From Pseudonocardia petroleophila (GTDB taxonomy: Bacteria > Actinomycetota > Actinomycetes > Mycobacteriales > Pseudonocardiaceae), in NCBI RefSeq assembly GCF_014235185.1, contig NZ_CP060131.1, positions 5,897,501 to 5,961,500 of the forward strand: a DNA stretch of 64,000 nucleotides, in the 5' to 3' direction. Under the pieces are notes generated by a model. It ran no database searches. It saw only the letters and a program-made list of their open reading frames with translations, and had not been told where the DNA came from. How positions within the stretch are numbered: position 1 is the first letter of the stretch; each line of letters begins with the position of its first letter. Below are positions 1 through 64,000 of the stretch, in pieces. The translations under genes were made by a program, and so were the position numbers.

Positions 1-520
1 CACGATCAACGGCGCATACAGGCCCCGGTCCAGCTGCGCGCCGACGTGCTGGTGGAACCAGAAGGTGCCGGCGTCGGGCACCGCGAACGCGTAGTCGAAC
101 GTCGCACCCGGCGCAACCTCCGGCTGGGTCAGCCCTGGTACCCCGTCCATGTCGTTGCGCAGCGCGAGCCCATGCCAGTGCACGGTCGTGGGCTGAGGCA
201 GGGCGTTGTCGAGCCGGACCCGCAGCAGATCCCCGCGACGGACCCAAATCTCTCGGCCCGGTAGCTCACCGCCGTAGGTCCAGATGGTGACCCGCGCCCC
301 GCCGAGCGGGAGCGGCGCGCAGAACTGCGTCGACGATGCGCTGCCCCGGACGGGCGCGGGCCTGCTCCAGCTCCATGATCCGAGGCGAGAACGGCCCGAC
401 CGGATTGGGCGGAGTGGCCTCCCTGGCGGTACAGCCGGCGAGCAGCGCTGCGCCGGCGGAGACCGCCAGGAACCGTCGACGGGTCAGCGGCGGACCCGCC
501 GGCAGCTGTCGGAGCGTCAT
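1..520 (-). pseudogene. Multicopper oxidase, N-terminal part, apparently frameshifted, runs off window start
   Basis: The start is an ATG at 520 behind a strong AGGAGGAA ribosome binding site. The N-terminus has a twin-arginine signal (TRRRFLAV) ending in a lipobox-like LLAGC, so a Tat-exported lipoprotein is expected. The initial frame stops near 266, but the next frame continues from about 300-312 to position 1 with cupredoxin motifs: HWHG (copper ligands), a DMDGVPGLTQ segment and WFHQHVGAQ. These are the type 2/3 copper motifs of multicopper oxidases (laccase/CopA/nitrite-reductase-like). The gene is therefore either a one-base-frameshift pseudogene or carries a sequencing error. The C-terminal copper domain lies outside the window. 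The oxidase family is clear; the substrate (Cu(I), phenols or other) cannot be told. Confidence 0.8.
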
Positions 521-585
521 GCGTTCCTCCTGGCGTCTTCCGGTCGTCGATCGCATATCAGCCGCGTCCGATCGCCCACTACACA

Positions 586-606
586 ACTACTATGAACTCT
601 AGTAGT
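586..606. promoter_or_regulatory. Inverted repeat ACTACTA-N7-TAGTAGT upstream of the multicopper oxidase
   Basis: A perfect 7-bp inverted repeat with a 7-bp spacer lies 66-86 bp upstream of the oxidase start, in the AT-richest part of the intergenic region. Its spacing and TACTA/TAGTA core resemble operators of BlaI/MecI/CopY-type repressors, but the regulator is not in the window. That assignment is inference. Confidence 0.4.
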
Positions 607-786
607 AAAGGGTCGGCACAGATCACGACCTCGACCGTGCGGACCGCAGCTGTCAACACACCCGTCGCATGGCGTGGCGGCGACGCCCGGACCTGTTGCC
701 CAAACGCTTGCCGAGCACTCACCACCCGATTGTGAAGTTCTACCTATCGTCGAAGTCGAAACCTGAACCCGGAGGTCAACCACAGC

Positions 787-1719
787 GTGAGCACCCCCAT
801 CCCCACCCGGCTGACGATCGTGTACCGCTCGACCGACGCCGAGAACGGCAAGCCGCGCCCGCACTTCTACGGCAAGGACCTGGCCCTCGCGTCCATCCTG
901 CGGGCTGCCGAGGCGCTCCCGACCCAACCACGACTGGTCTTCCTCAACGACGGCGTCCTGCCCGCCGAACGGCTGGCCCTGATGAGGCGCCACGGCCACG
1001 TCCGCCGGATCGTGGGTGGCAGCAATCGCGCCACGTTCCGGACCGCCGTCGCTCGGCAGGCGGCGCTGTGCACCGGCGACCGGGAGCTCGTGTGGTTCGC
1101 CGAGGACGACTACCTCTACCGGCCCGACGCGCTGAGCTCGCTGATGGCGGCCGCAACCGCGTTCCCCGAGGCCGACTACTTCGCGCTCTACGGTTCCGAC
1201 GCCCTGGACACCGCTTCCCCATGGCACCGCCCCGCGGTGCGACCCGAGCCGGGCGCAGAAGGGGACCCGGACGCACGCGCAGCCGGGTCGGTTCAGTGGT
1301 TCCGCGCGCAGTCCACCACCAGCACCTTCGGCGTACGGGCCCGGGCACTGCGCGCCGACGCGGCGCTTCTGCGCAGAATGCCGTTCGCCGGTGGAGCGTG
1401 GGACACCGCGACCTGCCTCGCGCTGCAGGGGTACCTGCCCTTCCCCCGGCCCGACCTCCTCCCGCAGTCGGACGGTGTCACCGCCCGCACCCTGATCCGG
1501 GCTGCGGTACGGATCGCCGCCGACGTCGGTGCCGCCGCACGTCTGGGCGGGCGGCGGGTCCTCGTCGGCGCCGATCCGGAACTGGTCCACCACATGGAGG
1601 TCCACGACGGCCGCACACGCACGTCTCCGAGCGCGGCGACCCTGTCTACGGACTGGCGGCGGACCGCCGAGGAGACCCGGGCATGGGCCGTCGACCGGGC
1701 CTTCGTCATCGCCGGATGA
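787..1719 (+). CDS. Glycosyltransferase-like protein, copy 1 of a paralogous pair
   Basis: 310 residues from a GTG start with GGAGGTC about ten bases upstream. The N-terminus TIVYRS is the first beta-strand of a GT-A-like fold. LVFLNDG (49-55) and LVWFAEDDYLY (101-111) look like the nucleotide-sugar and metal-binding (DxD-type, EDDY) segments of family-2-like glycosyltransferases. There is no signal peptide or membrane segment, so it should be cytoplasmic. A close paralogue lies at 13340-14293 and shares all these motifs (NDG, AEDDYLYRPD, YGSDALDT, FxGGAWDTATCLALQGY). The 3' end overlaps the convergent MFS gene by 14 bp. The sugar donor and acceptor are unknown, and the enzyme class itself is inferred from motifs. 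Confidence 0.6.
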   Translation: MSTPIPTRLTIVYRSTDAENGKPRPHFYGKDLALASILRAAEALPTQPRLVFLNDGVLPAERLALMRRHGHVRRIVGGSNRATFRTAVARQAALCTGDRELVWFAEDDYLYRPDALSSLMAAATAFPEADYFALYGSDALDTASPWHRPAVRPEPGAEGDPDARAAGSVQWFRAQSTTSTFGVRARALRADAALLRRMPFAGGAWDTATCLALQGYLPFPRPDLLPQSDGVTARTLIRAAVRIAADVGAAARLGGRRVLVGADPELVHHMEVHDGRTRTSPSAATLSTDWRRTAEETRAWAVDRAFVIAG

Positions 1720-3148
1720 GGCGCTCGTCGGTGCGGGTCCCCGCCTCCATCCGTAACGCCGGACGCGCAGGAAGGGGACCGACACGACCGCCGGCGACTC
1801 CGCCCCGCGGCTCGACGGGTCGGGTCGGGACACCGGCCGGAGCACCGGGCCGGGCTCGCCCGGCGTCCGATCGCCGCAGGCGGTGCCGACCGCCGCGGAG
1901 GCGGCGTTGCTCCTCGGCGGGCAACAGGCCGCGGCGACGCAGCGACCGCACGGCTGCGGCGCACCCCGTACCGACGACCATCAGCACCAGCCACGGCGCC
2001 ACCGGGAGCCCGGAGGAGCGGGCCAGGTCCAGCGCCCAGCCCGTGCCGAGGTTGCCCAGCAGGATCCCGACCCCGCACACCGTGTTGTACAGGCCGTAGT
2101 GGGTGGCGACCCTCCGGTTGCCCGACAGCGCGACGATCGTGCTCATCTCGAAGGGGAACAGGATCGCCGTTCCGAGCGCGAGGACCCCGGCGGACAGAAC
2201 CAGGGCGATGGCACCGAGCACTCCCCCACCGCCCGGCAGCGCGGACGTCGCCAGTGGTGGCAGGAACGCCGCGCCCAGGGTGACCAGCCCGAGAACCATG
2301 GACCGGGCGGGACCGAGCCGCTCGCGGCACCACGCCGTGACCCGCAGCTGCCCCACGATGGTGACCAGCCCGGACACCGCGAACAGCGCGGCCACCAGCA
2401 TGGTGGCGTGGGCCGCGGTCGCGGTCACTGTCGCTGCCTGGAGCGGCAACGCCAGATAGACCTGGAACGACAGGACGTAGGAGCCCGCCATCGCCGCGGC
2501 GAACAGCAGGAACGGGCGGTTGCCGACGATGTCCCGCCAGCCGGCCGAGTCCCGACCGGGAGAACCGTCGGCCGCGCCACCGCTGGACGGCAGGGCGCGG
2601 ATCTGCAGCACCGTGAGCAGCGCGAACACTCCCGCCGACACGAGGCAGGTCAACGAGAACGAGACGCCGGTGAGGGCGAGACCGATGAGCGGCCCGAGCA
2701 GGATCCCGGCCTGGTAGAACACGCTGAACAGCGCGAACGCCTCGACCCTGCGTTCCCCGGCGTCCTGGGCGAGGTAGGCCCGGACCGCCGGGTTGAACAG
2801 TGCCCCGGCGAACCCCGTCGCCGCCGAGGCGACGATGAGCGCGGGCAGCGAGTCGACGACGCCGAGCAGGGCGAACCCGACCGTGCGCAGGGCGCAGCCG
2901 GCCACGATGAGGGGTTTGTACCCGAACCGGTCGGCCAGGGCGCCGCCGACCAGGAACATCCCCTGTTGGGCGAAGTTGCGCACCCCCAGCACCAGCCCCA
3001 CCAGCCAGGTCGCCAGCCCGAGGCCATCGGACAGGTGCGCGGCGAGGTACGGGATGAGCATGTAGAAGCCGAGGTTGATCGTCAGCTGGTTGAGCAGCAG
3101 CAGCTGCACGGACCTCGGGAACGAGCGGTACTGGCCCAGCACACGCAT
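1706..3148 (-). CDS. MFS exporter coupled to a PLP enzyme
   Basis: 480 residues with about 12 hydrophobic segments. The cytoplasmic loop 2-3 motif appears as GGALADRFGYKP, typical of major facilitator superfamily transporters of the 12-TM DHA1 type. The chosen ATG (3148) shares its A with the stop codon of the upstream PLP-enzyme gene (TGATG), so the two are translationally coupled. The C-terminal roughly 60 residues are Arg/Pro-rich and probably cytoplasmic; they run into the convergent glycosyltransferase gene. Pairing with a cysteine-synthase-like enzyme suggests export of its amino-acid-like product or a derived metabolite. The substrate is unknown. Confidence 0.8.
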   Translation of the reverse strand: MRVLGQYRSFPRSVQLLLLNQLTINLGFYMLIPYLAAHLSDGLGLATWLVGLVLGVRNFAQQGMFLVGGALADRFGYKPLIVAGCALRTVGFALLGVVDSLPALIVASAATGFAGALFNPAVRAYLAQDAGERRVEAFALFSVFYQAGILLGPLIGLALTGVSFSLTCLVSAGVFALLTVLQIRALPSSGGAADGSPGRDSAGWRDIVGNRPFLLFAAAMAGSYVLSFQVYLALPLQAATVTATAAHATMLVAALFAVSGLVTIVGQLRVTAWCRERLGPARSMVLGLVTLGAAFLPPLATSALPGGGGVLGAIALVLSAGVLALGTAILFPFEMSTIVALSGNRRVATHYGLYNTVCGVGILLGNLGTGWALDLARSSGLPVAPWLVLMVVGTGCAAAVRSLRRRGLLPAEEQRRLRGGRHRLRRSDAGRARPGAPAGVPTRPVEPRGGVAGGRVGPLPARPALRMEAGTRTDERLIRR

Positions 3149-4260
3149 CACCGGCGCCGCGCCGCCGCCGGCCCGGCCGGATCGGTGACGGTCGTGCACC
3201 GGGTCCACCGGGTGACCTCGCGGTGGGACGTGTGCTCGATCAGGTCCGGGTCCGGCCGGGGATCGGCGTCGAGCAGCTCGTTGGTCCGGCAGAACTCGTC
3301 GTTGTAGACGGTGTCGAAGTAGCGCTGGGGCCCGTCCGGGAACACCGCGACGATCCGCGTGCCCGGCGCACTGGTCCGGGCGACCCACGACGAGACCAAC
3401 CCGACCGCACCGACGCTCCACCCGCCGCTGGCGTACGTCGTCGCCGCGAGCCTGCGGCACGCCCACACGGCCTCCGCGGGCGCGACCCAGTGCACCTCGT
3501 CGAACATCGGATAAGCGACGTTGCGCGGGAGGATGCTCGAGCCGAGGCCGCGCATGAGCCGGGGGCGCGCAGGCTGGCCGAAGATCGTCGATCCGACCGC
3601 GTCGACACCGACCACCCGCAGGTGGGGCTGATGCTCGCGGAGCACCGCGCTGAGCCCGGCCGAGTGGCCGCCGGTGCCCACCGAACACACCAGCACGTCG
3701 AGGCCACCGGTCTGCTCCAGCAACTCGTGCGCCATCGGTGCGTACGACGCCACGTTGTCGGGGTTGTGGTACTGGTCCGGGCAGTACGCACTGGGGTCCC
3801 CGGCCAGGATGTGCCGAACCGCCCGCCGCCGCGCCTCCTGCCAGCCACCTTCACGGCAGGGCTGGTCGACGGTGTGCAGCTCGGCTCCGTACGCACGCAG
3901 CATGCGCTGCATCAGCGGCTCCATACCCGGGTCGCTGACCAGCGTCACGGGATGGCCGTAGGCGATGCCGGCGAGAGCGAGCCCGAGTCCGAGCGTGCCG
4001 CTGGTGGACTCGACGATGCGGGCCCCGTCGGCGAGGTCACCGCGCTCTCGTGCGCGGCGGATCATATGCAGGGCCGGGCGGTCCTTGATCCCGCCGGGAT
4101 TGAAGCCCTCCAGTTTCGCCCAGAAGCCGCGGTCGTCGGCGGTGAAGGGACGGTCGATGCGGACAAGTGGGGTGTTGCCGACGACCAGGGGCAGCCGCAG
4201 CGTCGGGGAGGTGCGCGGTTCGTCGTCGGGACGGACCGGCGTGAGAGCGGGAAGAGTCAC
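3148..4260 (-). CDS. PLP-dependent cysteine synthase-family enzyme
   Basis: 370 residues from a GTG start with GAGGAAG seven bases upstream; longer in-frame starts lack a ribosome binding site. The fold type II PLP signatures are visible: NTPLVRI near the N-terminus, GGIKDRPA with the Schiff-base lysine, STSGTLG as the substrate loop, and [10 protein letters not shown] as the phosphate-binding glycine loop. Relatives include O-acetylserine sulfhydrylase (CysK/CysM), cystathionine beta-synthase, cysteine desulfhydrase and SbnA-type diaminopropionate synthases. It overlaps the downstream MFS gene by one base. A specialised role (product exported by the MFS protein) is more likely than housekeeping cysteine synthesis, but this is inference. 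Confidence 0.8.
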
Positions 4261-4321
4261 GAAGTTGCTTCCTCGAAGCGCGCACGGCGGCGCGGACGGA
4301 CAGGGACCTGGGCAGGTCCCG

Positions 4322-4666
4322 TCACGTCCGGGCGATGCACAACCGATGGAGGAGTGCCCGACCCGCCGGGGGCGGACGTCGAGGCGTACGTCGACGCGGG
4401 TGACCCACAGCCCGTGTCTGGGAGGAGGTGCCAACGAACGGCGTGGGAGCGGGGGCCTCGTGATTGACCGCACCCCGCCGGAGTTCGGGCGCCGCGTCCT
4501 CCTCGACCGGTCCGTGACCTTCACAGTGCTCGCTCTGCGTCGGCCCTCCGGAGGCATGGGCGGCCACGTCGAGCGGCGGACAGGATGCCGCTGCCTGCGC
4601 GACGACCACGAGGGTGACAAGCAGCATCACGAGGACCCGCCCGACCCGCACCACGTTGCTGCCCAC
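4322..4666 (-). CDS. Small secreted/membrane protein, DUF6153-like tail
   Basis: A 114-residue product from a GTG start. It has a hydrophobic N-terminus ([17 protein letters not shown]) followed by a Cys/His-bearing stretch (SEHCEGHG) and a basic C-terminus ending [10 protein letters not shown]. That end resembles the C-terminus (LALLCVLRT) of the DUF6153-like protein at 23258-23644. It is divergent from the nickel/cobalt permease gene, so a metal-related role is possible. No strong ribosome binding site is visible and the gene is GC-rich in all frames, so it may not be real. Confidence 0.4.
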
Positions 4667-4787
4667 AGTGACACGACGGTAACAATCTGCATCCGCCACG
4701 ACCGGGCGATCCCGGGGGTGACACCGCGTGACCTGTTCTCCCCACCTTCCGACGAGGCCGCTACTGCTGCCACTGCTATGCAGAAGC

Positions 4788-5933
4788 ATGGAGATCGCGC
4801 ATGATGCACGGATGGCTGATGTGCTCACGAACGGCGGGCCGGCGGTGGCCCGCTGGTCGCGATCGGACCGGCTGTCCCTCAGCGGGATGACAGCGTTCGT
4901 GGTGCTGCTGCACGTCGTCGGTTGGGGCGTGCTGGTGCTGGCCGTGGCCCCGCAGAACATCGTGCTCGGTGAGGCCGGGACCTTCGGCGTCGGGCTCGGG
5001 CTGACCGCCTACCTGCTCGGCGTCCGGCACGCCTTCGACGCCGACCACATCGCTGTCGTCGACAACACCACCCGCAAGCTCGTCGGCGAGGGCCGCCCCG
5101 CCCTCAGCGGCGGGTTCTGGTTCTCCCTCGGCCACTCCAGCGTCGTGTTCGGGTTGTCGCTGCTGCTGACCCTCGGGATACGGGCCCTCATCGGCCCCGT
5201 GCAGGACGAGAACTCCGCGCTGCTCCAGACGCTCGGACTGATCGGTGCCGTGGTCGCCGGCACGTTCCTCATCCTCATCGGCCTCACCAACCTGGTCGCC
5301 GTCGTCGGTATCACGCGCGTCTTCCGCCGGATGCGTCACGGCGAGCTGGACGAGGCCGAACTCGAACGCCACCTGCACAATCGCGGGTTCCTGGCCCGCC
5401 TGCTGGGGCGGGTGATGCGCCGGGTCAGCAAGCCATGGCACCTCTATCCCGTCGGGCTGCTGATGGGCTTGGGCTTCGACACCGCCACCCAGGTCGCGCT
5501 GCTCGTCCTCGCCGCAGGCACCGCGGCGATCACCCTGCCCTGGTACGCGATCCTCGTACTGCCCGTGCTGTTCGCCGCCGGGATGAGCCTGTTCGACACC
5601 GCAGACGGCGTCTTCATGGCCCGCGCCTACAGCTGGGCCTTCCTCAAGCCGATCCGCAAGGTCTTCTACAACCTCACGGTCACCATCCTGTCCGTCGTGG
5701 TCGCCCTGGTCATCGGCGTCGTGGTACTCATCGGCCTGCTCGCCGAACGCACCGGCGTCGGCACCGGCCCGCTGGCATGGGTCGGCTCGCTGGACCTGGA
5801 GTACGTGGGGTTGGCCATCGTCGGGCTGTTCGTCGTGACCTGGCTGATCGCGTTGGCCGTGTGGCGCTGGGCGAGGGTGGAGGAGCGATGGTCACCACCC
5901 GTCACGGCACCCCACCCCGGTACGGCTGGCTGA
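4788..5933 (+). CDS. Nickel/cobalt permease (NiCoT, HoxN/NixA family)
   Basis: 381 residues with eight or so membrane segments. The family signatures are present: RHAFDADHI in TM2, GFWFSLGHS, LGFDTATQ and MSLFDTADGVFM. These histidine/aspartate motifs bind Ni(II)/Co(II) and define high-affinity secondary uptake through the cytoplasmic membrane. The start is uncertain: ATG at 4788 or 4812, or GTG at 4728. It is followed within 1.2 kb by cbtB/cbtA and a CobC-like phosphatase, so the locus is probably devoted to cobalt for cobalamin, or nickel for urease or hydrogenase. Confidence 0.93.
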   Translation: MEIAHDARMADVLTNGGPAVARWSRSDRLSLSGMTAFVVLLHVVGWGVLVLAVAPQNIVLGEAGTFGVGLGLTAYLLGVRHAFDADHIAVVDNTTRKLVGEGRPALSGGFWFSLGHSSVVFGLSLLLTLGIRALIGPVQDENSALLQTLGLIGAVVAGTFLILIGLTNLVAVVGITRVFRRMRHGELDEAELERHLHNRGFLARLLGRVMRRVSKPWHLYPVGLLMGLGFDTATQVALLVLAAGTAAITLPWYAILVLPVLFAAGMSLFDTADGVFMARAYSWAFLKPIRKVFYNLTVTILSVVVALVIGVVVLIGLLAERTGVGTGPLAWVGSLDLEYVGLAIVGLFVVTWLIALAVWRWARVEERWSPPVTAPHPGTAG

Positions 5934-6058
5934 GCGGCGACGGTCGCCCCGGTCGGCGTCGCGCAGCCGTGGGTCCGATTCGGTGACGCTCAGAACCGCC
6001 GGCGCGCGGGACACGAACCCTGGGCAGTCCATCGTCGGTCGATCAGGGACGGCAGCGA

Positions 6059-6328
6059 TTGCCCACAGCGCAGAGGCGGACGGCGGATCATCACGGTCCG
6101 GCGCCGGCCATACCCACGATTCGGGTCGCCGACATCACGCGGACGCTGACGTCCTACCTCGATCTCGGTTACGAGGTGCGACAAGCCGCAGACGGGTGGG
6201 CCACACTGGTCAGCGGTTCGACGGCGGTGCTGCTCGTGTCGAACGAGGACGCGGACCACGTATCACCCCGGACCGGGACGCCGGCTCCGGTCGAGTACTT
6301 CCAGTCGGCCTCGGCACAGGCCGGATGA
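6059..6328 (+). CDS. Short VOC/glyoxalase-like protein or fragment
   Basis: An 89-residue frame. The segment AIPTIRVADITRTLTSYLDLG has the beta-alpha pattern that opens a vicinal oxygen chelate domain (IxVxDxxxxxxFY...LG), followed by DGWATLVSGSTAVLL. A full VOC domain is about 115 residues, so this is about three quarters of one. The second-half metal ligand region is missing, so it may be a remnant. The start is weak (TTG at 6059). It lies between the NiCoT permease and the convergent phosphatase. Confidence 0.45.
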   Translation: MPTAQRRTADHHGPAPAIPTIRVADITRTLTSYLDLGYEVRQAADGWATLVSGSTAVLLVSNEDADHVSPRTGTPAPVEYFQSASAQAG

Positions 6329-6379
6329 GCACGTAGTCCGGTCATCCGCAGTCAACGGACGCGAGACGGGCGACCGCAT

Positions 6380-6958
6380 TCATCGCCGCACCCGGAGGTG
6401 CGACGCCGTGGCGATCAGTCGCCACCGGCCCGGCCGCCCGCCGATGACCGTGGCGGTCAGGGGCGCGATGTCGATCCGCCAGAACGCGCTCAGGGGCGCG
6501 TCGAGCACGGCGAGGACGACCGCCCGGATGACTGCGGAGTGGGTGACGGCCACGGTGTGCTCGTCACCGGATGCGGACTCCAACCACCTGTCCACCCGCG
6601 ACGACAACTCGACGAGGGTCTCACCGCCGTGCGGGGCGGCCGTGGCGTCGGCGAGCCAGGCCTCGACGGCTTCCGGCTCATCGGCGGCCACCTCGTCGAG
6701 GGTGCACCCCCGCCACCGGCCGAGATCCCAGTCCACCAATGCCGGCTCGACGACGGCCGCGGTCAGACCCAGCGCCTGTGCCGTCTGCCGGCACGACACG
6801 GCTGGTGACGACAACACCCGGGTCGCGTGAGGGAGGCGTCCCACGGCGTCGGCGGCCCACTGCGCACCACGGGGATCGAGGGGTTCGTCGGACGCGAAGG
6901 CGGCCGCGTTCGTCGCGGAGGTGGACGAATGGGACACCAGGGTCAGCTTGTCGCGCAT
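6380..6958 (-). CDS. Histidine phosphatase superfamily protein (CobC/phosphoglycerate mutase-like)
   Basis: 192 residues from an ATG with AAGGAGGG directly upstream. The branch 1 phosphatase fold is recognisable by LVSHSST at the N-terminus (usually LVRHGxT), LSSPAVSCRQTA, the acidic segment WDLGRWRG, GGETLVEL and THSAVIRAVV with the second catalytic histidine. The catalytic His is kept, but the flanking Arg and Gly of the RHG motif are both Ser. Such proteins sit beside cobalt transporters and may act like CobC (alpha-ribazole phosphatase) in cobalamin assembly. It is divergent from cbtB, with an inverted repeat in between. Confidence 0.8.
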   Translation of the reverse strand: MRDKLTLVSHSSTSATNAAAFASDEPLDPRGAQWAADAVGRLPHATRVLSSPAVSCRQTAQALGLTAAVVEPALVDWDLGRWRGCTLDEVAADEPEAVEAWLADATAAPHGGETLVELSSRVDRWLESASGDEHTVAVTHSAVIRAVVLAVLDAPLSAFWRIDIAPLTATVIGGRPGRWRLIATASHLRVRR

Positions 6959-7017
6959 ATGCCCTCCTTGAGGGGCTCGATGGCCCTTGACGAGAGCGTC
7001 GTCGCAGGTCAGCATAG

Positions 7018-7041
7018 TTACTTGAACGACTGCTCAGGTAA
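7018..7041. promoter_or_regulatory. Inverted repeat between the phosphatase and cbtB
   Basis: TTACTTGA (7018-7025), an 8-bp spacer, then TCAGGTAA (7034-7041): an 8-bp inverted repeat with one mismatch, about 55 bp upstream of the cbtB start and 60 bp upstream of the divergent phosphatase start. Its size and position suit a metalloregulator (ArsR-, TetR- or Fur-type) serving both genes. No regulator gene is adjacent. Confidence 0.4.
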
Positions 7042-7095
7042 TCCGACAAGGCGCACGGAAGTCGATCCGGGCGCTGTCACTCCGACAGGAGATCG

Positions 7096-7308
7096 ATGAT
7101 GACCCAGGCCGCAGCCCTTCCCATCTCCACACCGGTGACCATCCCCCTCAATGAGGTCGTCCCGTGGGCCGTCTTCGCCGGGGCGATCCTGTTGGCCCTG
7201 CTCTACCTGGTCGGCATGGACCAGGGCGCAACCTCGCTGATCTCGGGCAGCGTGCTGCACGAGTTCCTGCATGACGGTCGGCACCTCCTCGGCTTCCCCT
7301 GCCACTGA
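7096..7308 (+). CDS. cbtB: Cobalt transporter subunit CbtB
   Basis: 70 residues with one membrane helix (VPWAVFAGAILLALLYLVGMDQGA) followed by the short His-rich tail HEFLHDGRHLLGFPCH. This is the layout of CbtB: single TM plus a C-terminal histidine motif thought to bind cobalt. An AGGAGA ribosome binding site precedes two consecutive ATGs (7096, 7099). It is 16 bp upstream of cbtA, with which it forms the CbtAB uptake pair. Confidence 0.88.
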   Translation: MMTQAAALPISTPVTIPLNEVVPWAVFAGAILLALLYLVGMDQGATSLISGSVLHEFLHDGRHLLGFPCH

Positions 7309-7324
7309 CGGCGGGACAGCGATC

Positions 7325-8068
7325 ATGGTGAGAGCGCTGCTGGTGCGCGGTATGGCCGCCGGTGTGGTCGCAGGGCTGGCCTACTTCGTGTTCGCCTACC
7401 TGTTCGGCGAGGCGGCGGTCGACGGGGCCATCGCCTATGAGGACAGCTTGACCGCGGCTGCGCACGGTGCGTCCGGCGAGCCCCCGCTGGTCAGCCGCGG
7501 GATCCAGAGCACGGTCGGACTCGGTATCGCCGCAGTGCTCTACGGCGTCGTGATCGGCGGACTCCTTGCGCTCGTCTACGCCGCGGTCGTGGGCCGCGTC
7601 GGGCGGCTGAGCCCACGGGCCACCGCGGCCGTGATCGCGGTTGTCGGGTTCGTCGCGGTGGCCGCGGTGCCGTTCCTCAAGTACCCCGCCAACCCGCCCG
7701 CGTCGACCGTCGACAGCACGGTCGGCCAGCGCACCGGGCCCTTCGTCGCGCTGATCATCATCTCGGTCGCCCTCATGATCGGCACGGTGCTGCTGCAACG
7801 CAGCCTCACCGCACGACTGGGAACGTGGAACGCCACGCTGACGGCGACCGGAGCCTACGTCGCGGCGGCCGGCATCGTGGGCTTCCTGCTGCCGACCGTC
7901 GACGAAACTCCGGCAGACTTCCCTGCCACCGTGCTCTACGACTTCCGGCTGGCCTCGATCGGCGGCCAGGTCGTGCTGTGGGCCGTGGTCGGACTCGTGT
8001 TCGGTGCACTGGTGGACGACACGTCCAAGCGCCGGTCAGGGACGCGGCTAGGGCTAGCCGACCGATGA
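7325..8068 (+). CDS. cbtA: Cobalt transporter subunit CbtA
   Basis: 247 residues with about six membrane segments. The N-terminal MVRALLVRGMAAGVVAGL, the LVSRGIQSTVGL segment, FLKYPANPP and the C-terminal VLWAVVGLVFGAL block are characteristic of CbtA, the membrane subunit of a cobalt transporter commonly found with cobalamin genes. The ATG at 7325 is preferred to an in-frame ATG inside cbtB because it begins at the family N-terminus. It is co-transcribed with cbtB. Confidence 0.88.
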   Translation: MVRALLVRGMAAGVVAGLAYFVFAYLFGEAAVDGAIAYEDSLTAAAHGASGEPPLVSRGIQSTVGLGIAAVLYGVVIGGLLALVYAAVVGRVGRLSPRATAAVIAVVGFVAVAAVPFLKYPANPPASTVDSTVGQRTGPFVALIIISVALMIGTVLLQRSLTARLGTWNATLTATGAYVAAAGIVGFLLPTVDETPADFPATVLYDFRLASIGGQVVLWAVVGLVFGALVDDTSKRRSGTRLGLADR

Positions 8069-8152
8069 CTCGGCCGAGGGTCAGCTCGACCGGCCCCCCG
8101 CGTCACATCCTCGCGGACCCACCGGCCCGAACCCGCTCTTCCTGCCGGTCGA

Positions 8153-8980
8153 CTACGACGATGGTCTCTCCTTGGCCGGGGCCGACCCCGCCCAGTTGAC
8201 GTATACGAGATTCTCCCTTGCGACCAGCAGTTCTAGGTGGTGCTCGGCGGCCACCGCCTGCATCCCCCGCGTCACACTCCGGCCCGGGAACAGGTAGTCG
8301 TGCGGCTCGATGTACAACACCGAGGTGTCCCCCACCCAGCCGGTATCCTGAGCGAAAAGATCGGACTCGAATCCCTCGATGTCGACCTTGACGATGAACA
8401 GCGTGCACTCCGGCGGTTGCTCCGCGACGATCTCCGGGACGGTCACCACCCGGACGCCGCCCTCATCCCCGCGCACGGTCTGGACGGCGTCACTGGACCC
8501 CTCACCGTGCACCAGGCGTACCCGCCCCGACCGGCACCCGATCGCCGCCTCCACGACCAGCACCCCGAACTGCGCGGTGTTGGCACGAGCCGCCTGAGCG
8601 TTCCCCGGATCGGGTTCGACGGCAACGATCAGTGCCCGGGGATAGCGCACGGCGAACCACGCGGCACTGGCGCCGTTGTTGGCTCCCGCATCGATGATCA
8701 CGGGGCGTCGGCCCTGCGCCAGCAGGGACCGGTAGACCTCGTCCACGTGCCGGTCGTGCGGGGGCGACGGGATGCGGTAGCCGTCCTCCCGGAAGATCTC
8801 CCGGACGACGCCGAGGTCCTGGGAGTTTTGGCGCAGGATTAGCCGACCGACACCGCTCACGGACACCCGGACGGGTGCGCCATCGCCCCGACGCAGTCGC
8901 GGCAGGTGGCGCAGCAGGAAGCGCGGGCCGAGGTGTCTCGCGTCCCGGACGTTCTCGCGCAGGTGGTAGAGCAGGTACAT
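8153..8980 (-). CDS. FkbM-family methyltransferase
   Basis: 275 residues. The SAM-binding motif VIIDAGANNGASAAW is followed by ALIVAVEPDPGNAQAARAN, a central FIVKVDIEGFESDLF and the C-terminal VLYIEPHDYLFPG, all hallmarks of the FkbM family (O-methyltransferases acting on sugars or polyketides). The ATG at 8980 has GGAG upstream. An alternative GTG at 9058 would overlap the asparagine synthetase stop by four bases and add 26 residues. It is probably in an operon with that gene, consistent with glycan or secondary-metabolite tailoring. Confidence 0.88.
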   Translation of the reverse strand: MYLLYHLRENVRDARHLGPRFLLRHLPRLRRGDGAPVRVSVSGVGRLILRQNSQDLGVVREIFREDGYRIPSPPHDRHVDEVYRSLLAQGRRPVIIDAGANNGASAAWFAVRYPRALIVAVEPDPGNAQAARANTAQFGVLVVEAAIGCRSGRVRLVHGEGSSDAVQTVRGDEGGVRVVTVPEIVAEQPPECTLFIVKVDIEGFESDLFAQDTGWVGDTSVLYIEPHDYLFPGRSVTRGMQAVAAEHHLELLVARENLVYVNWAGSAPAKERPSS

Positions 8981-9054
8981 GGCGGACTCCAGGAGGGTTC
9001 GCGGCGATGCGGAATGGGGGACGGCGGCGGACTCGTCGCCGGTCTCGCGGGGTC

Positions 9055-10995
9055 TCACCGGATCACCGGAGTGGACCGGATGCGGGAGACGGGCTCCGGG
9101 ATCCGCGGCGTAATGCGGTCCTCGACGAAGATCCCGTGCCAGATCAACAGCGTCAGTACGGCCCAGAGCTTCCGGCTGTGATCGGCCGGGCCGGAGCGGT
9201 GTGCGTCGAGCATCCGCTCCACGGCGGCGAGGTCGACGAGCTCACCGGCGCCCGACTCGCGCAAAAGCAGGCGGGCCCAGTCCTGCATCTCTTCGCGCAA
9301 CCAGTGCCGGATCGGCACCGGGAAACCCAGCTTGGGGCGATGCAGCACGTGCGGGGGCACGATTCCGTCCAGGGCTCGCCGCAGCGCGTACTTGGTGGTG
9401 CCGGCGGCGAGCTTCTCCGACCGGGGCAGCCCCGCGGCCACCGCGAGGACCTCGGGATCGAGGAAGGGCACCCGCAGCTCCAACGAGTGCGCCATCGTCA
9501 TCTTGTCCGCCTTGACCAGGATGTCCCCACGCAGCCAGGTGAACAGGTCGACGTGCTGCATCCGGGCCACCGGGTCCGAGCCGGTCGAGAGCCGGTAGTG
9601 CCGCGCGCTGGCCTCCTCGCGGAGCCGGGACGGGTCGTGTCCGCGCAGGACCGAGGTGAGCTGGTCGGGCCGGAAGATCCGCGCATTCCCGTGGTAGCGC
9701 TCCTCCAACGGTAGCGCCCCGCGCCGGAGCAGGTCTTTGCCGCGCATCCCCTCGGGCAGCGCGGACGAAGCCCGGCCGAGCAGGCGACGCAAGGAGCCGG
9801 GCACCCGTTCGAAAGGAGCCAGCGAGAGCGGTTCGCGGTAGATGCGATAGCCGCCGAATAGCTCGTCCGCCCCCTCCCCCGACAGCACCACCGTCACCTC
9901 GCGGGCCGCCTCCCGCGCGATGAACCACAGCGGCACGAGCGCGGGATCGGCGACCGGATCATCGAGATACCAGATGATCGACGGGAGGCTCTCCATCATC
10001 TCCCGCGCCGAGACGACCCGGGTGACGTGTCGTACGCCGAGCGCGGCGGCGGACTCGGCGGCCACGTCGATCTCGGAGAACCCGGGTCGGTCGAAGCCCG
10101 CTGTGAACGTGGTCAGGTGCGGGTCGTGCCGGCGGGCGAGGGCGGCGATCGCGGTCGAGTCGATCCCCCCGGAGAGGAACGCGCCGACCGGGACGTCGGC
10201 CCGCAGATGCATCGCCACCGACTCCTCCAGGGCAGCGGCGATCCTGCGGTGCACCCGTGGGCCGGTACCGGAGCCGTCGTGGAACACCGGAAGGAAGTAG
10301 CGACGCGACCTCGGCCGGCCACCCGGCCGCAGCGTGAACGCGGTGCCGGACTCGATCCGGCGCACGGCCCGGTGCATCGACGCCGGTTCCGGCACGTACT
10401 GCAGCACCAGGTAGTCGCGCAGAGCGTCGTGGTCGAGCTCGCCGGACGCAACGGGATCGAGGCCGAGGACGGGTCCCAGCTCGAGCAGGCACTTCTTCTC
10501 GCTCGCGAACGCGGTGCCCGCGGGCCCGGTCGCGCAGTACAGAGGCTTGATCCCGAACGGATCACGGGCCCCCGTCAGCATCTGCTCGCGGGCGTCCCAG
10601 ATCAGGAAGGCGAACATGCCACGGAGCCGGGTGACCGCCTCGGGGCCCCAGTAGTGGTGGGCTGCGACGAGCACCTCGGTGTCGCCCCGGGTCGCGAACT
10701 CCGCGCCGTGTCGGGCGACCAGTTCGGCGCGCAGCTCGGGATGGTTGTAGATCTCGCCGTTGAACACCACGGTGTAGCGGCCGGGGTCCCCCGGCGGGCC
10801 CCAGCGCATCGGTTGGTGGGAATGGTCCAGGTCGACGACGGCGAGCCGCTGGAAGCCCGAGACGACGACGCCGCCGTCGTGGACGGTGCTCTCGTCAGGT
10901 CCGCGGTGCGCGGTCGCCGGGAGGGCAGCGGTGACGGCAGCAGCACGCCCATCGGGGCTGCCGTCGCCGCCGAGGAAGCTCAGTAGGCCGCACAT
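9055..10995 (-). CDS. asnB: Asparagine synthase (glutamine-hydrolysing)-type amidotransferase
   Basis: 646 residues from ATG with GGAGG upstream. After the initiator Met comes Cys2, the glutaminase nucleophile (MCGLLSF), then HRGPD, FNGEIYN and RGDTEVL of the class II GATase domain (1-220). The synthetase domain has SGGIDS (275-280) for ATP pyrophosphate binding and SGEGADELFGGYR. The enzyme transfers ammonia from glutamine to an activated carboxylate. Linkage to an FkbM methyltransferase and a glycosyltransferase-like gene suggests amidation in a surface-glycan or specialised pathway rather than free asparagine supply, as such AsnB paralogues are common in polysaccharide loci. Confidence 0.9.
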   Translation of the reverse strand: MCGLLSFLGGDGSPDGRAAAVTAALPATAHRGPDESTVHDGGVVVSGFQRLAVVDLDHSHQPMRWGPPGDPGRYTVVFNGEIYNHPELRAELVARHGAEFATRGDTEVLVAAHHYWGPEAVTRLRGMFAFLIWDAREQMLTGARDPFGIKPLYCATGPAGTAFASEKKCLLELGPVLGLDPVASGELDHDALRDYLVLQYVPEPASMHRAVRRIESGTAFTLRPGGRPRSRRYFLPVFHDGSGTGPRVHRRIAAALEESVAMHLRADVPVGAFLSGGIDSTAIAALARRHDPHLTTFTAGFDRPGFSEIDVAAESAAALGVRHVTRVVSAREMMESLPSIIWYLDDPVADPALVPLWFIAREAAREVTVVLSGEGADELFGGYRIYREPLSLAPFERVPGSLRRLLGRASSALPEGMRGKDLLRRGALPLEERYHGNARIFRPDQLTSVLRGHDPSRLREEASARHYRLSTGSDPVARMQHVDLFTWLRGDILVKADKMTMAHSLELRVPFLDPEVLAVAAGLPRSEKLAAGTTKYALRRALDGIVPPHVLHRPKLGFPVPIRHWLREEMQDWARLLLRESGAGELVDLAAVERMLDAHRSGPADHSRKLWAVLTLLIWHGIFVEDRITPRIPEPVSRIRSTPVIR

Positions 10996-11173
10996 GGGCG
11001 TGCCTCCGCCAGAAAAGGGCCGGTGTAGTTCGGCATGGGATCTCTCCGGTGATGACGCCGCGCGTTTGCTGCTCCGTCGGAGCCCGCGCGCAGCGGTGTG
11101 GGCGACCCGCAGGCGGGTCGCGGGAGTCACCTCACGGCCTCAGGGCCGTGGGCCGGGAAGGACGCGGCCGGGA

Positions 11174-11740
11174 TCAGGCCGCGACGATCCGGCGGGGCGG
11201 GCCGCGCTTCACGGTCGTGCCACGGCCGAGCAGACGGCGCGGCCGGGCCGGCGCCGGGGCGGGGCGGCGGCGGACGACGCCCGGCGCGGGGTGCGGGCGG
11301 CGCAACATCAGGCGCAGCCAGCAGGCGCGGACGACCCCGCCGACGGCGACGACGAGCTGCTCGGCGAGGCAGATCGCGGCGACCACCACGACGACAAGGA
11401 GGATCTGGGTGAGGGTGACAGCGAGGTCAGCTCGGCCGATCTCGCTGCCATGACCGTGGCTCAGCGGCCCGTGCGGGACGAGCTTGACGGCAGCGTGCAG
11501 CACCGGCTGCGCTCCGACGCCCGCACAGACGAACTGCAGCATTCCCCGATGGCGACCGCCGAGGTGCACCCGCACACCGGCGATCACGGCGACGACGGCG
11601 CCAAGGGTGACCACGTGCAGTGGCGGCTCGCCTGCGGCGAGATCTGAGAAGACCGCCATCGCCACGGTCAGTAACGCGGTGGCGACGAGAACGACCCGAC
11701 CGGGGGGTTCGATCCCGCCGCGCACCTCGGCCGTCGTCAC
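11174..11740 (-). CDS. Hypothetical membrane protein downstream of the sensor kinase
   Basis: 188 residues from GTG. About four hydrophobic stretches (VVLVATALLTVAMAVF, VVTLGAVVAVIAGVRV, GVGAQPVLHAAVKLV, TLTQILLVVVVVAAICLA) precede an Arg/Pro-rich cytoplasmic tail. It starts 46 bp after the end of the histidine kinase gene on the same strand, so it probably belongs to that transcript. No family was recognised. Confidence 0.6.
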   Translation of the reverse strand: MTTAEVRGGIEPPGRVVLVATALLTVAMAVFSDLAAGEPPLHVVTLGAVVAVIAGVRVHLGGRHRGMLQFVCAGVGAQPVLHAAVKLVPHGPLSHGHGSEIGRADLAVTLTQILLVVVVVAAICLAEQLVVAVGGVVRACWLRLMLRRPHPAPGVVRRRPAPAPARPRRLLGRGTTVKRGPPRRIVAA

Positions 11741-11786
11741 GCCTTCAGCATACGGACGCGAGCACGCACGGAGTGGATGCGCCGTC

Positions 11787-13085
11787 TCAGTGATGGCTGC
11801 CCGCCGGGAGCAGGAGGGTGAACAGCGGCGGTGTGGGCCGGGCGAGCCGCAATCGGCCCCCCTCGGCCTCGGCGAGCCGCCGCGCCAGCGGCAGCCCGAT
11901 GCCGTGTCCGCCTGACGATGGCCCGGTCCGGGTGAACAGCTCGGAGTCCGGGACGCCGATTCCCGGACCGTGATCACCGACGTCGACGGCTACCGCGCCG
12001 CCGCCCACATCCCGGCTGGACACCTCTACCGTCCCTCGCCCATGTTGCAGGGCGTTGTCGAGCAGGACGGCGAGCACCTGCCGTACCGCTGCGGCCGACG
12101 CCAACGCGGGCGGGGTGTCCGGTTGCAAGTCGATCCGGAGCGCGCGGCCCGCGGCGCTGAACTGGGGACCCCACTGATCGACGGCCTCCTGCACCACTCG
12201 TTCGAGGTCCAGCGGGTCGGCGGCGCCGCGGTCGTGTCGGGCGAGGGCCAGCAGCTCGTCGATGGTGCGCTCGATGCGATCGGTGGCGCGCAGGCCCCGG
12301 GCGATGACTAGCCACGGGTCTTCGCCACGTTGCTCCAGGGCATTCTCCAGACCGAGGCGGAGCCCGGTGAGCGGGGTGCGCAGCTGATGGGACGCCTCCG
12401 CGGAGAACGCGCGTTCGCGGGCGAGGAGTGCATCCAGCCTCGAGGCGGTGCGGTTCAGGGCGCTGCCGACCGTGTCGATCTCGACGTAGCGCACCGTCGG
12501 CACACGCACGCTGAAATCCCCGTCGCCGAGGCGGCTGGCCGCGGTCAACAGATCGTCGAGGGGGCGTGCCAGGCGGGCAGCCTCTCGCTGGGCGATCCCC
12601 CATACGACCCCGACGGCGAGCAGCGCCAGACCGGCCATCCCGAGCCAAGCCAGGGTGACCGGCCACAACAGTGTGTCGCGCGAACCGGCGATCCGCACCG
12701 CCCCGACGATCTCCCCGTCATGCGCCACGGGTACCGCCACGAGCAGCAGACCGTCAGCCGAACCGGTCTCGACCGAGCCGTCGAGGGCCGAGCGGACCAT
12801 GGCCTCGGGCAGCTCCGGCCCGCGGCCGCTCAGGTAAGTGCCGTCCTCGTCGTAGAGGGACAGGAACGTCAGCGTCGCCTCGTCCTCGAGATCACCGGCG
12901 TTCGGGTCACCCTCGTCGGTCAGATCCGCCGACACCCGCAACGCGGCCCGGTCCGCCAGCCGCTCCAGGTCGAGCAGCTTGTAGATCTCTGCGTACTGGA
13001 CGACGGCGACAGCCAGGGGAAACCCGAACAGCGCCACGGCCACCGCCGCCGCCACCACGGCGAGCCGGACGATTCGATGACGCAC
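11787..13085 (-). CDS. Orphan sensor histidine kinase
   Basis: 432 residues from GTG with GAGAGGGAG upstream. The order is TM helix (about 7-31), an extracytoplasmic sensor of about 105 residues, a second TM helix, a HAMP-like linker (LARPLDDLLTAASRLGDGDF), the dimerisation H-box ASHQLRTPL, N-box LDNALQHG, and ATP-lid motifs GDHGPGIG and GHGIGLPLA. It is a complete HisKA/HATPase_c kinase in the cytoplasmic membrane. A response regulator gene normally precedes such kinases with overlap; here there is none on either side, so its partner must be encoded elsewhere. Confidence 0.92.
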   Translation of the reverse strand: MRHRIVRLAVVAAAVAVALFGFPLAVAVVQYAEIYKLLDLERLADRAALRVSADLTDEGDPNAGDLEDEATLTFLSLYDEDGTYLSGRGPELPEAMVRSALDGSVETGSADGLLLVAVPVAHDGEIVGAVRIAGSRDTLLWPVTLAWLGMAGLALLAVGVVWGIAQREAARLARPLDDLLTAASRLGDGDFSVRVPTVRYVEIDTVGSALNRTASRLDALLARERAFSAEASHQLRTPLTGLRLGLENALEQRGEDPWLVIARGLRATDRIERTIDELLALARHDRGAADPLDLERVVQEAVDQWGPQFSAAGRALRIDLQPDTPPALASAAAVRQVLAVLLDNALQHGRGTVEVSSRDVGGGAVAVDVGDHGPGIGVPDSELFTRTGPSSGGHGIGLPLARRLAEAEGGRLRLARPTPPLFTLLLPAGSHH

Positions 13086-13339
13086 CTGTACGACTCCCTC
13101 TCGACCCGCGCTCGGGCAGGACGACCGGCGCGAGTGTAGGTAGTCGTGATAGCGCTGGCGGGTCCTAGGCAGATCCTTTACCGTCCGTTTGCCACATGAG
13201 GGTGATCTGCTGGCTTTCGGCCCGCCGCGGCATATGATGCGCCGAATTTTTTGCCATTTGATTACCTATGCTCTACCGGTGAGTTGCCTGACGTTGCATA
13301 GCGTCGGCGGGGTATCCGACCGCGAGGAGCCCGCCCACT

Positions 13340-14293
13340 GTGTGCACGCCCGAACCCGACCTGACGATCGTGTACCGGTCCAGCGCGGCCGAGAACAGCA
13401 AGCCGCGCCCCCGGTACTACGACAAGACCCTGGCGCTCGCCTCCGTGCTGAGGGCTGCCGAGGCGCTGCCGGCCCGGCCACGCTTCGTGTTCCTCAACGA
13501 CGGGGAGGTGCCGGCGGACCGGGTACGGATCATGGCCGGGATCGGCGATGTCCGCCGCGTCGACGACGGCGGCAACCGGGCCACCTTCCGCCGCGCGGTC
13601 GCCCAGGAGGCGGCCCGGCCCGGATCGCGCAGCGGCCTCGTGTGGTTCGCCGAGGACGACTACCTCTACCGGCCGGACTCCCTGACGACGTTCGTCCAGG
13701 CGGCACAGAGATTCCCCGATGCCGACTACTTCTCCCTCTACGGGTCGGACGCGCTCGACACCTCGGTCGCCGGTAGACGTCCGGTGCGCCGTTCCGCGCC
13801 GGGTGCCGCATTCGACCCCGACGCGCGAGACTGCGGATCGGCAACCTGGTACCGCGCCTACGCCACCACCAGCACCTTCGGGGTGCGACGGGGCGCCCTG
13901 CGCGAGGATGCCGCATTGCTGCGGGTCATGCCGTTCACCGGTGGGGCGTGGGACACCGCCACCTGCCTGGCGCTGCAGGGCTACCGACCCTTCGGCCCGG
14001 CCGAAGTCCTGCCGACGTGCGAGGCCTCGCTCGTACGCGGGGTGGCCCGGGGAACGGTTCGCGTGCTCGCCAACCTGCGGTCGCGGCGCCGTCCGGCTCG
14101 CAGGCGCATCCAGCTCGGTACCGATCCGGAGCTGATCTGGCACATGGAGGTCCTGACCGGGGCCACCCGCACACGCCCCAGCGCGAGGACCGACGCGATC
14201 GACTGGGACGAGGTCGCCGGAGAGGTCGCGGACTGGGCAACAGTCAGATCGATGCCGGTTCCGCAGCTCCACCGCCGTTGTGCCGGCGCCTGA
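13340..14293 (+). CDS. Glycosyltransferase-like protein, copy 2 of a paralogous pair
   Basis: 317 residues from GTG with GAGGAG upstream. It aligns end to end with the protein at 787-1719: LTIVYRS, KPRPRYYDKTLALASVLRAAEALP, FVFLNDGEVPADR, LVWFAEDDYLYRPDSL, YGSDALDT, TTSTFGVR, GGAWDTATCLALQGY and ELIWHMEV. The EDDY motif is the likely metal/nucleotide-sugar site of a GT-A-like fold. The upstream region (13241-13275) is unusually AT-rich for this genome (a run of six T), suggesting its own promoter. The acceptor is unknown. Confidence 0.6.
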   Translation: MCTPEPDLTIVYRSSAAENSKPRPRYYDKTLALASVLRAAEALPARPRFVFLNDGEVPADRVRIMAGIGDVRRVDDGGNRATFRRAVAQEAARPGSRSGLVWFAEDDYLYRPDSLTTFVQAAQRFPDADYFSLYGSDALDTSVAGRRPVRRSAPGAAFDPDARDCGSATWYRAYATTSTFGVRRGALREDAALLRVMPFTGGAWDTATCLALQGYRPFGPAEVLPTCEASLVRGVARGTVRVLANLRSRRRPARRRIQLGTDPELIWHMEVLTGATRTRPSARTDAIDWDEVAGEVADWATVRSMPVPQLHRRCAGA

Positions 14294-14386
14294 CGTCCGG
14301 CTGCGATGACCACCGGGCTCGGTCCCTCCGCACGGCCTGCGCAGCGATCCGGTCACGCAGTCGTGGCGGGTGGGCTGCGTCGCCTG

Positions 14387-15802
14387 TCAGACCGTGAGCA
14401 CGGCTAGGACGGGGCCGGCCAGCACTCCGAGGAGAAGTGAGGCGATGGCCGCGATGTAGGCGCTCCGTGCTGCGGAGCGGCCAGCCGGTGGCACGTCGTC
14501 GGCGGGTACGGCGTCACGGGCCCGGAGAACCGGGGCGATCCACCGCAGGTAGTAGAAGACGCTGGCCATGGTGTTGAGCACCGCGACCACGGCGAGCCAG
14601 GCCAGGCCGGCGTCGACGGCGGCGGTGAACACCGTCAGCTTGCCCACGAACACGGCGGTGGGCGGCGTGCCGATCAGCCCGAGCAGGCAGATCACCAGGC
14701 TCAGGGCGAGCAGGCGGTGCCGAGCGGCCAGGCCGCGGTAGTCGGCGAGGGTGCGGGCTCGGGGAAGGGCGGCTACCACGGCGAACGCGCCGAGGTTGGT
14801 CACCGCGTAGGCGGCGAGGTACAGCCCGAGGGCGGGCATCGCGAGCGGGGCCCGTCCGGCCGCGGCTACGGCCATCAGCAGGTAGCCGACCTGGCTGATC
14901 GTGGAGTAGGCGAGCAGCCGGCGCACGTCGTCCTGGAAGAACGCTGCGAGGTTGCCCAGCGTCATCGTGACCGCGGCGAGCACCGCCACCAGCAGCGACC
15001 AATCGACGTCGGACGTCGGCACGGTCGTGGACAGCAGGCGGTACATCGCCCACAACCCGCCGATCTTGGGGACGGTGGCGACGAACGCCGCGACGCCGGT
15101 GGTGGCGCCCTGCACGACGTCGGGCACCCAGAAGTGCAGCGGCACCGCACCGATCTTGAACAGCAGCCCGGCTAGCACCGCGACGAGCCCGACCGCGACC
15201 GCGACGCGCGGCGCGTCCGGTAGCGCGGCGGCCAGATCGGTGTACTGCGTCGAGCCGCTGACGCCGAACAGCAGCGTCGACCCGATCAGCAGGGTGACCC
15301 CGGACAGAGCGCCCATCAGGTAGTACTTCAGCGCGGCCTCGTTGCCCGGCCCGGTCCGGGCGATGCCGGTCAGGGCGTAGAGCGGGATGCTCGCGAGCAG
15401 GTAGGAGGCCACGAGCAGCAGCAGGTCGTTCGCGCCCGCCATGGCTACGGTGCCGAGCCCGCCGAGCAGCAGCAGGACATAGAACTCGGCCTCGCGGGTG
15501 CTCCCCGAGACCTGGTCACCCGCCAGACCGATGGTCAGGACGATCGAGGCGAGCACGACAATCCGAACCGCGCCCAGGCCCACGTCGACGACGTAGGTGT
15601 CGTCGAAGACCGACTGCACCGGGCGGGTCAGGTCCGCGGCCGCCGCGATCGCACCGGTGAGGCAGGCGAGCACCGCGATCGACCGGACGACGCCCTGACG
15701 GTTCCGCGGCAGGAACGATCCGGCCAGCAAGCCCACCACGGCGGCGAACACCAGGAGCAGCTCAGGGATCAGCGCACCGGGATTCTCGTTCATCATCGTC
15801 AT
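14387..15802 (-). CDS. nuoN: Complex I antiporter-like subunit NuoN
   Basis: 471 residues, about 14 membrane segments, proton-translocating (PF00361) core with LFKIGAVPLHFWVPDVVQGA (the lysine/histidine helix) and RRLLAYSTISQVGYLLM. It starts with an ATG overlapping the nuoM stop by four bases (ATGA) and is the last gene of the operon. Within complex I, NuoN is the antiporter module nearest the NuoK/J/A/H heel. Key lysines are kept, so cation translocation is plausible. Confidence 0.93.
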   Translation of the reverse strand: MTMMNENPGALIPELLLVFAAVVGLLAGSFLPRNRQGVVRSIAVLACLTGAIAAAADLTRPVQSVFDDTYVVDVGLGAVRIVVLASIVLTIGLAGDQVSGSTREAEFYVLLLLGGLGTVAMAGANDLLLLVASYLLASIPLYALTGIARTGPGNEAALKYYLMGALSGVTLLIGSTLLFGVSGSTQYTDLAAALPDAPRVAVAVGLVAVLAGLLFKIGAVPLHFWVPDVVQGATTGVAAFVATVPKIGGLWAMYRLLSTTVPTSDVDWSLLVAVLAAVTMTLGNLAAFFQDDVRRLLAYSTISQVGYLLMAVAAAGRAPLAMPALGLYLAAYAVTNLGAFAVVAALPRARTLADYRGLAARHRLLALSLVICLLGLIGTPPTAVFVGKLTVFTAAVDAGLAWLAVVAVLNTMASVFYYLRWIAPVLRARDAVPADDVPPAGRSAARSAYIAAIASLLLGVLAGPVLAVLTV

Positions 15803-17280
15803 CGAGCGACCAGCTCCACCACGGTCCGGGCGGCGGGCTCGATCACGTCGAGCAGGAACCGCGGGAGCACACCGATCACCACCGTGGCCACGATCAGGGG
15901 GGCGATCGCCCAGGACTCGACCGCGGTGAGGTCATCGGTCGCACCGGGCACGCGGGTCTCGCCGAGGAACACCCGCTGATAGGCGAGCAGGAACAGAGCC
16001 GCGGTGACGACGATCCCGAGCACCGCGATCGCCGTCGGCACCGGCGCGCCCGGCAGCGAGCCGGTGAAGATCTGGAACTCGGCGATGAACCCGGAGAACC
16101 CGGGCAGCCCGAGCGAGGCGAACGCGGCGGCGGCGAACAGCAACGCGAACCGCGGGGCGGGCCGGGCCAGCCCCCCGTAGGCCGCCATGTCGTAGGTCGC
16201 GCCCCGAGCGTAGAGCACGCCGGTGAGCAGGAACAACGCACCGGTGATCAGCCCATGGCTGACCATCTGCGTCACCGCGCCGGTGACGGCCAGAGTCCGT
16301 GCCTGCTCCGAGCTGCCCGCCACCAGTCCGGCCGCACCGACCGCGAGGATGACGTAGCCCATGTGGTTGACCGAGGTGTAGGCGATCATGCGCTTGAGGT
16401 CGGTCTGTGCGAGCGCGACCAGCGCGCCGTAGACCACCGACACCACCCCGACGGCGATGATCACCCACGCGTACTGCCGCCAGGTCTCCGGCATGATCGG
16501 CAGCACGATCCGGACGAAGCCGAACGTGCCCATCTTCAGCAGTACCCCGGCCAGGATCGCCGACCCGGCTGCGGGGGCGTCGCTGTGCGCGGGCGGCAGC
16601 CAGGTGTGGAACGGCACGGTCGGGGTCTTGATCGCGAACCCGATGACGAGCGCGGCCAGCACCAGCCCGGCGAGCGGACCCCCGCCGTCGAGTGGCGCGG
16701 CCGCGGTGAGCTCGACGATGTCGAAGGTGCCCCCGGCCAGGTAGAGCCCGATGAACCCGAGCAGCAGCACCAGTGAACCGAGGAAGGTGTAGAGGAAGAA
16801 CATCAGCGCCGAGCTCCGCGCCCGTTCCCCGTGTCCCCAGCCGGCGATCACGAAGTACATCGCGACGATCGAGACGTCGAAGAAGACGAAGAACAGGATC
16901 AGGTCCAGCGACACGAACAACCCGAGCGACACCGTGTGCAGCAGCAAGAACAGCACCGCGTACGCGCGGACCCGGCGCTGCTCACGCAGCGAGTACACCG
17001 AGCAGGCCAGGAACAGCACGCCGGTCATCGCCAGCAACGGCAGCGACAGGCCGTCGACGCCGACGTGGTATCCGGCCGACACCGTCGGGATCCACGCGAT
17101 GTCGGTCTCGTACCCGATACCGCCGGCGGGGTCGTACCCGATCCATAGCGCGATGACCAACGCCAGGTCTAGCACGCTCACCGCCACCCACGTCCAGCGG
17201 ACCGCGCGATCGGGCAGCCGGGGCAGCGCGAGCAGCACCAGCCCGACCGCGAGCGGCAGGAACACCACGATCGAGAGCAC
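15799..17280 (-). CDS. nuoM: Complex I antiporter-like subunit NuoM
   Basis: 493 residues and about 14 membrane segments. KTPTVPFHTWLPPAHSDAP and LKRMIAYTSVNHMGYV are classic NuoM motifs. The TM5 segment reads FFVFFDVSIVAMYF, so the usual conserved glutamate of the proton channel (FFE) appears to be aspartate. It lies three bases after nuoL and overlaps nuoN by four bases. It should form the middle proton channel of a membrane-arm complex. Confidence 0.94.
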   Translation of the reverse strand: MLSIVVFLPLAVGLVLLALPRLPDRAVRWTWVAVSVLDLALVIALWIGYDPAGGIGYETDIAWIPTVSAGYHVGVDGLSLPLLAMTGVLFLACSVYSLREQRRVRAYAVLFLLLHTVSLGLFVSLDLILFFVFFDVSIVAMYFVIAGWGHGERARSSALMFFLYTFLGSLVLLLGFIGLYLAGGTFDIVELTAAAPLDGGGPLAGLVLAALVIGFAIKTPTVPFHTWLPPAHSDAPAAGSAILAGVLLKMGTFGFVRIVLPIMPETWRQYAWVIIAVGVVSVVYGALVALAQTDLKRMIAYTSVNHMGYVILAVGAAGLVAGSSEQARTLAVTGAVTQMVSHGLITGALFLLTGVLYARGATYDMAAYGGLARPAPRFALLFAAAAFASLGLPGFSGFIAEFQIFTGSLPGAPVPTAIAVLGIVVTAALFLLAYQRVFLGETRVPGATDDLTAVESWAIAPLIVATVVIGVLPRFLLDVIEPAARTVVELVAR

Positions 17281-17283
17281 GCC

Positions 17284-19161
17284 TCACCTCACCAGGATCA
17301 GGAACAGGGCCAGGACCGCGAGCGCACCCGCGGCCTGGGCGTAGTACTGGTGCAGCTGCCCGGTCTGCGGGCGGCGCGCCAGCCGGCCCAGGGCCCGGCC
17401 CGCGGCGCCGAGCCCGTCGAGCCCCCGGGACAGAGGCCCCTCCAGCCGGAGGTCGGCCAGCCGGGCGGCCGCACGGGTACCGCCCGCGGCCGCCCGCACC
17501 GCCCCGTCGACGACCCGCTCGTCGAACCTCGACAGGGCCCGGGCCAGCGCCATCGTCGGCTCCGCCACCCCCGCCAGCGCGACCCGCTCCAGGCCCAGCC
17601 AGCCACGCAGAAGTGTGACCCGGGTCAGGATGCCGACTATCGGCGGCAGGGCGGGCAGCACGGCCGCGCCGAGCAGCCCGGCGCGGGCGGGCACCAGCAC
17701 GGCCAGCACCACGGCCGCGGCCAGCACGCCCGACACCAGCGCCTCGACGAGCGTCGGCTCCGGTTCGCCCACCGAGCCCAGCGCGGCGCGGACCGGCTCC
17801 GCGGCTGCGCCGAGCACCGCGGCCCCCAGTGCGAGGGGCACCAGCGGCAGCCTGGCCACGAGGGGTATCTCCTGGGTGCCCGGCTGTTCCCGGTCGTACC
17901 CGGTATCCGCGGGCGCCCGCCCCAGCACCGCGACCAGCGCCGCCGCGGCGTAGGCCGCGCTGACCAGCAGCCCGACCAGCCCGGCCACATAGAGGGCGGG
18001 CGAGGTCGCCGCGGCCGCGGCCAACACCGCGTCCTTCCCGAAGAAGATCGACAGCGGCGGCAGGCCGGCCAGGCTCAGCACACCCACCGCGAACACTGCC
18101 CCGACCAGCGGCCAGCGCCGCGCCGCACCCCGTAGCGGCGCGAGCTGCTTGGTGCCCAGCGCGGTGAGCCACGCCCCGGCGACGAGGAACAGCAGGCTCT
18201 TCGTCGCCGCGTGCGCCACCAGCTGCAGCGTGCCGCCCGCCGTGGCACCCACCCCGGCGGCGAGCACGATGAACCCAATCTGCGAACACGTGGACGCCGC
18301 GAGCAGCTGCTTGAGATCGGTCTGCGCGAGCGCGACCAGCCCGAGCAGCACCACCGTCACCGCGCCGACCCACGCCACCAGCGGACCGGCCCAGCCGGAT
18401 CCGGCCAGTAGCGGCTCGATCCGCAGCAGCAGGTACCCCCCGGCCGCGACCATCGTCGCGGAGTGCAGCAGCGCCGAGACCGGGCTCGGGCCGTCCATCG
18501 CCCGGGCGAGCCAGAAACTGAACGGCAGCTGGGCGGACTTGCCCAGCGCGGCGACGACCAGCCCCGCGGTCAGCAGGTCTCGCCAGCCGCCGCTCGCCTG
18601 CGGCAGGTCGGCCAGCGCGAGGGTGCCCACGCCCCCGCCCAGCGCCGCCCCGGCCGCGACATAGAGCCCGATGTCGGCGCTGCGGGTCACCAGGAACGCC
18701 AGCGCACCCGACTCCATGGGCCGCTGCGCCTGCCAGCGGTGCGCGACGAGCGCGTAGGACATCGCACCCATCACCTCCCACGCCGCGAGCAGCGTGAGCA
18801 GGTTCGTGGCGGTGACGGTGAGCAGCATCGCGCCGACGAAGACCAGCAGTAGCCCGAAGAACCGGTGGCCGGCGTCCATCTCGGCGGCGGCGAACACAAC
18901 CACCGCGAGCGTCACTGCGCTCACCACGAGCACCATCACCGCCGACAGCCCGTCCACCGCCAGCCCAAGGTCGATGCCGGCTATCAGCGCCGAGGACACG
19001 GTCGGGCGACCCACGGCCACCAGCGCCGCGAGTACCAGCACGACCGACGCCACCCCGATCGCCACCGGGGCGGCGACGCGCGCGGCCGGGCGACCGACGG
19101 CCAGCAGCACGACACCGGCCAGCACCGGCACCGCCACCAACCCGACCAGCGCGAGCTCCAC
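17284..19161 (-). CDS. nuoL: Complex I antiporter-like subunit NuoL
   Basis: 625 residues from GTG, with about 16 membrane segments including a C-terminal helix. The conserved AAWEVMGAMSYAL (TM5 glutamate), GKSAQLPFSFWLARAMDGP (TM7 lysine) and QTDLKQLLAASTCSQIGF are all present, so this antiporter-like subunit keeps its channel residues. The region of the lateral helix (after about residue 520) is Arg/Ala-rich. It is one base from nuoK and three bases from nuoM. Confidence 0.94.
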   Translation of the reverse strand: MELALVGLVAVPVLAGVVLLAVGRPAARVAAPVAIGVASVVLVLAALVAVGRPTVSSALIAGIDLGLAVDGLSAVMVLVVSAVTLAVVVFAAAEMDAGHRFFGLLLVFVGAMLLTVTATNLLTLLAAWEVMGAMSYALVAHRWQAQRPMESGALAFLVTRSADIGLYVAAGAALGGGVGTLALADLPQASGGWRDLLTAGLVVAALGKSAQLPFSFWLARAMDGPSPVSALLHSATMVAAGGYLLLRIEPLLAGSGWAGPLVAWVGAVTVVLLGLVALAQTDLKQLLAASTCSQIGFIVLAAGVGATAGGTLQLVAHAATKSLLFLVAGAWLTALGTKQLAPLRGAARRWPLVGAVFAVGVLSLAGLPPLSIFFGKDAVLAAAAATSPALYVAGLVGLLVSAAYAAAALVAVLGRAPADTGYDREQPGTQEIPLVARLPLVPLALGAAVLGAAAEPVRAALGSVGEPEPTLVEALVSGVLAAAVVLAVLVPARAGLLGAAVLPALPPIVGILTRVTLLRGWLGLERVALAGVAEPTMALARALSRFDERVVDGAVRAAAGGTRAAARLADLRLEGPLSRGLDGLGAAGRALGRLARRPQTGQLHQYYAQAAGALAVLALFLILVR

Positions 19162-19162
19162 G

Positions 19163-19468
19163 TCAGTCCTTCAGCTCGGCGGCCATGTCGGTCATGTCGA
19201 TCTCGCCGGACCGGAAGATCGCGATGGCCACCGCGAACCCCATCGCCATCTCCACCGCCATCAACGTCACCGCGACCAGCACGACGACCTGCCCGTCGGG
19301 TTGCGCGGGCGAGACGTAGAACCAGAACGCCGCACCGGCCACGACCACCGCGTTCACCATCAGCTCCAGCCCCATCATGATCATCACGATGGACTGCTGG
19401 GACAGCGCGCCGTAGAGCCCGACGGCCAGCAGCGCGACCGCGAGCAGCAGGAAGGCCTGCAACGTCAT
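19163..19468 (-). CDS. nuoK: Complex I subunit NuoK (MrpC-like)
   Basis: 101 residues with three membrane helices. GLELMVNAV (Glu in TM2) and MAVEMAMGFAVAI (Glu in TM3) keep the two buried glutamates needed for proton transfer in NuoK. Its ATG overlaps the nuoJ stop by four bases. Its small size and sequence are fully typical of the family. Confidence 0.93.
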   Translation of the reverse strand: MTLQAFLLLAVALLAVGLYGALSQQSIVMIMMGLELMVNAVVVAGAAFWFYVSPAQPDGQVVVLVAVTLMAVEMAMGFAVAIAIFRSGEIDMTDMAAELKD

Positions 19469-20025
19469 CGACCCACCCCCCGGATCGGATCATCGGCGGG
19501 CCGCCGACTCAGGTCGTCGCCGAACCGGTCGTACCGGCCGCGCGGATGCGCGAGCACCACGGCGGAGACGATCGTGGCGAACAGGCCCAGCCCCACTACG
19601 AGCATCACGAGCATGTGCGAGCCCATCAGCGCCTCGCCGAGCGCGAAGGTCGGGTCCGCGGGCGGCTCGCCCTGACGCTGCGGCCAGTCGACGAGGAGCA
19701 CACCCGTCGCGAGCACGACGAACGTGCCGACGGCGATGACCAGCGAGCCGCGCTGGTTGTGCACCATCGTCATCGGCATCAACCCGGCCGGGTTCATCAT
19801 CAGCATGATCATGAAGACGGCCATCACGACCATCTCCATGATCATCATGAGGATGACGAGGACTCCTAGGTAGGACAGGCCGAGCAGCAGCAACGGGATC
19901 GCGGCGAAGACGAAGGACGCGAGCAGCGCGAATGTCGCCCGCGCCATCGAGTCGACGCGGAACACCGCAACCCCGGTGACCACCGCCCCGACCGCGCACA
20001 CCCAGAAGATCACCGCCTCGTACAT
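19465..20025 (-). CDS. nuoJ: Complex I subunit NuoJ
   Basis: 186 residues with five membrane helices. FWVCAVGAVVTGVAVF, then LGLSYLGVLVILMMIMEMVVMAVFMIMLMMN, resembles the NuoJ TM3 pi-bulge region, but it is unusually Met-rich: 13 methionines between about residues 52 and 85. It overlaps nuoK by four bases and follows nuoH by one base. The Met enrichment is odd and may matter given the metal-binding neighbours. Confidence 0.9.
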   Translation of the reverse strand: MYEAVIFWVCAVGAVVTGVAVFRVDSMARATFALLASFVFAAIPLLLLGLSYLGVLVILMMIMEMVVMAVFMIMLMMNPAGLMPMTMVHNQRGSLVIAVGTFVVLATGVLLVDWPQRQGEPPADPTFALGEALMGSHMLVMLVVGLGLFATIVSAVVLAHPRGRYDRFGDDLSRRPADDPIRGVGR

Positions 20026-20026
20026 G

Positions 20027-20983
20027 TCACATCCCTCCCATCGCCGGCCCCCGGCTGACGACGACCAGCGCCACCAGCAGGGCCTGCAGCAGCGTCAGCG
20101 GGATCAGCACGATCCAGCCGAACTCGGCGAAGCGGTCCATCCGCACCGTCGCGCTCCGGCTGCGGATCCACACCAGCACCCCGAGCACCGCGACGGTCTT
20201 GACGAGCGTCCACAGCCATGGCGGCAGCAGCGGTCCCGCGCCGCCGCCGAGGAACAGCGGCACCGACATCGCCGCCGCGGCGGCCAGCAGCAGCCAGCGC
20301 CCGGCCAGCAGCAGCAACCGGTCCACCCCGGAGAACTCGGCCAGCACCCCGCCGGCGATGTCGCGCCCGGTCGCGGTGTCGAACGGCCCGGCGAACGACA
20401 GCGCCAGCGCGGAGAGCAGGAACGCCACGAACGCCACCGGCATCCAGACCACGAACCACAGCCCGTCCTGCGCGGCGACCGCATCCGACACGTTCAGCGA
20501 GGCCGCGCCCGTGGCCACCGTGATCAGGGCGAACATGTGCGGCAGCTCGTAGGACAGCCCCTGCACCGCGAAGCGGTACCCGCCCACCAGGCCCCACACC
20601 GAGTTCGTGCCCCAGCCGGCCATCCACAGCGCCGCCCACATCACGATCTCCATCGCGTTGAACCACACGATGCCGACCGACAGGTCGCTGGCCGTGGTGT
20701 CCCCGAGCGGGACGACCAACGCCGCGAGCACCGCAGCGACCGGCACAAGCACCACCCCGATACGGGCCAGTAACCGGTCCGAGGCGACGACGGCACGCCG
20801 CTGCTGCACCAGCAATCGGCCCGACTCGGCCAGCGGCGCAGCCAGCACCGCGCCGGTGATCCGCCGCCCGTCGGCCCGCGCGTCGAGCACCCGGGCGAAC
20901 GCTGCCCCGGCTAGGGCCAACGCCCCCAGCAACACCGGCACCAGCAGCACAGTCCACAACGGGCCCTGCTGCACCTGGTTCAT
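20027..20983 (-). CDS. nuoH: Divergent complex I subunit NuoH
   Basis: 318 residues with about eight membrane helices. It keeps the NuoH frame (GAVLAAPLAESGRLLVQQ at the amphipathic helix, PFDTATGRDIAGGVLAEFSG in loop 3). The usual quinone-chamber sequences are degraded: the canonical QPLADGxKLLxKE and PEAExELVxGxxTEYSG lose their acidic residues except in AEFSG. The start ATG overlaps the stop of the preceding gene by four bases. In complex I, NuoH couples quinone reduction to the proton channels. Here the quinone site is probably not functional in the usual way, in line with absent redox subunits. Confidence 0.88.
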   Translation of the reverse strand: MNQVQQGPLWTVLLVPVLLGALALAGAAFARVLDARADGRRITGAVLAAPLAESGRLLVQQRRAVVASDRLLARIGVVLVPVAAVLAALVVPLGDTTASDLSVGIVWFNAMEIVMWAALWMAGWGTNSVWGLVGGYRFAVQGLSYELPHMFALITVATGAASLNVSDAVAAQDGLWFVVWMPVAFVAFLLSALALSFAGPFDTATGRDIAGGVLAEFSGVDRLLLLAGRWLLLAAAAAMSVPLFLGGGAGPLLPPWLWTLVKTVAVLGVLVWIRSRSATVRMDRFAEFGWIVLIPLTLLQALLVALVVVSRGPAMGGM

Positions 20984-22095
20984 CCCGGCACCATCATCAG
21001 CGCGTCGAGGTCCATGTCCAGTGAGGCGACCACCACCCGGACGGACGCAAGCTCGCGCCCCTCGACGAGACCCGCCAGTGCCGTCAGCGCGGCGGCGGCC
21101 CGCCCGGCGTCCGGCGCGGGCCCGCCGTGCTCGGCAGTGTCTAGCCACCGGAGCCAGCGTGCGGTGGCGTCCCCGGCCAGGTCGGGACCGTCGTCGAGCT
21201 TCCCGAGCCCGTCGGTGGCCCAGCGCAGCGTGCGGGATCGGCGCAGCCGGCGCGCGAACCGGTGCAGCACGGCGCTGTCGACGGTGCCGGCGAGGACGTC
21301 GTCGCGCAGCCGGCGGGCCGTGCGTGCCGCCGTGGAGGACCCACACACGGCCAACAGCTGCGCCAGGCCGTCCAGTGCGGCCGCCGCCGGGGGGCACTCC
21401 CACGCCGGGCCGGGCTCCCCGACCACCTCGACCCGCGCGGCCTGAACGACATCGCCCTGAAGCGTGACGTGCACGACCAGTCCGGCGGGCCAGTCGGACA
21501 GAACGGGTCCCAGGGACATCTGCAGCACGTCGAGGGTGAGCCCGTCACGGTCCGGCGCCCGGTCCGCCATCGGCAACCCGGCAACCTCACCACCGTGCAT
21601 CATGTGCATGTCGTGGCCGCCCGACATCTCGTGCCCGGACATCTCATGCCCCGGCACCTCGTCGGCCGGCACCTCGTCGGCCGGCACCTCGTCGGCCGGC
21701 ACCTCGTGGGCCTTAACCTCGTGGGCCGAGGCAACGGTGCCGCGGCCCGGTTCCGGTCGCGCCTCCTCGGTCGCGGACGAGACGGAGGCGTGGCCCGCCC
21801 CGCTGCCGCCACGGAGCCCGCGGTAGGCCCGATCGAGCTCGTCGCGGGCCCCGTCGGCCGGTCCGACGTCGGCCCGTGCCCGCGGCGCGGGCACCTGCGA
21901 CCAGATGCGCTCGATCGCGTCACCCAAACCGGGGCCCGGTGCGCCGCAGACGACGAGCAGGTCGGCATCGGCGGGGGCCGCCGCCAGCTCCCACCCCCGC
22001 TCGCGAGCCAGCCGCTCGACAGCCAGCCGCGCGGGACGACCGTTCCGAGCCGTGATGACCAGCAGTCGCGGGGTCGCACGCAGCCAGCTCGTCAT
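20980..22095 (-). CDS. Novel fused NuoB/NuoD-like protein with His/Met-rich linker, between nuoA and nuoH
   Basis: 371 residues, encoded exactly where nuoB-C-D(-I) usually sit and overlapping both nuoA and nuoH by four bases. Residues 1-80 (ending DADLLVVCGAPGPGLGDAI, then RIWSQVPAPR) follow the NuoB pattern ADLLLVTGxVTxxM...YEQMPEPR but lack the Cys ligands of cluster N2. Residues 125-168 are a repeat of HE(V/M)xx(D/G) units ending GGHDMHMMHGG, a copper- or silver-binding-like region. Residues 184-223 (GLTLDVLQMSLGP and LVVHVTLQGDVVQAARVEV) resemble the NuoD/hydrogenase large-subunit opening GPQHPxxH...LDGExV. The C-terminus VVVASLDMDLDAL resembles the NuoD/hydrogenase end (xxSxDPCxxC) without cysteines. 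It is predicted soluble and peripheral. The relationship to NuoB/NuoD is inference from short motifs. Confidence 0.6.
   Translation of the reverse strand: MTSWLRATPRLLVITARNGRPARLAVERLARERGWELAAAPADADLLVVCGAPGPGLGDAIERIWSQVPAPRARADVGPADGARDELDRAYRGLRGGSGAGHASVSSATEEARPEPGRGTVASAHEVKAHEVPADEVPADEVPADEVPGHEMSGHEMSGGHDMHMMHGGEVAGLPMADRAPDRDGLTLDVLQMSLGPVLSDWPAGLVVHVTLQGDVVQAARVEVVGEPGPAWECPPAAAALDGLAQLLAVCGSSTAARTARRLRDDVLAGTVDSAVLHRFARRLRRSRTLRWATDGLGKLDDGPDLAGDATARWLRWLDTAEHGGPAPDAGRAAAALTALAGLVEGRELASVRVVVASLDMDLDALMMVPG
21646..21735. repeat. 15-nt tandem repeat coding the His/acidic linker
   Basis: Three perfect tandem copies of a 15-base unit (GTCGGCCGGCACCTC on the plus strand, 21661-21705) are flanked by degenerate copies on both sides. 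On the coding strand each unit gives five residues of the DEVPA type. The repeat lies inside the fused nuo-operon gene and could vary in copy number between strains. Confidence 0.8.
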
Positions 22096-22451
22096 GTCCA
22101 CCGGAACGCCCCTTCGCGCCAGGCGTACACGACCCCGACGAGCAGCACGGCCAGGAAGCCGAACATCTCGATCACGGCCTTCGGCCCGATCTGCGCCACA
22201 ACGACGGCCCACGGGTACATGAACACCATCTCCATGTCGAAGGCCAGGAAGACCATCGTGATCGTGTACCAGCGCACGTGGTATCGGGACACGGCGTGCT
22301 GCACCGGGGGCGTTCCGGACAGGAACGGCTCGACCGAAACCACCCCGGGCGCCTGCCGCACCAGCAACGACCACCCGTAGACCAGCGACACCCACGCTGC
22401 TGCCACGGCAAGCAGCAAGAGGGCCGGCCCGAACTCCGCCGCCATCGTCAT
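22092..22451 (-). CDS. nuoA: Complex I subunit NuoA
   Basis: 119 residues with three membrane helices and RYHVRWYTITMVFLAFDMEMVFMYPWAVV, the signature TM2-TM3 region of NuoA. The loop that normally carries a conserved Cys (YECG) reads VEPFLSG, so that Cys is missing. The ATG at 22451 has GGGAGG upstream and is the first gene of the operon. The next gene starts within its stop codon (ATGA). Confidence 0.92.
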   Translation of the reverse strand: MTMAAEFGPALLLLAVAAAWVSLVYGWSLLVRQAPGVVSVEPFLSGTPPVQHAVSRYHVRWYTITMVFLAFDMEMVFMYPWAVVVAQIGPKAVIEMFGFLAVLLVGVVYAWREGAFRWT

Positions 22452-22474
22452 CGCCTCCCGTTATACGGATACGG

Positions 22475-22486
22475 GGTACTAGTACC
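22475..22486. promoter_or_regulatory. Palindrome GGTACTAGTACC upstream of nuoA
   Basis: A perfect 12-bp palindrome lies 24-35 bp before the nuoA start, next to an AT-richer stretch (GTTATACGGATACGG), where a promoter would be expected. Its TACTAGTA core recalls the ACTACTA/TAGTAGT repeat upstream of the multicopper oxidase (586-606), so one repressor might serve both. That link is inference. Confidence 0.4.
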
Positions 22487-22522
22487 ATGAAGTGGGGGTC
22501 GACCACCAGCCGTGGTGAGACG

Positions 22523-22560
22523 GGTGTGGCCCGGACCGACTGGTCGGTCCGGGCCACACC
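22523..22560 (-). terminator. Strong hairpin between the DUF305 gene and nuoA
   Basis: An 18-bp perfect inverted repeat (GGTGTGGCCCGGACCGAC and its complement) with a 2-base loop starts 7 bp after the DUF305 stop. There is no long T-run, as is common for actinobacterial intrinsic terminators. It isolates the nuo operon from the upstream DUF305 gene. Confidence 0.85.
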
Positions 22561-22566
22561 GACCGG

Positions 22567-23199
22567 TCAGACCTGCTGGAGCAGCGTGTCCATCTCGGTG
22601 ATCTCGGCCTGCTGGGTGTCGATGATCTTCTGCGCCAATGCGAGCGCATCCGGGTCGGCACCGTCCTGCAGCTCGGTCTGGGCCATCTCGACCGCGCCCC
22701 GGTGGTGCTCGGTCATCATCTCCAGGAACATGCGGTCGAACGCCGGCCCGGACGCACCCTGCAGCTGCTGCATCTGCTCGGGCGTCATCATCCCGCCCAT
22801 GGCGCCCATGTCCCCGCCGTGATCCATACCGCCCATGCCGCCCATGCCGCCGTCCTCGGCGGGCACCTCGGCACCCCACTCCTCGAGCCAGCCGACCATC
22901 GTGTCGATCTCGGGCTGCTGCCCGCCGCCGATCCGCGCGGCCAGGTCGATCACCTGCGCGTTCTGGCTACGACCGGCTACCAGATCGGCCATCTCGACCG
23001 CCTGACGGTGGTGCGGGATCATGCCCTGCACGAACGCCAAGTCCGCGTCGTTCTGCTCGCCCTGCGCCGCGGACGCCGAGGAGCCGCCCGGGGCGGCGGT
23101 CCCGGCGGAGGTGTCGGTGCCGGCCGCGCAGCCGGTCAGGATCAGACCCGCGACCGCGATACCGGCCATCAGGCGCGCTGAAGAAAGCCGTGCATTCAT
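22567..23199 (-). CDS. DUF305 lipoprotein, Met/His-rich (copper-binding type)
   Basis: 210 residues from ATG with GAGAGG upstream. The signal peptide ends in the lipobox LILTGC. Two DUF305 (ferritin-like) repeats are seen as MIPHHRQAVEMADL and MTEHHRGAVEMAQ, separated by GGMGGMGGMDHGGDMGAMGGMM. DUF305 proteins are extracytoplasmic and frequently linked with copper resistance. The paired HH motifs and Met clusters suggest metal binding outside the membrane. A strong terminator follows. The DUF6153-like gene lies 58 bp upstream on the same strand. Confidence 0.9.
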   Translation of the reverse strand: MNARLSSARLMAGIAVAGLILTGCAAGTDTSAGTAAPGGSSASAAQGEQNDADLAFVQGMIPHHRQAVEMADLVAGRSQNAQVIDLAARIGGGQQPEIDTMVGWLEEWGAEVPAEDGGMGGMGGMDHGGDMGAMGGMMTPEQMQQLQGASGPAFDRMFLEMMTEHHRGAVEMAQTELQDGADPDALALAQKIIDTQQAEITEMDTLLQQV

Positions 23200-23257
23200 C
23201 TGTGAAAACCTCTCGTACGTCTGGGAAGTGCGGATCAACCGAGTCGCTCGGTCGACC

Positions 23258-23644
23258 TCACGTCCGCAGGACGCAGAGCAGGGCGAGTCGTGCCGGGGCG
23301 GTTGCCGGTGGGGCGCGCGGCGCCGGACGCACACGGGACGTGCCCGCGCGGTGCGCGACCCGGGCCAGCCCGGGACGCCGCCACAGCACCGCCGATACCA
23401 GGAGGATGGCCACGGCGGTGAGCACGGCCAGGCACAGATGGAGCGATGCGGATCCGTGATCCTCGCCGGGATGTGCGGGGTCAGACTCCATATCGGATCC
23501 AGCCATCGCCGCAGCGGAGATGGCCGGGCTGTCCGGCGTCATCACGGACAGATGGTGCATCCCCACCAGACCGACGAACAGACCGGCGATCAGGACGCCG
23601 AGCATGATCGCCCGTCGTCCCCGCAGCGCCACCGACCTGATCAC
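23258..23644 (-). CDS. DUF6153-like small membrane protein
   Basis: 128 residues from GTG. There are two membrane helices: MLGVLIAGLFVGLVGMHHL near the N-terminus and CLAVLTAVAILLVSAVL in the second half. Between them is a Met/Asp/His-rich extracytoplasmic loop (MAGSDMESDPAHPGEDHG). The tail ends LALLCVLRT. This two-TM layout with a C-terminal LCVLRT-like end matches DUF6153, usually found beside DUF305 genes in actinobacteria, as here. The start could also be the ATG at MLGV. Confidence 0.65.
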   Translation of the reverse strand: MIRSVALRGRRAIMLGVLIAGLFVGLVGMHHLSVMTPDSPAISAAAMAGSDMESDPAHPGEDHGSASLHLCLAVLTAVAILLVSAVLWRRPGLARVAHRAGTSRVRPAPRAPPATAPARLALLCVLRT

Positions 23645-23807
23645 CGGCCCCAGGCTACCCTCGCCGCGGATTCCGACCCGCGAGCCCATCCGGGGTTCCC
23701 TCAATCCGGATCGTGCGGCACCCTCGGAGCGTGGACAGGGACGCGGCCGGTGCCGACCGCGGCCCTCCTCATTCGTCGTGAACGGGATCCAGCATGCCGC
23801 TGTGGCG

Positions 23808-24869
23808 ATGCGCCGGCTCGGACTGCGCCTGACGATCGTCGCGATCGCGGTGGGTGTGCTGGCCGCACTGGTCGGAGTCGTGTTCGTCGCGATGTCAGCG
23901 GTGCTGAGCGCCGGATCCCGGCAGTCGGGGGCGTGCGGCCCGAGCAGTTCGGGAGTGCCGATCGAGGCCTCCGGCGAGGCGGAGACGACCGACGAGCAGC
24001 TCGTCAACGCAGCCGCCATCGTGGCCACCGGCCGCGACATGGGCGTCCCTGATCGCGGGCTGTGGGTGGCCCTGGGTACGGCGTTGCAGGAGTCCGGGCT
24101 GCGCAACCTCGACTACGGCGACCGGGACTCCCTCGGCCTGTTCCAGCAGCGCCCGTCACAGGGATGGGGCAGCCCCGCCCAGGTGCGCGACCCCCGTTAC
24201 GCGGCCACCCGGTTCTACGAGCGGCTCGTCGAGGTCCCCGGCTGGACCGAGATGCCGCTGTGGCAGGCCGCACAGACCGTGCAGCGCTCGGCCTTCCCCC
24301 TGGCCTACGCCAAGTGGGAGCAGACCGCGGCCGACATCCTCGCCGAGGTGGACGGCAATCCCGGCCTGGTCGCTGCGGCCGCCGTGCAGAACTGCGCCCC
24401 CGGGTCGGTAACCCCGTTCGACGGCGGCGGGACCGGATGCGTCGAGGACGACCCGACCACCAACGGCTGCGTCACCTCCACGACGCTCTACGCCGTCACG
24501 CAGGCCGCCTCGGCGTTCGGCGGCCTGCGCCAGGGGCCGATCATCCGGTCCGCGGGCTGCCACGCGCCCCGGCCGGCGAACCCGACCAGCGACCACCCCC
24601 TCGGTAAGGGCTGCGACTTCTTCCCCGGCGCGGGCGGCCGGTTCGCCCGCGGGATCGAGGTCGACAACGGGTGGCGGGCCGCGGAGTGGTTCCGGGTCAA
24701 CGCCGAGGCGCTGCAGGTCGACTACATCATCTGGCAGGGCCGCATCTGGACCCCTACGTCTGCGGATCAGGACGGCTGGGGGCGTCCCTATTCAGGGGGA
24801 GGCGTCTACGACCCCTCTGACGCGGTCGGCGGTCACTACGACCACATCCACGTCTCATTCGCGACGTAA
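23808..24869 (+). CDS. Secreted cell-wall hydrolase-like protein
   Basis: 353 residues with one N-terminal membrane helix (LTIVAIAVGVLAALVGVVFVAM) and then an extracytoplasmic region. The middle part (VATGRDMGVPDRGLWVALGTALQESGLRN, SLGLFQQRPSQGWG) is lysozyme/transglycosylase-like with a candidate catalytic Glu (QESG). The C-terminal part (SDHPLGKGCDFFPG, GGHYDHIHVSF) resembles the D,D-peptidase-like ARB_07466 domain with conserved His/Asp. It probably remodels peptidoglycan, as do related proteins of conjugative or resuscitation systems. The ATG at 23808 or GTG at 23778 could be the start. Confidence 0.75.
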   Translation: MRRLGLRLTIVAIAVGVLAALVGVVFVAMSAVLSAGSRQSGACGPSSSGVPIEASGEAETTDEQLVNAAAIVATGRDMGVPDRGLWVALGTALQESGLRNLDYGDRDSLGLFQQRPSQGWGSPAQVRDPRYAATRFYERLVEVPGWTEMPLWQAAQTVQRSAFPLAYAKWEQTAADILAEVDGNPGLVAAAAVQNCAPGSVTPFDGGGTGCVEDDPTTNGCVTSTTLYAVTQAASAFGGLRQGPIIRSAGCHAPRPANPTSDHPLGKGCDFFPGAGGRFARGIEVDNGWRAAEWFRVNAEALQVDYIIWQGRIWTPTSADQDGWGRPYSGGGVYDPSDAVGGHYDHIHVSFAT

Positions 24870-25211
24870 CGTGCATAGTTCCGCGGAGTGCCCGAATCGA
24901 CGGTGAGTCGTTTCGACAATTTGGCACCGGCGGTTCCTCCGATCGATCCGGTGGCCGCGACCGGCAGCAGTAACTGTGCCGATCATCGCTCGTCGGATGC
25001 GAGCGGCGCGCGCCCTTCGGGTCATTAGCCACCACCCTCCGGCTCAGCGGGGCGGCCTGATGGACGTGGTTCCACTCCTCCACCACCCGCTCATGCGTTT
25101 CCTGCGCCGGACCGCGTAGGACCGACTAATCCTCTGGGCGGCGTCGGCGCTGGCACCGGCCACGTCGTCAAGCGCCTCACCCACCGGTCGAATGGAGCCC
25201 GAGCAGCCCAG
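24870..25211. other. Intergenic stretch without a convincing gene
   Basis: Frames on both strands here lack recognisable domains and ribosome binding sites. Position 24919-24929 (GACAATTTGGC) is locally AT-rich. It leads into the promoter at 25212. Confidence 0.5.
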
Positions 25212-25265
25212 TTGACAGACATACCCCCTCCCCGTACGTTCCGGTACCACTACCCCGTTCGGGTA
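25212..25265 (+). promoter_or_regulatory. SigA-type promoter with operator for the efflux MFS gene
   Basis: A perfect -35 hexamer TTGACA (25212-25217) and a -10-like TACGTT (25235-25240) are separated by 17 bases. Just downstream lies the inverted repeat TACCC-N5-GGGTA (25251-25265), in a position to overlap the transcription start. This fits a strong promoter blocked by a TetR- or CsoR-like repressor encoded elsewhere. Confidence 0.65.
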
Positions 25266-25338
25266 TGCGAGAGATGCACTGACCAGCGCGTGGTCCTGGG
25301 TGACACAACGCAGGACGACCACGAGGAGAGGAGTGCCG

Positions 25339-26928
25339 ATGACCTCGGCAACGAGCCTGGGCGAGCCACTCGCCGGGCGCAAGGAATGGATGGCGCTGGG
25401 CCTGCTGGTCCTGCCGTCCCTGCTGCTGTTCATGATGTTGACCGTCTTGTTCCTGGCCATCCCTTACCTGGCCGCCGACCTGCAGCCCACCAGTACCCAG
25501 ACGCTGTGGATCCTGGACATCTACGGCTTCCTGATGGCCGGCTTCCTCGTCCTGATGGGCACCGTCGCCGACCGGATCGGCCACCGGACCCTGCTGATCG
25601 CCGGCGCGTCGATCTTCGGCATCGTGTCCGTCGTCGCCGCGTTGACCGACGACCCCGCGATGATGATCGTGTGGCGCGCCGTGCTGGGCGTCGCGGCCGC
25701 GATGCAGATGCCGGCCACCCTCGGACTGATCTTCACGATCTTTCGGGACGCCAAGCAGCGCGGCGTCGCGATCGGTACCTGGGCCGCCGGCATCTCCGCC
25801 GGTGTCGCGCTCGGGCCGCTGCTGTCCGGACTGCTCCTGGAGGCGTTCTCCTGGCGCGCGACGTTCCTGGTCGCCGTCCCGGTGATGGCGATCGTTGTCA
25901 TCGGCGCACCGTTCCTGCTCCCCGCCCATCACGGCTCCCAGGGCGCCAAGCTGGACTTCTTCAGCGCCCTGCTCCTGCTCGCGACGCTGCTGCCGTTGAT
26001 CTACGGCATCAAGTCGCTCGCCACCGGCGAGTCGATCACCGTCTCCGCCGCGGCCATCGCCATCGGGGTCGCGTTCGGGATCTGGTTCGTGCTGCGCCAG
26101 CTGCGGTCGGCGGCGCCGCTGCTCGACGTGCGACTGTTCCGCAACCGCACCGTCAGCGGCGCCCTGGGCGTGTTCATCCTCTCGGCCACCGGTCTGGGCG
26201 GGGTGTATCTGATGTTCACCCAGTTCCTGCAGCTGGTGAAGGGCCTGTCGCCGATCCAGACGGGGTTCGCGATCCTGCCTGCCGCGCTCGTGCTGATCAT
26301 CGTCGCCACCAGCTCGCCGATCATCGCCCGCCGCTTCCGGCCCGGGAACGTCATCGCCGTCGGCCTGACCGTGCAGGTGGTCGGCTACCTGCTGCTGACC
26401 CAGGTCGACGCCGCCACCGGACTGCCGCTACTCATCGCCGGGTTCGTCGTGCTCTACCCCGCCGTCGCCCCATCCATGGCGCTCACCACCGACCTCGTCG
26501 TGGGCTCGGTGCCGCCAGAGAAGGCCGGCTCGGCCGGCGGACTCGCGTCCACCGTGAACGACCTGGGCATCTCCCTCGGCGTCGCGATCGTCGGCAGCAT
26601 CGGCGCCGCCGTCTACACCGGCAAGATCGCCACGACCCTGCCCGCCGGTCTGCCCGCCGACGCCGACGCCGCGGCCCGCGAGAGTCTCGACAACGCCGCC
26701 GCCGTCGCCGGACAGCTACCCGCCGACCTCGGCACAGCGCTGCTGACCACGGCCCGGGACGCGTTCTCCAGCGGTCTCAACGCCGGCGCCGCCACCGCCG
26801 CGGTCATCGCCGCAGCGGGGGCGCTCCTGGCCGCCACCCTGCTCCGCCACGTCCCGCCGACCGGATCTAGCGCCGCGCTGTCCCCGGCCGACGAACCCGT
26901 CGAGACCGGCGCCGTCACGGACCGCTGA
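25339..26928 (+). CDS. DHA2-family MFS drug exporter (14-TM, SmvA/QacA-like)
   Basis: 529 residues from ATG with GAGAGGAG upstream. The protein has 14 predicted helices. LWILDIYGFLMAGFLVLMGTVADRIGHR (motifs D1 and A), AVLGVAAAMQMPATLGLI and TWAAGISAGVALGPLLSG (motif C, antiporter-specific) identify the proton-drug antiporter DHA2 group that includes SmvA, QacA and LfrA. It stands alone behind a clear promoter/operator and is followed by a strong terminator, so it is probably an inducible efflux pump for cationic compounds. Confidence 0.9.
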   Translation: MTSATSLGEPLAGRKEWMALGLLVLPSLLLFMMLTVLFLAIPYLAADLQPTSTQTLWILDIYGFLMAGFLVLMGTVADRIGHRTLLIAGASIFGIVSVVAALTDDPAMMIVWRAVLGVAAAMQMPATLGLIFTIFRDAKQRGVAIGTWAAGISAGVALGPLLSGLLLEAFSWRATFLVAVPVMAIVVIGAPFLLPAHHGSQGAKLDFFSALLLLATLLPLIYGIKSLATGESITVSAAAIAIGVAFGIWFVLRQLRSAAPLLDVRLFRNRTVSGALGVFILSATGLGGVYLMFTQFLQLVKGLSPIQTGFAILPAALVLIIVATSSPIIARRFRPGNVIAVGLTVQVVGYLLLTQVDAATGLPLLIAGFVVLYPAVAPSMALTTDLVVGSVPPEKAGSAGGLASTVNDLGISLGVAIVGSIGAAVYTGKIATTLPAGLPADADAAARESLDNAAAVAGQLPADLGTALLTTARDAFSSGLNAGAATAAVIAAAGALLAATLLRHVPPTGSSAALSPADEPVETGAVTDR

Positions 26929-26939
26929 CCAGAACCCAC

Positions 26940-26975
26940 GCAGGTCGCGGCCGGGCACTCCCGGCCGCGACCTGC
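26940..26975. terminator. Bidirectional hairpin between the MFS gene and gajB
   Basis: A 16-bp perfect inverted repeat (GCAGGTCGCGGCCGGG and its complement) around a CACT loop lies 12 bp after the MFS stop and about 70 bp after the convergent gajB stop. It likely ends transcription from both sides. Confidence 0.85.
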
Positions 26976-27043
26976 TACGACAGGAGGAATCGACGTGATC
27001 AGCGTTAGCACACCCGCCACCGAGACGCTCGACAACTGTGCAC

Positions 27044-28789
27044 TCACCCGCCCTCGATCCTTCTCCGGAGGAAACCGGCCCGCTGCAGGCTGTCAATCAC
27101 CGCGGTTGAGGTGTTGGTAGGGAGCGCGATGGCGCAGTACTTCCGCGCCCGCGTGAGCGCCACGTAGAGGATCCGCTGCTCTTCCGCATGCTCGGGCGGC
27201 ACCTGCTCCCCGCGCAGATGCGCGGTCCACGTCTCGGCCTCAGGTGGCCGGTAGGGCGACGTCCGGCCGCGCGCCACGACCAGGACCGCCTCCCGCGTCG
27301 CACCCTTCACATCGTGGACCGAGCGCGCGGCGAAGCCCGGCGAGGGCCGCGTGAAGTAGTCGCCCGCGACGACATCGCCCTGGTCGGCCGCGCTGCGCAG
27401 AACATCACCGGACCGTCGCACCGGCACGGCGACCAGCTCGGAGGCGACGCCGCGGAGCACGACGGCCGCGTCGCGGATCCACTGTTGCAGCGGCAGACCG
27501 AGCGCGGGCGCTGCGGTTATCAGGTCGATGGTGGCGTTCCGGACCTGCCGCCGCCCCTCGGGATCGAGACCGTCGAGGCTGTCGGCCTCCCCCCAGGCCG
27601 CGTAGGCGATGATCTTGTCGACCGCGACGAGGTCGTGGCGGCCCGCTGTGCCATGACGCAACGCCATCACCGCGCGTCCCAACGCCTTGGGTCGCGGGGC
27701 ACATTCGACCCGCTCGGCCTGGTTGTTGAGGAGGGTGACGAGCGCGTTGTTGCGCGCGAGCACAGTCGTGGTCGTCGGGTCGATTCCCAGCGCGGCGATG
27801 CGGCCGAGGAAGTGGTCGGTCGCCGTCGTCGGCTGCGCCGGGTCGTAGAAGACGATCTCCGGGCGCGCTGTGAAGTCGGCGTGCTCGCCGACCGCCACGT
27901 CCGGCTGGTCCCGGGAACAGAAGTGGACGGCCACGTCGCAGATGAGCTGCGACGACCGGTGGTTCTCCACCAGAGGAACCGACCGCATCCCGCGGTCGGC
28001 CACGAGCCGGTGCACGCCCTGCGGAGTGGCCCCCTGGAACGCGTAGATCGACTGGTCGACATCACCGACGAGGACCAGTGACCGCAGCCGCCCCGTGCCG
28101 GACAGCTCGGTGAGGCAGGCGAGTTGCAGCTCGCTCGTGTCCTGCGCCTCATCGACCAGTAGTTCGTCGAACCGGCCCGCCACCGCGGCAGCCGCACCCG
28201 GCACATCACGCAGCACACGCAGGGACCAGTACATCGCGTCGTCGAAGGTCGCGCGTCCACGGGCCGCGGCACGCCTCTTCATGATCGCGGCCTCTGCACT
28301 CCCGGCTGCGGTGATCTGGTCGCGGCTCCAGCCAGGCAGGCTCTTGCCGCAGTAGAGCAGCGATCCGTCCGGGCGGAAGCGGAACCCGCCGAGCGGGGCT
28401 CGCCAGCGGTTGTCGCCGTTCAGGCGGACGTCGTCGCCCGCATTCTCGGCGTCGACGAGGTGCGGCGATGAGCAGCCCATCACGATGTGGGCAAAGGGAT
28501 AGAAGACGTACTGGAGCAGGAACTTGTGGACGGTGCCGATGAAGCTCTCCGGGCCGACGGTTCTTCCGAGCTCGGAGCTGATCACCTCGCGGATCTGGTC
28601 GACCCCGATGTTCGTATAGGACGTGGCCGCGACCCGATCGCCGGCCTGCGCGCGAACCACGAACCTCGCCCCGGCGGTTCGGGTCTTCCCGCTCCCTGGA
28701 CACGCCGTCAGCAGGAAGTCGGGAGGGGCGTCGACCACCAGACGCTGCGCCGGCGTGAGGTAGCCGGGTTCGTCGAGCGGGTCGGTCAC
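27044..28789 (-). CDS. gajB: Gabija protein GajB (UvrD-like helicase)
   Basis: 581 residues from a GTG that overlaps the gajA stop by four bases. It is a superfamily 1 helicase: Q-motif region YLTPAQRLVVD, Walker A TACPGSGKTRTA (28-39), motif Ia SYTNIGVDQI, motif II LLVDEAQDTSE, motif III LVGDVDQSIYAFQGA, motif IV VENHRSS and motif VI YVALTRARKY. Partnered with an OLD/TOPRIM protein, this is the second subunit of Gabija, which senses DNA ends or nucleotide depletion and assists the GajA nuclease in abortive anti-phage defence. All helicase motifs are intact. It is slightly longer than the best-known GajB (about 490 residues). Confidence 0.88.
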   Translation of the reverse strand: MTDPLDEPGYLTPAQRLVVDAPPDFLLTACPGSGKTRTAGARFVVRAQAGDRVAATSYTNIGVDQIREVISSELGRTVGPESFIGTVHKFLLQYVFYPFAHIVMGCSSPHLVDAENAGDDVRLNGDNRWRAPLGGFRFRPDGSLLYCGKSLPGWSRDQITAAGSAEAAIMKRRAAARGRATFDDAMYWSLRVLRDVPGAAAAVAGRFDELLVDEAQDTSELQLACLTELSGTGRLRSLVLVGDVDQSIYAFQGATPQGVHRLVADRGMRSVPLVENHRSSQLICDVAVHFCSRDQPDVAVGEHADFTARPEIVFYDPAQPTTATDHFLGRIAALGIDPTTTTVLARNNALVTLLNNQAERVECAPRPKALGRAVMALRHGTAGRHDLVAVDKIIAYAAWGEADSLDGLDPEGRRQVRNATIDLITAAPALGLPLQQWIRDAAVVLRGVASELVAVPVRRSGDVLRSAADQGDVVAGDYFTRPSPGFAARSVHDVKGATREAVLVVARGRTSPYRPPEAETWTAHLRGEQVPPEHAEEQRILYVALTRARKYCAIALPTNTSTAVIDSLQRAGFLRRRIEGG

Positions 28790-30480
28790 GGCGTGACCCA
28801 CTCCACGGCTTCCCGGATGTAGGGAGGCACGACGAACTCGACGTCCGGGATCTCGATGATGGCCGCGAGTTCCTGCGCGAACCGGCCCTTGACGTCGGAA
28901 ATCGCGACAAGGATCCGATCGGCTCGTTCCTCGTCGCCGAGCGGGGCGAGTTCGGTGGCGAGTCGAGCGGCGACTCGGGGCTTGATCGGCAGCAGCGCCG
29001 TGACAAGCACCTTCCAGTTCCCTGCGGCGGCCAGGTCCCATTCCAGGGTTCTGCGGGCGAGGCGAACCTGCAAGGTGTCGCTCTGCATCCCGAGGAGGGC
29101 GGACGCGCGGGCGGACCTGTCCGGTGGGTCCTCGGCGATGTCCGATCCCGCCGCCGGCGGATCGGCGTCGGAGAGAACCGCGCACCGGCAGGGAAGGCGG
29201 TCCGGGCCGAACAGCCCGATGAACGGAGCGAAGGCTATGCCGCCGACGTTGATCATGGCGACACCGTGCCGGGGCAACGGCCGACCCGATCGGTCGGCGA
29301 GGACGGGCAACAGGAGCTGCTCGGCCACCCCCTCGACGAGGATCACGCCCCGGGCGAACAACAGCGACGACTTCGTCGCGTCCAGGAACCGGCGGAGATG
29401 TCCGAGCTCGCGCGGACCGAGGCCGAACTCGCGCGGCGCCCGCGCCGAGCTGGGCGAGTCCTCCGTCCCAGCGATCATGACCGTCACCCGCTCGACGCGG
29501 GCCGCCGATGCCAGGTTCGGGGAGTGGCTCGACAGCACGACCTGCGTGCCGTTGCCGCTCTCGCTCTCCAGGTAGCGCATGAGCAGGTCCTGGAGCTGTG
29601 GATGCAGATGGGCCTCGGGCTCCTCTACGAGCAGCAGTCGCAACGCTGCGTCCCGATTGTCGGCCAGCGCCGCCAGCACGACCGCGATGTAGATCAGGTT
29701 GTTGTAGCCCAGCCCGTTCTCGGCCAGCTCGAGCGGCACAGACGGCCCGGCCAGCGCACGTAGCGTCGCCACGATCCGGTCGAAGCGGGGATCGGCGAAC
29801 GCCAGGTCCGTCTGCTGCGTGAACCCGCCCGAGCCGGTCATGCCGCCCAGGCGTCTCTGGATGCTCGTTCGGGCCTCGACGACCGCTCCGACCTGGCTCA
29901 GTGCAACGTTGGCCTCCGCGGTGATCCGCTCGATCTCGACCCGATCATCGTGCCCGACCGGAGCCAGTGCGGCGAGCAGCCCGACGAGTCGGTTGTCCCG
30001 GCCCGGGCGCAGGTCCGCCGCGGCGTCCCGCAGCGCCGGCAGGTACGTGAAGACGACCGCTTCACGGGCCCACGCCTCGACTTCGGCGTGCTGGCTGTCC
30101 CCGCCGAACCACTCGACGTCGACCCGACCTGTCGCCCGCCTCGTCGCCCGCAGCCGCAGCCTCGCGCATCCCGCCCCCAGCGACGGCGCGAGGCAGGTCA
30201 CCATCCGCGCCTGCTCCTGGGAGGTCAGCCCGGTGAGCTGCGCCTCCAGCTCCAGGACGTCCGTGGTGCGCACGCCGGCAGGGTCGTGCCGAAAGTCCTG
30301 CTCGGTGATCCACTTCCGGCCCCGCGGCCCGGTCTCCGGGGTGAACAGCAGGCGCAGCGCGTCGATGACGCTGGACTTGCCCGAGCTGTTCTCCCCCAAC
30401 AGCACCGCCAGCGGCTCGCACAGCGGGATGCAGCCCTCCAGATTGCGGAAGCCGGTTACGACCAGTGCACGAACGAACAC
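28786..30480 (-). CDS. gajA: Gabija protein GajA (OLD-family ATPase-TOPRIM nuclease)
   Basis: 564 residues from GTG. The N-terminal ABC-type ATPase has Walker A LLGENSSGKSS (27-37), Walker B LLLVEEPEAHLHPQ and the H-loop SSHSPNLA. The C-terminal TOPRIM domain has ILVEGVAEQLLLP (catalytic Glu), INVGGIAF and AVLSDADPP (DxD). This is the class 2 OLD architecture of GajA, a sequence-specific DNA-nicking enzyme inhibited by NTPs that forms a tetramer with GajB. Catalytic residues are intact, so the system looks functional. A small membrane-protein gene ends 23 bp upstream on the same strand. Confidence 0.88.
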   Translation of the reverse strand: MFVRALVVTGFRNLEGCIPLCEPLAVLLGENSSGKSSVIDALRLLFTPETGPRGRKWITEQDFRHDPAGVRTTDVLELEAQLTGLTSQEQARMVTCLAPSLGAGCARLRLRATRRATGRVDVEWFGGDSQHAEVEAWAREAVVFTYLPALRDAAADLRPGRDNRLVGLLAALAPVGHDDRVEIERITAEANVALSQVGAVVEARTSIQRRLGGMTGSGGFTQQTDLAFADPRFDRIVATLRALAGPSVPLELAENGLGYNNLIYIAVVLAALADNRDAALRLLLVEEPEAHLHPQLQDLLMRYLESESGNGTQVVLSSHSPNLASAARVERVTVMIAGTEDSPSSARAPREFGLGPRELGHLRRFLDATKSSLLFARGVILVEGVAEQLLLPVLADRSGRPLPRHGVAMINVGGIAFAPFIGLFGPDRLPCRCAVLSDADPPAAGSDIAEDPPDRSARASALLGMQSDTLQVRLARRTLEWDLAAAGNWKVLVTALLPIKPRVAARLATELAPLGDEERADRILVAISDVKGRFAQELAAIIEIPDVEFVVPPYIREAVEWVTP

Positions 30481-30503
30481 GGCTGGACATCGGACATACT
30501 TCG

Positions 30504-30953
30504 CTAACCGTTACGTCCCACTCGCGAATGGCTGAGCCGCCGACGGAGCCGCACCCGGACCGCGATCACGTGCACCGTGGCCGAGCCGAGCATGAAGTAG
30601 CTGCTCGCGGCATGCCACGACTGGTCGGGCGGCACACCCACCAACCGGAGAAGACCCGTCACGACCATCGCGGCCGTTCCGACCAGGAACACCCAGTAGG
30701 CGAGGGTCCGAACCGTCGACCTGCTCGAACTGCGACCATGGCGTCCGACCAACACGCGCAGCCGCCGCGTCCGAAGATGATGACCGACGAGTCCGATCAG
30801 AGCGCAACCGACGAGAACATGGGCCAGAAAGATCGGCAGCGCCAGCCAGCAGACCACCGCCACGACGCCGACCGGGATGTCCGTACGCCAGGCCACCGGA
30901 ACCCGCGCCAATTGTCTCCGCACCGAGCCCCACACTGCACCGATCGCTATCAT
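30504..30953 (-). CDS. Small four-helix membrane protein, possibly cytochrome b-like
   Basis: 149 residues. Four hydrophobic helices are visible: IPVGVVAVVCWLALPIFLAH, VLVGCALIGLVGHHL, TLAYWVFLVGTAAMVVTGLL and WHAASSYFMLGSATVHVIAV. Histidines at helix ends (AHVL, GHHLR, WHAA, VHVI) recall the haem-binding bundle of DUF4405 or cytochrome b561-like proteins. The ATG at 30953 is only six bases from the divergent merR ATG, so the true start may be further in. The 23-bp gap to gajA suggests co-transcription. Function unknown. Confidence 0.55.
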   Translation of the reverse strand: MIAIGAVWGSVRRQLARVPVAWRTDIPVGVVAVVCWLALPIFLAHVLVGCALIGLVGHHLRTRRLRVLVGRHGRSSSRSTVRTLAYWVFLVGTAAMVVTGLLRLVGVPPDQSWHAASSYFMLGSATVHVIAVRVRLRRRLSHSRVGRNG

Positions 30954-30959
30954 CTCTCG

Positions 30960-31436
30960 ATGGTGCAAGCTCAAGCTGACTTGAACACAAGGTCGGAACT
31001 CGAGTTGAAGCCGATCGACGAGGTCGGCCGACTGCTCGGGATGGCGTCGTCGGCGTTGCGGTACTACGACGAGCGCGGTCTCGTCCCCGCAGCCGCCCGC
31101 AGCAAAGGAAAGCGTTGGTACGGCCCACACGAGCTTCGACGCCTGGCCTTCATCAAGATTGCCCAGCGACTCGGAATCCCGCTCGCCACGGTGGCCGCGA
31201 TCCTCGACGCACCGGGACCGGACTGGCGGACGACCGTACGCGCGCAGATCGGCGACCTCGACCACCTCATCGAGCAGGCGAAGGGCGCTCGCCACTTCCT
31301 GGAGCACGCGCTCGACTGCCCCGTCGACCACCCGGCCCGCGACTGCAGCTCGATGACGGACGCGCTCGACCACATCGTCGACGGAGGAACCGTGGAACAG
31401 CTGGCTGACAGTCACTTCTACAGGAGCACCCGGTAG
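30960..31436 (+). CDS. MerR-family transcriptional regulator
   Basis: 158 residues. The winged-helix DNA-binding domain covers IDEVGRLLGMASSALRYYDERGLVPAAARS, then RWYGPHELRRLAFIKIAQRLGIPL. The dimerisation helix follows, and a C-terminal tail has DCPVDHPARDCSS with Cys/His residues that could bind a metal or thiol ligand. It is divergent from the membrane-protein/gajAB genes and could control them. An IS256 element begins three bases after its stop codon. Confidence 0.9.
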   Translation: MVQAQADLNTRSELELKPIDEVGRLLGMASSALRYYDERGLVPAAARSKGKRWYGPHELRRLAFIKIAQRLGIPLATVAAILDAPGPDWRTTVRAQIGDLDHLIEQAKGARHFLEHALDCPVDHPARDCSSMTDALDHIVDGGTVEQLADSHFYRSTR

Positions 31437-31439
31437 TTC

Positions 31440-32809
31440 GGGACTGTCCGACGAACGGTGTAACTGGTCCGACACGCCGAGCGCAGCTCGGGGGAGGGAT
31501 CAGCAATGACCGAGACGATCGAGCCTGTGCCGGATCGGATTGATCAGCAGCAGCTCGCCCAGCAGTTGGTGGAAGCAGCCCGGGCCGAGGGGGTGGAGCT
31601 TGTCGGCCCGGGCGGTCTGCTTACCGGGTTGACGAAGACGGTGCTCGAGACCGCACTGGAGGCGGAGATGACCGAGCACCTGGGCTATGACCGCCACGAC
31701 CGGGCCGGGCAGGAGAACCCCAACTCCCGCAACGGGACTCGCGTCAAGACGGTGCTGACCGAGATCGGGCCGGTGCAGATCGAGGTGCCCCGTGACCGGG
31801 ACGCCAGCTTCGACCCGGTCATCGTGCGCAAGCGCCAACGGCGTCTGGACGGCATCGACGAGATCGTGTTGTCGCTGACCGCCCGCGGCCTGACCACCGG
31901 GGAGGTGGCGGCGCATTTCGACGAGGTCTACGGCGCGAAGGTCTCCAAGGACACGATCTCGCGGATCACCGACAAGGTCCTCGACGAGTTGGGCGAATGG
32001 GCCCAGCGTCCGCTCGACGCGGTCTACCCGGTGCTGTTCATCGACGCCATCCACATCAAGGTCCGCGACGGCCAGGTCACCAACCGGCCCTTCTACGTCG
32101 TCATCGGCGTCACCGTGGACGGGCACCGCGACATCCTCGGGATCTGGGCCGGCGACGGCGGCGAGGGCGCGAAGTACTGGCTCCACGTCCTGACCGAGAT
32201 CAAGAACCGCGGCGTGGTCGACGCCTGCATCGTGGTCTGCGACGGCCTGAAAGGCCTCCCGGAGTCGATCACCACCGTGTGGCCCCCACGCGCTGGTCCA
32301 GGCCTGTGTGCTGCACCTGATCCGCAACACCTTCCGCTACGCCTCCCGCCGCTACTGGGAACAGATGGCGCGGGATCTGCGCCCGGTCTACACCGCGCCC
32401 ACCGAGGCGGCCGCCGAGGACCGGTTCGCCGAGTTCGCCGCGACCTGGGGCGGGCAGTACCCGGCGATCATCGCGTTGTGGCGCTCGGCCTGGTCGGAGT
32501 TCGTGCCGTTCCTCGACTACGACGTCGAGATCCGGAAGGTCATCTGCAGCACGAACGCGATCGAGTCGATCAACGCCCGCTACCGGCGCGCGGTCAAGGC
32601 CCGCGGCCACTTCCCGACCGAGCAGGCCGCGCTCAAGTGCCTCTACCTGGTCACCCGAGCGCTCGACCCGACCGGGAAGGGCCGGGCCCGGTGGGCGATG
32701 CGCTGGAAGCCGGCGCTGAACGCCTTCGCGATCACCTTCGCCGGACGTATCGTTCCCAGCAACGGAAGCTAGCCATCACGACCGGTTACACCGTTCATCT
32801 GACACTCCC
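31440..32809 (+). mobile_element. IS256-family insertion sequence, copy 1 (frameshifted)
   Basis: 1370 bp bounded by imperfect 30-bp inverted repeats (26 of 30 matching) sharing the core GAACGGTGTAAC; the ends are GGGACTGTCC at left and, in reverse complement, GGGAGTGTCA at right. It is the same element as at 52004-53373 and, inverted, from 62762. The flanking 8-mers (GGTAGTTC at left, GATCAGGT at right) do not match, so no target duplication is visible, unlike copy 2. It sits between merR and a CPBP protease gene. Confidence 0.95.
31506..32772 (+). pseudogene. IS256-family (mutator) transposase, +1 frameshift
   Basis: The coding region opens at ATG 31506 behind GGGGGAGGG. Two of the catalytic residues lie in the first frame (LFIDAIHIKV and IVVCDGLKG), and the third is in the second frame (CSTNAIESINARYRR). 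A run of five C at 32283-32287 (four in copy 3) shifts the frame, splitting D-D from E. The product should be inactive unless ribosomes slip. Without the extra C the protein would be identical, over the visible part, to copy 3. Confidence 0.93.
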
Positions 32810-32954
32810 GATCAGGTCGTCTGGTCGATCTCGTTGTGGCGCGCAGGACCGGGATTACGGCGAGAACGATGCGAGGCAGGGACCCCGATGAAGCGTCGCC
32901 GACCTCCACGGGTACGCAGCGAAATGAGAGTCGGGCGGGCGGACCGGTCAACCG

Positions 32955-33914
32955 CTATGCCGTCGCCCGATGCCTCCGCTCGTACCCCCAGATGAACGCC
33001 ACCATCGCGAGGTTCGCGGCGCCGAGGATCAGCAGGGAAGCATCGCCGGTGTCGGTGGAGCGGTCGATGGCGACCTCACCACCCCCCGACATCATGTTGT
33101 TGAGAACGCCGGCGATGACGTTGTTGACGACGTGGAAGGCGATCGGCGCCTCCATCCCTCCGCTCACGATCGCCATCAACCCGGTACTGACTCCGACCAG
33201 CGTGAAGTACCCAGCCAGCCACGGGTCGGTGGAGCCGTGGACGGCAGCGAAGATCAGGCTGGAGACCACGAGTCCAACGGTCAGGGCGGGCCGGACCGCG
33301 CGAAGCCAGCTCGCGGCGGCAGGCAGCATGACGCATCGGTAAGTCAGCTCCTCACCGATTGACTGGATCGGGGTTGTGAGGAGGGTGACTGCCAGGAGCG
33401 CGACCGTCGTGCCGGTGATCGCAAAGCCGGTCCAGTTCGTCGACTCGGGCGCGACGATTGCCACGGTTCCCAGTCCTGCGCCCACCATCACCACCGCGCC
33501 GGCCCCGTAGTGGATCAGCCGTCGTCGGTCGAACGCCCGCTGCGGGGTGAGCAGGAGGCGCCACGGCACGCGGGTCATCCACACGAGCAGCAGGATCGCC
33601 ACCAGGCCCGTCGCGCCGATGCTGAGGTTGGCGGCCAGCGACTTCAACGGGGTGAGCCCGGGGGCGAACGGGTCGTCGCTCCCCTCGACGACCCCGACGA
33701 TCACGTAGGCCGCGATCTGCAGCACCACGAGAGTCAGCGGCAACGCAAGGACGAGCACGAGTGGTTTCCACCAACTCATCTGCAGGTGAGCGCCGAACGG
33801 ACGTGTGGTGTCCACGGCCGGGTGGGTCGGTCGACCGTCGTGGCCGTTACGTGATGGGATGGATTTCAGGCGTGCGGTCGCCGCTGCCGCTTCTTCGTTA
33901 TCAGATGTAGTCAT
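32955..33914 (-). CDS. CPBP-family intramembrane metalloprotease
   Basis: 319 residues with about eight membrane segments. The Abi/CAAX-protease motifs are seen in order: GEELTYRCVML (EExxxR), FAAVHGS (FxxxH) and AFHVVNNVI (HxxxN). These residues bind a metal within the membrane in CPBP proteases. Bacterial members act in prenylated-peptide processing, bacteriocin immunity or membrane proteostasis. It starts with an ATG at 33914 preceded by AAGGG. It follows the S9 peptidase gene by 90 bp on the same strand. The substrate is unknown. Confidence 0.9.
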   Translation of the reverse strand: MTTSDNEEAAAATARLKSIPSRNGHDGRPTHPAVDTTRPFGAHLQMSWWKPLVLVLALPLTLVVLQIAAYVIVGVVEGSDDPFAPGLTPLKSLAANLSIGATGLVAILLLVWMTRVPWRLLLTPQRAFDRRRLIHYGAGAVVMVGAGLGTVAIVAPESTNWTGFAITGTTVALLAVTLLTTPIQSIGEELTYRCVMLPAAASWLRAVRPALTVGLVVSSLIFAAVHGSTDPWLAGYFTLVGVSTGLMAIVSGGMEAPIAFHVVNNVIAGVLNNMMSGGGEVAIDRSTDTGDASLLILGAANLAMVAFIWGYERRHRATA

Positions 33915-34004
33915 GAGTGGTTGCCCTTTACGTCAGATCAGATGGTGAGTGACGAGTTCCAATGCCGCCCCGGTGAGCGAAAGAACGGGAATCGCGCCGC
34001 AGCG

Positions 34005-35978
34005 TCACGGGCGAGCGCGCACTCTGCGGTCCGCAGTCCTTCTCTCGTCATCCGACCGGGCAGCGTGTCGTCCGCCCAGATGCTCGGCGAAGTGGTGCTC
34101 GATCGCCCGGTACAGCCGAAGCCGATTGCTCTCGTTCTCGAACCCGTGCCCCTCGTCCCCGGCGAGCAGGTACTCGACCGGCACACCGCGCTCGCGTAGA
34201 GAGGCGACGATCCGGTCGGACTGTGCCTGGGGGACGCGGACGTCGTTGGCTCCCTGGGCGACCAACAGTGGCGTCCGGATCCGGTCCACCATCGTGATCG
34301 GCGAGCGCGCGATCAGCTCGGCCTCCTGCTCGGGGACGTCGGGGTCGCCGAGGTAGCGGTACCAGCTGTTGGCGTTGTAGCGGCGAGTGAACGGCGGGAG
34401 GGCCCGCAGGGCGGCGACGAGGTCGGAAACGCCCACGTAGTCGACCGCCGCGGCGAACCGGTCGGGGGTGACGGTGATCGCGCGCAGGACGGCGTACCCG
34501 CCGTAGGAGACACCGGAGATCCCGACCCGGCCGGGATCGGTGTATCCCTGCGCCACCGCCCAGTCGATGCCGTCGTCCAGGTCGTCCTGCATGGCCCGGC
34601 CGTACTCTCCGACGGCCGCGGTCAGGTGCCTGCGCCCGTATCCGAGAGAGCCGCGGTAGTTGACCTGCAGTACCGCGTAGCCGCGGTTGGCCAGCATCTG
34701 GACCTCGGGGTTGTAGCCCCAGAAGTCCTGCACCCAGGGGCCGCCGTGTACCAGCAGCACCGTCGGCAGGTTCCGCGGCTCCACGCCGACCGGCAGGGTG
34801 AGGTAGCCGGGCAGCTCCAGACCGTCCCGGGCGGGGAACTGCACGGCCCGCATCGGGGCCATGTCGGCCGGGTCCAGGTCCGGGTAGGGCTGGAACAGGC
34901 GGCGTCGCTCGCCGGTGGCGTGGTCGTAGAACCAGCTCACCCCCGGCTCGCGGTCGTGGATGAAGGTGACGATCCAGCGCCGGCCCGACATGTCGGAGGA
35001 GACCGTGCCGAGCACCCCGTCGGACAGGGTGGCGAGCTCCGCGTACACCGGCGCGAAGTCCGGGTCCAGGACCTCGATGTGCGGCCGGTCGTCGACGAAG
35101 CGGGCAGCGATCGCCTGGCCTGTGCCCGGGTGGAGGTACACGGCCGGAGGGAGGATCCCGGGGGCCAGGATGCCCATGACGTCCAGGCTGCGGCCCTCGA
35201 CGGCCGCGACGACGGTCTCCTCGCCGGTCTCCCGATCGATCCGGACCAGCTGCAGGTCGTCGCCGTCGCGAAATGATCCGACGAGCAGGCCGTCGCCGTC
35301 AGGCGTCACCAGCTGGGGCTGCACGCTCAGCGGATACTCCGCGCCACCCATGCGGCGGAGCAGCCGAGGGTTCCCGGTGGTGCGGTCGATACCGGAGACG
35401 GCGACGGTCCCGTCCTCCTCGGTCACGATGAGGAACGCCGGAACACCGCGGCGGTCGAGGAGCGTCGCGGCCAGCGGGTCGGTCTCGTGATGGTGCAGCA
35501 CGACCTCACCGGTAGCGACGTCGACCCGGTGGACGTCGATGCGCCCGACGTCCGGGTTCATCGTGGCCAGCACGGTGCCGGGCGCCGAGGACAGCGTCTC
35601 GACGCCGAACACGCGCGAGCCCGGCCCCATCGGGGTGAGGTCGACCGCCGGGGCGGACGGGTCGTCGAGGTCGACGCGGTAGAGGTGGAAGTCCTCGTCG
35701 CCGTCGGTGTCCTGCAGGTAGAGCAGCCAGCGGGGGTCGTCGGTCCAGTGGTAGGTGGTGATGCCGCGGCGGGTGTCGTGGGTGACGGGGATGGCGTCGT
35801 CGTGGGTCTGGTCGACGCCGCGCACCCAGACGTTGCGCCGTCCGAGGTGCGGTGCCACGTAGGCGATCCGGATGCCGTCCGGAGAGATCGTGGGCACGAC
35901 GAACGCCGGGTCGGCGAAGAACTCCTCGATCTCGACGAGCCTCGGCTGCGTGTCCGGGGCGGTGTCCGCGACGGTCAT
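34005..35978 (-). CDS. Prolyl oligopeptidase-family (S9) serine peptidase
   Basis: 657 residues. An N-terminal beta-propeller (repeats such as ISPDGIRIAYVAPHLGRRNVW and TDDPRWLLYLQDTDGDEDFH) caps a C-terminal alpha/beta-hydrolase domain. The nucleophile motif is GVSYGGYA, the acid lies in GANDVRVP, and the catalytic His in DEGHGFENESNR. This is the acylaminoacyl-peptidase/S9C-like arrangement; no signal peptide is seen, so it should be cytoplasmic. It cleaves short peptides or acyl-peptides. The gene is 45 bp downstream of the DUF5996 gene. Confidence 0.92.
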   Translation of the reverse strand: MTVADTAPDTQPRLVEIEEFFADPAFVVPTISPDGIRIAYVAPHLGRRNVWVRGVDQTHDDAIPVTHDTRRGITTYHWTDDPRWLLYLQDTDGDEDFHLYRVDLDDPSAPAVDLTPMGPGSRVFGVETLSSAPGTVLATMNPDVGRIDVHRVDVATGEVVLHHHETDPLAATLLDRRGVPAFLIVTEEDGTVAVSGIDRTTGNPRLLRRMGGAEYPLSVQPQLVTPDGDGLLVGSFRDGDDLQLVRIDRETGEETVVAAVEGRSLDVMGILAPGILPPAVYLHPGTGQAIAARFVDDRPHIEVLDPDFAPVYAELATLSDGVLGTVSSDMSGRRWIVTFIHDREPGVSWFYDHATGERRRLFQPYPDLDPADMAPMRAVQFPARDGLELPGYLTLPVGVEPRNLPTVLLVHGGPWVQDFWGYNPEVQMLANRGYAVLQVNYRGSLGYGRRHLTAAVGEYGRAMQDDLDDGIDWAVAQGYTDPGRVGISGVSYGGYAVLRAITVTPDRFAAAVDYVGVSDLVAALRALPPFTRRYNANSWYRYLGDPDVPEQEAELIARSPITMVDRIRTPLLVAQGANDVRVPQAQSDRIVASLRERGVPVEYLLAGDEGHGFENESNRLRLYRAIEHHFAEHLGGRHAARSDDERRTADRRVRARP

Positions 35979-36023
35979 GTGATGTCCTCTCGTGGTGCAA
36001 CGGGCGGAGCGGAGCCCGACCGG

Positions 36024-36962
36024 TCAGGTCGCTGGGGTGTGGCGCCATCGGAAGGGGTCGTCCTCGAGCCCGAGGCGGTCCCAGTACCCGCGGTTCGCGG
36101 CGGCTTCGTAGGAGCTGTGGAGGAACTCGGCGACCGCGCGATCCGGGTCGGGTGCGGCGCGGGCGACCTCGTAGGGCAGCAGGAACTGTTGGAACTCGGG
36201 GCTCCAGAACGCGCCTTCGGGAGCGACCGGATGGTCGGCGAACCCGTCGGGGCCGGGGTAGGCGTAGGAGTAGAAGGCGCCCTCCTCGCCGCCGCCGGGC
36301 CAGAACCCGCAGCTGGACAGCTCCCGGGAGTAGCCCTCGACCATCACCCAGTCCCCGCAGTTCGGTACGCCGCCGGGGTGCGGCGGGGCGGGCCGTCCGG
36401 AGAAGCGGGTGCAGGCCAGGTCCATGCCTCCCCAGAAGAAGTGCACCGGGGAGACCTTGCCGACGAAGTGCGACCGGAACTCCCCGATCACCCGGTTCGC
36501 CTGCAGTAGCTGCCGCCAGAACAGGGCGGCCGACTCGCGGTCGTAGGAGTCGTGGACGTGGTCCTCGGCGAACGGGATCGCCGGGTCGACCTCGTTGGGG
36601 TGCGGCCGGATCGGGGCCTCGATCGCGAGCTCATCGAGCGCGGCCATGACCCGGGCATAGAACTCCGCGACCGGCATCGGCCGCAGCGGGACGGTCCGGG
36701 TGCCGGTGTCGCTGCTGCGGATCTCCAGCCGGTGGGCGAGGAAGTCGAACTCGATCTCGAAGGCGCCGGTGCCGTACGGAACGGCTGAGGTCGTCAGCCC
36801 GCGCGGGGTGACGTAGAGAGCCACCTGCCACCAGTGATTGACCAGCGGGGCGTGCGCCATGCGGATCTTGCCCACGATCTGGGTCCACATGTGCACGGTC
36901 TCGCGCGTGGGCGTCCAGTCGCCGACCCGCAGGCTCGGCCAGTTCGTCGTCGATGTGGTCAT
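36024..36962 (-). CDS. DUF5996 family protein
   Basis: 312 residues, soluble and rich in Trp and aromatic residues. NWPSLRVGDWTPTRETVHMWTQIVGKIRMA, HWWQVALYVTPRGLTT, SPVHFFWGGMDLACTRFSGR and CGFWPGGGEEGAFYSYAYP are conserved blocks of DUF5996. No catalytic mechanism is known. Its ATG overlaps the stop of the MFS gene by four bases, so it is translationally coupled to an efflux pump and likely part of the same detoxification or stress transcript. Confidence 0.88.
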   Translation of the reverse strand: MTTSTTNWPSLRVGDWTPTRETVHMWTQIVGKIRMAHAPLVNHWWQVALYVTPRGLTTSAVPYGTGAFEIEFDFLAHRLEIRSSDTGTRTVPLRPMPVAEFYARVMAALDELAIEAPIRPHPNEVDPAIPFAEDHVHDSYDRESAALFWRQLLQANRVIGEFRSHFVGKVSPVHFFWGGMDLACTRFSGRPAPPHPGGVPNCGDWVMVEGYSRELSSCGFWPGGGEEGAFYSYAYPGPDGFADHPVAPEGAFWSPEFQQFLLPYEVARAAPDPDRAVAEFLHSSYEAAANRGYWDRLGLEDDPFRWRHTPAT

Positions 36963-38590
36963 CGGTCGTCACGTCCTTCGGCACCACGCGAGGTGGCAGT
37001 CGTCGTGTGGGTGTCCTGCGAGTCAGGTGCTCGATCCGTCACCCGTCGCCGGTCGGCGGAGTCCGTCCCGGTGGCCGCGCCTGAGAACAGGGCGGCGCCC
37101 GGTCGGCCGGGGTGAATCTGCGGCCCGGTGACCGCACAGTGCGCGTAGGAGGCGGGCCGGATGCGGGTGCCCGGCCCCGCCGCGCCCCGCTCTGCGACGG
37201 GGCGGCGGACGAACGCCGTCGCGAGCACGGCGGCGAGGACCATGAGCGTGGCGCTGATCAGCATCGCCGTCCGGAAGCCGGCGCCGAACGCGGTGGCGTC
37301 GGTGTAGTCCCCGCCGGTGATCCCGGCCGCGACCGGGATCACGGCGACGGCCAGAAGACCGGCCGCGCGTGCGATCGCGTTGTTGACCCCGGAGGCGACG
37401 CCGGCATTCCGGTCCGGCGCCGAGTCCAGGACCGTCGAGGTCAGCGGGGACACCACGAGCGTCAACCCGAGGCCGAACACGACCACCGGAACCAGCACGT
37501 CAGCGAGGACCGACGCGTCCGCCTCGATCCGGGACATGAGGACGAGACCGACGGCGGCGATCAGGGTGCCCCCCGCGATCGGGATCCGCGGGCCGATCCG
37601 CTGGCCGAGCCGCCCGGCGTGGGCGGACAGCGCGAGCATGATCACCGTCACCGGGAGGAGCGCCGCACCGGCCTGCAGGGGTGTGAGTCCGACTACCACC
37701 TGTAGCTGCAGCACCAGGAGCACGAACACTCCCCCGAGCGCGGCATAGACCATCATCGTCACGGCGTTTGCGGCGCTGAACGGCGCGTTGCGGAACAGCG
37801 ACATCGGCACCAGCGGGTGGGTCGACCGGCGCTCGACCAGCACGAAGCCGACCAGCGCCAGCACGCCGGCCGCACCGACCGACACCACCACTGCGTCGAC
37901 GCCCTGCTCACCGGCTGCGGTGAGGGCGTAGGTCAGGCCCGCCAGCCCCAGCACGGCGAGCGACGTTCCGGCGAGGTCGAGCCGCGGGGCGGCGTCGGGG
38001 TCGCGGGACTCCGGGACGTGCCGCGCCGCCACCACCACGATGAGGACGGCGACCGGCAAGTTCACCAAGAACACCGCCCGCCAGCTCCACTCGACCAGCC
38101 AGCCGCCGAGGAACGGGCCGAAGGCCCCGGCGATGCCACCGAGCCCCGACCACGCCCCGACCGCCGCCGCCCGGTCGGCGCCGTGGAAGGAGGCGGCGAT
38201 GATCGCGAGGCTCCCGGGGGTGAGTAGCGCCCCACCGACGCCCTGCAGCGCCCGGGCGGCGATCAGCATCTCGATGTTCTGAGCCGCACCACACAGCAAC
38301 GACGCGACCGCGAACCAGACGACGCCGATCACGAACACCCGTCGGCGGCCGAATCGGTCTCCCAGCGATCCACCGAGCAGGATCAGTGACGCCAGCGTGA
38401 GGGTGTAGGCGTTGAGCGTCCACTGCAGACCCGAGAAGCCGGTTCCGAGCTCGGCGCCGATCCGGCCCAGCGCGATGTTGATCACAGTGGCGTCGAGCAT
38501 CGCCAGGCCCGACCCGAGCACGGTCGCGAGCAGCACCCAGCGGCCGCGCGAGGTTCCCATCCGCAAGTGCGGTTCTGCCGTGTCGGCCAT
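36959..38590 (-). CDS. DHA2-family MFS exporter (EmrB/QacA type)
   Basis: 543 residues from ATG with GGAAGGAA upstream. It has 14 helices. LDATVINIALGRIGAELG, TLTLASLILLGGSLGDRFGRRRVF (motif A) and SGLGGIAGAFGPFLGGWLV (motif C) define the EmrB/QacA subfamily of proton-coupled drug exporters. The last roughly 70 residues are hydrophilic and low-complexity. It follows the flavodoxin-like gene and overlaps the DUF5996 gene. With the quinone-linked genes across the divergent promoter, it may export toxic aromatics. Confidence 0.9.
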   Translation of the reverse strand: MADTAEPHLRMGTSRGRWVLLATVLGSGLAMLDATVINIALGRIGAELGTGFSGLQWTLNAYTLTLASLILLGGSLGDRFGRRRVFVIGVVWFAVASLLCGAAQNIEMLIAARALQGVGGALLTPGSLAIIAASFHGADRAAAVGAWSGLGGIAGAFGPFLGGWLVEWSWRAVFLVNLPVAVLIVVVAARHVPESRDPDAAPRLDLAGTSLAVLGLAGLTYALTAAGEQGVDAVVVSVGAAGVLALVGFVLVERRSTHPLVPMSLFRNAPFSAANAVTMMVYAALGGVFVLLVLQLQVVVGLTPLQAGAALLPVTVIMLALSAHAGRLGQRIGPRIPIAGGTLIAAVGLVLMSRIEADASVLADVLVPVVVFGLGLTLVVSPLTSTVLDSAPDRNAGVASGVNNAIARAAGLLAVAVIPVAAGITGGDYTDATAFGAGFRTAMLISATLMVLAAVLATAFVRRPVAERGAAGPGTRIRPASYAHCAVTGPQIHPGRPGAALFSGAATGTDSADRRRVTDRAPDSQDTHTTTATSRGAEGRDDR

Positions 38591-38684
38591 GGCGGTTCCT
38601 TCCGGGTCAGGGGTCGGGAAGAAGCGGTACCGACGACCCCGGGGCCGCACTCCAGCGCCCGGTGCGCTCGGGCGGGCCGTCGAC

Positions 38685-39428
38685 TCAGCGGTACTCGGGG
38701 TTGACGGCGTCCGGGTGGGTCCCGGCCTCCCACCGCGTGCGCTGGTTGCCGTAGGCGGGGAAGCCGCCCGCGGCCCGGATCATGGACGCGGTGTGGAGCA
38801 GGTTGTAGGTCATGAACGCAAGATTGCGATTGGTGAAGTCGTTGTCCGGGCCGCCCGAGCCCTCGTCGAGGTAGGACGGGCCGGGCCCGACCTCGCCCAG
38901 CCAGCCCGCGTCGGCCTGGGGCGGCACGGTGAACCCGATGTGCTGCAGGCTGTAGAGGATGCTCATCGCGCAGTGCTTGAGGCCGTCCTCGTTGCCGGTG
39001 AGCAGGCAGCCGGCGACCCGCCCGTAGTAGGCGTACTGGCCCTGTTCGTTCAGCACACCCGAGTAGCCGTAGAGCCGTTCGATCACCCGCCGGGTCACCG
39101 AGCTGTTGTCACCCAGCCAGATCGGACCGCCGATGACCAGGATGTCGGCGGCCAGGACCCGTTCCAGCAGGGCGGGCCACTCGTCGGTGGCCGCCCCGTG
39201 TTCGGTCATGTCCGGGCGGACGCCGGTGGCGATGTCGTGGTCGACCGCGCGGATCTGGTCGACGACGACGCCGTTCTTCTCCATGATCTCGACGCTGCGG
39301 TCGATCACGCCCTGGGTGTGGCTGCGGCCGGGCGAGCGGTTGAGGGTGCAGTTGATGTACATCGCGCGCAGCCCGGTGAAGTCGGGCTGCAGGGTCAGGG
39401 ACGCAGCGGCGGACGATTCGGTGCTCAC
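38685..39428 (-). CDS. Flavodoxin-like NAD(P)H-dependent FMN reductase
   Basis: 247 residues from a probable GTG at 39428 (a GTG two codons upstream is also possible). CTLNRSPGRSHTQGVID forms the phosphate-binding loop for FMN, and ILVIGGPIWLGDNSSVTRR and YGRVAGCLLTGNEDG are the usual flavodoxin-fold segments near the isoalloxazine. It is likely a quinone or azo-type reductase in the cytoplasm. It is divergent from the LuxR regulator gene, 132 bp apart, and leads the minus-strand set with the exporter and DUF5996. Confidence 0.85.
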   Translation of the reverse strand: MSTESSAAASLTLQPDFTGLRAMYINCTLNRSPGRSHTQGVIDRSVEIMEKNGVVVDQIRAVDHDIATGVRPDMTEHGAATDEWPALLERVLAADILVIGGPIWLGDNSSVTRRVIERLYGYSGVLNEQGQYAYYGRVAGCLLTGNEDGLKHCAMSILYSLQHIGFTVPPQADAGWLGEVGPGPSYLDEGSGGPDNDFTNRNLAFMTYNLLHTASMIRAAGGFPAYGNQRTRWEAGTHPDAVNPEYR

Positions 39429-39560
39429 GGGCACAGTGTCGAGCGGAAGGCGCCGGGCCGAATCGGTCGTCCGATCGGTCGGTTCGTCCTGTTCCGGGCC
39501 GGGGAGCGCTATAACTGGACCGGGCCGCTGTCCTGCGCCCCGGGGGAAGGCGCGGTGACG

Positions 39561-42317
39561 ATGGAGTTGTTCGGACGCAGCACCGAGACCGCGGTCCTGG
39601 ACCGGCTGGTCGCTGCCGCAGCAGGCGGAGCGGGTTCCGGGCTGGTGCTGTGGGGCGAGCCGGGGATCGGCAAGACGGCGCTGCTCGACCACGCGGTGGG
39701 CAGGGCGTCCGGATCGACGGTGCTGCGGTGCCGGGGCACCCGGCTGGAGTCCGGGCTCGCCTTCGCCGCGCTGCACCAGCTGCTGTGGCCCGTCGCCGAC
39801 CGCCTCGACACCCTCCCCGCGCCGCAGGCCGGGGCGCTGCGCGGCGCCCTGGGCCTGAGCGAGGAGAAGGCGAACCGCTTCCTCATCGGTGCGGCGGTGC
39901 TGTCGCTGGTCTCCGACCTGGCCCGGGAGCGCCCGGTGATCGTCGTGGTGGACGACGCCCAGTGGGTCGACGAGGCGACCGCGCATTCGCTGGGGTTCGT
40001 GGCACGGCGGGTGCGGACCGACGCCGTCCTGATCCTGCTCACCGGACACTCCGATCCCGCGTCGGGGCCGTGGGAGGGCCTGCCCGCGCTGGAGATCCGC
40101 GGCCTCGCCGACGACGACGCCCGCTCGCTCGTACGGGCTTCGATGCCGGGTGCCCGGCCGACGGTGATCGACGAGGTGACCCGCGCGGCAGGGGGCAACC
40201 CGCTTGCCCTGCACGAGCTGCCGACCCTCGACCGGGAGCCGGACGACACGCCGTTACCGTCGCTGGGCGACCCGGTGCCGATCGGCCCCCGGCTGCGGCG
40301 GGCGTTCCTGGCCCGGGTCGAGTCGATGTCGGGCCCGGCCCGTGCCCTGCTGCTCCTGGCCGCGGCCGAGGACCGGGGCGACCGCCTCGCCGTGCAACGG
40401 GCGGGGGCCGCATGGGACGTCGACGCATCCACCTGGGACGACGTGTCGCGCTCGGGCATGCTCCGCACGGCGGGGACACGCATCGAGTTCCGGCACCCCA
40501 TGATCCCCGCGGCGATCTACGACGGCGCGTCGCTGTCGGAGCGGCACGCGGCGCACCGCGCGCTCGCCGCGGTCCTCCCCGCGGAAGCGATCGAGGAACG
40601 CGCCTGGCACCTGGCCGCCGCCGCCGAGACGCCCGACGAGGACGTCGCCGCGCTGCTCGAGCGCGCGGCCGAGAAGTCCCTGCGCTGCGGCGCGGGCCCG
40701 ACGGCCGTGCGCACGCTGCGGCGGGCGGCCGAGCTGTCCCCGTCTGCGCCCGACGCCGCTCGCCGGCTCGCCGCCGCCGCCGGTGCCGCGTGGCACGCGG
40801 GCCACGCCGACGTCGCCAGGCGCCTGCTCGACGACGCCGGGCGCCTGGAGAGCGGGACCGACATCGCCCGGGCCAGCCGGGGGCTGCGCGGCATCCTCGA
40901 GTTCACCACCGGTATCCCGGAGCGCGCCCATCGCTATCTGGTCCACGACATGGACGCGGTGAGCGGCGCGCGGTCCACGGTCCGGCTGGGGTCGGTGGCG
41001 GTCCGCGCCGCCTGGTCCGCCGGGCGCAGCGACCTTCAGCTCGAGTCGCTGCAGCGGTTGCTGGCCGTGGACGCGGGCGAGGACGACTCGCTGGCCGAGC
41101 AGCTGCCCATGTTGCGAACCTGGTGGTCGTGCTACGACGAGTCCGGCGAGATCGCCCGGATCAGGCCGGACGGGGCCGGGGACACGTTCCGCAGGTTCTT
41201 CACCGCCGCGTGGGAGCTGCTGCCGCCGGTGCCGCTGGTCCAGGCCTGGGGTATCGAGGGTCCGCTGCGCGACGCTCTGCGTGTGCAGGCCGCCGAGCTC
41301 CGGCGTCGGCACGAGATCGCTGCCCTGGCCGTGGTGCTCTCCCAGGCCGCGGTCCTCGACCTGGCCGCGGGGCGGTGGGACGCGGTCGAGACCGAGGCGA
41401 CCGACGGCCTGCACCTGGCCGAGGAGGTCGGCGCGGACCACGTGGCCACGCAGTGCCGCGGCACCCTGGGCTCCCTGGCCGCGGGTCGCGGCGACGAGGA
41501 GGGCGTCGAGGAGTACACGTCGAGCGCTCTGCAGGTGTCGGTCCCGCGGGGTGTGCGGGCCCTCACCGCGTCGGCGTACTGGCCCCGCGGACGGGCGGCT
41601 CTGTTCGCCGGTCGACCCGTCGAAGCGCTGAACCACCTGATGCCACTGGTCGGACAGGGCCACGAGGCCGCCCATCCCACCTTCGCGCTGCTCGCGGCCG
41701 CCGACACCGCGGAGGCCGCGGTGCAGGTCGGCCGGTTCGACGTCGCCGGGTCCCGGCTGAGCGCGGTGACGACGTGGGCACAACGGTCGGATGCTGCCTG
41801 GGCATGGGTGACCGTCCACCGGCTGCGGGCCCTCGTCGGGGACGGGCCGACGGTCGAGCAGTCGTACCGGGATGCGCTCGACGTGCCGGGGGCGGCGGAC
41901 CGGCCCTTCGAGCATGCCCGCACCGGGTTGCTCTACGGCGAATGGCTGCGGAGGGCACGCCGTCGGGCCGACGCGCGGACGCAGCTGGCCGCGGCGGCGG
42001 AGGTGTTCGACCACCTCGGCGCGGAGCCGCTGCGCAAGCGCGCACTACGCGAACAGGGCCTAGCCGACGGGCCCACGGCCCGCCGCGGGCCCGGCCCGGC
42101 CGCCACCCTGACCGTCCAGGAGATGCGGGTGGCTCGCCTGGCGGCCGACCACATGACCAATCGGGAGATCGCGGCGCAGCTGCTGATCAGCCCGCGCACG
42201 GTCGGCCACCACCTGGCCAACGTCTATCCCAAGCTCGGCATCACCTCACGCGGAGAGCTCACCCGGATCGATCTCTCCGGCGACCTGCGACTCCGCGTGG
42301 GCGCCCACGACGGATGA
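39561..42317 (+). CDS. Large ATP-binding LuxR-family transcriptional activator (LAL)
   Basis: 918 residues from ATG with GGAAGG ten bases upstream. The N-terminal AAA ATPase has Walker A WGEPGIGKTALL and Walker B VIVVVDDAQWVDE. A long helical (TPR-like) middle region follows, and a C-terminal GerE-type HTH, LTVQEMRVARLAADHMTNREI with RTVGHHLANVYPKLGI. LAL proteins activate catabolic or stress operons in response to small ligands. Its position between two divergent sets of quinone/aromatic detoxification genes makes it their likely regulator. Confidence 0.92.
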   Translation: MELFGRSTETAVLDRLVAAAAGGAGSGLVLWGEPGIGKTALLDHAVGRASGSTVLRCRGTRLESGLAFAALHQLLWPVADRLDTLPAPQAGALRGALGLSEEKANRFLIGAAVLSLVSDLARERPVIVVVDDAQWVDEATAHSLGFVARRVRTDAVLILLTGHSDPASGPWEGLPALEIRGLADDDARSLVRASMPGARPTVIDEVTRAAGGNPLALHELPTLDREPDDTPLPSLGDPVPIGPRLRRAFLARVESMSGPARALLLLAAAEDRGDRLAVQRAGAAWDVDASTWDDVSRSGMLRTAGTRIEFRHPMIPAAIYDGASLSERHAAHRALAAVLPAEAIEERAWHLAAAAETPDEDVAALLERAAEKSLRCGAGPTAVRTLRRAAELSPSAPDAARRLAAAAGAAWHAGHADVARRLLDDAGRLESGTDIARASRGLRGILEFTTGIPERAHRYLVHDMDAVSGARSTVRLGSVAVRAAWSAGRSDLQLESLQRLLAVDAGEDDSLAEQLPMLRTWWSCYDESGEIARIRPDGAGDTFRRFFTAAWELLPPVPLVQAWGIEGPLRDALRVQAAELRRRHEIAALAVVLSQAAVLDLAAGRWDAVETEATDGLHLAEEVGADHVATQCRGTLGSLAAGRGDEEGVEEYTSSALQVSVPRGVRALTASAYWPRGRAALFAGRPVEALNHLMPLVGQGHEAAHPTFALLAAADTAEAAVQVGRFDVAGSRLSAVTTWAQRSDAAWAWVTVHRLRALVGDGPTVEQSYRDALDVPGAADRPFEHARTGLLYGEWLRRARRRADARTQLAAAAEVFDHLGAEPLRKRALREQGLADGPTARRGPGPAATLTVQEMRVARLAADHMTNREIAAQLLISPRTVGHHLANVYPKLGITSRGELTRIDLSGDLRLRVGAHDG

Positions 42318-42504
42318 TCCGTTCGGCCGCGCGCCGGTGACCGATTGCGCGCCCGATTCGTGCGCATCGAGCCCGTCGTAGCGTCTGGCCCGTCGAGGAG
42401 TGATGCCCGACGTACCCACACGAGCATCACGCGCCCGGTCAGCATCCCCTTCACGCCCGAGGGCCGGGCCACACGGCCGGCGGCCACGAACCGGAAGGAA
42501 CCAC

Positions 42505-42987
42505 ATGAGCACCGACGAACAGACCCGCGCCGCGCTCCGCAACGAGTTCCTGCAACCGCAGGAGCGGCGGCCGACCTCCAGCGCACGGGGCCTGCACCAC
42601 ACGGCCCTGATCTCCTCGGACGTCCGCACGACGATCGAGTTCTACCAGGGCGTCCTGGAGTTCCCGCTCACCGAACTGATCGAGAACCGGGACTACCCCG
42701 GCTCGTCGCACTTCTTCTTCGACATCGGCAACCGGAACCTGCTCGCCTTCTTCGACTTCCCCGGCCTCGACACGGGGCCCTACCGGGAGGTCCTCGGCGG
42801 GCTGCACCACGTCGCGATCTCGGTCGACCCGGACCGCTGGGAACACCTGCGCGACAGGCTCACCGCCGCCGGGATCGAGTTCGTCCTGCACAGCGAGGTG
42901 TCGCTCTACTTCAGCGACCCCGACGGCGCCCGACTGGAGCTGATCGCCGACCCGCTGGGCGAGATGTACGGCGAGATCGTCCTCTGA
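42505..42987 (+). CDS. VOC-family protein (glyoxalase/bleomycin resistance superfamily)
   Basis: 160 residues from ATG with GGAAGGAA upstream. One full VOC domain: LHHTALISSDVRTTIEFYQGVLEFPL, then HFFFDIGNRNLLAFFDFPG, GLHHVAISVDP and the metal-site end YFSDPDGARLELIAD. The His and Glu ligands of the fold are kept. It is the first gene after the LuxR regulator, and the next gene encodes a two-domain ring-cleaving-type VOC protein. The two may act on the same aromatic substrate. Confidence 0.88.
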   Translation: MSTDEQTRAALRNEFLQPQERRPTSSARGLHHTALISSDVRTTIEFYQGVLEFPLTELIENRDYPGSSHFFFDIGNRNLLAFFDFPGLDTGPYREVLGGLHHVAISVDPDRWEHLRDRLTAAGIEFVLHSEVSLYFSDPDGARLELIADPLGEMYGEIVL

Positions 42988-43022
42988 CCGGCCCACCATC
43001 GAGCGCTGCCGCTGGAGGCACC

Positions 43023-43985
43023 ATGACCACGATCGCCCCCGCCGGGCTGCACCACGTCACCGCCATCGCCGCGGACCCCCGGGAGAACGTCGCCTTCTAC
43101 ACCGATGTCCTGGGACTGCGGCTGGTCAAGCGGACCGTCAACTTCGACGACCCCGGCACCTACCACCTCTACTACGGCGACGCCTCAGGTTCACCTGCCT
43201 CGATCCTGACCTTCTTCCCCTGGCGCGACGTGCCGACCGGGCAGGTCGGCACGGGACTGACGACCGCGACCGCGTTCAGCGTCCCACCGAGCTCGCTGGG
43301 GTGGTGGCAGAACCGCCTGTCCTCGCTCGGAGTCGACGCCGACGCCCCGGTCGACCGCGACGGCGTCGAGATCCTGGCCCTGCGCGACCCGCACGGCCTC
43401 GTCCTCGAGCTGGTCGCCTCCCCGGGCGACCACCGTTCCGGATGGGACGGGGCGGCCGCCATCCCCGACGAGCACGCGGTGCGCGGCCTGCACTCGGTCA
43501 CCCTCACCGAGGCGGTCACCGAGCCCACCCAGCGCCTGTTGACCGGGATGCTCGGCATGAGCCTGCTCGAGGAGAACGGCGACCGCAGCCGGTTCGCGAT
43601 GGCCGACGGCGAGGCGGGGGCCCTCGTCGACGTCACCGGTTCCACCGGCCGCCGCGGGGTGCAGGCCGGCGGGACCGTCCACCACATCGCGTTCCGCGTG
43701 CCCGACCGGGCGATGCAGGAGGACTGGCGGCGGCAGCTGGCCTCGGCCGGGCTGCACGTCACCGACATCCTGGACCGGCAGTACTTCACCTCGATCTACT
43801 TCCGCGAGCCCGGCGGCGTGCTGTTCGAGATCGCCACCGACACACCCGGCTTTACCGTCGACGAACCGCTGCTGACCCTCGGCCGCACTCTGAAGCTGCC
43901 GCCGTGGCTCGAGCCGAGCCGGGCGCAGATCGAGCGGGTGCTGCCCACGCTCGAGCCGGCGGAGGACGCTGGGACGACGCCGTGA
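43023..43985 (+). CDS. Ring-cleaving dioxygenase-like two-domain VOC protein (MhqO-like)
   Basis: 320 residues from ATG with GGAGG upstream. Two VOC modules: LHHVTAIAADPRENVAFYTDVLGLRLVKRTVN with YHLYYGD and DPHGLVLELVA, then LHSVTLTE, VHHIAFRVPD and YFREPGGVLFEIATD. The candidate metal ligands (His, His, Glu) are present. Homologues include B. subtilis MhqO/MhqE hydroquinone-specific dioxygenases and LinE-type enzymes, which open (hydro)quinone rings. It is translationally coupled by a four-base overlap to the hydrolase downstream, the same pairing as mhqO/mhqD. Confidence 0.88.
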   Translation: MTTIAPAGLHHVTAIAADPRENVAFYTDVLGLRLVKRTVNFDDPGTYHLYYGDASGSPASILTFFPWRDVPTGQVGTGLTTATAFSVPPSSLGWWQNRLSSLGVDADAPVDRDGVEILALRDPHGLVLELVASPGDHRSGWDGAAAIPDEHAVRGLHSVTLTEAVTEPTQRLLTGMLGMSLLEENGDRSRFAMADGEAGALVDVTGSTGRRGVQAGGTVHHIAFRVPDRAMQEDWRRQLASAGLHVTDILDRQYFTSIYFREPGGVLFEIATDTPGFTVDEPLLTLGRTLKLPPWLEPSRAQIERVLPTLEPAEDAGTTP

Positions 43986-44641
43986 CCGATGTCCTCGACC
44001 GCCCTCACGTGTGGCTGCCGGGCTCCCCGGGCCACCCGCCCCTGTTGTTCCTGCACGGGACCGGCGGGGACGAGCACGACCTGCTTCCACTGCGCGAGCA
44101 CCTCGATCCCCGTGCCCCGGCGCTGTCCGTGCGCGGGACCGTGCTGGAGAACGGCGTGCCCCGCTTCTTCCGCCGGCTCGCCGAAGGCGTCTTCGACGAG
44201 GACGACCTCCATCACCAGGTCGACGCCCTCGCCGAGTTCCTCGTCGCCGCAGAACAGCGCTACGGGGTCCCGGCCGGGTCCTGGACCGCGGTCGGCTTCT
44301 CCAACGGCGCCAACATCGCCTCGGCGTTGCTGTTCACCCACCCGGAGCGTCTCGACGGGGCGATCCTGCTCGCCGCGATGATCCCGTTCCGCGACGGACC
44401 ACCGCCGTCGGACCTGTCCGGTCGGCGGGTGCTGATCTCCAACGGCCGGCACGACCCGATGGCCACGGCCGTCCACACCTCGACGCTGCTCGACCAGTTC
44501 CGGTCGGCGGGCGCCGAGACGACGGCCGCTCCGCACGACGGGGGACACACCATCTCCCCCGCTCGGCTGCCGCGCATGGCGGCCTGGCTCGCATCACACA
44601 CGACCGACAGGAAGAGGAACGACGATGGCCACCATCAGTGA
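43982..44641 (+). CDS. Alpha/beta hydrolase, MhqD-like carboxylesterase
   Basis: 219 residues from GTG overlapping the preceding stop (GTGA). LLFLHGTGGDEHDLLPL forms the oxyanion loop, VGFSNGANIAS holds the nucleophile Ser, SNGRHDPM the acid, and HDGGHTIS the catalytic His. MPRFFRRLAEG-type sequence (here VPRFFRRLAEGVFDEDDL) is typical of MhqD, the partner of hydroquinone dioxygenase in quinone detoxification. It overlaps the following ridA-like gene by 17 bp. Confidence 0.88.
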   Translation: MTDVLDRPHVWLPGSPGHPPLLFLHGTGGDEHDLLPLREHLDPRAPALSVRGTVLENGVPRFFRRLAEGVFDEDDLHHQVDALAEFLVAAEQRYGVPAGSWTAVGFSNGANIASALLFTHPERLDGAILLAAMIPFRDGPPPSDLSGRRVLISNGRHDPMATAVHTSTLLDQFRSAGAETTAAPHDGGHTISPARLPRMAAWLASHTTDRKRNDDGHHQ

Positions 44642-45026
44642 CACCTTCAACCACGACGTCCCGTGGGAGTCCGCCTACGGTTACAGCCAGGCGCTCCGGG
44701 TCGGCGACACCGTGTACGTCTCCGGCCAGCTCGCGCACGACGACCAGGGCCTGCTGGGCGAGAACGACATCGACAAGCAGCTCGAGGTGTCCTTCGCCCA
44801 CCTCGACCGCGCGCTGGGGCACTTCGGTGCCACCCGCCGTCAGGTCATCGAGACCAGGGTGATCATGACCGAGTTCCGGGCGAACTTCGGCCCGGTCGCC
44901 GCCGCGCACAGCGCCTACTTCGGCGACCACCGGCCGACCAGCACGACATTCGGCGTCACGGAGCTGGCACTGCCAGGTCAGCTCGTCGAGATCGGCGCGA
45001 TCGTGCTGCTCGACCTCCCGCGCTAG
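44625..45026 (+). CDS. RidA-family (YjgF/YER057c/UK114) protein
   Basis: 133 residues from ATG with AGGAAGAGGAA upstream. WESAYGYSQALRVGDTVYVSGQLAHD, then FAHLDRALGHFGATRRQVIETRVIMT and VEIGAIVLLD define the Rid fold, a trimeric cytoplasmic protein. Canonical RidA deaminates 2-aminoacrylate; the critical Arg of that subgroup is not evident here, so it is more likely an Rid-subfamily member linked to aromatic degradation. It overlaps the hydrolase gene. Confidence 0.88.
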   Translation: MATISDTFNHDVPWESAYGYSQALRVGDTVYVSGQLAHDDQGLLGENDIDKQLEVSFAHLDRALGHFGATRRQVIETRVIMTEFRANFGPVAAAHSAYFGDHRPTSTTFGVTELALPGQLVEIGAIVLLDLPR

Positions 45027-45087
45027 CCACGACCGCGACGGTCCTCACGGCGGAGACCCGTGCCGTGTCACCACGAGAGAGGCAGAC

Positions 45088-45936
45088 ATGTCCGATCCGA
45101 TCCTGGTGCTGGGAGCGACCGGGGGTCAGGGTGGCGCCGTCGTCCGGGCCCTGCGCGGACGCGGGGCCACGATCCGCGCACTGGTGCGGGACCCGGCCGC
45201 ACCGCGCGCGCGAGCTCTGGCCGAGAACGGGGTGGAGCTCGTCGCGGGCGACCTGTCCGACCGGGCCTCGGTGCGAGCGGCGATGGACGGTGCGGTCGCC
45301 GCGTTCGCCGTCACCACCCCGTTCGAGGCAGGCACGGACGCGGAGGTGGCTCAGGGCAGGGCCATCGTCGGCGCCGCCCTCGACGCCCGGCTCCCGCACA
45401 TGGTGTTCAGCTCGGTAGCCGGCGCCGATGCGGGCACCGGCGTCCCGCACTTCGAGAGCAAAGGCCTGATCGAGACCGAGCTGCGCGCGTCCGGCCTGCA
45501 GCACACCGTCCTGGCCCCGACCTACTTCTTCGACAACGCCCTCGGCAGCCGCCACGAGGCGCTCGCCGGGGTGCTGCGGCTCCCGATCACCTCCGACCAC
45601 CCGCTCCAACAGCTCGACCGCGCCGATCTCGCCGACCTCGCCGCGATCGGGCTGACCGACCCCGGGCGCCTGGCCGGGCGGCGAATCGAGGTCGCCGGCG
45701 ACGCGCCAACGCCGGCGGAGATGGCCGAGGCACTCACTCGCGTCCTCGGGCAGGAGGTCCGCCACGACCGGCAGGACATCGCCACGATCGGTGACCCCGA
45801 CATGCACGCGATGTGGACATTCCTCGCCGAGGAGGGCTACCAGGCCGACCCGGTCGCCCTGCGCGCTGAATTCCCCGAGATCGCTTGGACTCGGTTCGCC
45901 GACTGGGCCGGGAATGCGCTGACCCCGTTTACGTGA
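45088..45936 (+). CDS. NmrA-family NAD(P)-binding protein
   Basis: 282 residues from ATG with GAGAGAGG upstream. The N-terminal Rossmann motif VLGATGGQGGAVV is NADP-type. LVAGDLSDRASVRAAMDG and FSSVAGADAG follow, then a C-terminal cap with RFADWA. This is the NmrA/HSCARG atypical SDR family, including quinone oxidoreductase QOR2-like reductases and redox sensors. As last gene of the operon, it could reduce quinones or report NADPH balance. Confidence 0.88.
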   Translation: MSDPILVLGATGGQGGAVVRALRGRGATIRALVRDPAAPRARALAENGVELVAGDLSDRASVRAAMDGAVAAFAVTTPFEAGTDAEVAQGRAIVGAALDARLPHMVFSSVAGADAGTGVPHFESKGLIETELRASGLQHTVLAPTYFFDNALGSRHEALAGVLRLPITSDHPLQQLDRADLADLAAIGLTDPGRLAGRRIEVAGDAPTPAEMAEALTRVLGQEVRHDRQDIATIGDPDMHAMWTFLAEEGYQADPVALRAEFPEIAWTRFADWAGNALTPFT

Positions 45937-46115
45937 CCGGCACCGGTGTCGTAGACCATTCTCCAGTGCAGCTGCTCGTCCACAGGCCACCACGCAGGGC
46001 CAGCATTGCGACCCGGTCCTATCGAGTTCCGTTGCGGCACACCGCGTGATTATCGGAGTCGGGTAGCTGGATTCGTGGCCACCGGCCTTCAAAGGATAGC
46101 CGTGAGGGACAGGGC

Positions 46116-46600
46116 TGAGCAGCGCTGAGAGCTCCGATCTCATCGCAGCGAAGCGGCGCATCGCCGAGTTGGGGTTCGAGCTGGCCGCGCACCGGCGGGC
46201 CGGCGAGCTACTGGTGAAGGCGGTGGCCAAGGGGCGCTGTGAAGCGACGGCGGTGTGGCCGGCGAGGGCCTGCCCGTCCAGGTCGCCGCCCGCGTGCTCA
46301 CCGTGTCGAAGTCGCGCTACCTCCGGTTTCGCAGCCGCGGCCCCTCTGCCCGACAGGTGCGGTACGCCCTGTTGACCGACGTGATCCGGGAGCTGCACCA
46401 GCCCTCGTGCGGCACCTTCGGCTACCGGCGCGTGCTCGCCCTGGGCCGCGGCCTCGTGATCGCGCACGGCATCGTGGAGCTGCTGATGGCGCGCGCCGGC
46501 CTGGCCGGGTCAATTGAACGGCCGCGATGGGAGGAAACCCGCCCGGATCTGATTACAAGGACCTGGTGGATTGCCAGTTCCACCGCGATGGAGCCTACCA
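46116..46600 (+). pseudogene. IS3-family transposase remnant (OrfA end plus OrfB start)
   Basis: SSDLIAAKRRIAELGFELAA is the C-terminal coiled part of an IS3 OrfA. After a frame change comes the OrfB start, MAGEGLPVQVAARVLTVSKS then YALLTDVIRELH and CGTFGYRRV, ending in GIVELLMARAGLAG and, in yet another frame, DLVDCQFHRDGA. The integrase catalytic core (DDE) is missing and the frame breaks at least twice, so it is dead. No terminal repeats were found. Confidence 0.8.
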
Positions 46601-46750
46601 GATTGGACCGTTGGAGTCGTCGCCCGGCGACCGACTGCCCGGTCGTACCGGTGCGATCACGGCATTCCGACGGTGGGTCGGCAACCACTTGAGGTCGCGG
46701 CTACGCCGGATGGCTCTTAGCCAACTTACTTGACCAAAATGGAGGATGAC

Positions 46751-47587
46751 ATGACCGAGCACCTGTCTTTGACCGGCGGCACGATCGCCTACGACGTGAG
46801 CGGCGAGGGTCCGCTCGTGGTTCTGGCCCACGGCATGGGCGACACCCGCCGTTCCTACCGGTTCCTCGTGCCGGGGCTGGTGGCGGCCGGGTACCGGGTC
46901 GCCAACGTCGACATCCGCGGGGCCGGGGAGTCCAGCACCGGCTGGGACGGGTACAGCCGCACCGACGTCGCCGGTGACCTGGTCGCCGTTGTCCGTCACG
47001 TCGGCGGCCCCGCCGTCATCGTCGGCCAGTCGCTGAGCGGGGGCGCGGCCGCGATCGCCGCAGCGTCGGCCCCGGACGTGGTCACCGGGGTCGTGCAGCT
47101 CGCCCCGTTCACCCGCAAGCAGACGGTTCCCCTCGGCGGGCTGTTTCGCGTCGCCCGGTACCGGAAGGCGTTGACGCTCCTGACAAGGGTCGGGCTGTTC
47201 GGCAGCCTGTCGGCGTGGGTGCAGTACCTCGACCTCGCCTACCCCACTAAGCCAGCCGACTGGGCCGAGGAGCTGGGTCGGACGAAGGCGACGTTGAGCG
47301 ACCCCGAACGCATGAAGGTCCTGCAGGCCATGGGCCGCAGCGCCCCCACCGATGCCGGCGCGCAGCTGCCCTACATCGTCTGCCGGGTCCTGGTAGTCAT
47401 GGGCGGTCTGGACCCCGACTGGGCCGACCCCCGCGCCGAGGGCGAGAAGGTCGTCGCCGACCTTCCCGCCGACCTCGGCGAACTGGCCGTCATCGACGGC
47501 GCGGGCCACTACCCCCACGCCCAGACCCCGGACAAGGTCCTCGAGCTCACCCTGCCCTTCCTGAACCGGACCCTGGCCCGTGCCTAG
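46751..47587 (+). CDS. Alpha/beta hydrolase
   Basis: 278 residues from ATG with GGAGG at -6. LVVLAHGMGDTRRSYR holds the oxyanion loop, VDIRGAGES the usual turn, VIVGQSLSGGAA the nucleophile elbow (GQSLSG), MGGLDPDW the acid region and GAGHYPHAQ the catalytic His. It is a complete esterase or hydrolase. Its TAG stop codon (47585-47587) lies in a CTAG tetranucleotide that is the insertion site of the IS481 element following it, so the reading frame is unharmed. Confidence 0.9.
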   Translation: MTEHLSLTGGTIAYDVSGEGPLVVLAHGMGDTRRSYRFLVPGLVAAGYRVANVDIRGAGESSTGWDGYSRTDVAGDLVAVVRHVGGPAVIVGQSLSGGAAAIAAASAPDVVTGVVQLAPFTRKQTVPLGGLFRVARYRKALTLLTRVGLFGSLSAWVQYLDLAYPTKPADWAEELGRTKATLSDPERMKVLQAMGRSAPTDAGAQLPYIVCRVLVVMGGLDPDWADPRAEGEKVVADLPADLGELAVIDGAGHYPHAQTPDKVLELTLPFLNRTLARA

Positions 47588-48704
47588 GTGTACTGATCGG
47601 AGACGTTGGTCGAGGTCGTGTGACGACACGGTCTGACTGATCTTGATAGGTGAGGACCCCCTGGGGTGGTGTGGAGCTGTCTGACGGCACCCACACCACG
47701 ACCCAGGAGGTCCTCACCGTGCACGCTAACGCCGCGCTGACCCCGACCGCACGACTACGGCTGGGGAAGCTGGTCGTCGAGCAGGACTGGCCCGTCGCCC
47801 GGGCTGCGGAACGGTTCCAGGTGTCCTGGCCGACGGCGAAACGCTGGGCCGACCGGTACGCCTGCGAGGGCGAGGCCGGCATGCAAGACCGGTCCTCCCG
47901 CCCGCACCACTCACCCTGCGCGACGCCGGCCCCGGCGGTGCGCAAGGTCGTGCACCTGCGCTGGAAGCAACGCCTGGGGCCGGTCGGAATCGCCGCGATC
48001 CTGGGGCTGTCGACCTCCACGGTGCACCGCATCCTGACCTCGTGCCGGATCAACCGGCTCTCCCACCTGGACCGGGCCACCGGGGAACCTGTGCGCCGCT
48101 ACGAACATCCCCACCCCGGCGACCTGGCCCACGTGGATGTGAAGAAGCTGGGCAACATCCCCGACGGCGGCGGATGGCGCTTCGTCGGACGCGCCCAAGG
48201 CAAGCGTCATCGGGCCGCGACCCCGGGCAAGCCGCGCAACCGTCACCACCATCCCAAGATGGGCACCGGCTACCTGCACACCGTCCTGGACGACCACTCC
48301 CGCGTCGCTTACACCGAGATGTGCGACGACGAAACCGCCGCCACCGCGGTCGCCGTGCTGCACCGGGCAGTGGCCTGGTTCGCCGCCCGCCACGTCACCG
48401 TCCGGGCGGTCCTGACCGACAACGGCGCCTGCTACCGCTCACACCTGTGGCGCGAGGCCTGCGCCGAGCTTGAGATCCGCCACCGCCGCACCCGCCCCTA
48501 CCGCCCGCAGACCAACGGCAAGGTCGAACGGTTCCATCGGACCCTGGTCGAGGGATGGGCGTTCCGCCGGCTCTACGCCAGCGAAACCCACCGCCGCAAA
48601 GCCCTACCGGGCTGGATTCACGAGTACAACCATCACCGACCCCACACCGCCTGCGGCGGACACCCACCGATCACCAGATTGACTAACCTGTCCGATCAGT
48701 ACAC
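47588..48704 (+). mobile_element. IS481-family insertion sequence in a CTAG target
   Basis: Terminal repeats GTGTACTGATCGGA (47588-47601) and its complement (48691-48704) match perfectly over 14 bp. Both ends are flanked by CTAG (47584-47587 and 48705-48708), the target tetranucleotide typical of IS481 members. The element is intact and carries one transposase gene. It separates the hydrolase gene from a degenerate toxin gene. Confidence 0.88.
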
Positions 48705-48708
48705 CTAG
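47719..48708 (+). CDS. IS481-family transposase
   Basis: 329 residues from GTG with AGGAGG ten bases upstream. It has an N-terminal HTH region (TARLRLGKLVVEQDWPVARAAERFQVSWPTAKRW) and an integrase core with DLAHVDVKKLG (first D), VRAVLTDNGACY (second D) and QTNGKVERFHRTL (E), ending in the usual YNHHRPHTACGGHPP. All DDE residues are intact. The stop TAG (48706-48708) is formed by the flanking CTAG, not by the element itself. Confidence 0.93.
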   Translation: MHANAALTPTARLRLGKLVVEQDWPVARAAERFQVSWPTAKRWADRYACEGEAGMQDRSSRPHHSPCATPAPAVRKVVHLRWKQRLGPVGIAAILGLSTSTVHRILTSCRINRLSHLDRATGEPVRRYEHPHPGDLAHVDVKKLGNIPDGGGWRFVGRAQGKRHRAATPGKPRNRHHHPKMGTGYLHTVLDDHSRVAYTEMCDDETAATAVAVLHRAVAWFAARHVTVRAVLTDNGACYRSHLWREACAELEIRHRRTRPYRPQTNGKVERFHRTLVEGWAFRRLYASETHRRKALPGWIHEYNHHRPHTACGGHPPITRLTNLSDQYT

Positions 48709-49015
48709 GGCCGGGTTGATGGCAGCCTCGGTCACCGAGTCGGCCAGGGCGCCGGCGAATGACCATCGCGTCTGGGCCCGGCTCGGCGAAGTCGGCATTT
48801 CCCAGCGCATCGAGCACCGGGTCGAGGTTCGCCTCGAACAGCGCCAGCAGTGCCGCGTTCGCACCCCGGCCTTCGCCGTCCGCCACCTCCGCGATGCGCG
48901 CGTCGGTCGTGGGGTTGCCCTCCGGCAGCTCCGACGTGTGCACGACATGCAGGCCTGCGTCAGGCACGAACCGTGCGAGCCGAGCGGGGAGTTGCGCGTC
49001 GACGAGGAACTTCAC
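48683..49015 (-). pseudogene. DUF5615 PIN-like toxin with internal deletion
   Basis: From GTG 49015, VKFLVDAQLPARLARFVPDAG and VVHTSELPEGNPTTDARIAEVADGEGR match the start of DUF5615 toxins. The sequence then jumps directly to NAALLALFEANLDPVLDALGNADF, omitting the roughly 30 residues (VVVTKDSDFRD region) that carry the PIN-like acidic active site. The join is in frame. Its C-terminus reads into the IS481 right end. It is therefore probably an inactive remnant of a DUF433/DUF5615 toxin-antitoxin pair. Confidence 0.75.
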
Positions 49016-49130
49016 GCCGCGCCGAGCGGAACCACCCGACCGCCGCCGCGAGCGCCCCGGCCTCCAGAGGTCCGAGCAGGTCGTCATGCTCAAGGTCCGG
49101 GTAGTCCTCGAGCACCTCGCCGATCGTCAT
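48960..49130 (-). pseudogene. DUF433 antitoxin remnant
   Basis: The frame around 49130 gives GMTIGEVLEDYPDLEHDD, the conserved end of the DUF433 antitoxin (GxSxxEILxDYPxL). An in-frame TAG six codons upstream removes the N-terminal DNA-binding part, and the C-terminus is out of register (VPRRRATPRSARTV). It overlaps the toxin start by 56 bp, as expected for the decayed partner of the neighbouring DUF5615 gene. Confidence 0.55.
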
Positions 49131-49332
49131 CCCGGACGACAGCTACGAAGTCGACTCTCCTGGGCTGATGAAGACGCCCTACCTACATCGGAGGTGCCAC
49201 CTGCAGGACCCAGCACTCGTCGCGGTCGCCCCAACGGAGCGCGGCCCGCTTGCCGATGACGAGGTACCGTGATCAATCACGGAACGCCGTGCCGACGACG
49301 GCATCGGGGGTCCGCGACGAGAGGGGCGTCTC

Positions 49333-49839
49333 GTGGCCCACCGAGTGGCGCTTCCGGAAGCGGTCCTGACCCTGGGGCTGGTAGACGGCGTCGACTACTG
49401 CGACTCCTACGCCTGCCCCCGCCGCGTCACCGATCCACCCGCCCGGATCCGCGACGGCCGGTCGGCCGACCAGGTCACCGCTCTGGCATTCGGCACACTT
49501 CCGACCTGGCTGCGCCAGATCATCGCCGGCGTCCACCGCCACGTGCTCAGACTCGACCTCGAGCGTCCGTCCACAGTGCCCGTTCCGGGGTGGCGCCGGG
49601 TGCACTCCGGGCCGGACCAGGCCGTCTACGCCGTCGACGGCTCGCTCCTCGCGGCCCGACTCGTGGTGTCGGTGACCCCCGCGACGGTCCAGGTCAGCAC
49701 GCTCGTCCACTACGAGCGGCCGGTGGCCCGCATCGTCTGGGCCGGTGTCGGTCCGATCCACCGGATCATCACCCGCCTCGTGCTGGACCGCGGAGTCATC
49801 GCGGAGGGCCGCCGCGACGCTGACTTCCGGGACTCGTGA
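49333..49839 (+). CDS. DUF2867-like protein
   Basis: 168 residues from GTG with GAGAGGGG upstream. DYCDSYAC near the start, a central LPTWLRQIIAGVHRHVLRLDLE and the C-terminal VQVSTLVHYERPVARIVWAGVGPIHRIITRLVL follow the pattern of DUF2867, a StAR/SRPBCC-related family often fused to or beside NmrA-like reductases. It probably binds a small ligand. The gene stands alone in a decayed region but its frame is intact. Confidence 0.6.
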   Translation: MAHRVALPEAVLTLGLVDGVDYCDSYACPRRVTDPPARIRDGRSADQVTALAFGTLPTWLRQIIAGVHRHVLRLDLERPSTVPVPGWRRVHSGPDQAVYAVDGSLLAARLVVSVTPATVQVSTLVHYERPVARIVWAGVGPIHRIITRLVLDRGVIAEGRRDADFRDS

Positions 49840-49984
49840 GCGAACGTCGCCGACGTCGTCACATCCGGTGCGCCCCCCGTTCCTGAACCGCGACGTCAGC
49901 TACACCCGCACCCCACCTCCCGAAGCCACGAGGGCGATCAGGATCCACGCCTGGGCGAGAGTGCGATCCCGGGCGCCGACAGCG

Positions 49985-50830
49985 TCACGCCCGCAGTTGC
50001 GGGAACTGATCGTCGCGCCACTCGGCGCTCGCAGCCGCGTCGGGCTCGTCCTGCTCGCGGCGGCGCAGGTCGACCCGCCGGATCTTCCCGGAGATCGTCT
50101 TCGGTAGCTCGCCGAACTCCAACCGCCGGATCCTCAGGTACGGCGCCAGGTGCTCGCGGGTGTGCCGGAAGATCGCCAGGGCGGTGTCGCGGTCGGGCTC
50201 CCAGCCGGGAGCCGGCGTCACGTACGCCTTCGGCACGGCCAGGCGCACCGGGTCCGGCTGCGGCACGACGGCGGCCTCGAGCACGGCGGGGTGCTCGATG
50301 AGCACGCTCTCCAGCTCGAACGGCGAGACCTTGTAGTCCGAGGCCTTGAACACGTCGTCGGTGCGCCCGACGTAGAACAGGTAGCCGTCGGAGTCCCGGG
50401 TGGCGGTGTCCCCGGTGTGGTAGTAGCCGCCCGCCATGACCTCGTCGTTCTTCTCGGGCATGTCCAGGTAGCCGACCATGAGGCTGGTCGGACGTCGCGA
50501 CAGGTCCAGGCAGATCTCGCCCTCGGTCTCCGACGGCTCCCCGGTGACCTCGTCGACGAGGACGACCGGGACACCGGGCAGCGGGCGGCCCATCGATCCG
50601 GGCTTGACCACCGAGCCCGGGGTGTTCCCCACCGAGGCGGTGCCGGGCGTAGTTGTAGAGGAAGATCGTCGCTCCGGCGATCCACGGCGCGAAGAAGCAG
50701 CTCCAGGCGTGCTTCACCCAGCCCGGTGAGCTGATGTTGAGGTGCACGTCGCCCGGGGTGATCCCCAACCAGAACATCGTGGACAGGTGTCCAACCGGGT
50801 AGGACTCGTGGGTGTGCTGCACCAGCTTCG
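49985..50830 (-). pseudogene. Acyl-CoA synthetase (AMP-forming) pseudogene
   Basis: Two segments of one adenylating enzyme are joined. The upstream one (near 50830-50650) reads LVQHTHESYPVGHLSTMFWL and SPGWVKHAWSCFFAPWIAGATIFLYNYAR, the middle of the N-domain. The next, in another frame from about 50644, reads NTPGSVVKPGSMGRPLPG, GYYHTGDTATRDSDGYLFYVGRTDDVFKASDYKVSPFE and LPKTISGKIRR, the complete C-domain with the A10 lysine. About 120 residues between them and the whole N-terminus are missing. It is a medium-chain acyl-CoA synthetase-like gene that has lost function. Confidence 0.88.
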
Positions 50831-51135
50831 GGCGATGCGCGGGGTCATGTACAGCGCGGTGCGTGAGCACCTGCCCATCGGCGACATCGCCGTCCGCCAC
50901 GCCGGCGTCGTCGTCGGCAAGATCGCCCGCGACGTCACGGCCCAGACAGGTCGGGAACCGCGCTCCGCGAACTGGCGGACATCGCCCGTTCGACGGTCGA
51001 TCCATGCTCCGCGCCAAGCCGAACCGCGCCGCGCCGGAGTGCCTGAGCCGGCTGTTGACCGGGGAGGCCGGTGCGGCCTGGCGGACGACCCGTGCCATCG
51101 AGAGGCCCACCGTGTCACCGAGCGAACCGCGGGCA
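50831..51135. other. Region with no convincing gene
   Basis: A plus-strand frame gives MRGVMYSAVREHLPIGDIAVRHAG, not matched to a known family. There is no ribosome binding site and no consistent frame beyond it. It looks like fused remnants beside the acyl-CoA synthetase pseudogene. Confidence 0.4.
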
Positions 51136-51591
51136 CTACAGGTGGGGGTCGGCCGCACTGATGTCGGCGAGCACCGAATACGGATCCCGGTCCATGACCA
51201 GATCACCCAGGCTGACGACCCCGACGACACGACCGTCCAGCACCACCGGCAGCCGCCTCACCGCGTGCCGTCGCATGATCAACGCGGCCTCACGAACCGG
51301 CGTGTCCGGTCCGACTGCGACCACACCGCGCTCGGTGCACGCCTCCCGCACCGGGGTGTCGGGGCCCCGCTTCACCGCGGTGACCCGCACCGTGATGTCG
51401 CGGTCGGTACAGATCCCCAACAGCTCCCCGGCCTCGTCGAGGACGACGACGGAGCCGATGCCGTTCTCGGCCATCCGGCGAGCCGCCTCACTGACCGGCC
51501 AATCGGCCGGTACCGCGACCGGGTCGGACGCCATCACCTCGGCAACGGTCTCGGCCGGAACCGTGAGCCGCTCCTCGTTCGACGGACCCAT
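51136..51591 (-). CDS. Two-CBS-domain protein
   Basis: 151 residues. Two CBS motifs: VAEVMASDPVAVPADWPVSEAARRMAENGIGSVVVLDEAGELLGICTDRDI and VREAALIMRRHAVRRLPVVLDGRVVGVVSLGDL. This is a stand-alone CBS pair (Bateman module) that binds adenosyl nucleotides. Small proteins of this type (hypoxic response protein Hrp1-like) are part of dormancy and stress regulons in actinobacteria. ATG 51591 or a TTG nine bases upstream (with GGGGGAG at better spacing) could be the start. Confidence 0.88.
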   Translation of the reverse strand: MGPSNEERLTVPAETVAEVMASDPVAVPADWPVSEAARRMAENGIGSVVVLDEAGELLGICTDRDITVRVTAVKRGPDTPVREACTERGVVAVGPDTPVREAALIMRRHAVRRLPVVLDGRVVGVVSLGDLVMDRDPYSVLADISAADPHL

Positions 51592-51995
51592 CGTGCTCAA
51601 CGAAAGCGCTCCCCCTCGTGGTCGGTGCAGTGGCGCATCTCCCGCAGTTCGGTGACTACCCCGTGCACACGGATCTACACGGCCCGCCAGACCCAGTTCC
51701 TCCAGCCGATCGGTGGCATGAGGCCAGAACAGACGCCTCGGCGGACGCGCGACAACGCTTCGCAACCCGATCCCCCGCCCCGGCGGCGCGATCCGCGCCG
51801 CGCACGCCGGAACGGCGCCGACGGGGATCCTGGCCACGAGACGGGCCCCCTCCAGGCTGCACAGTTCGAGCGGGCCGTTGCGAGCCGCGATACGACCGGG
51901 CTGGCATCTCGCATCCTGACGGACCGCCGCGCCATCGACGAGGCCGGGCGTCTGAGCACTCCGTTCGACGTCCCGGTGTCCGGCGCCGTCGAGGC
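51592..51995. other. Region with no convincing gene before IS256 copy 2
   Basis: Long frames exist on both strands, but none shows a domain, a ribosome binding site or consistent codon bias. Short fragments such as GLASRILTDRRAIDEAGRL look protein-like but cannot be assigned. Confidence 0.4.
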
Positions 51996-52003
51996 ACCGG
52001 CGA

Positions 52004-53373
52004 GGGACTGTCCGACGAACGGTGTAACTGGTCCGACACGCCGAGCGCAGCTCGGGGGAGGGATCAGCAATGACCGAGACGATCGAGCCTGTGCCGGATC
52101 GGATTGATCAGCAGCAGCTCGCCCAGCAGTTGGTGGAAGCAGCCCGGGCCGAGGGGGTGGAGCTTGTCGGCCCGGGCGGTCTGCTTACCGGGTTGACGAA
52201 GACGGTGCTCGAGACCGCACTGGAGGCGGAGATGACCGAGCACCTGGGCTATGACCGCCACGACCGGGCCGGGCAGGAGAACCCCAACTCCCGCAACGGG
52301 ACTCGCGTCAAGACGGTGCTGACCGAGATCGGGCCGGTGCAGATCGAGGTGCCCCGTGACCGGGACGCCAGCTTCGACCCGGTCATCGTGCGCAAGCGCC
52401 AACGGCGTCTGGACGGCATCGACGAGATCGTGTTGTCGCTGACCGCCCGCGGCCTGACCACCGGGGAGGTGGCGGCGCATTTCGACGAGGTCTACGGCGC
52501 GAAGGTCTCCAAGGACACGATCTCGCGGATCACCGACAAGGTCCTCGACGAGTTGGGCGAATGGGCCCAGCGTCCGCTCGACGCGGTCTACCCGGTGCTG
52601 TTCATCGACGCCATCCACATCAAGGTCCGCGACGGCCAGGTCACCAACCGGCCCTTCTACGTCGTCATCGGCGTCACCGTGGACGGGCACCGCGACATCC
52701 TCGGGATCTGGGCCGGCGACGGCGGCGAGGGCGCGAAGTACTGGCTCCACGTCCTGACCGAGATCAAGAACCGCGGCGTGGTCGACGCCTGCATCGTGGT
52801 CTGCGACGGCCTGAAAGGCCTCCCGGAGTCGATCACCACCGTGTGGCCCCCACGCGCTGGTCCAGGCCTGTGTGCTGCACCTGATCCGCAACACCTTCCG
52901 CTACGCCTCCCGCCGCTACTGGGAACAGATGGCGCGGGATCTGCGCCCGGTCTACACCGCGCCCACCGAGGCGGCCGCCGAGGACCGGTTCGCCGAGTTC
53001 GCCGCGACCTGGGGCGGGCAGTACCCGGCGATCATCGCGTTGTGGCGCTCGGCCTGGTCGGAGTTCGTGCCGTTCCTCGACTACGACGTCGAGATCCGGA
53101 AGGTCATCTGCAGCACGAACGCGATCGAGTCGATCAACGCCCGCTACCGGCGCGCGGTCAAGGCCCGCGGCCACTTCCCGACCGAGCAGGCCGCGCTCAA
53201 GTGCCTCTACCTGGTCACCCGAGCGCTCGACCCGACCGGGAAGGGCCGGGCCCGGTGGGCGATGCGCTGGAAGCCGGCGCTGAACGCCTTCGCGATCACC
53301 TTCGCCGGACGTATCGTTCCCAGCAACGGAAGCTAGCCATCACGACCGGTTACACCGTTCATCTGACACTCCC
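52004..53373 (+). mobile_element. IS256-family insertion sequence, copy 2 (frameshifted), with 8-bp target duplication
   Basis: 1370 bp and, as far as can be read, identical to copy 1, in the same orientation. The 8-bp direct repeat ACCGGCGA flanks it exactly (51996-52003 and 53374-53381), which fixes the ends and shows a simple transposition. The 3' end lies 24 bp from the stop of the sigma-factor gene. Confidence 0.97.
52070..53336 (+). pseudogene. IS256-family transposase, same +1 frameshift as copy 1
   Basis: It carries the same five-C run (52847-52851) as copy 1, dividing the DDE catalytic residues between two frames: IDAIHIK and VVCDGLKG before it, and STNAIES after it. The encoded protein is otherwise the same as copy 3. 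Because its target duplication looks fresh, transposase was probably provided in trans, or the frameshift is bypassed at low level. Confidence 0.93.
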
Positions 53374-53397
53374 ACCGGCGATGACGTGATCGGCGCG

Positions 53398-54303
53398 TCA
53401 GGTGGTGCCGATGCGTTCGCGAAGCGTGGCGAGGGTCCGGCTGAGCAGGCGGGAGACGTGCATCTGCGTCACGCCGACCTGCGCACTGATCTGGGTCTGG
53501 GACAGCTCTCCGAAGAAGCGGAGCACCACGATGGTGCGCTCGCGTTCGGGCAGGTCGTCGAGGGCCTTGCGGAGTTCGTGACGGTATGCGGCCGCGTCCA
53601 GGGCGGTGTCGACCATGCCGACGATGTCCGCGAGGACCGTGTCGGTGCCGTTGTGGCCGACGATCGCGTCGAGGGAGTCGGGGTGGTGGGCCTGCCGGGC
53701 GCCGAGAGCATCGACGACTTCCTCGACGGTCGTTCCGAGGTGGGCTGCGATCTCGCTGGGTCGGGGCGCGCGGCGGAGTGTCGATGACAGGGTGGCCACG
53801 GCGTCGCGGATCGGGACCTGGAGATCCTTGAGGCGGCGAGGAACATGCATGCTCCACGTGCGGTCCCGGAAGTGGCGCTTGATCTCGCCGGTGATGGTCG
53901 GCACGGCGTAGCCCAGGAAGTCGATCCCGCGTTCGGGATCGAACCGGTCCAACGCCCCCAGCAGGCCGATCGCACCGATCTGCTGGAGATCGGCCAGAGG
54001 CTCACCGCTGTCTCTGTACCGGCGCGCGATGTGGACCACGACCGGCCAGTACCCGCTGGTCAGTTCATCGCGCAGCGCCCGCCGTCGCGGATCGCCTGCC
54101 GGCATCGCTGCGAACTCGGCGAGCTTGGGCCTCAGATGCTGGTACTCGTTCGGATACGGCCGGGTGGCCGTTGCGCTGAGTGCGCCCGCGGGCGAGGTCT
54201 CGTCGACCTGCTCGGTGACCACCAAGATCGCGGGTGGAGAGGAACGCTGCACCAGCGCACTCGGCTTGCGGGTGACGACCGCGGGGGAAGAAGGCCGCTT
54301 CAT
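53398..54303 (-). CDS. SigB/SigF-type RNA polymerase sigma factor, paralogue 1
   Basis: 301 residues from ATG 54303 with GAAGGG ten bases upstream (GTG 54309 is an alternative). Region 2 is IARRYRDSGEPLADLQQIGAIGLLGALDRFDP and FLGYAVPTITGEIKRHFRDRTW; region 3 is APRPSEIAAHLG; region 4 is LPERERTIVVLRFFGELSQTQIS followed by VTQMHVSRLLSRTL. This is a group 3 stress sigma factor, usually held by an anti-sigma factor and released by PPM phosphatases through partner switching. A SpoIIE phosphatase lies 2 kb away, but no anti-sigma or anti-anti-sigma gene is in the window. Confidence 0.93.
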   Translation of the reverse strand: MKRPSSPAVVTRKPSALVQRSSPPAILVVTEQVDETSPAGALSATATRPYPNEYQHLRPKLAEFAAMPAGDPRRRALRDELTSGYWPVVVHIARRYRDSGEPLADLQQIGAIGLLGALDRFDPERGIDFLGYAVPTITGEIKRHFRDRTWSMHVPRRLKDLQVPIRDAVATLSSTLRRAPRPSEIAAHLGTTVEEVVDALGARQAHHPDSLDAIVGHNGTDTVLADIVGMVDTALDAAAYRHELRKALDDLPERERTIVVLRFFGELSQTQISAQVGVTQMHVSRLLSRTLATLRERIGTT

Positions 54304-54404
54304 ACTCACCAGCCCTTCACGATGAAGGACGCGCTGCTACACAGCCGAGTGGCGGCACAGTCCGACGCGTCGATGCCGGGCTGTGTGTTCAACCGTGCTC
54401 GACG

Positions 54405-54488
54405 CTAGATCGACCGCGCACAGTCGGCAACTGCACGCACGACCGCGCTCCCCACGAGCCCGCTCGCACCGGTCACGAGAACACGCAT
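54405..54488 (-). pseudogene. Rossmann-fold epimerase/SDR N-terminal fragment
   Basis: A 27-codon frame beginning MRVLVTGASGLVGSAVVRAV has the NAD(P)-binding GxxGxxG motif of NAD-dependent epimerases and then stops. Only the first strand-turn-helix remains, so this is a truncated relic. Confidence 0.6.
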
Positions 54489-54937
54489 CTCGACGAGGGG
54501 CTGGGTGCCGTGGCCGGGGACAAGCCTCGCGGACGGTGAACGGCCGGGGAAGACGCGGACGGTGCGGGTGATGGCGGTGCCAGGATGGGTGACCTGCCGC
54601 CGCCGGTCGCGCCGTACTCGCCCTGCTCGTCGCCGACGATCCCGACTTCACCCGCTGGTGGACCGAGCACGAAGTGTCCGAGCGAGGACCCCGCCACCCG
54701 TCGCTCGACCCGGCGGTGCACTGAGCCGCCCTGCCGGGCCGGACCGGCCCGTTGTCGGTATTGTCCGACATTGCTGGTGGTGACCGGGTCCCCGTCGCCC
54801 CAGGCTGCTCCACGCGCACACCGGAGCACCGTTCTCCACCGCTCACGAAACCGGGACCCCGCTCTTGCACGCCACCTGCGATCGACGACGCCCCGTACGC
54901 CGATGCGCGCGGTCCGATCATCATCGGGCCGGACCGC
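54489..54937. other. Decayed stretch containing a regulator fragment
   Basis: Positions 54611-54724 (plus strand) encode AVLALLVADDPDFTRWWTEH and then VSERGPRHPSLDPAVH before a stop. This resembles the C-terminal MmyB-like ligand-binding domain of XRE-type regulators (FRxWWAxHDVR). No intact gene is seen in the rest. Confidence 0.45.
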
Positions 54938-55669
54938 GTGGTTGAACCGGGATCGGTGACCCGTGCCCTGTTGGCCATCGCCCGCGACGGCCTCGACGAT
55001 CACGCACTGGCCGAACGGATCTGTCGAGCCTGCGTCGACGGGCTCGACGTTGACGGCGCAGCCATCTCGTTGTTCACCACGAGCAGCGCGCGAGAGACGT
55101 TGTGGGCCACCGACGCCACCGCGGCACTCCTGGAAGATCTGCAGTTCACCCTCAACGAGGGCGCCTGCATGGAGGCCGCGACCACCGGCCTCCCGGTCTT
55201 CGTGGCCGACCTCGGCCACAGCACCGAAGCGGCCCGATGGCCGGTGTTCGCCGGCGCGGTCGCCGAGCAGGCCCCGGTCGGCGCACTGTTCGCGCTCCCG
55301 CTGCACTGGGGCGCGATCAACCTCGGTGTGCTGGACCTATACCGCACGACTCCCGGCGAGCTCGACGAGACCCAGCGCCGCGACGCCCTCGCCGCCGCCG
55401 ACACCGCGACCCTGATGCTGCTCGGACAGCGGACCGATCCCGCTCCGGACCGACCGGGACACGACACCGGGTGGGTCCACCACAACGGCGGCGGACCCCG
55501 CGCGGAGATCCACCAGGCCACCGGGATGGTCCTGGCCCAGCTCGACGTCAGCGCCACCAACGCCCTCGCCCGGCTCCGAGCCCACGCCTACCGGCACCGA
55601 CGCCCGCTCCTCGACGTCGCCCGCGACGTCGTGGACCGCACGCTGGTCTTCACCGAGGATATGAACTAG
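54938..55669 (+). CDS. GAF-ANTAR RNA-binding antiterminator regulator
   Basis: About 243 residues from a GTG; the exact start is uncertain because no strong ribosome binding site is visible. The GAF domain spans LAERICRACVDGLDVDGAAISLFT to VGALFALPLHWGAINLGVLDLYR. The C-terminal ANTAR helices are EIHQATGMVLAQLDVSATNALARLRAHAYRHRRPLLDVARDVV. ANTAR domains bind paired hexaloop RNA hairpins to prevent termination. Actinobacterial GAF-ANTAR proteins respond to stress or small ligands and fit with the sigma and SpoIIE-type genes around. Confidence 0.9.
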   Translation: MVEPGSVTRALLAIARDGLDDHALAERICRACVDGLDVDGAAISLFTTSSARETLWATDATAALLEDLQFTLNEGACMEAATTGLPVFVADLGHSTEAARWPVFAGAVAEQAPVGALFALPLHWGAINLGVLDLYRTTPGELDETQRRDALAAADTATLMLLGQRTDPAPDRPGHDTGWVHHNGGGPRAEIHQATGMVLAQLDVSATNALARLRAHAYRHRRPLLDVARDVVDRTLVFTEDMN

Positions 55670-55843
55670 ACCGATGCCCGACGACGGAAGGGACACCTGA
55701 GGCAGCCCGCCGTCCCGGGGAGAATCTGCCCGCGTCGGCCGTGCCGAGCAAGACATGACGGGGTTTCGCACCGCTCCCGATCGGGCTACCTCGACGAACG
55801 GGCATCACGCTGGTCCGCAACGAGGTGCGGAGGAGTCGTCCGG

Positions 55844-56146
55844 ATGGTCGATCATCGCGATGCACCACGGGTGCCGATCGCCATCCACGGAGGCAGAGGA
55901 TCTCTGTTCGCCCTGCTGGTCTTCGGGCGCTCACCCTTCGGGTACGTGACGATGCTCGGTCGATTGACCGCCCGAGGGACACCGGTGCTCGAGGACGCTG
56001 CCCTGGGGCTGCGGCGCGAGGGCTTCCGCTACCTCACGATCGACGAGTCCGGACTGATCACGACCAACTCGGACGGCGCGATCTCGATGCGCCTGTTCCG
56101 GGAGCAGTTCGAGATCATGCCCGGCTCCGCGTCCGACCTGTCCTGA
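55844..56146 (+). CDS. Hypothetical 100-residue protein
   Basis: From ATG with GGAGGAG eight bases upstream. It is a small soluble alpha/beta protein with FALLVFGRSPFGYVTMLGRL, then EGFRYLTIDESGLITTNSDGA. I do not recognise a family. It lies between the GAF-ANTAR and SpoIIE phosphatase genes on the same strand, so probably shares their regulation. Confidence 0.6.
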   Translation: MVDHRDAPRVPIAIHGGRGSLFALLVFGRSPFGYVTMLGRLTARGTPVLEDAALGLRREGFRYLTIDESGLITTNSDGAISMRLFREQFEIMPGSASDLS

Positions 56147-56215
56147 CCGACTTCCGGTACCGCCCCCAGGTGCAGCGACGACTCGCTGCACCTGCGCACG
56201 TAGGGTCCCGGACTG

Positions 56216-57487
56216 ATGGAACCGGACAGCATCACCACGGCGATGTGGATCGAGACGCTCACCCGGGTGATCGACGGCGGTCATCTGGCCCGGGGCGAAG
56301 ACCTCTCCGGACTCATCGACCTCGCCGCCCGCCCCCTCGGGCTGAGGGTCGAGCTGTTGATGGTCGATCTGGCACAGCAGTCGCTCATCCCCGTCCGGAC
56401 CGAGTCACGGCCCCCGGTGGGCATCGCCGGCACGATGGGCGGCCGGGCGTTCCAGCTCGGCGAGATCCTTCCCTGCCTCGACGACGGCATGCGGACGCTC
56501 TGGGTGCCCGTCCTCGACGGAACCGATCGAGCCGGGGTGATGCGGGTCGGGATCGGCGACCTGCGCGACGACGGGGACCTGCGGCGGCGGCTCTGGACCC
56601 TGGCCGGTCTGGCCGGTCACCTCCTCATGACCAAGCTCGCCTACAGCGACCGGCTCCGTCGCCTGCGCAGCAACGGCCCGCTGTCGCTGGCCTCAGAACT
56701 GCTCTGGCACCTGCTCCCACCCCGGACCTTCGCCACCGAACGCGTCGTGGTGGCCGCGCTGCTTGAGCCCCACGCGCAGGTCGCGGGCGACGCCTACGAC
56801 TACAACATCGACGGCGACATGATCGACCTCGCCGTCTTCGACTCCCTCGGCCACGACATCCGCGCCGCACTCACCAGCACGCTCGCCATCACCGCCGTCC
56901 GCAACGCTCGACGCGACGGGGAGACAGACCTGGAGGTCATCGCCGCGCGGGCCGACGAAGCGATCCTGAGCCAGTCCGGACCTCGTCAGTTCGCCACCGC
57001 CGTCCTGGCCCGGTTCAACACGTCCGACGGAGCCCTGGAGTACCTGCTCGCCGGACACCCACCGCCGCTGCTCGTACGCCACAACCGGGTCGTCAAGGAA
57101 CTCGTCACGACGCCCCGGCTGCCCCTGGGGCTGCAGATACCCGGGGTGCCTCTACCGGTCGTGGGCCGCGAGCAGCTCGAGCCCGGCGATCGCCTCCTGC
57201 TCTACTCCGACGGCATCGTCGAAGCACGTGACGGTGACGGCGCGTTCTTCGGCGAGGCACGCCTCGTCGAGCTCACCGAGCGCGCGGAGGCGGACGACCT
57301 CTCCGCCCCGGAGACGCTGCGCCGCCTCGGTGCGGCTGTGCTCGCTCATCAGGGTGGAGAACTCCAGGACGACGCCACACTCGTGATGCTCGACTGGTCC
57401 GACCGGGGGCACCTCCGCCTGTTTCCGTCTTCGACGTCAGAATCAGAGCCGCCGATGGACATACGCGACTCACCCACCGAGCGGTGA
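56216..57487 (+). CDS. SpoIIE/PPM-type serine phosphatase with N-terminal sensor-like domain
   Basis: 423 residues from ATG. The N-terminal roughly 150 residues are GAF-like (IDLAARPLGLRVELLMVDL). The C-terminal PP2C domain of the SpoIIE class has VVAALLEPHAQVAGDAYDYN (metal-binding Gly-Asp), DSLGHDIRAALTSTLAI, YLLAGHPPPLLV, GDRLLLYSDGIVEARD and LQDDATLVMLDW. The metal-binding Asp residues are intact. Such phosphatases (RsbU/RsbP type) dephosphorylate anti-anti-sigma factors to free SigB/SigF, two paralogues of which flank this gene. Confidence 0.92.
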   Translation: MEPDSITTAMWIETLTRVIDGGHLARGEDLSGLIDLAARPLGLRVELLMVDLAQQSLIPVRTESRPPVGIAGTMGGRAFQLGEILPCLDDGMRTLWVPVLDGTDRAGVMRVGIGDLRDDGDLRRRLWTLAGLAGHLLMTKLAYSDRLRRLRSNGPLSLASELLWHLLPPRTFATERVVVAALLEPHAQVAGDAYDYNIDGDMIDLAVFDSLGHDIRAALTSTLAITAVRNARRDGETDLEVIAARADEAILSQSGPRQFATAVLARFNTSDGALEYLLAGHPPPLLVRHNRVVKELVTTPRLPLGLQIPGVPLPVVGREQLEPGDRLLLYSDGIVEARDGDGAFFGEARLVELTERAEADDLSAPETLRRLGAAVLAHQGGELQDDATLVMLDWSDRGHLRLFPSSTSESEPPMDIRDSPTER

Positions 57488-57640
57488 CGGGCCTCTCCCA
57501 CCTGGTCGTGGGTTGGGTCGTGAACTGTCGCAGTACCCCCATCCCCCGCTTCCCCGTTGTCGTCAGTACTGCACCGACGGCGCACTGCAGGGGAATCCGG
57601 GGGCCCACTCCGGCGGCGGCGAGGCCGCGTAGGCCGAGAA

Positions 57641-57678
57641 CGGCGGATCTGCCCGGGGGGCATCACGCAGATCCGCCG
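57641..57678. terminator. Hairpin between the SpoIIE gene and a convergent small gene
   Basis: The 12-bp perfect inverted repeat CGGCGGATCTGC and its complement enclose a 14-base loop and are followed by CTCTTCTGTCTT. It overlaps the last codons of the convergent 65-codon gene and lies 150 bp after the phosphatase stop, so it probably acts in both directions. Confidence 0.65.
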
Positions 57679-57860
57679 CTCTTCTGTCTTGCCGCCTGCG
57701 CGGCGGAGCAAACGTCGGGTCGGTGCCCGTCGCCGCTGGTGATCACCTCGAGTTCGTGCGGGTCGACTGATGCCGGGCCCTGGCCGTTGGCCTGCGTCTC
57801 GGCGGATGTGGGGCCGTCGGCGGGGCTCCCCACTTCCTGACCGGATCGGTTCTCGCTCAC
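57663..57860 (-). CDS. Small hypothetical protein (65 residues)
   Basis: From GTG with GAGAAG upstream. It is hydrophilic, acidic and Gly/Ser/Ala-rich (SENRSGQEVGSPADGPTSAETQANGQGP), probably disordered. The end coincides with a hairpin terminator, which supports it as a real transcript end. No homologue recognised. Confidence 0.45.
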   Translation of the reverse strand: MSENRSGQEVGSPADGPTSAETQANGQGPASVDPHELEVITSGDGHRPDVCSAAQAARQKSGGSA

Positions 57861-58617
57861 GGCGACGCTTCTCAGTTCAGGACGGTCACGGTGCGCACGG
57901 TCTCGCCGAGGGCCGGGATGTCCTCCGGGATGCCGATGCCGGCGGTGAAGTACCCGATGAACCCGCCGTCCACGGCTCGGACGGCGACGATGGCCGTCGA
58001 CCCGGCCTCCCCGTAACCGGTCGCGGTGCTGGTAGAACCACCAGCCCTACGACCCCGCCGACCACCGCGCCCTACGACCCCTGCTCCACCCCGACACCGT
58101 GGCGGCCTGACCTGGCTCTCCGAGGTCGGGTCCGGGCAACGCCCGGCACCCGGAGGGAGTCGGCCGCCAGGACCGGAGCTCGAAGCCTGTGCATGGGTGC
58201 ACCACCGGCCGGATGATCAGCTGGTCTCTTCTCGCGTCGGCGCGACGGGATCTCGCCCGGGTTCGGGTGGCGGTCCAGGCTCGCCGGACGCGACCGCGCA
58301 GCGGCCGCAGAGCTCGGACCGGCGCCGGGTTCCCGGCACCGTCACAGCGTCGATGCGACGGGAGACCCATGCCTGGACCCGGCGACACCACCCCCGACGC
58401 CCGCCGGCCTGATACCGACCTGCGATCAGCCCAACGACGCAGCCCAGAGCTGGCCCTCCACCACTCCGCGCACGGTCCGCATCCGCGCCGAAACGGCCGC
58501 CCCGCGGCGATCCAGGCAAGGTCCGATGCTCGCGAACCTCGACCGAACAGATGAGTTCGATTCCGGGCAAACGTCTCAGACAGCACAAGCTCTCCAGCCC
58601 GATCTCCAGGAGACACC
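57861..58617. other. Region with gene fragments but no intact gene
   Basis: On the minus strand, 57872-58030 encodes TATGYGEAGSTAIVAVRAVD and then GGFIGYFTAGIGIPEDIP up to VTVLN before a stop. It has protein-like composition, but no start codon is visible in that frame, so it is likely the 3' fragment of a secreted or surface protein. The rest (58030-58617) shows no coherent frame. Confidence 0.4.
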
Positions 58618-59016
58618 ATGACCGCCCAGTTCCACCCACACCTGTACTTCGAGACCGAGTGCCGCGCTGCGATGACCCGGTACCAGGCGGTCTTCGGGGG
58701 CGACCTCCAGCTCAACACCTTCGGCGAGATCGGAATGGAAGGCGATCCGGACAAGGTTCTCGGGGCATCGCTGAGGACCCCCGACGGCCTCGTCCTGACG
58801 GCCGGCGACGTCACCCCGGGCTCCAGCGCGGGCACGGGCGGCTCCATCTCGATCACCGGCGACGAAGCGACGCTCCGCGGCTGGTTCGACGCTCTCGCCG
58901 AGGGCGGAGAGGTCCACATGCCGCTGGAGAAGCAGATCTGGGGCGAGGTCTTCGGACAGTGCGTGGACCGCTTCGGCATCACCTGGCTGATCAACGCCGA
59001 GACCGGCAGAAGCTGA
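58618..59016 (+). CDS. PhnB-like VOC-family protein
   Basis: 132 residues from ATG with AGGAGA upstream. HLYFETECRAAMTRYQAVFGGDL is the PhnB/3-demethylubiquinone-type start; SISITGDEATLRGWFDALAEGG and WGEVFGQCVDRFGITWLIN complete the domain. PhnB-like VOC proteins are small dimeric cytoplasmic proteins, often of unknown substrate, in the glyoxalase superfamily. The gene is isolated, flanked by about 0.7-1.2 kb of non-coding or decayed DNA. Confidence 0.85.
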   Translation: MTAQFHPHLYFETECRAAMTRYQAVFGGDLQLNTFGEIGMEGDPDKVLGASLRTPDGLVLTAGDVTPGSSAGTGGSISITGDEATLRGWFDALAEGGEVHMPLEKQIWGEVFGQCVDRFGITWLINAETGRS

Positions 59017-60224
59017 TCCGCGCTCGCCCCGGCGGCCAAGACACACACCAGCGTCCCGTCCCGGACGCGGAGACGACGGCAACGGATCGATTGCCTGGCG
59101 AACGCGACGGCGCCGACCCAGGCACTCGACCAGACCGACGCCGCGGAGTGTCTCCCAACACTGAGCGCTCGGCCACGGCTCTCGCTGCCCGCGACGAGCT
59201 CGGTGTCAGCCGCGATCGGACCTACAGAGACGCGCCGACGGGTGCATCCCGAGGGCCCCGTCCCGTCCGGGCAGAGGCGTGTCGAAGAACCGCGCGTTGT
59301 CCGCGACGAACGCCTCGTGCCCAGCTTCGACCGCCCGGTCCAGGTGCTCGGGTGCTCGGGTGCTCCGTCCATGCCCGCCTCGCGAGCGCCCTCAGGACTC
59401 GTCGATGGTCACAGCACCCACCGCAATTGTGGAGAACACTGCGCGCGAGGCTCTGGCCTGACCGATTCCCACCTCGCCCGGCCACAGATCGACCACCGGG
59501 TCGACCGTGTGGTTTTCTGGTGGTCGATCCGTGGTCAGAACGACTAGGACCGTGGTCCGGGTCGTGCTCCACATAGATCTTCCGGAGCTGCTGTCGCCCC
59601 TCCATCGCAGCCCGTCCGACGCGCAGATCCGGCGTGCTCTCCTCGTGCTCGTGCGCCCCAAATGCGCCCTAAACGGCCATTGGATCTTCATAAGTGCAGC
59701 TCAGAGGCCTACGACCCGCTCCACTACGACGTCTGATCGAGGCGTTCCGCTGACCTTCTGATCAGCGCCGGAACGGCGGTTGACCAGGCAACACGTCTCT
59801 CGACGGTTGCCGGTGTCAACCGCCGTTTCTCGTGCCCGTGTGCCACGGATGTGCCACGAGCCGAGATCACCTCTCGACCTGTCCGGTTCGACGAACGAAT
59901 CGTCGGATCGGCATCTCCGACGGGCCGGCTGGGCGTGCGCGACCGGCTTGTCGATCCTCCACGACCACACCCGGCAACGACGCACACCTCGGCCGATCGC
60001 GCGCCGCAGGACGACAGGCATCACGATCCCTCGATCGGCGGCCTGACGAGCACGACCAGCCCGAATCGCCCCTGCGGGCTCCTCGTGCGTCACGACGACC
60101 ACGCGGCGATCACTCCGCACCGGGGAACGCCCCCGTTCCCGCCCTCCGGAGGCAGAAGGCAGCCTTCTGCACATCTCGCTGCCCCCGTGGTCATGGCTGT
60201 CCCGTCAGCTCAGGACTCTGGCCG
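59017..60224. other. 1.2-kb stretch without an intact gene
   Basis: No frame carries a full domain. On the minus strand near 59230-59350 the codons for EHLDRAVEAGHEAFVADNAR and FFDTPLPGRDG look like a fragment of an unidentified protein. The main structure is the long hairpin at 59772-59827. The region 59640-59710 is less GC-rich than its surroundings. Confidence 0.4.
59772..59827. repeat. Long two-step hairpin (nested inverted repeats)
   Basis: Outer arms AACGGCGGTTGAC (59772-59784) and GTCAACCGCCGTT (59815-59827) pair perfectly over 13 bp. Inside them, GGCAAC (59787-59792) pairs with GTTGCC (59806-59811) around a 13-base loop, leaving a small internal bulge (CA against GGT). The 19-bp total stem is far from any gene end, so it is unlikely to be a simple terminator. 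Confidence 0.75.
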
Positions 60225-61046
60225 TCACCGGTCGCGGGAGCCGCGTCGGCCGGGCCGGCTGAGGTGGGCCAGCGCATCGCGCGGAAAGCGGCGGTCGGCG
60301 AGCGCGCCACCGTGGCCGCGGCCGGGGTAGAGGGCCAGCCGCCCGTCCGCGACGCCGTCGGCGGTGGCCCGGAACAGGGCCGCGGGATAGGCGAGGTCGT
60401 GGTCACCGCCGATGACGAGCGTCGGTGCCGTGATCTCGGCCAGGCGGTCACCGAGGTCGAAGCGGGCCTCGGCGCGCAGTGCGGCGACCCAGTCCGACCG
60501 GTCGATGTGGCGGCCGAACACCAGGGGTTCGGACAGCCACTGCAGGTCGCCGAGCAGCCGTTGTCCGGTCGGCGACGTGGTGCTCGCCCGGGCGAACGCA
60601 CGGTAGGCCGCCCGGCTGTCCCCCCGCTCGTGCAGGTCGGCGACGGCGCGCAGCACTTCCCGCCCGAGGTCGCCCACCCGGTGGGCGGCCCCCACGACGA
60701 CGAGCCTGCGCACGAGATCCGGCCGGTCCGCGGCCAACTGGAGCGCGACGGAGCCCCCGGTGGACACACCGAGCACGTCGACGGGGCCGTCGACCGCCGT
60801 CGCGAGCGCCGTCGCATGGTCGGCCGCCAGATCGGCGAGGGTGGTGTCCGCTGCGAGGCCGCGCCGCCGGTTGACGAGCCAGACCCGGCGGTCCCGGGCC
60901 AGGCCGCGGAAGGTGAACAACACGGCCCGGCGGGCCAGGCCGGTCGGGTTCGCGTGCACCGGCGTGGCGCCCCCGAGCACCACCAGAGGGCAGCCTGAAC
61001 CGAAGCGCAGAACCGGAAGCCCGGCTCCGATCACACCTGACTCCAC
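60225..61046 (-). CDS. Alpha/beta hydrolase
   Basis: 273 residues from a probable GTG at 61046 (GTG 61034 also possible). LVVLGGATPVHANPTGLARR begins the fold. VDVLGVSTGGSVALQLAADRPDLVRRLVVV holds the nucleophile elbow GVSTGG, LVIGGDHDLAYP the acid and PGRGHGGAL the catalytic His. It is an intact cytoplasmic esterase or hydrolase of unknown substrate, divergent from sigma factor 2. Confidence 0.85.
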   Translation of the reverse strand: MESGVIGAGLPVLRFGSGCPLVVLGGATPVHANPTGLARRAVLFTFRGLARDRRVWLVNRRRGLAADTTLADLAADHATALATAVDGPVDVLGVSTGGSVALQLAADRPDLVRRLVVVGAAHRVGDLGREVLRAVADLHERGDSRAAYRAFARASTTSPTGQRLLGDLQWLSEPLVFGRHIDRSDWVAALRAEARFDLGDRLAEITAPTLVIGGDHDLAYPAALFRATADGVADGRLALYPGRGHGGALADRRFPRDALAHLSRPGRRGSRDR

Positions 61047-61531
61047 CGTCGGATCCACCCCGCAAGATTCGCACCCGACCGGCTCCGTGCAAAGGGCGCC
61101 GTCACCCCGAGGGGCACCGGGATCGCCCGACCCGGGATCGGTGACGTGGCCGGTGGCGCGCGGCCGGCGACTATCGCGTGCACAGTGCTTTGGCTTCCCT
61201 GCCCTCGCCACCTCATCCGCCCTCGACGGTCGGCTCTTCCCGTCTGACGGATCAGGTCCGATCGGTCGAGCACCGATAGAGACGAAGCCGACGATTCCCA
61301 GCGATCCGAAGCACGCGGACACACTCGAGTTCATCGCATTACGCCTTTCGGCGGCATGCCACCGGCCACACCCACTGAGGCGGTCGCGGCCGACAACCCC
61401 ACGTGTCACCATTCCCGGAAAGTGGCCGCATCGCGAAGAGCTCCTTCGACGACGGCACGGCATCCACGATCCTCCGCCGGAGGCGACTCCTCGCCCCCTG
61501 TCCGACCGATCCGAAAGGACCAGAGGCACAG
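61047..61531. other. Intergenic region upstream of sigma factor 2
   Basis: The divergent promoter space between the hydrolase and sigma-factor genes. The sigma frame is open upstream to a GTG at 61403, so a longer N-terminus is possible. No clear promoter motif of a known class was found. Confidence 0.4.
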
Positions 61532-62380
61532 GTGCGTGCGGAGATCGAGCAGGCTGCCGATGACGATCCGTCCCCTGCGGTGGACGTCGTACCGCCCCCG
61601 CCCGGCCGCCGTGGGGCGTCGCACGAGTACGCACACCTGACACCGGTCCTGGTGGAGTTCGCCAACCTCTCCGCCACCGACCCCCGGCACCGGGAACTCG
61701 AAGAAGCGCTGCTGAGCGCCTTCCTCCCGGTCGTGCGGAACATCGCTCGTCGGTACCGCGACAGCGGTGAGCCGCTGGCCGACCTCGAGCAGGTCGGCGC
61801 CATCGGGCTCCTCGGCGCGCTGAAGCGGTTCGACCCCGGTACCGGCAACGACTTCCTGAGCTTCGCCGTACCGACCATCACCGGCGAGATCAAACGTCAT
61901 TTCCGCGACCGTTCCTGGGCGATGCACGTCCCCCGCCCGATCAAGGACCTGCAATCACGCCTGCACGCCGCCGTCGAGGAACTGTCGACCACGTCCGGGC
62001 AGGCGCCACGGCCCAGCCAGATCGCCGCACACCTCGGCGTGAGCACCGCGAAGATCCTGGACGCACTGGACGCTCAGCAGACCACCCGGAGCAGTTCACT
62101 CGATGAGCACCTCGCCGGATCCGACACCGCTCTCAGCGAGTTCCTGGGCCATCCGGACACCGGCTTCGAACTCGCGGAGCACCGTTCCGGACTGCGCTCG
62201 GCCCTCACCGCGCTCTCGCCCCGGGAACGGCACATCCTCGGGCTGCGCTTCTTCGAAGATCTCAGCCAGACACAGATCGCGATGCGGGTGGGCATCTCGC
62301 AGATGCACGTTTCACGCACCCTCGCGAAGTCTCTTGCCACCCTCCGGCGCAGCCCCGCTCTGAACCACCAGGGGTCCTGA
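61532..62380 (+). CDS. SigB/SigF-type RNA polymerase sigma factor, paralogue 2
   Basis: 282 residues from GTG 61532 with AGAGG eight bases upstream; GTG 61403 would add 43 residues. Region 2 IARRYRDSGEPLADLEQVGAIGLLGALKRFDP and FAVPTITGEIKRHFRDRSWAMHVPR is nearly the same as in the sigma factor at 53398-54303. Region 3 APRPSQIAAHLGVS and region 4 LSPRERHILGLRFFEDLSQTQIA, ISQMHVSRTLAKSL follow. It is a group 3 stress sigma factor. The two paralogues differ most in region 3, so may read different promoters. Confidence 0.93.
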   Translation: MRAEIEQAADDDPSPAVDVVPPPPGRRGASHEYAHLTPVLVEFANLSATDPRHRELEEALLSAFLPVVRNIARRYRDSGEPLADLEQVGAIGLLGALKRFDPGTGNDFLSFAVPTITGEIKRHFRDRSWAMHVPRPIKDLQSRLHAAVEELSTTSGQAPRPSQIAAHLGVSTAKILDALDAQQTTRSSSLDEHLAGSDTALSEFLGHPDTGFELAEHRSGLRSALTALSPRERHILGLRFFEDLSQTQIAMRVGISQMHVSRTLAKSLATLRRSPALNHQGS

Positions 62381-62418
62381 ACGGTAACGGAGCACACCAA
62401 CCGCCGCGCTCGGTGCGG

Positions 62419-62661
62419 TCAGCCGCAGAGTGCGGCGAAGAAGGCCGCGTTGTCGTCGGCGATCGGTGCACTCCCCCGCACGATCTGGCCGAACGGAACC
62501 GGCACCGTCCGAGCCGCTCCGGAGATCGCCTGCCCGTTCGCCCGGCAACCCCCACCGCTCCCGGCCGGGGTCTCACCCGGCGCCGCGGACGCCACCGCAG
62601 GGAACAACACCAGACCCACCAGCACCGCGCCGCCGCAGACGATCGCTCGCACCCGTCGCAT
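62419..62661 (-). CDS. Small secreted protein
   Basis: 80 residues from ATG 62661 with GAGGAGGAG upstream, an excellent ribosome binding site. A Sec signal peptide (RAIVCGGAVLVGLVLFPAVASA, cut after ASA) leaves a mature chain of about 52 residues: a Gly-rich start with GGGCRANGQ, then VPVPFGQIVRG and a C-terminal AAFFAALCG. Two Cys residues in the mature part could form a disulfide. Function unknown; convergent with sigma factor 2. Confidence 0.7.
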   Translation of the reverse strand: MRRVRAIVCGGAVLVGLVLFPAVASAAPGETPAGSGGGCRANGQAISGAARTVPVPFGQIVRGSAPIADDNAAFFAALCG

Positions 62662-62761
62662 CGTGCTCCTCCTCATCCGGTGACGCCGTCCCGGCACCAC
62701 CGGAAGGGTCGCCCCGATCTTCCGCCTCGTTACCACCGGGGACGGGTGGGGCGGGAAACGC

Positions 62762-64000
62762 GGGAGTGTCAGATGAACGGTGTAACCGGTCGTGATGGCT
62801 AGCTTCCGTTGCTGGGAACGATACGTCCGGCGAAGGTGATCGCGAAGGCGTTCAGCGCCGGCTTCCAGCGCATCGCCCACCGGGCCCGGCCCTTCCCGGT
62901 CGGGTCGAGCGCTCGGGTGACCAGGTAGAGGCACTTGAGCGCGGCCTGCTCGGTCGGGAAGTGGCCGCGGGCCTTGACCGCGCGCCGGTAGCGGGCGTTG
63001 ATCGACTCGATCGCGTTCGTGCTGCAGATGACCTTCCGGATCTCGACGTCGTAGTCGAGGAACGGCACGAACTCCGACCAGGCCGAGCGCCACAACGCGA
63101 TGATCGCCGGGTACTGCCCGCCCCAGGTCGCGGCGAACTCGGCGAACCGGTCCTCGGCGGCCGCCTCGGTGGGCGCGGTGTAGACCGGGCGCAGATCCCG
63201 CGCCATCTGTTCCCAGTAGCGGCGGGAGGCGTAGCGGAAGGTGTTGCGGATCAGGTGCAGCACACAGGCCTGGACCAGCGCGTGGGGCCACACGGTGGTG
63301 ATCGACTCCGGGAGGCCTTTCAGGCCGTCGCAGACCACGATGCAGGCGTCGACCACGCCGCGGTTCTTGATCTCGGTCAGGACGTGGAGCCAGTACTTCG
63401 CGCCCTCGCCGCCGTCGCCGGCCCAGATCCCGAGGATGTCGCGGTGCCCGTCCACGGTGACGCCGATGACGACGTAGAAGGGCCGGTTGGTGACCTGGCC
63501 GTCGCGGACCTTGATGTGGATGGCGTCGATGAACAGCACCGGGTAGACCGCGTCGAGCGGACGCTGGGCCCATTCGCCCAACTCGTCGAGGACCTTGTCG
63601 GTGATCCGCGAGATCGTGTCCTTGGAGACCTTCGCGCCGTAGACCTCGTCGAAATGCGCCGCCACCTCCCCGGTGGTCAGGCCGCGGGCGGTCAGCGACA
63701 ACACGATCTCGTCGATGCCGTCCAGACGCCGTTGGCGCTTGCGCACGATGACCGGGTCGAAGCTGGCGTCCCGGTCACGGGGCACCTCGATCTGCACCGG
63801 CCCGATCTCGGTCAGCACCGTCTTGACGCGAGTCCCGTTGCGGGAGTTGGGGTTCTCCTGCCCGGCCCGGTCGTGGCGGTCATAGCCCAGGTGCTCGGTC
63901 ATCTCCGCCTCCAGTGCGGTCTCGAGCACCGTCTTCGTCAACCCGGTAAGCAGACCGCCCGGGCCGACAAGCTCCACCCCCTCGGCCCGGGCTGCTTCCA
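62762..64000 (-). mobile_element. IS256-family insertion sequence, copy 3 (intact frame, inverted), cut by window end
   Basis: The right inverted repeat starts at 62762 (GGGAGTGTCAGATGAACGG), and the element is the reverse complement of copies 1 and 2. The left end lies beyond the window. It is in the opposite orientation to copy 2, so the 9.4 kb between them is bracketed by inverted copies. Confidence 0.95.
62799..64000 (-). CDS. IS256-family (mutator) transposase, intact frame, 5' end outside window
   Basis: The frame is open from the window edge to the stop at 62799 (about 400 codons present; by comparison with copies 1 and 2 some 20 N-terminal residues are missing). All three catalytic positions are in one frame: LFIDAIHIKV (D), IVVCDGLKG (D) and CSTNAIESINARYRR (E). 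The run at 63284-63287 has four G (four C on the coding strand), giving VWPHALVQACVLHLIRNTF where copies 1 and 2 shift frame. It may be the active transposase for all three copies. Confidence 0.93.
   Translation of the reverse strand, partial: EAARAEGVELVGPGGLLTGLTKTVLETALEAEMTEHLGYDRHDRAGQENPNSRNGTRVKTVLTEIGPVQIEVPRDRDASFDPVIVRKRQRRLDGIDEIVLSLTARGLTTGEVAAHFDEVYGAKVSKDTISRITDKVLDELGEWAQRPLDAVYPVLFIDAIHIKVRDGQVTNRPFYVVIGVTVDGHRDILGIWAGDGGEGAKYWLHVLTEIKNRGVVDACIVVCDGLKGLPESITTVWPHALVQACVLHLIRNTFRYASRRYWEQMARDLRPVYTAPTEAAAEDRFAEFAATWGGQYPAIIALWRSAWSEFVPFLDYDVEIRKVICSTNAIESINARYRRAVKARGHFPTEQAALKCLYLVTRALDPTGKGRARWAMRWKPALNAFAITFAGRIVPSNGS

Follow-up and report, generated by a model that had tools for sequence, protein, structure and literature searches.

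A complex I-type membrane arm without redox subunits in Pseudonocardia petroleophila and other bacteria: a possible copper(I)-handling machine

The window analyzed here, a stretch of 64,000 nucleotides of the Pseudonocardia petroleophila genome, carries on its minus strand an eight-gene operon, nuoA-X-H-J-K-L-M-N (14387-22451), whose products would form a proton-driven copper(I) machine, probably an exporter. We read it as a complex-I-derived machine in which copper(I) would have taken the place of electron transfer, and which would add to CopA as a many-proton Cu(I) antiporter; we put the probability of this reading at roughly 0.55. The loss of the electron-transfer parts, the likely metal-binding parts and the frequent copper-resistance genes in the neighborhood suggest that the cluster may handle copper, and not NADH.

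Gene content, distribution and phylogeny of the operon

The initial annotation had described eight tightly packed genes, and our re-analysis confirmed their coordinates, their minus-strand orientation and their spacing, with neighbors that either overlap by 4 bp or sit 1-3 bp apart. The operon starts with a nuoA-like gene (22092..22451; 119 aa; PF00507, 92.8 bits), followed by the gene for X (20980..22095; 371 aa) and by nuoH-like (20027..20983; 318 aa; PF00146, 165.4 bits), nuoJ-like (19465..20025; 186 aa; PF00499, 48.8 bits), nuoK-like (19163..19468; 101 aa; PF00420, 53.3 bits), nuoL-like (17284..19161; 625 aa; PF00361, 177.3 bits), nuoM-like (15799..17280; 493 aa; PF00361, 224.7 bits) and nuoN-like (14387..15802; 471 aa; PF00361, 199.2 bits) genes. 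All seven Nuo-type products score above the Pfam cut-off, while X of the window, searched alone, gave no Pfam match at cut-off.

With E. coli proteins as queries, no homologs of NuoB, CD, E, F, G or I were found in the window, in agreement with what had been claimed for the surroundings of the operon. The same queries detected neither NuoB, CD, E, F and G nor NuoI beside the operon in any of 119 genomic stretches (20/20 target, 80/80 named and 19/19 divergent ones). Two of the ten plasmid regions, L101 and L103, contain a NuoG-like match; the L101 gene is annotated as formate dehydrogenase alpha. The seven membrane subunits (A, H, J-N) were all found in 20/20 target and 19/19 divergent stretches. 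The earlier view of a membrane arm of complex I type, devoid of the parts that handle NADH or quinone, is supported. The only NuoB and the only NuoD of the genome are encoded at C1:2.309-2.312 Mb, in a separate complete nuo operon, a stretch in which every E. coli Nuo query from A to N has a match. The genome-wide search, which covered NuoB and NuoD, gave no spare copy of either, so one of the two refuting findings named in the initial annotation was not obtained for these subunits; we rejected redox partners encoded elsewhere on this basis. We also rejected a pseudogene remnant of a full operon, in view of the open reading frames and of new residues that are invariant across the family, and an assembly artifact, in view of the identical gene order in many genomes and on complete plasmids.

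Chromosomes as well as plasmids carry the operon, in soil, marine and host-associated bacteria, and its annotation there is NADH-quinone oxidoreductase. Plasmid regions with the operon span Actinomycetota, Alpha- and Gammaproteobacteria; the Proteobacterial members are known here from plasmids only. As named loci we used the 80 top-ranking ones among 539 stretches encoding a NuoH relative at an E-value of 1e-3, a number that does not imply family membership of all 539. Four of the 119 genomic loci repeat others (two of them cover a place sampled twice); they are included in the 119-locus counts and excluded from those based on 115 distinct loci (18 target, 78 named and 19 divergent). Some loci are cut by contig ends.

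In unrooted quick trees with SH-aLRT as the sole support measure and with some long branches, all 35 family rows of NuoH formed one clade (SH-aLRT 99; 94 rows, 83 different), and so did all 30 family rows of NuoL (SH-aLRT 96). Both were separate from the E. coli Hyc/Hyf rows. The family NuoH falls outside ordinary NuoH, and not inside ordinary complex I, the placement that had been named as refuting a new branch. A branch of its own is supported by the trees. The gene order nuoA-hypothetical-nuoHJKLMN is not new; it was published in 2012 under the name 'partial NDH-1 operon' (excerpts of PMC3314556).

The hypothetical gene encodes a degenerate NuoB-NuoD fusion

According to excerpts of PMC3314556 and PMC6676996, the hypothetical gene of the operon is without homologs in UniProt or PDB. 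The initial annotation had correctly noticed an extra gene in the slot of nuoB, C, D and I; this gene is not unrelated to complex I. As judged from sequence comparisons, X joins degenerate versions of NuoB and NuoD in one chain, with neither the cysteines for Fe-S clusters nor the histidines of the quinone site; this kinship is visible only with alignments and long homologs.

Residues 1-100 (21796..22095, minus strand) form a NuoB-like alpha/beta domain lacking the Fe-S cysteine ligands, as indicated by hhalign, PDB matches and the secondary structure of the model. A profile of X, searched against 396 genomes, matched ordinary NuoB genes at profile positions of about 42-83 (E about 1e-7); among PDB sequences, the first 40 of 50 matches were of the NuoB type (best E 4e-7), and hhalign aligned X with NuoB over 42 columns (probability 95.2, E 2.6e-8). 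This similarity stops just before the third cysteine. We take the four NuoB cysteines to be the ligands of cluster N2; they are invariant in the ordinary NuoB alignment, whereas the X alignments (A1, A5) contain no invariant or near-invariant cysteine. Residues 176-369 (20989..21570, minus strand) correspond by hhalign and Foldseek to the N-terminal sheet, a shortened helical part and the C-terminus of NuoD. Compared with NuoD, the X alignment A5 reached a probability of 61 (E 8e-5), and alignment A4, led by a long homolog, one of 98.8 (E 5.8e-17 over 270 columns); Foldseek matches of the AF2 model were marginal, with none at an E-value of 0.001 or below. The motif GPQHPxxHG, which presumably holds the quinone-site histidines, is invariant in ordinary NuoD, and the aligned place in X reads GPxLPxWPAG or GPLFPGLPAG.

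Between both domains lies a disordered His/Met/acid-rich linker (residues 102-164; 21604..21792, minus strand), with pLDDT values below 50 over most of its length. We propose a metal-binding role for this segment, since PF19335 occupies the same place in long homologs: two of them possess PF00346 (58.8 and 51 bits; cut-off 24) and PF19335 (47.7 and 54.7 bits; cut-off 23.6) in one chain, so that in one X lineage the linker is a heavy-metal-binding domain. In the X proteins of Proteobacteria and of some Actinomycetota, the linker is short, of a Met-Gly type and lacks a His run, and 21/137 distinct X contain fewer than five His plus Met residues in the linker. In these alignments, X is all that is left of the Q-module, devoid of redox ligands and equipped with segments of a metal-binding type.

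The replacement of the cluster-bearing and quinone-site subunits by X could be taken to mean that X-bound Cu(I)/Cu(II) stands in for an Fe-S cluster, with copper oxidation or reduction driving proton pumping. On 6/10 plasmid regions the genes annotated next to the operon include multicopper oxidases, as such a copper redox enzyme might lead one to expect, but they are not enriched at genomic loci (13/115 versus 1/20 controls, p 0.35). The X alignments contain no invariant or near-invariant Cys or His, both the tyrosine of NuoJ and the residues that form the quinone site in NuoD have disappeared, and sites made of methionine only favor Cu(I). We therefore regard a copper redox enzyme as improbable.

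New methionines and retained proton residues in the membrane subunits

NuoA, NuoJ and NuoK of the family possess conserved Met and His residues that are rare or absent in ordinary complex I, as represented by small sets from Actinomycetota plus E. coli (13 distinct NuoA, 36 NuoJ and 27 NuoK). The most conspicuous segment comprises NuoJ residues 60-89 (19759..19848, minus strand), with M60, M61, M65, M68, M72, M76, M77, M85 and M87, along with H89 and a new glutamate, E64. Eleven methionine columns of NuoJ are each occupied in 122-123 of 123 distinct family rows versus 0-2 of 36 ordinary ones, and E64 is present in 123/123 versus 0/36; the tyrosine of ordinary NuoJ is lost, with a methionine in its stead. 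We rejected drift to methionine, since these columns persist although NuoJ identity to the window protein falls to 31%. TM3 is predicted at residues 51-76 in a model of moderate confidence (pLDDT 71), and the best Foldseek matches, marginal at a best E of 2.4e-3 and with none at 0.001 or below, are complex I chains that we take to be of the J/ND6/NdhG kind. A post hoc argument that the methionines share one face gave p 0.0014 with five chosen residues and 0.14 with seven. M29, M31, M70 and M74 of the nuoK-like protein are likewise conserved in the family and rare in ordinary NuoK (0-4/27), while NuoA has the family-invariant residues H58, M75 and M78 and frequently H52 and M73.

For the following positions, the E. 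coli numbers and roles are those we presume, and the letters are taken from the alignments; the rows, which leave out proteins of less than 70% of the length of the window protein, include a few repeats (for NuoJ, 129 rows correspond to 123 distinct ones). The claim that the proton residues of NuoK, L and N are kept holds for NuoK (E36 in 128/128; E72 as Glu in 118 and Asp in 10; E35 and E73 in the window) and for NuoL (E144 and K229 in 126/126, K399 in 125/126), but not for NuoN, whose TM5 glutamate E133 is Leu in 119/121 and Val in 2. E144 in TM5 of NuoM is Asp in 111/121. The loops of NuoH and NuoA had been described as degraded; NuoH E216 and E218 and NuoA E51 are indeed lost, but NuoH E157 (111/129), E228 (123/129) and an acid at E220 (128/129), and the NuoA acids at D79/E81 (D72/E74 in the window), are mostly kept.

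The retained proton residues of L and K, the long disordered linker of X, which would fit sensing or buffering, and the copper genes nearby are also compatible with an ion channel or antiporter that is gated by copper. Cu(I) would then be sensed by X and the methionine sites, which would switch the flow of protons or sodium through L, M and N; copper itself would not be carried, and the gain would be repair of pH or membrane potential under copper stress. A sensor would hardly need eleven near-invariant methionines in NuoJ and others in A and K, and we consider such gating rather unlikely.

Copper genes in the neighborhood of the operon

To 20 control stretches from the target genomes (same contig, 100-150 kb away), we compared the surroundings of the operon at the 115 distinct loci. 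Genes for a P-type (copper) ATPase were found near the operon at 47/115 loci versus 0/20 controls (p 8e-5), CsoR at 41/115 versus 0/20, CopZ, counted from short ORFs only, at 30/115 versus 0/20 (an earlier clustering count of 37 can include ATPase metal domains), and DUF305 at 27/115 versus 0/20. The copper queries were drawn from plasmid copies and the window, so that plasmid matches with them are partly self-matches. Clustering of flanking ORFs without chosen queries ranked the ATPase first as well (52/119 loci versus 0/20 controls); several frequent clusters, of which nine were checked, consist of ORFs that overlap the ATPase or CsoR gene out of frame. At least one such copper-type neighbor occurs in 23 of the 31 genus labels of named loci, and copper genes are annotated beside the operon on 7/10 plasmid regions, from Actinomycetota, Alpha- and Gammaproteobacteria. 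The copper queries found no gene in 11/18 target, 31/78 named and 4/19 divergent distinct stretches, including the nearest Pseudonocardia loci (L105-L107). A palindrome matching what we take to be the CsoR operator consensus is present within 400 nt before nuoA in 17/108 distinct loci versus 0/940 control windows when exact, and in 32/108 versus 1/940 with up to one mismatch. The initial annotation had spoken of an ion mover or an unknown driving partner; the context points to copper, which had not been proposed.

Methionine-rich sites fit Ag(I) as well, and PF19335 is a general heavy-metal domain, so silver, gold, mercury or another thiophilic ion might be the substrate in place of copper. 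Three motifs that we presume to mark Cu+-ATPases are present in 34/44 neighboring ATPase ORFs, and CsoR-like and CueR regulators are among the operon neighbors; both observations make a substrate other than copper highly improbable.

Comparative genomics had led to a different reading of the nuoAHJKLMN operon as a 'marine adaptation' (excerpts of PMC3314556 and PMC6676996), with a spare proton or sodium pump serving marine or osmotic adaptation (excerpts of PMC3314556, PMC4018334, PMC6002675 and PMC6676996). Most ion residues of L and M are kept, as such a pump would require. We give this reading little credence, since no redox module remains to power the pump, the plasmid carriers include sputum, soil and glacier isolates, and copper genes and CsoR-type boxes are enriched. 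The excerpts of the marine-adaptation papers (PMC3314556, PMC6676996) contain no copper role for the operon; literature searches found no paper on a copper-linked relative of complex I, with 0 matches in a term search of PMC8478169.

The link to copper is less strong in the window than across the family. Directly upstream of nuoA, on the minus strand as well, lies a DUF305 gene (22567..23199; PF03713, 180 bits; the ORF is open to 23334, with a likely ATG at 23199), followed by a DUF6153 gene (23261..23605; PF19650, 34.2 bits, cut-off 27.7). The DUF6153-DUF305 pair also flanks the operon on a plasmid of Pseudonocardia autotrophica. A strong hairpin (22523..22560, minus strand) separates DUF305 and nuoA (fold of 22480-22570: -50.5 kcal/mol, z -3.9), and a weak CsoR-type box with two mismatches (22464..22478, minus strand), located 12 nt before nuoA, is not significant alone, as the window holds 12 such matches versus 13.9 expected by chance.

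Discussion

The operon shares with complex I (NDH-1) all seven membrane subunits, remnants of NuoB and NuoD, and the nuo gene order; it differs by the absence of genes for the Fe-S, FMN and quinone parts, the exchange of the NuoJ tyrosine for methionine, the loss of the NuoN TM5 glutamate, the metal-binding-type X and its own clade. NuoH, NuoL and NuoD homologs are also found in group 4 membrane hydrogenases and formate hydrogenlyase (Hyc/Hyf), but X lacks conserved cysteines for Ni-Fe or a small-subunit cluster, and NuoH and NuoL stand apart from E. coli Hyc/Hyf. Like Mrp cation/proton antiporters, the system has no redox module and possesses NuoL/N/K-like ion-moving subunits, but NuoA-, NuoH- and NuoJ-type subunits and the B-D remnant set it apart, and its Pfam content does not correspond to the MrpA-G set that we take as the Mrp composition. 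As to copper exporters, a CopA-type (P1B-1) ATPase is the commonest neighbor, and the methionine row presumably resembles that of CusA in CusCBA. Unlike in CopA/CusCBA, no operon gene is an ATPase or RND pump by Pfam.

In the export mechanism that we favor, X would collect Cu(I) on the cytoplasmic side, in the position that NuoB and NuoD would occupy, and would pass it, by way of the histidines in the NuoA loop and of M85, M87 and H89 in the NuoJ loop, to the methionine row of NuoJ TM3, next to the new E64 and to E35/E73 of NuoK. Protons flowing through L, M and the altered N would then drive Cu(I) outward, with direction and coupling ion being guesses. As Cu+-ATPases already export copper, there may be no need for another exporter. 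Coupling several protons to each ion would be of advantage against a steep copper gradient and could explain why so large a machine is kept. That it constitutes a new transporter class is a tentative proposal, to which we assign slightly less than even odds: complex I without redox chemistry would have become a Cu(I) exporter driven by multiple protons, in which a NuoB-NuoD fusion loads the metal and a methionine row crosses the former NuoA/J/K coupling region. Should the inferred copper reading fail, a more conservative picture would be left, a branch of complex I with no redox module and with parts of a metal-binding type.

How chemistry in the quinone cavity drives the distant proton channels of complex I is a long-standing question. 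If our reading is true, a relative with the proton arm and a metal-binding module would separate the two halves of the machine, and coupling would become testable with a metal ion as the sole input; it would also add an unrecognized system to those by which bacteria handle copper.

Organization of the operon

The genes nuoA, X, nuoH, nuoJ, nuoK, nuoL, nuoM, and nuoN run from 22451 down to 14387 on the minus strand, with neighbors either overlapping by 4 bp or lying 1–3 bp apart. Pfam confirmed the seven membrane subunits above cut-off; the X gene of the window (20980–22095) yielded no Pfam match at cut-off. Upstream of nuoA, Pfam identified a DUF305 and a DUF6153 gene on the same strand, and RNA folding predicts a strong hairpin preceding nuoA. 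The host genome, a single contig of 6.49 Mb with the window at 5897501–5961500, has a second nuo stretch near 2.31 Mb that is matched by all E. coli Nuo queries from A to N, so that a separate full nuo set, as considered in the initial annotation, is present. By genome-wide search, the sole NuoB and the sole NuoD of this genome reside in that stretch, away from the operon.

Elsewhere in the window, a PLP-dependent cysteine-synthase-like enzyme (3151–4239, minus strand) lies beside an MFS gene (1709–3280) and resembles by eye L148:5181-6476, an ORF from a related stretch whose cluster occurs at 10/119 related loci and 0/20 controls. Two further proteins (787–1719 and 13340–14293, both plus strand) look alike and share the start motif LTIVYRS; the former has a PF00535 glycosyltransferase match below cut-off.

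X is related to NuoB and NuoD

X had been regarded as an extra gene filling the place of the redox subunits, a view corrected by profile–profile comparison, which relates it to both NuoB (probability 95.2, E 2.6e-8) and NuoD. The latter match reached probability 98.8 (E 5.8e-17, 270 columns) with an alignment headed by a long homologue, and probability 61 (E 8e-5) with a 66-row alignment headed by the window X. NuoB-type subunits made up the first 40 of 50 sequences when X was compared with solved structures, and PF00346 (49 kDa/NuoD) scored above cut-off in two long X homologues. In the AlphaFold2 model (pLDDT 83.8), a disordered linker separates two domains predicted with confidence; its top Foldseek matches, with marginal E-values, are complex I chains of the NuoD and NuoB kind.

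A profile built from 28 X proteins and run against 396 genomes of the phylum gave full-length matches (E ≤2.3e-20) in 18, the window's own genome counted. It also gave short matches at profile positions of about 42–83 (E about 1e-7) in many genomes; those compared sit about 1.2–1.5 kb before a nuoD gene, where nuoB usually lies.

Between the NuoB and NuoD parts, two long X homologues carry a heavy-metal-binding domain (PF19335), while elsewhere this place is mostly filled by a linker rich in His, Met, and acidic residues. Between residue 81 and the NuoD motif, 137 distinct X proteins have a median of 101 residues, with 8 His and 4 Met, and 116 of the 137 have five or more His plus Met. A short Met-Gly stretch replaces the His/Met-rich linker in Proteobacterial and some Actinomycetota X proteins. 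The genomes of family f28 (L088–L099) encode long X forms of 551–674 aa with more of the NuoD part, and all three of those scanned contain the heavy-metal-binding domain; possibly, they are intermediates in the decay of a NuoB–NuoD fusion. In the family alignments, X has no invariant or near-invariant cysteine, and the histidines invariant in NuoD are substituted. With these ligands gone, a copper redox enzyme is an improbable product of the operon.

Conserved residues of the membrane arm

Among 121–129 family rows, NuoL E144, K229, and K399 and NuoK E36 and E72 (E. coli numbering) are retained in nearly all, NuoM E144 is replaced by Asp in 111/121, and NuoN E133 by Leu in 119/121. The proposal that the proton-channel residues of NuoK, NuoL, and NuoN are kept thus holds for the first two and fails for NuoN.

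NuoJ acquired a different set of conserved residues. M27, M60, M61, M65, M68, M72, M76, M77, M85, M87, M138, and H89 (window protein numbering) are each present in 122–123 of 123 distinct family rows, and the same columns hold these residues in 0–2 of 36 NuoJ proteins of respiratory complex I, all 36 of which have Tyr at the M61 position. E64 is found in 123/123 family and 0/36 ordinary rows. Mean Met content is 17.8 versus 4.5 in NuoJ, 6.1 versus 2.8 in NuoA, and 8.7 versus 3.3 in NuoK. The third transmembrane helix of NuoJ lines the coupling region in complex I; in the helix predicted at residues 51–76, five Met fall on one face (p 0.0014, a set chosen post hoc; p 0.14 for seven). NuoK D91 and NuoA E113 are likewise family-conserved acids, absent from 31 and 16 ordinary rows, respectively. 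A copper-gated ion channel would accommodate the retained channel residues, but would hardly need so many near-invariant Met; we consider it rather unlikely.

Phylogeny and distribution

In an unrooted NuoH tree (94 rows, 83 of them different), all 35 rows of the family group in a single clade (SH-aLRT 99), to which neither ordinary NuoH nor the HycD and HyfC rows of E. coli, of the group 4 Hyc/Hyf type, belong. The family is also one clade in the unrooted NuoL tree (SH-aLRT 96), with ordinary NuoL nearest (97). Both trees bear out the suggestion of a branch of its own, separate from ordinary complex I. The three Proteobacterial rows nest among those from Actinomycetota, which would fit horizontal transfer.

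Relatives of the operon NuoH (E ≤1e-30) occur in 52/298 genomes of the order; the two same-genus genomes listed in this search had none. A pattern scan over a collection of 84,980 species returned 539 stretches with a gene for a NuoH relative (E 1e-3). We retained the 80 best of these; all are from Actinomycetota and together bear 31 genus labels, two of which denote unclassified MAGs, with Pseudonocardia the nearest named relatives by NuoH. Plasmid carriers belong to Actinomycetota, Alphaproteobacteria (Acuticoccus, Roseivivax), and Gammaproteobacteria (Halomonas, Vreelandella). The complete eight-gene set is present in 20/20 target stretches, 19/19 divergent stretches, and 10/10 plasmid regions, and each gene in 76–80 of the 80 named loci, some of which are truncated at contig ends. 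No homologue of NuoB, CD, E, F, G, or I adjoins the operon in the 119 genomic stretches (target, divergent, and named).

The order nuoA-hypothetical-nuoHJKLMN has been described among genes for marine or osmotic adaptation (PMC3314556, 2012; PMC4018334, 2014; PMC6002675, 2018; PMC6676996, 2019; PMC8622039, 2021). In PMC6676996, the gene that separates nuoA from nuoH is noted as hypothetical and reported to lack homologues in UniProt or PDB, and one of the carriers listed came from iron-mine fluids rich in copper. The main text of PMC3314556 and PMC4018334 does not contain the word copper, and PMC6002675 refers to copper resistance genes separately from the operon. Our literature search, which covered few subscription papers, found no published link of the operon to copper or of X to NuoB/NuoD. 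Given the copper genes described below, a marine proton pump, as published, is unlikely.

Copper genes near the operon

When flanking ORFs of the 119 loci were clustered without chosen queries, the top cluster was a heavy-metal P-type ATPase (52 of 119 loci versus 0/20 control stretches); the other leading clusters were out-of-frame ORFs over the ATPase or csoR, and then CopZ-like, CsoR-like, and DUF305 proteins. Queries drawn from the plasmid-borne copies and from the window gave, for 115 distinct loci versus 20 controls, 47 and 0 for the ATPase (p 8e-5), 41 and 0 for CsoR (p 4e-4), 30 and 0 for CopZ (p 0.004), and 27 and 0 for DUF305 (p 0.008). Multicopper oxidase was not enriched (13/115 versus 1/20, p 0.35). 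At least one of these five or CopC/CopD was found at 69/115 loci and 1/20 controls. Since 34 of 44 neighboring ATPase ORFs have all three Cu+ motifs, a different thiophilic ion as substrate seems highly improbable.

Copper genes are annotated in 7/10 plasmid regions; none are annotated in those of Rhodococcus (L036) and Gordonia (L041), and in a further one (L103) we found MCO, CopC, and CopD homologues among genes annotated as hypothetical. On a Halomonas plasmid (L101), the ergothioneine genes egtB and egtD (20622–22894) lie directly behind the operon and copper-resistance genes in front.

The palindrome TACCC-N5-GGGTA, a match to the CsoR operator, occurs within 400 nt before nuoA at 17/108 distinct loci versus 0/940 control windows when exact, and at 32/108 versus 1/940 with up to one mismatch. 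Because a copper gene is also found at 22 of these 32 loci, some palindromes may serve the neighboring gene.

The copper link is weaker in the window than in the family: DUF305 and DUF6153 adjoin the operon, the CsoR-type box before nuoA is at chance level, and a multicopper oxidase gene lies 14 kb away at the window edge, with its N-terminal part (PF07732; 1–483, minus strand) inside the window and a continuation in the upstream stretch L275. Other metal genes near the operon encode a NicO family nickel transporter (4731–5930) and a CbtA cobalt transporter (7271–8065), both on the plus strand.

Proposed function

At the level of sequence, redox ligands have been lost, metal-binding-type segments and newly conserved Met, His, and Glu residues are present, and the operons stand in a copper context. 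From this we infer copper binding, transport, its direction, and proton coupling: the operon product is probably a proton-driven Cu(I) exporter, in which X would load Cu(I), the A, J, and K subunits would conduct it, and L and M would drive export. The family would best fit a complex I relative that exchanged its redox module for a copper-handling one and retained the proton arm.
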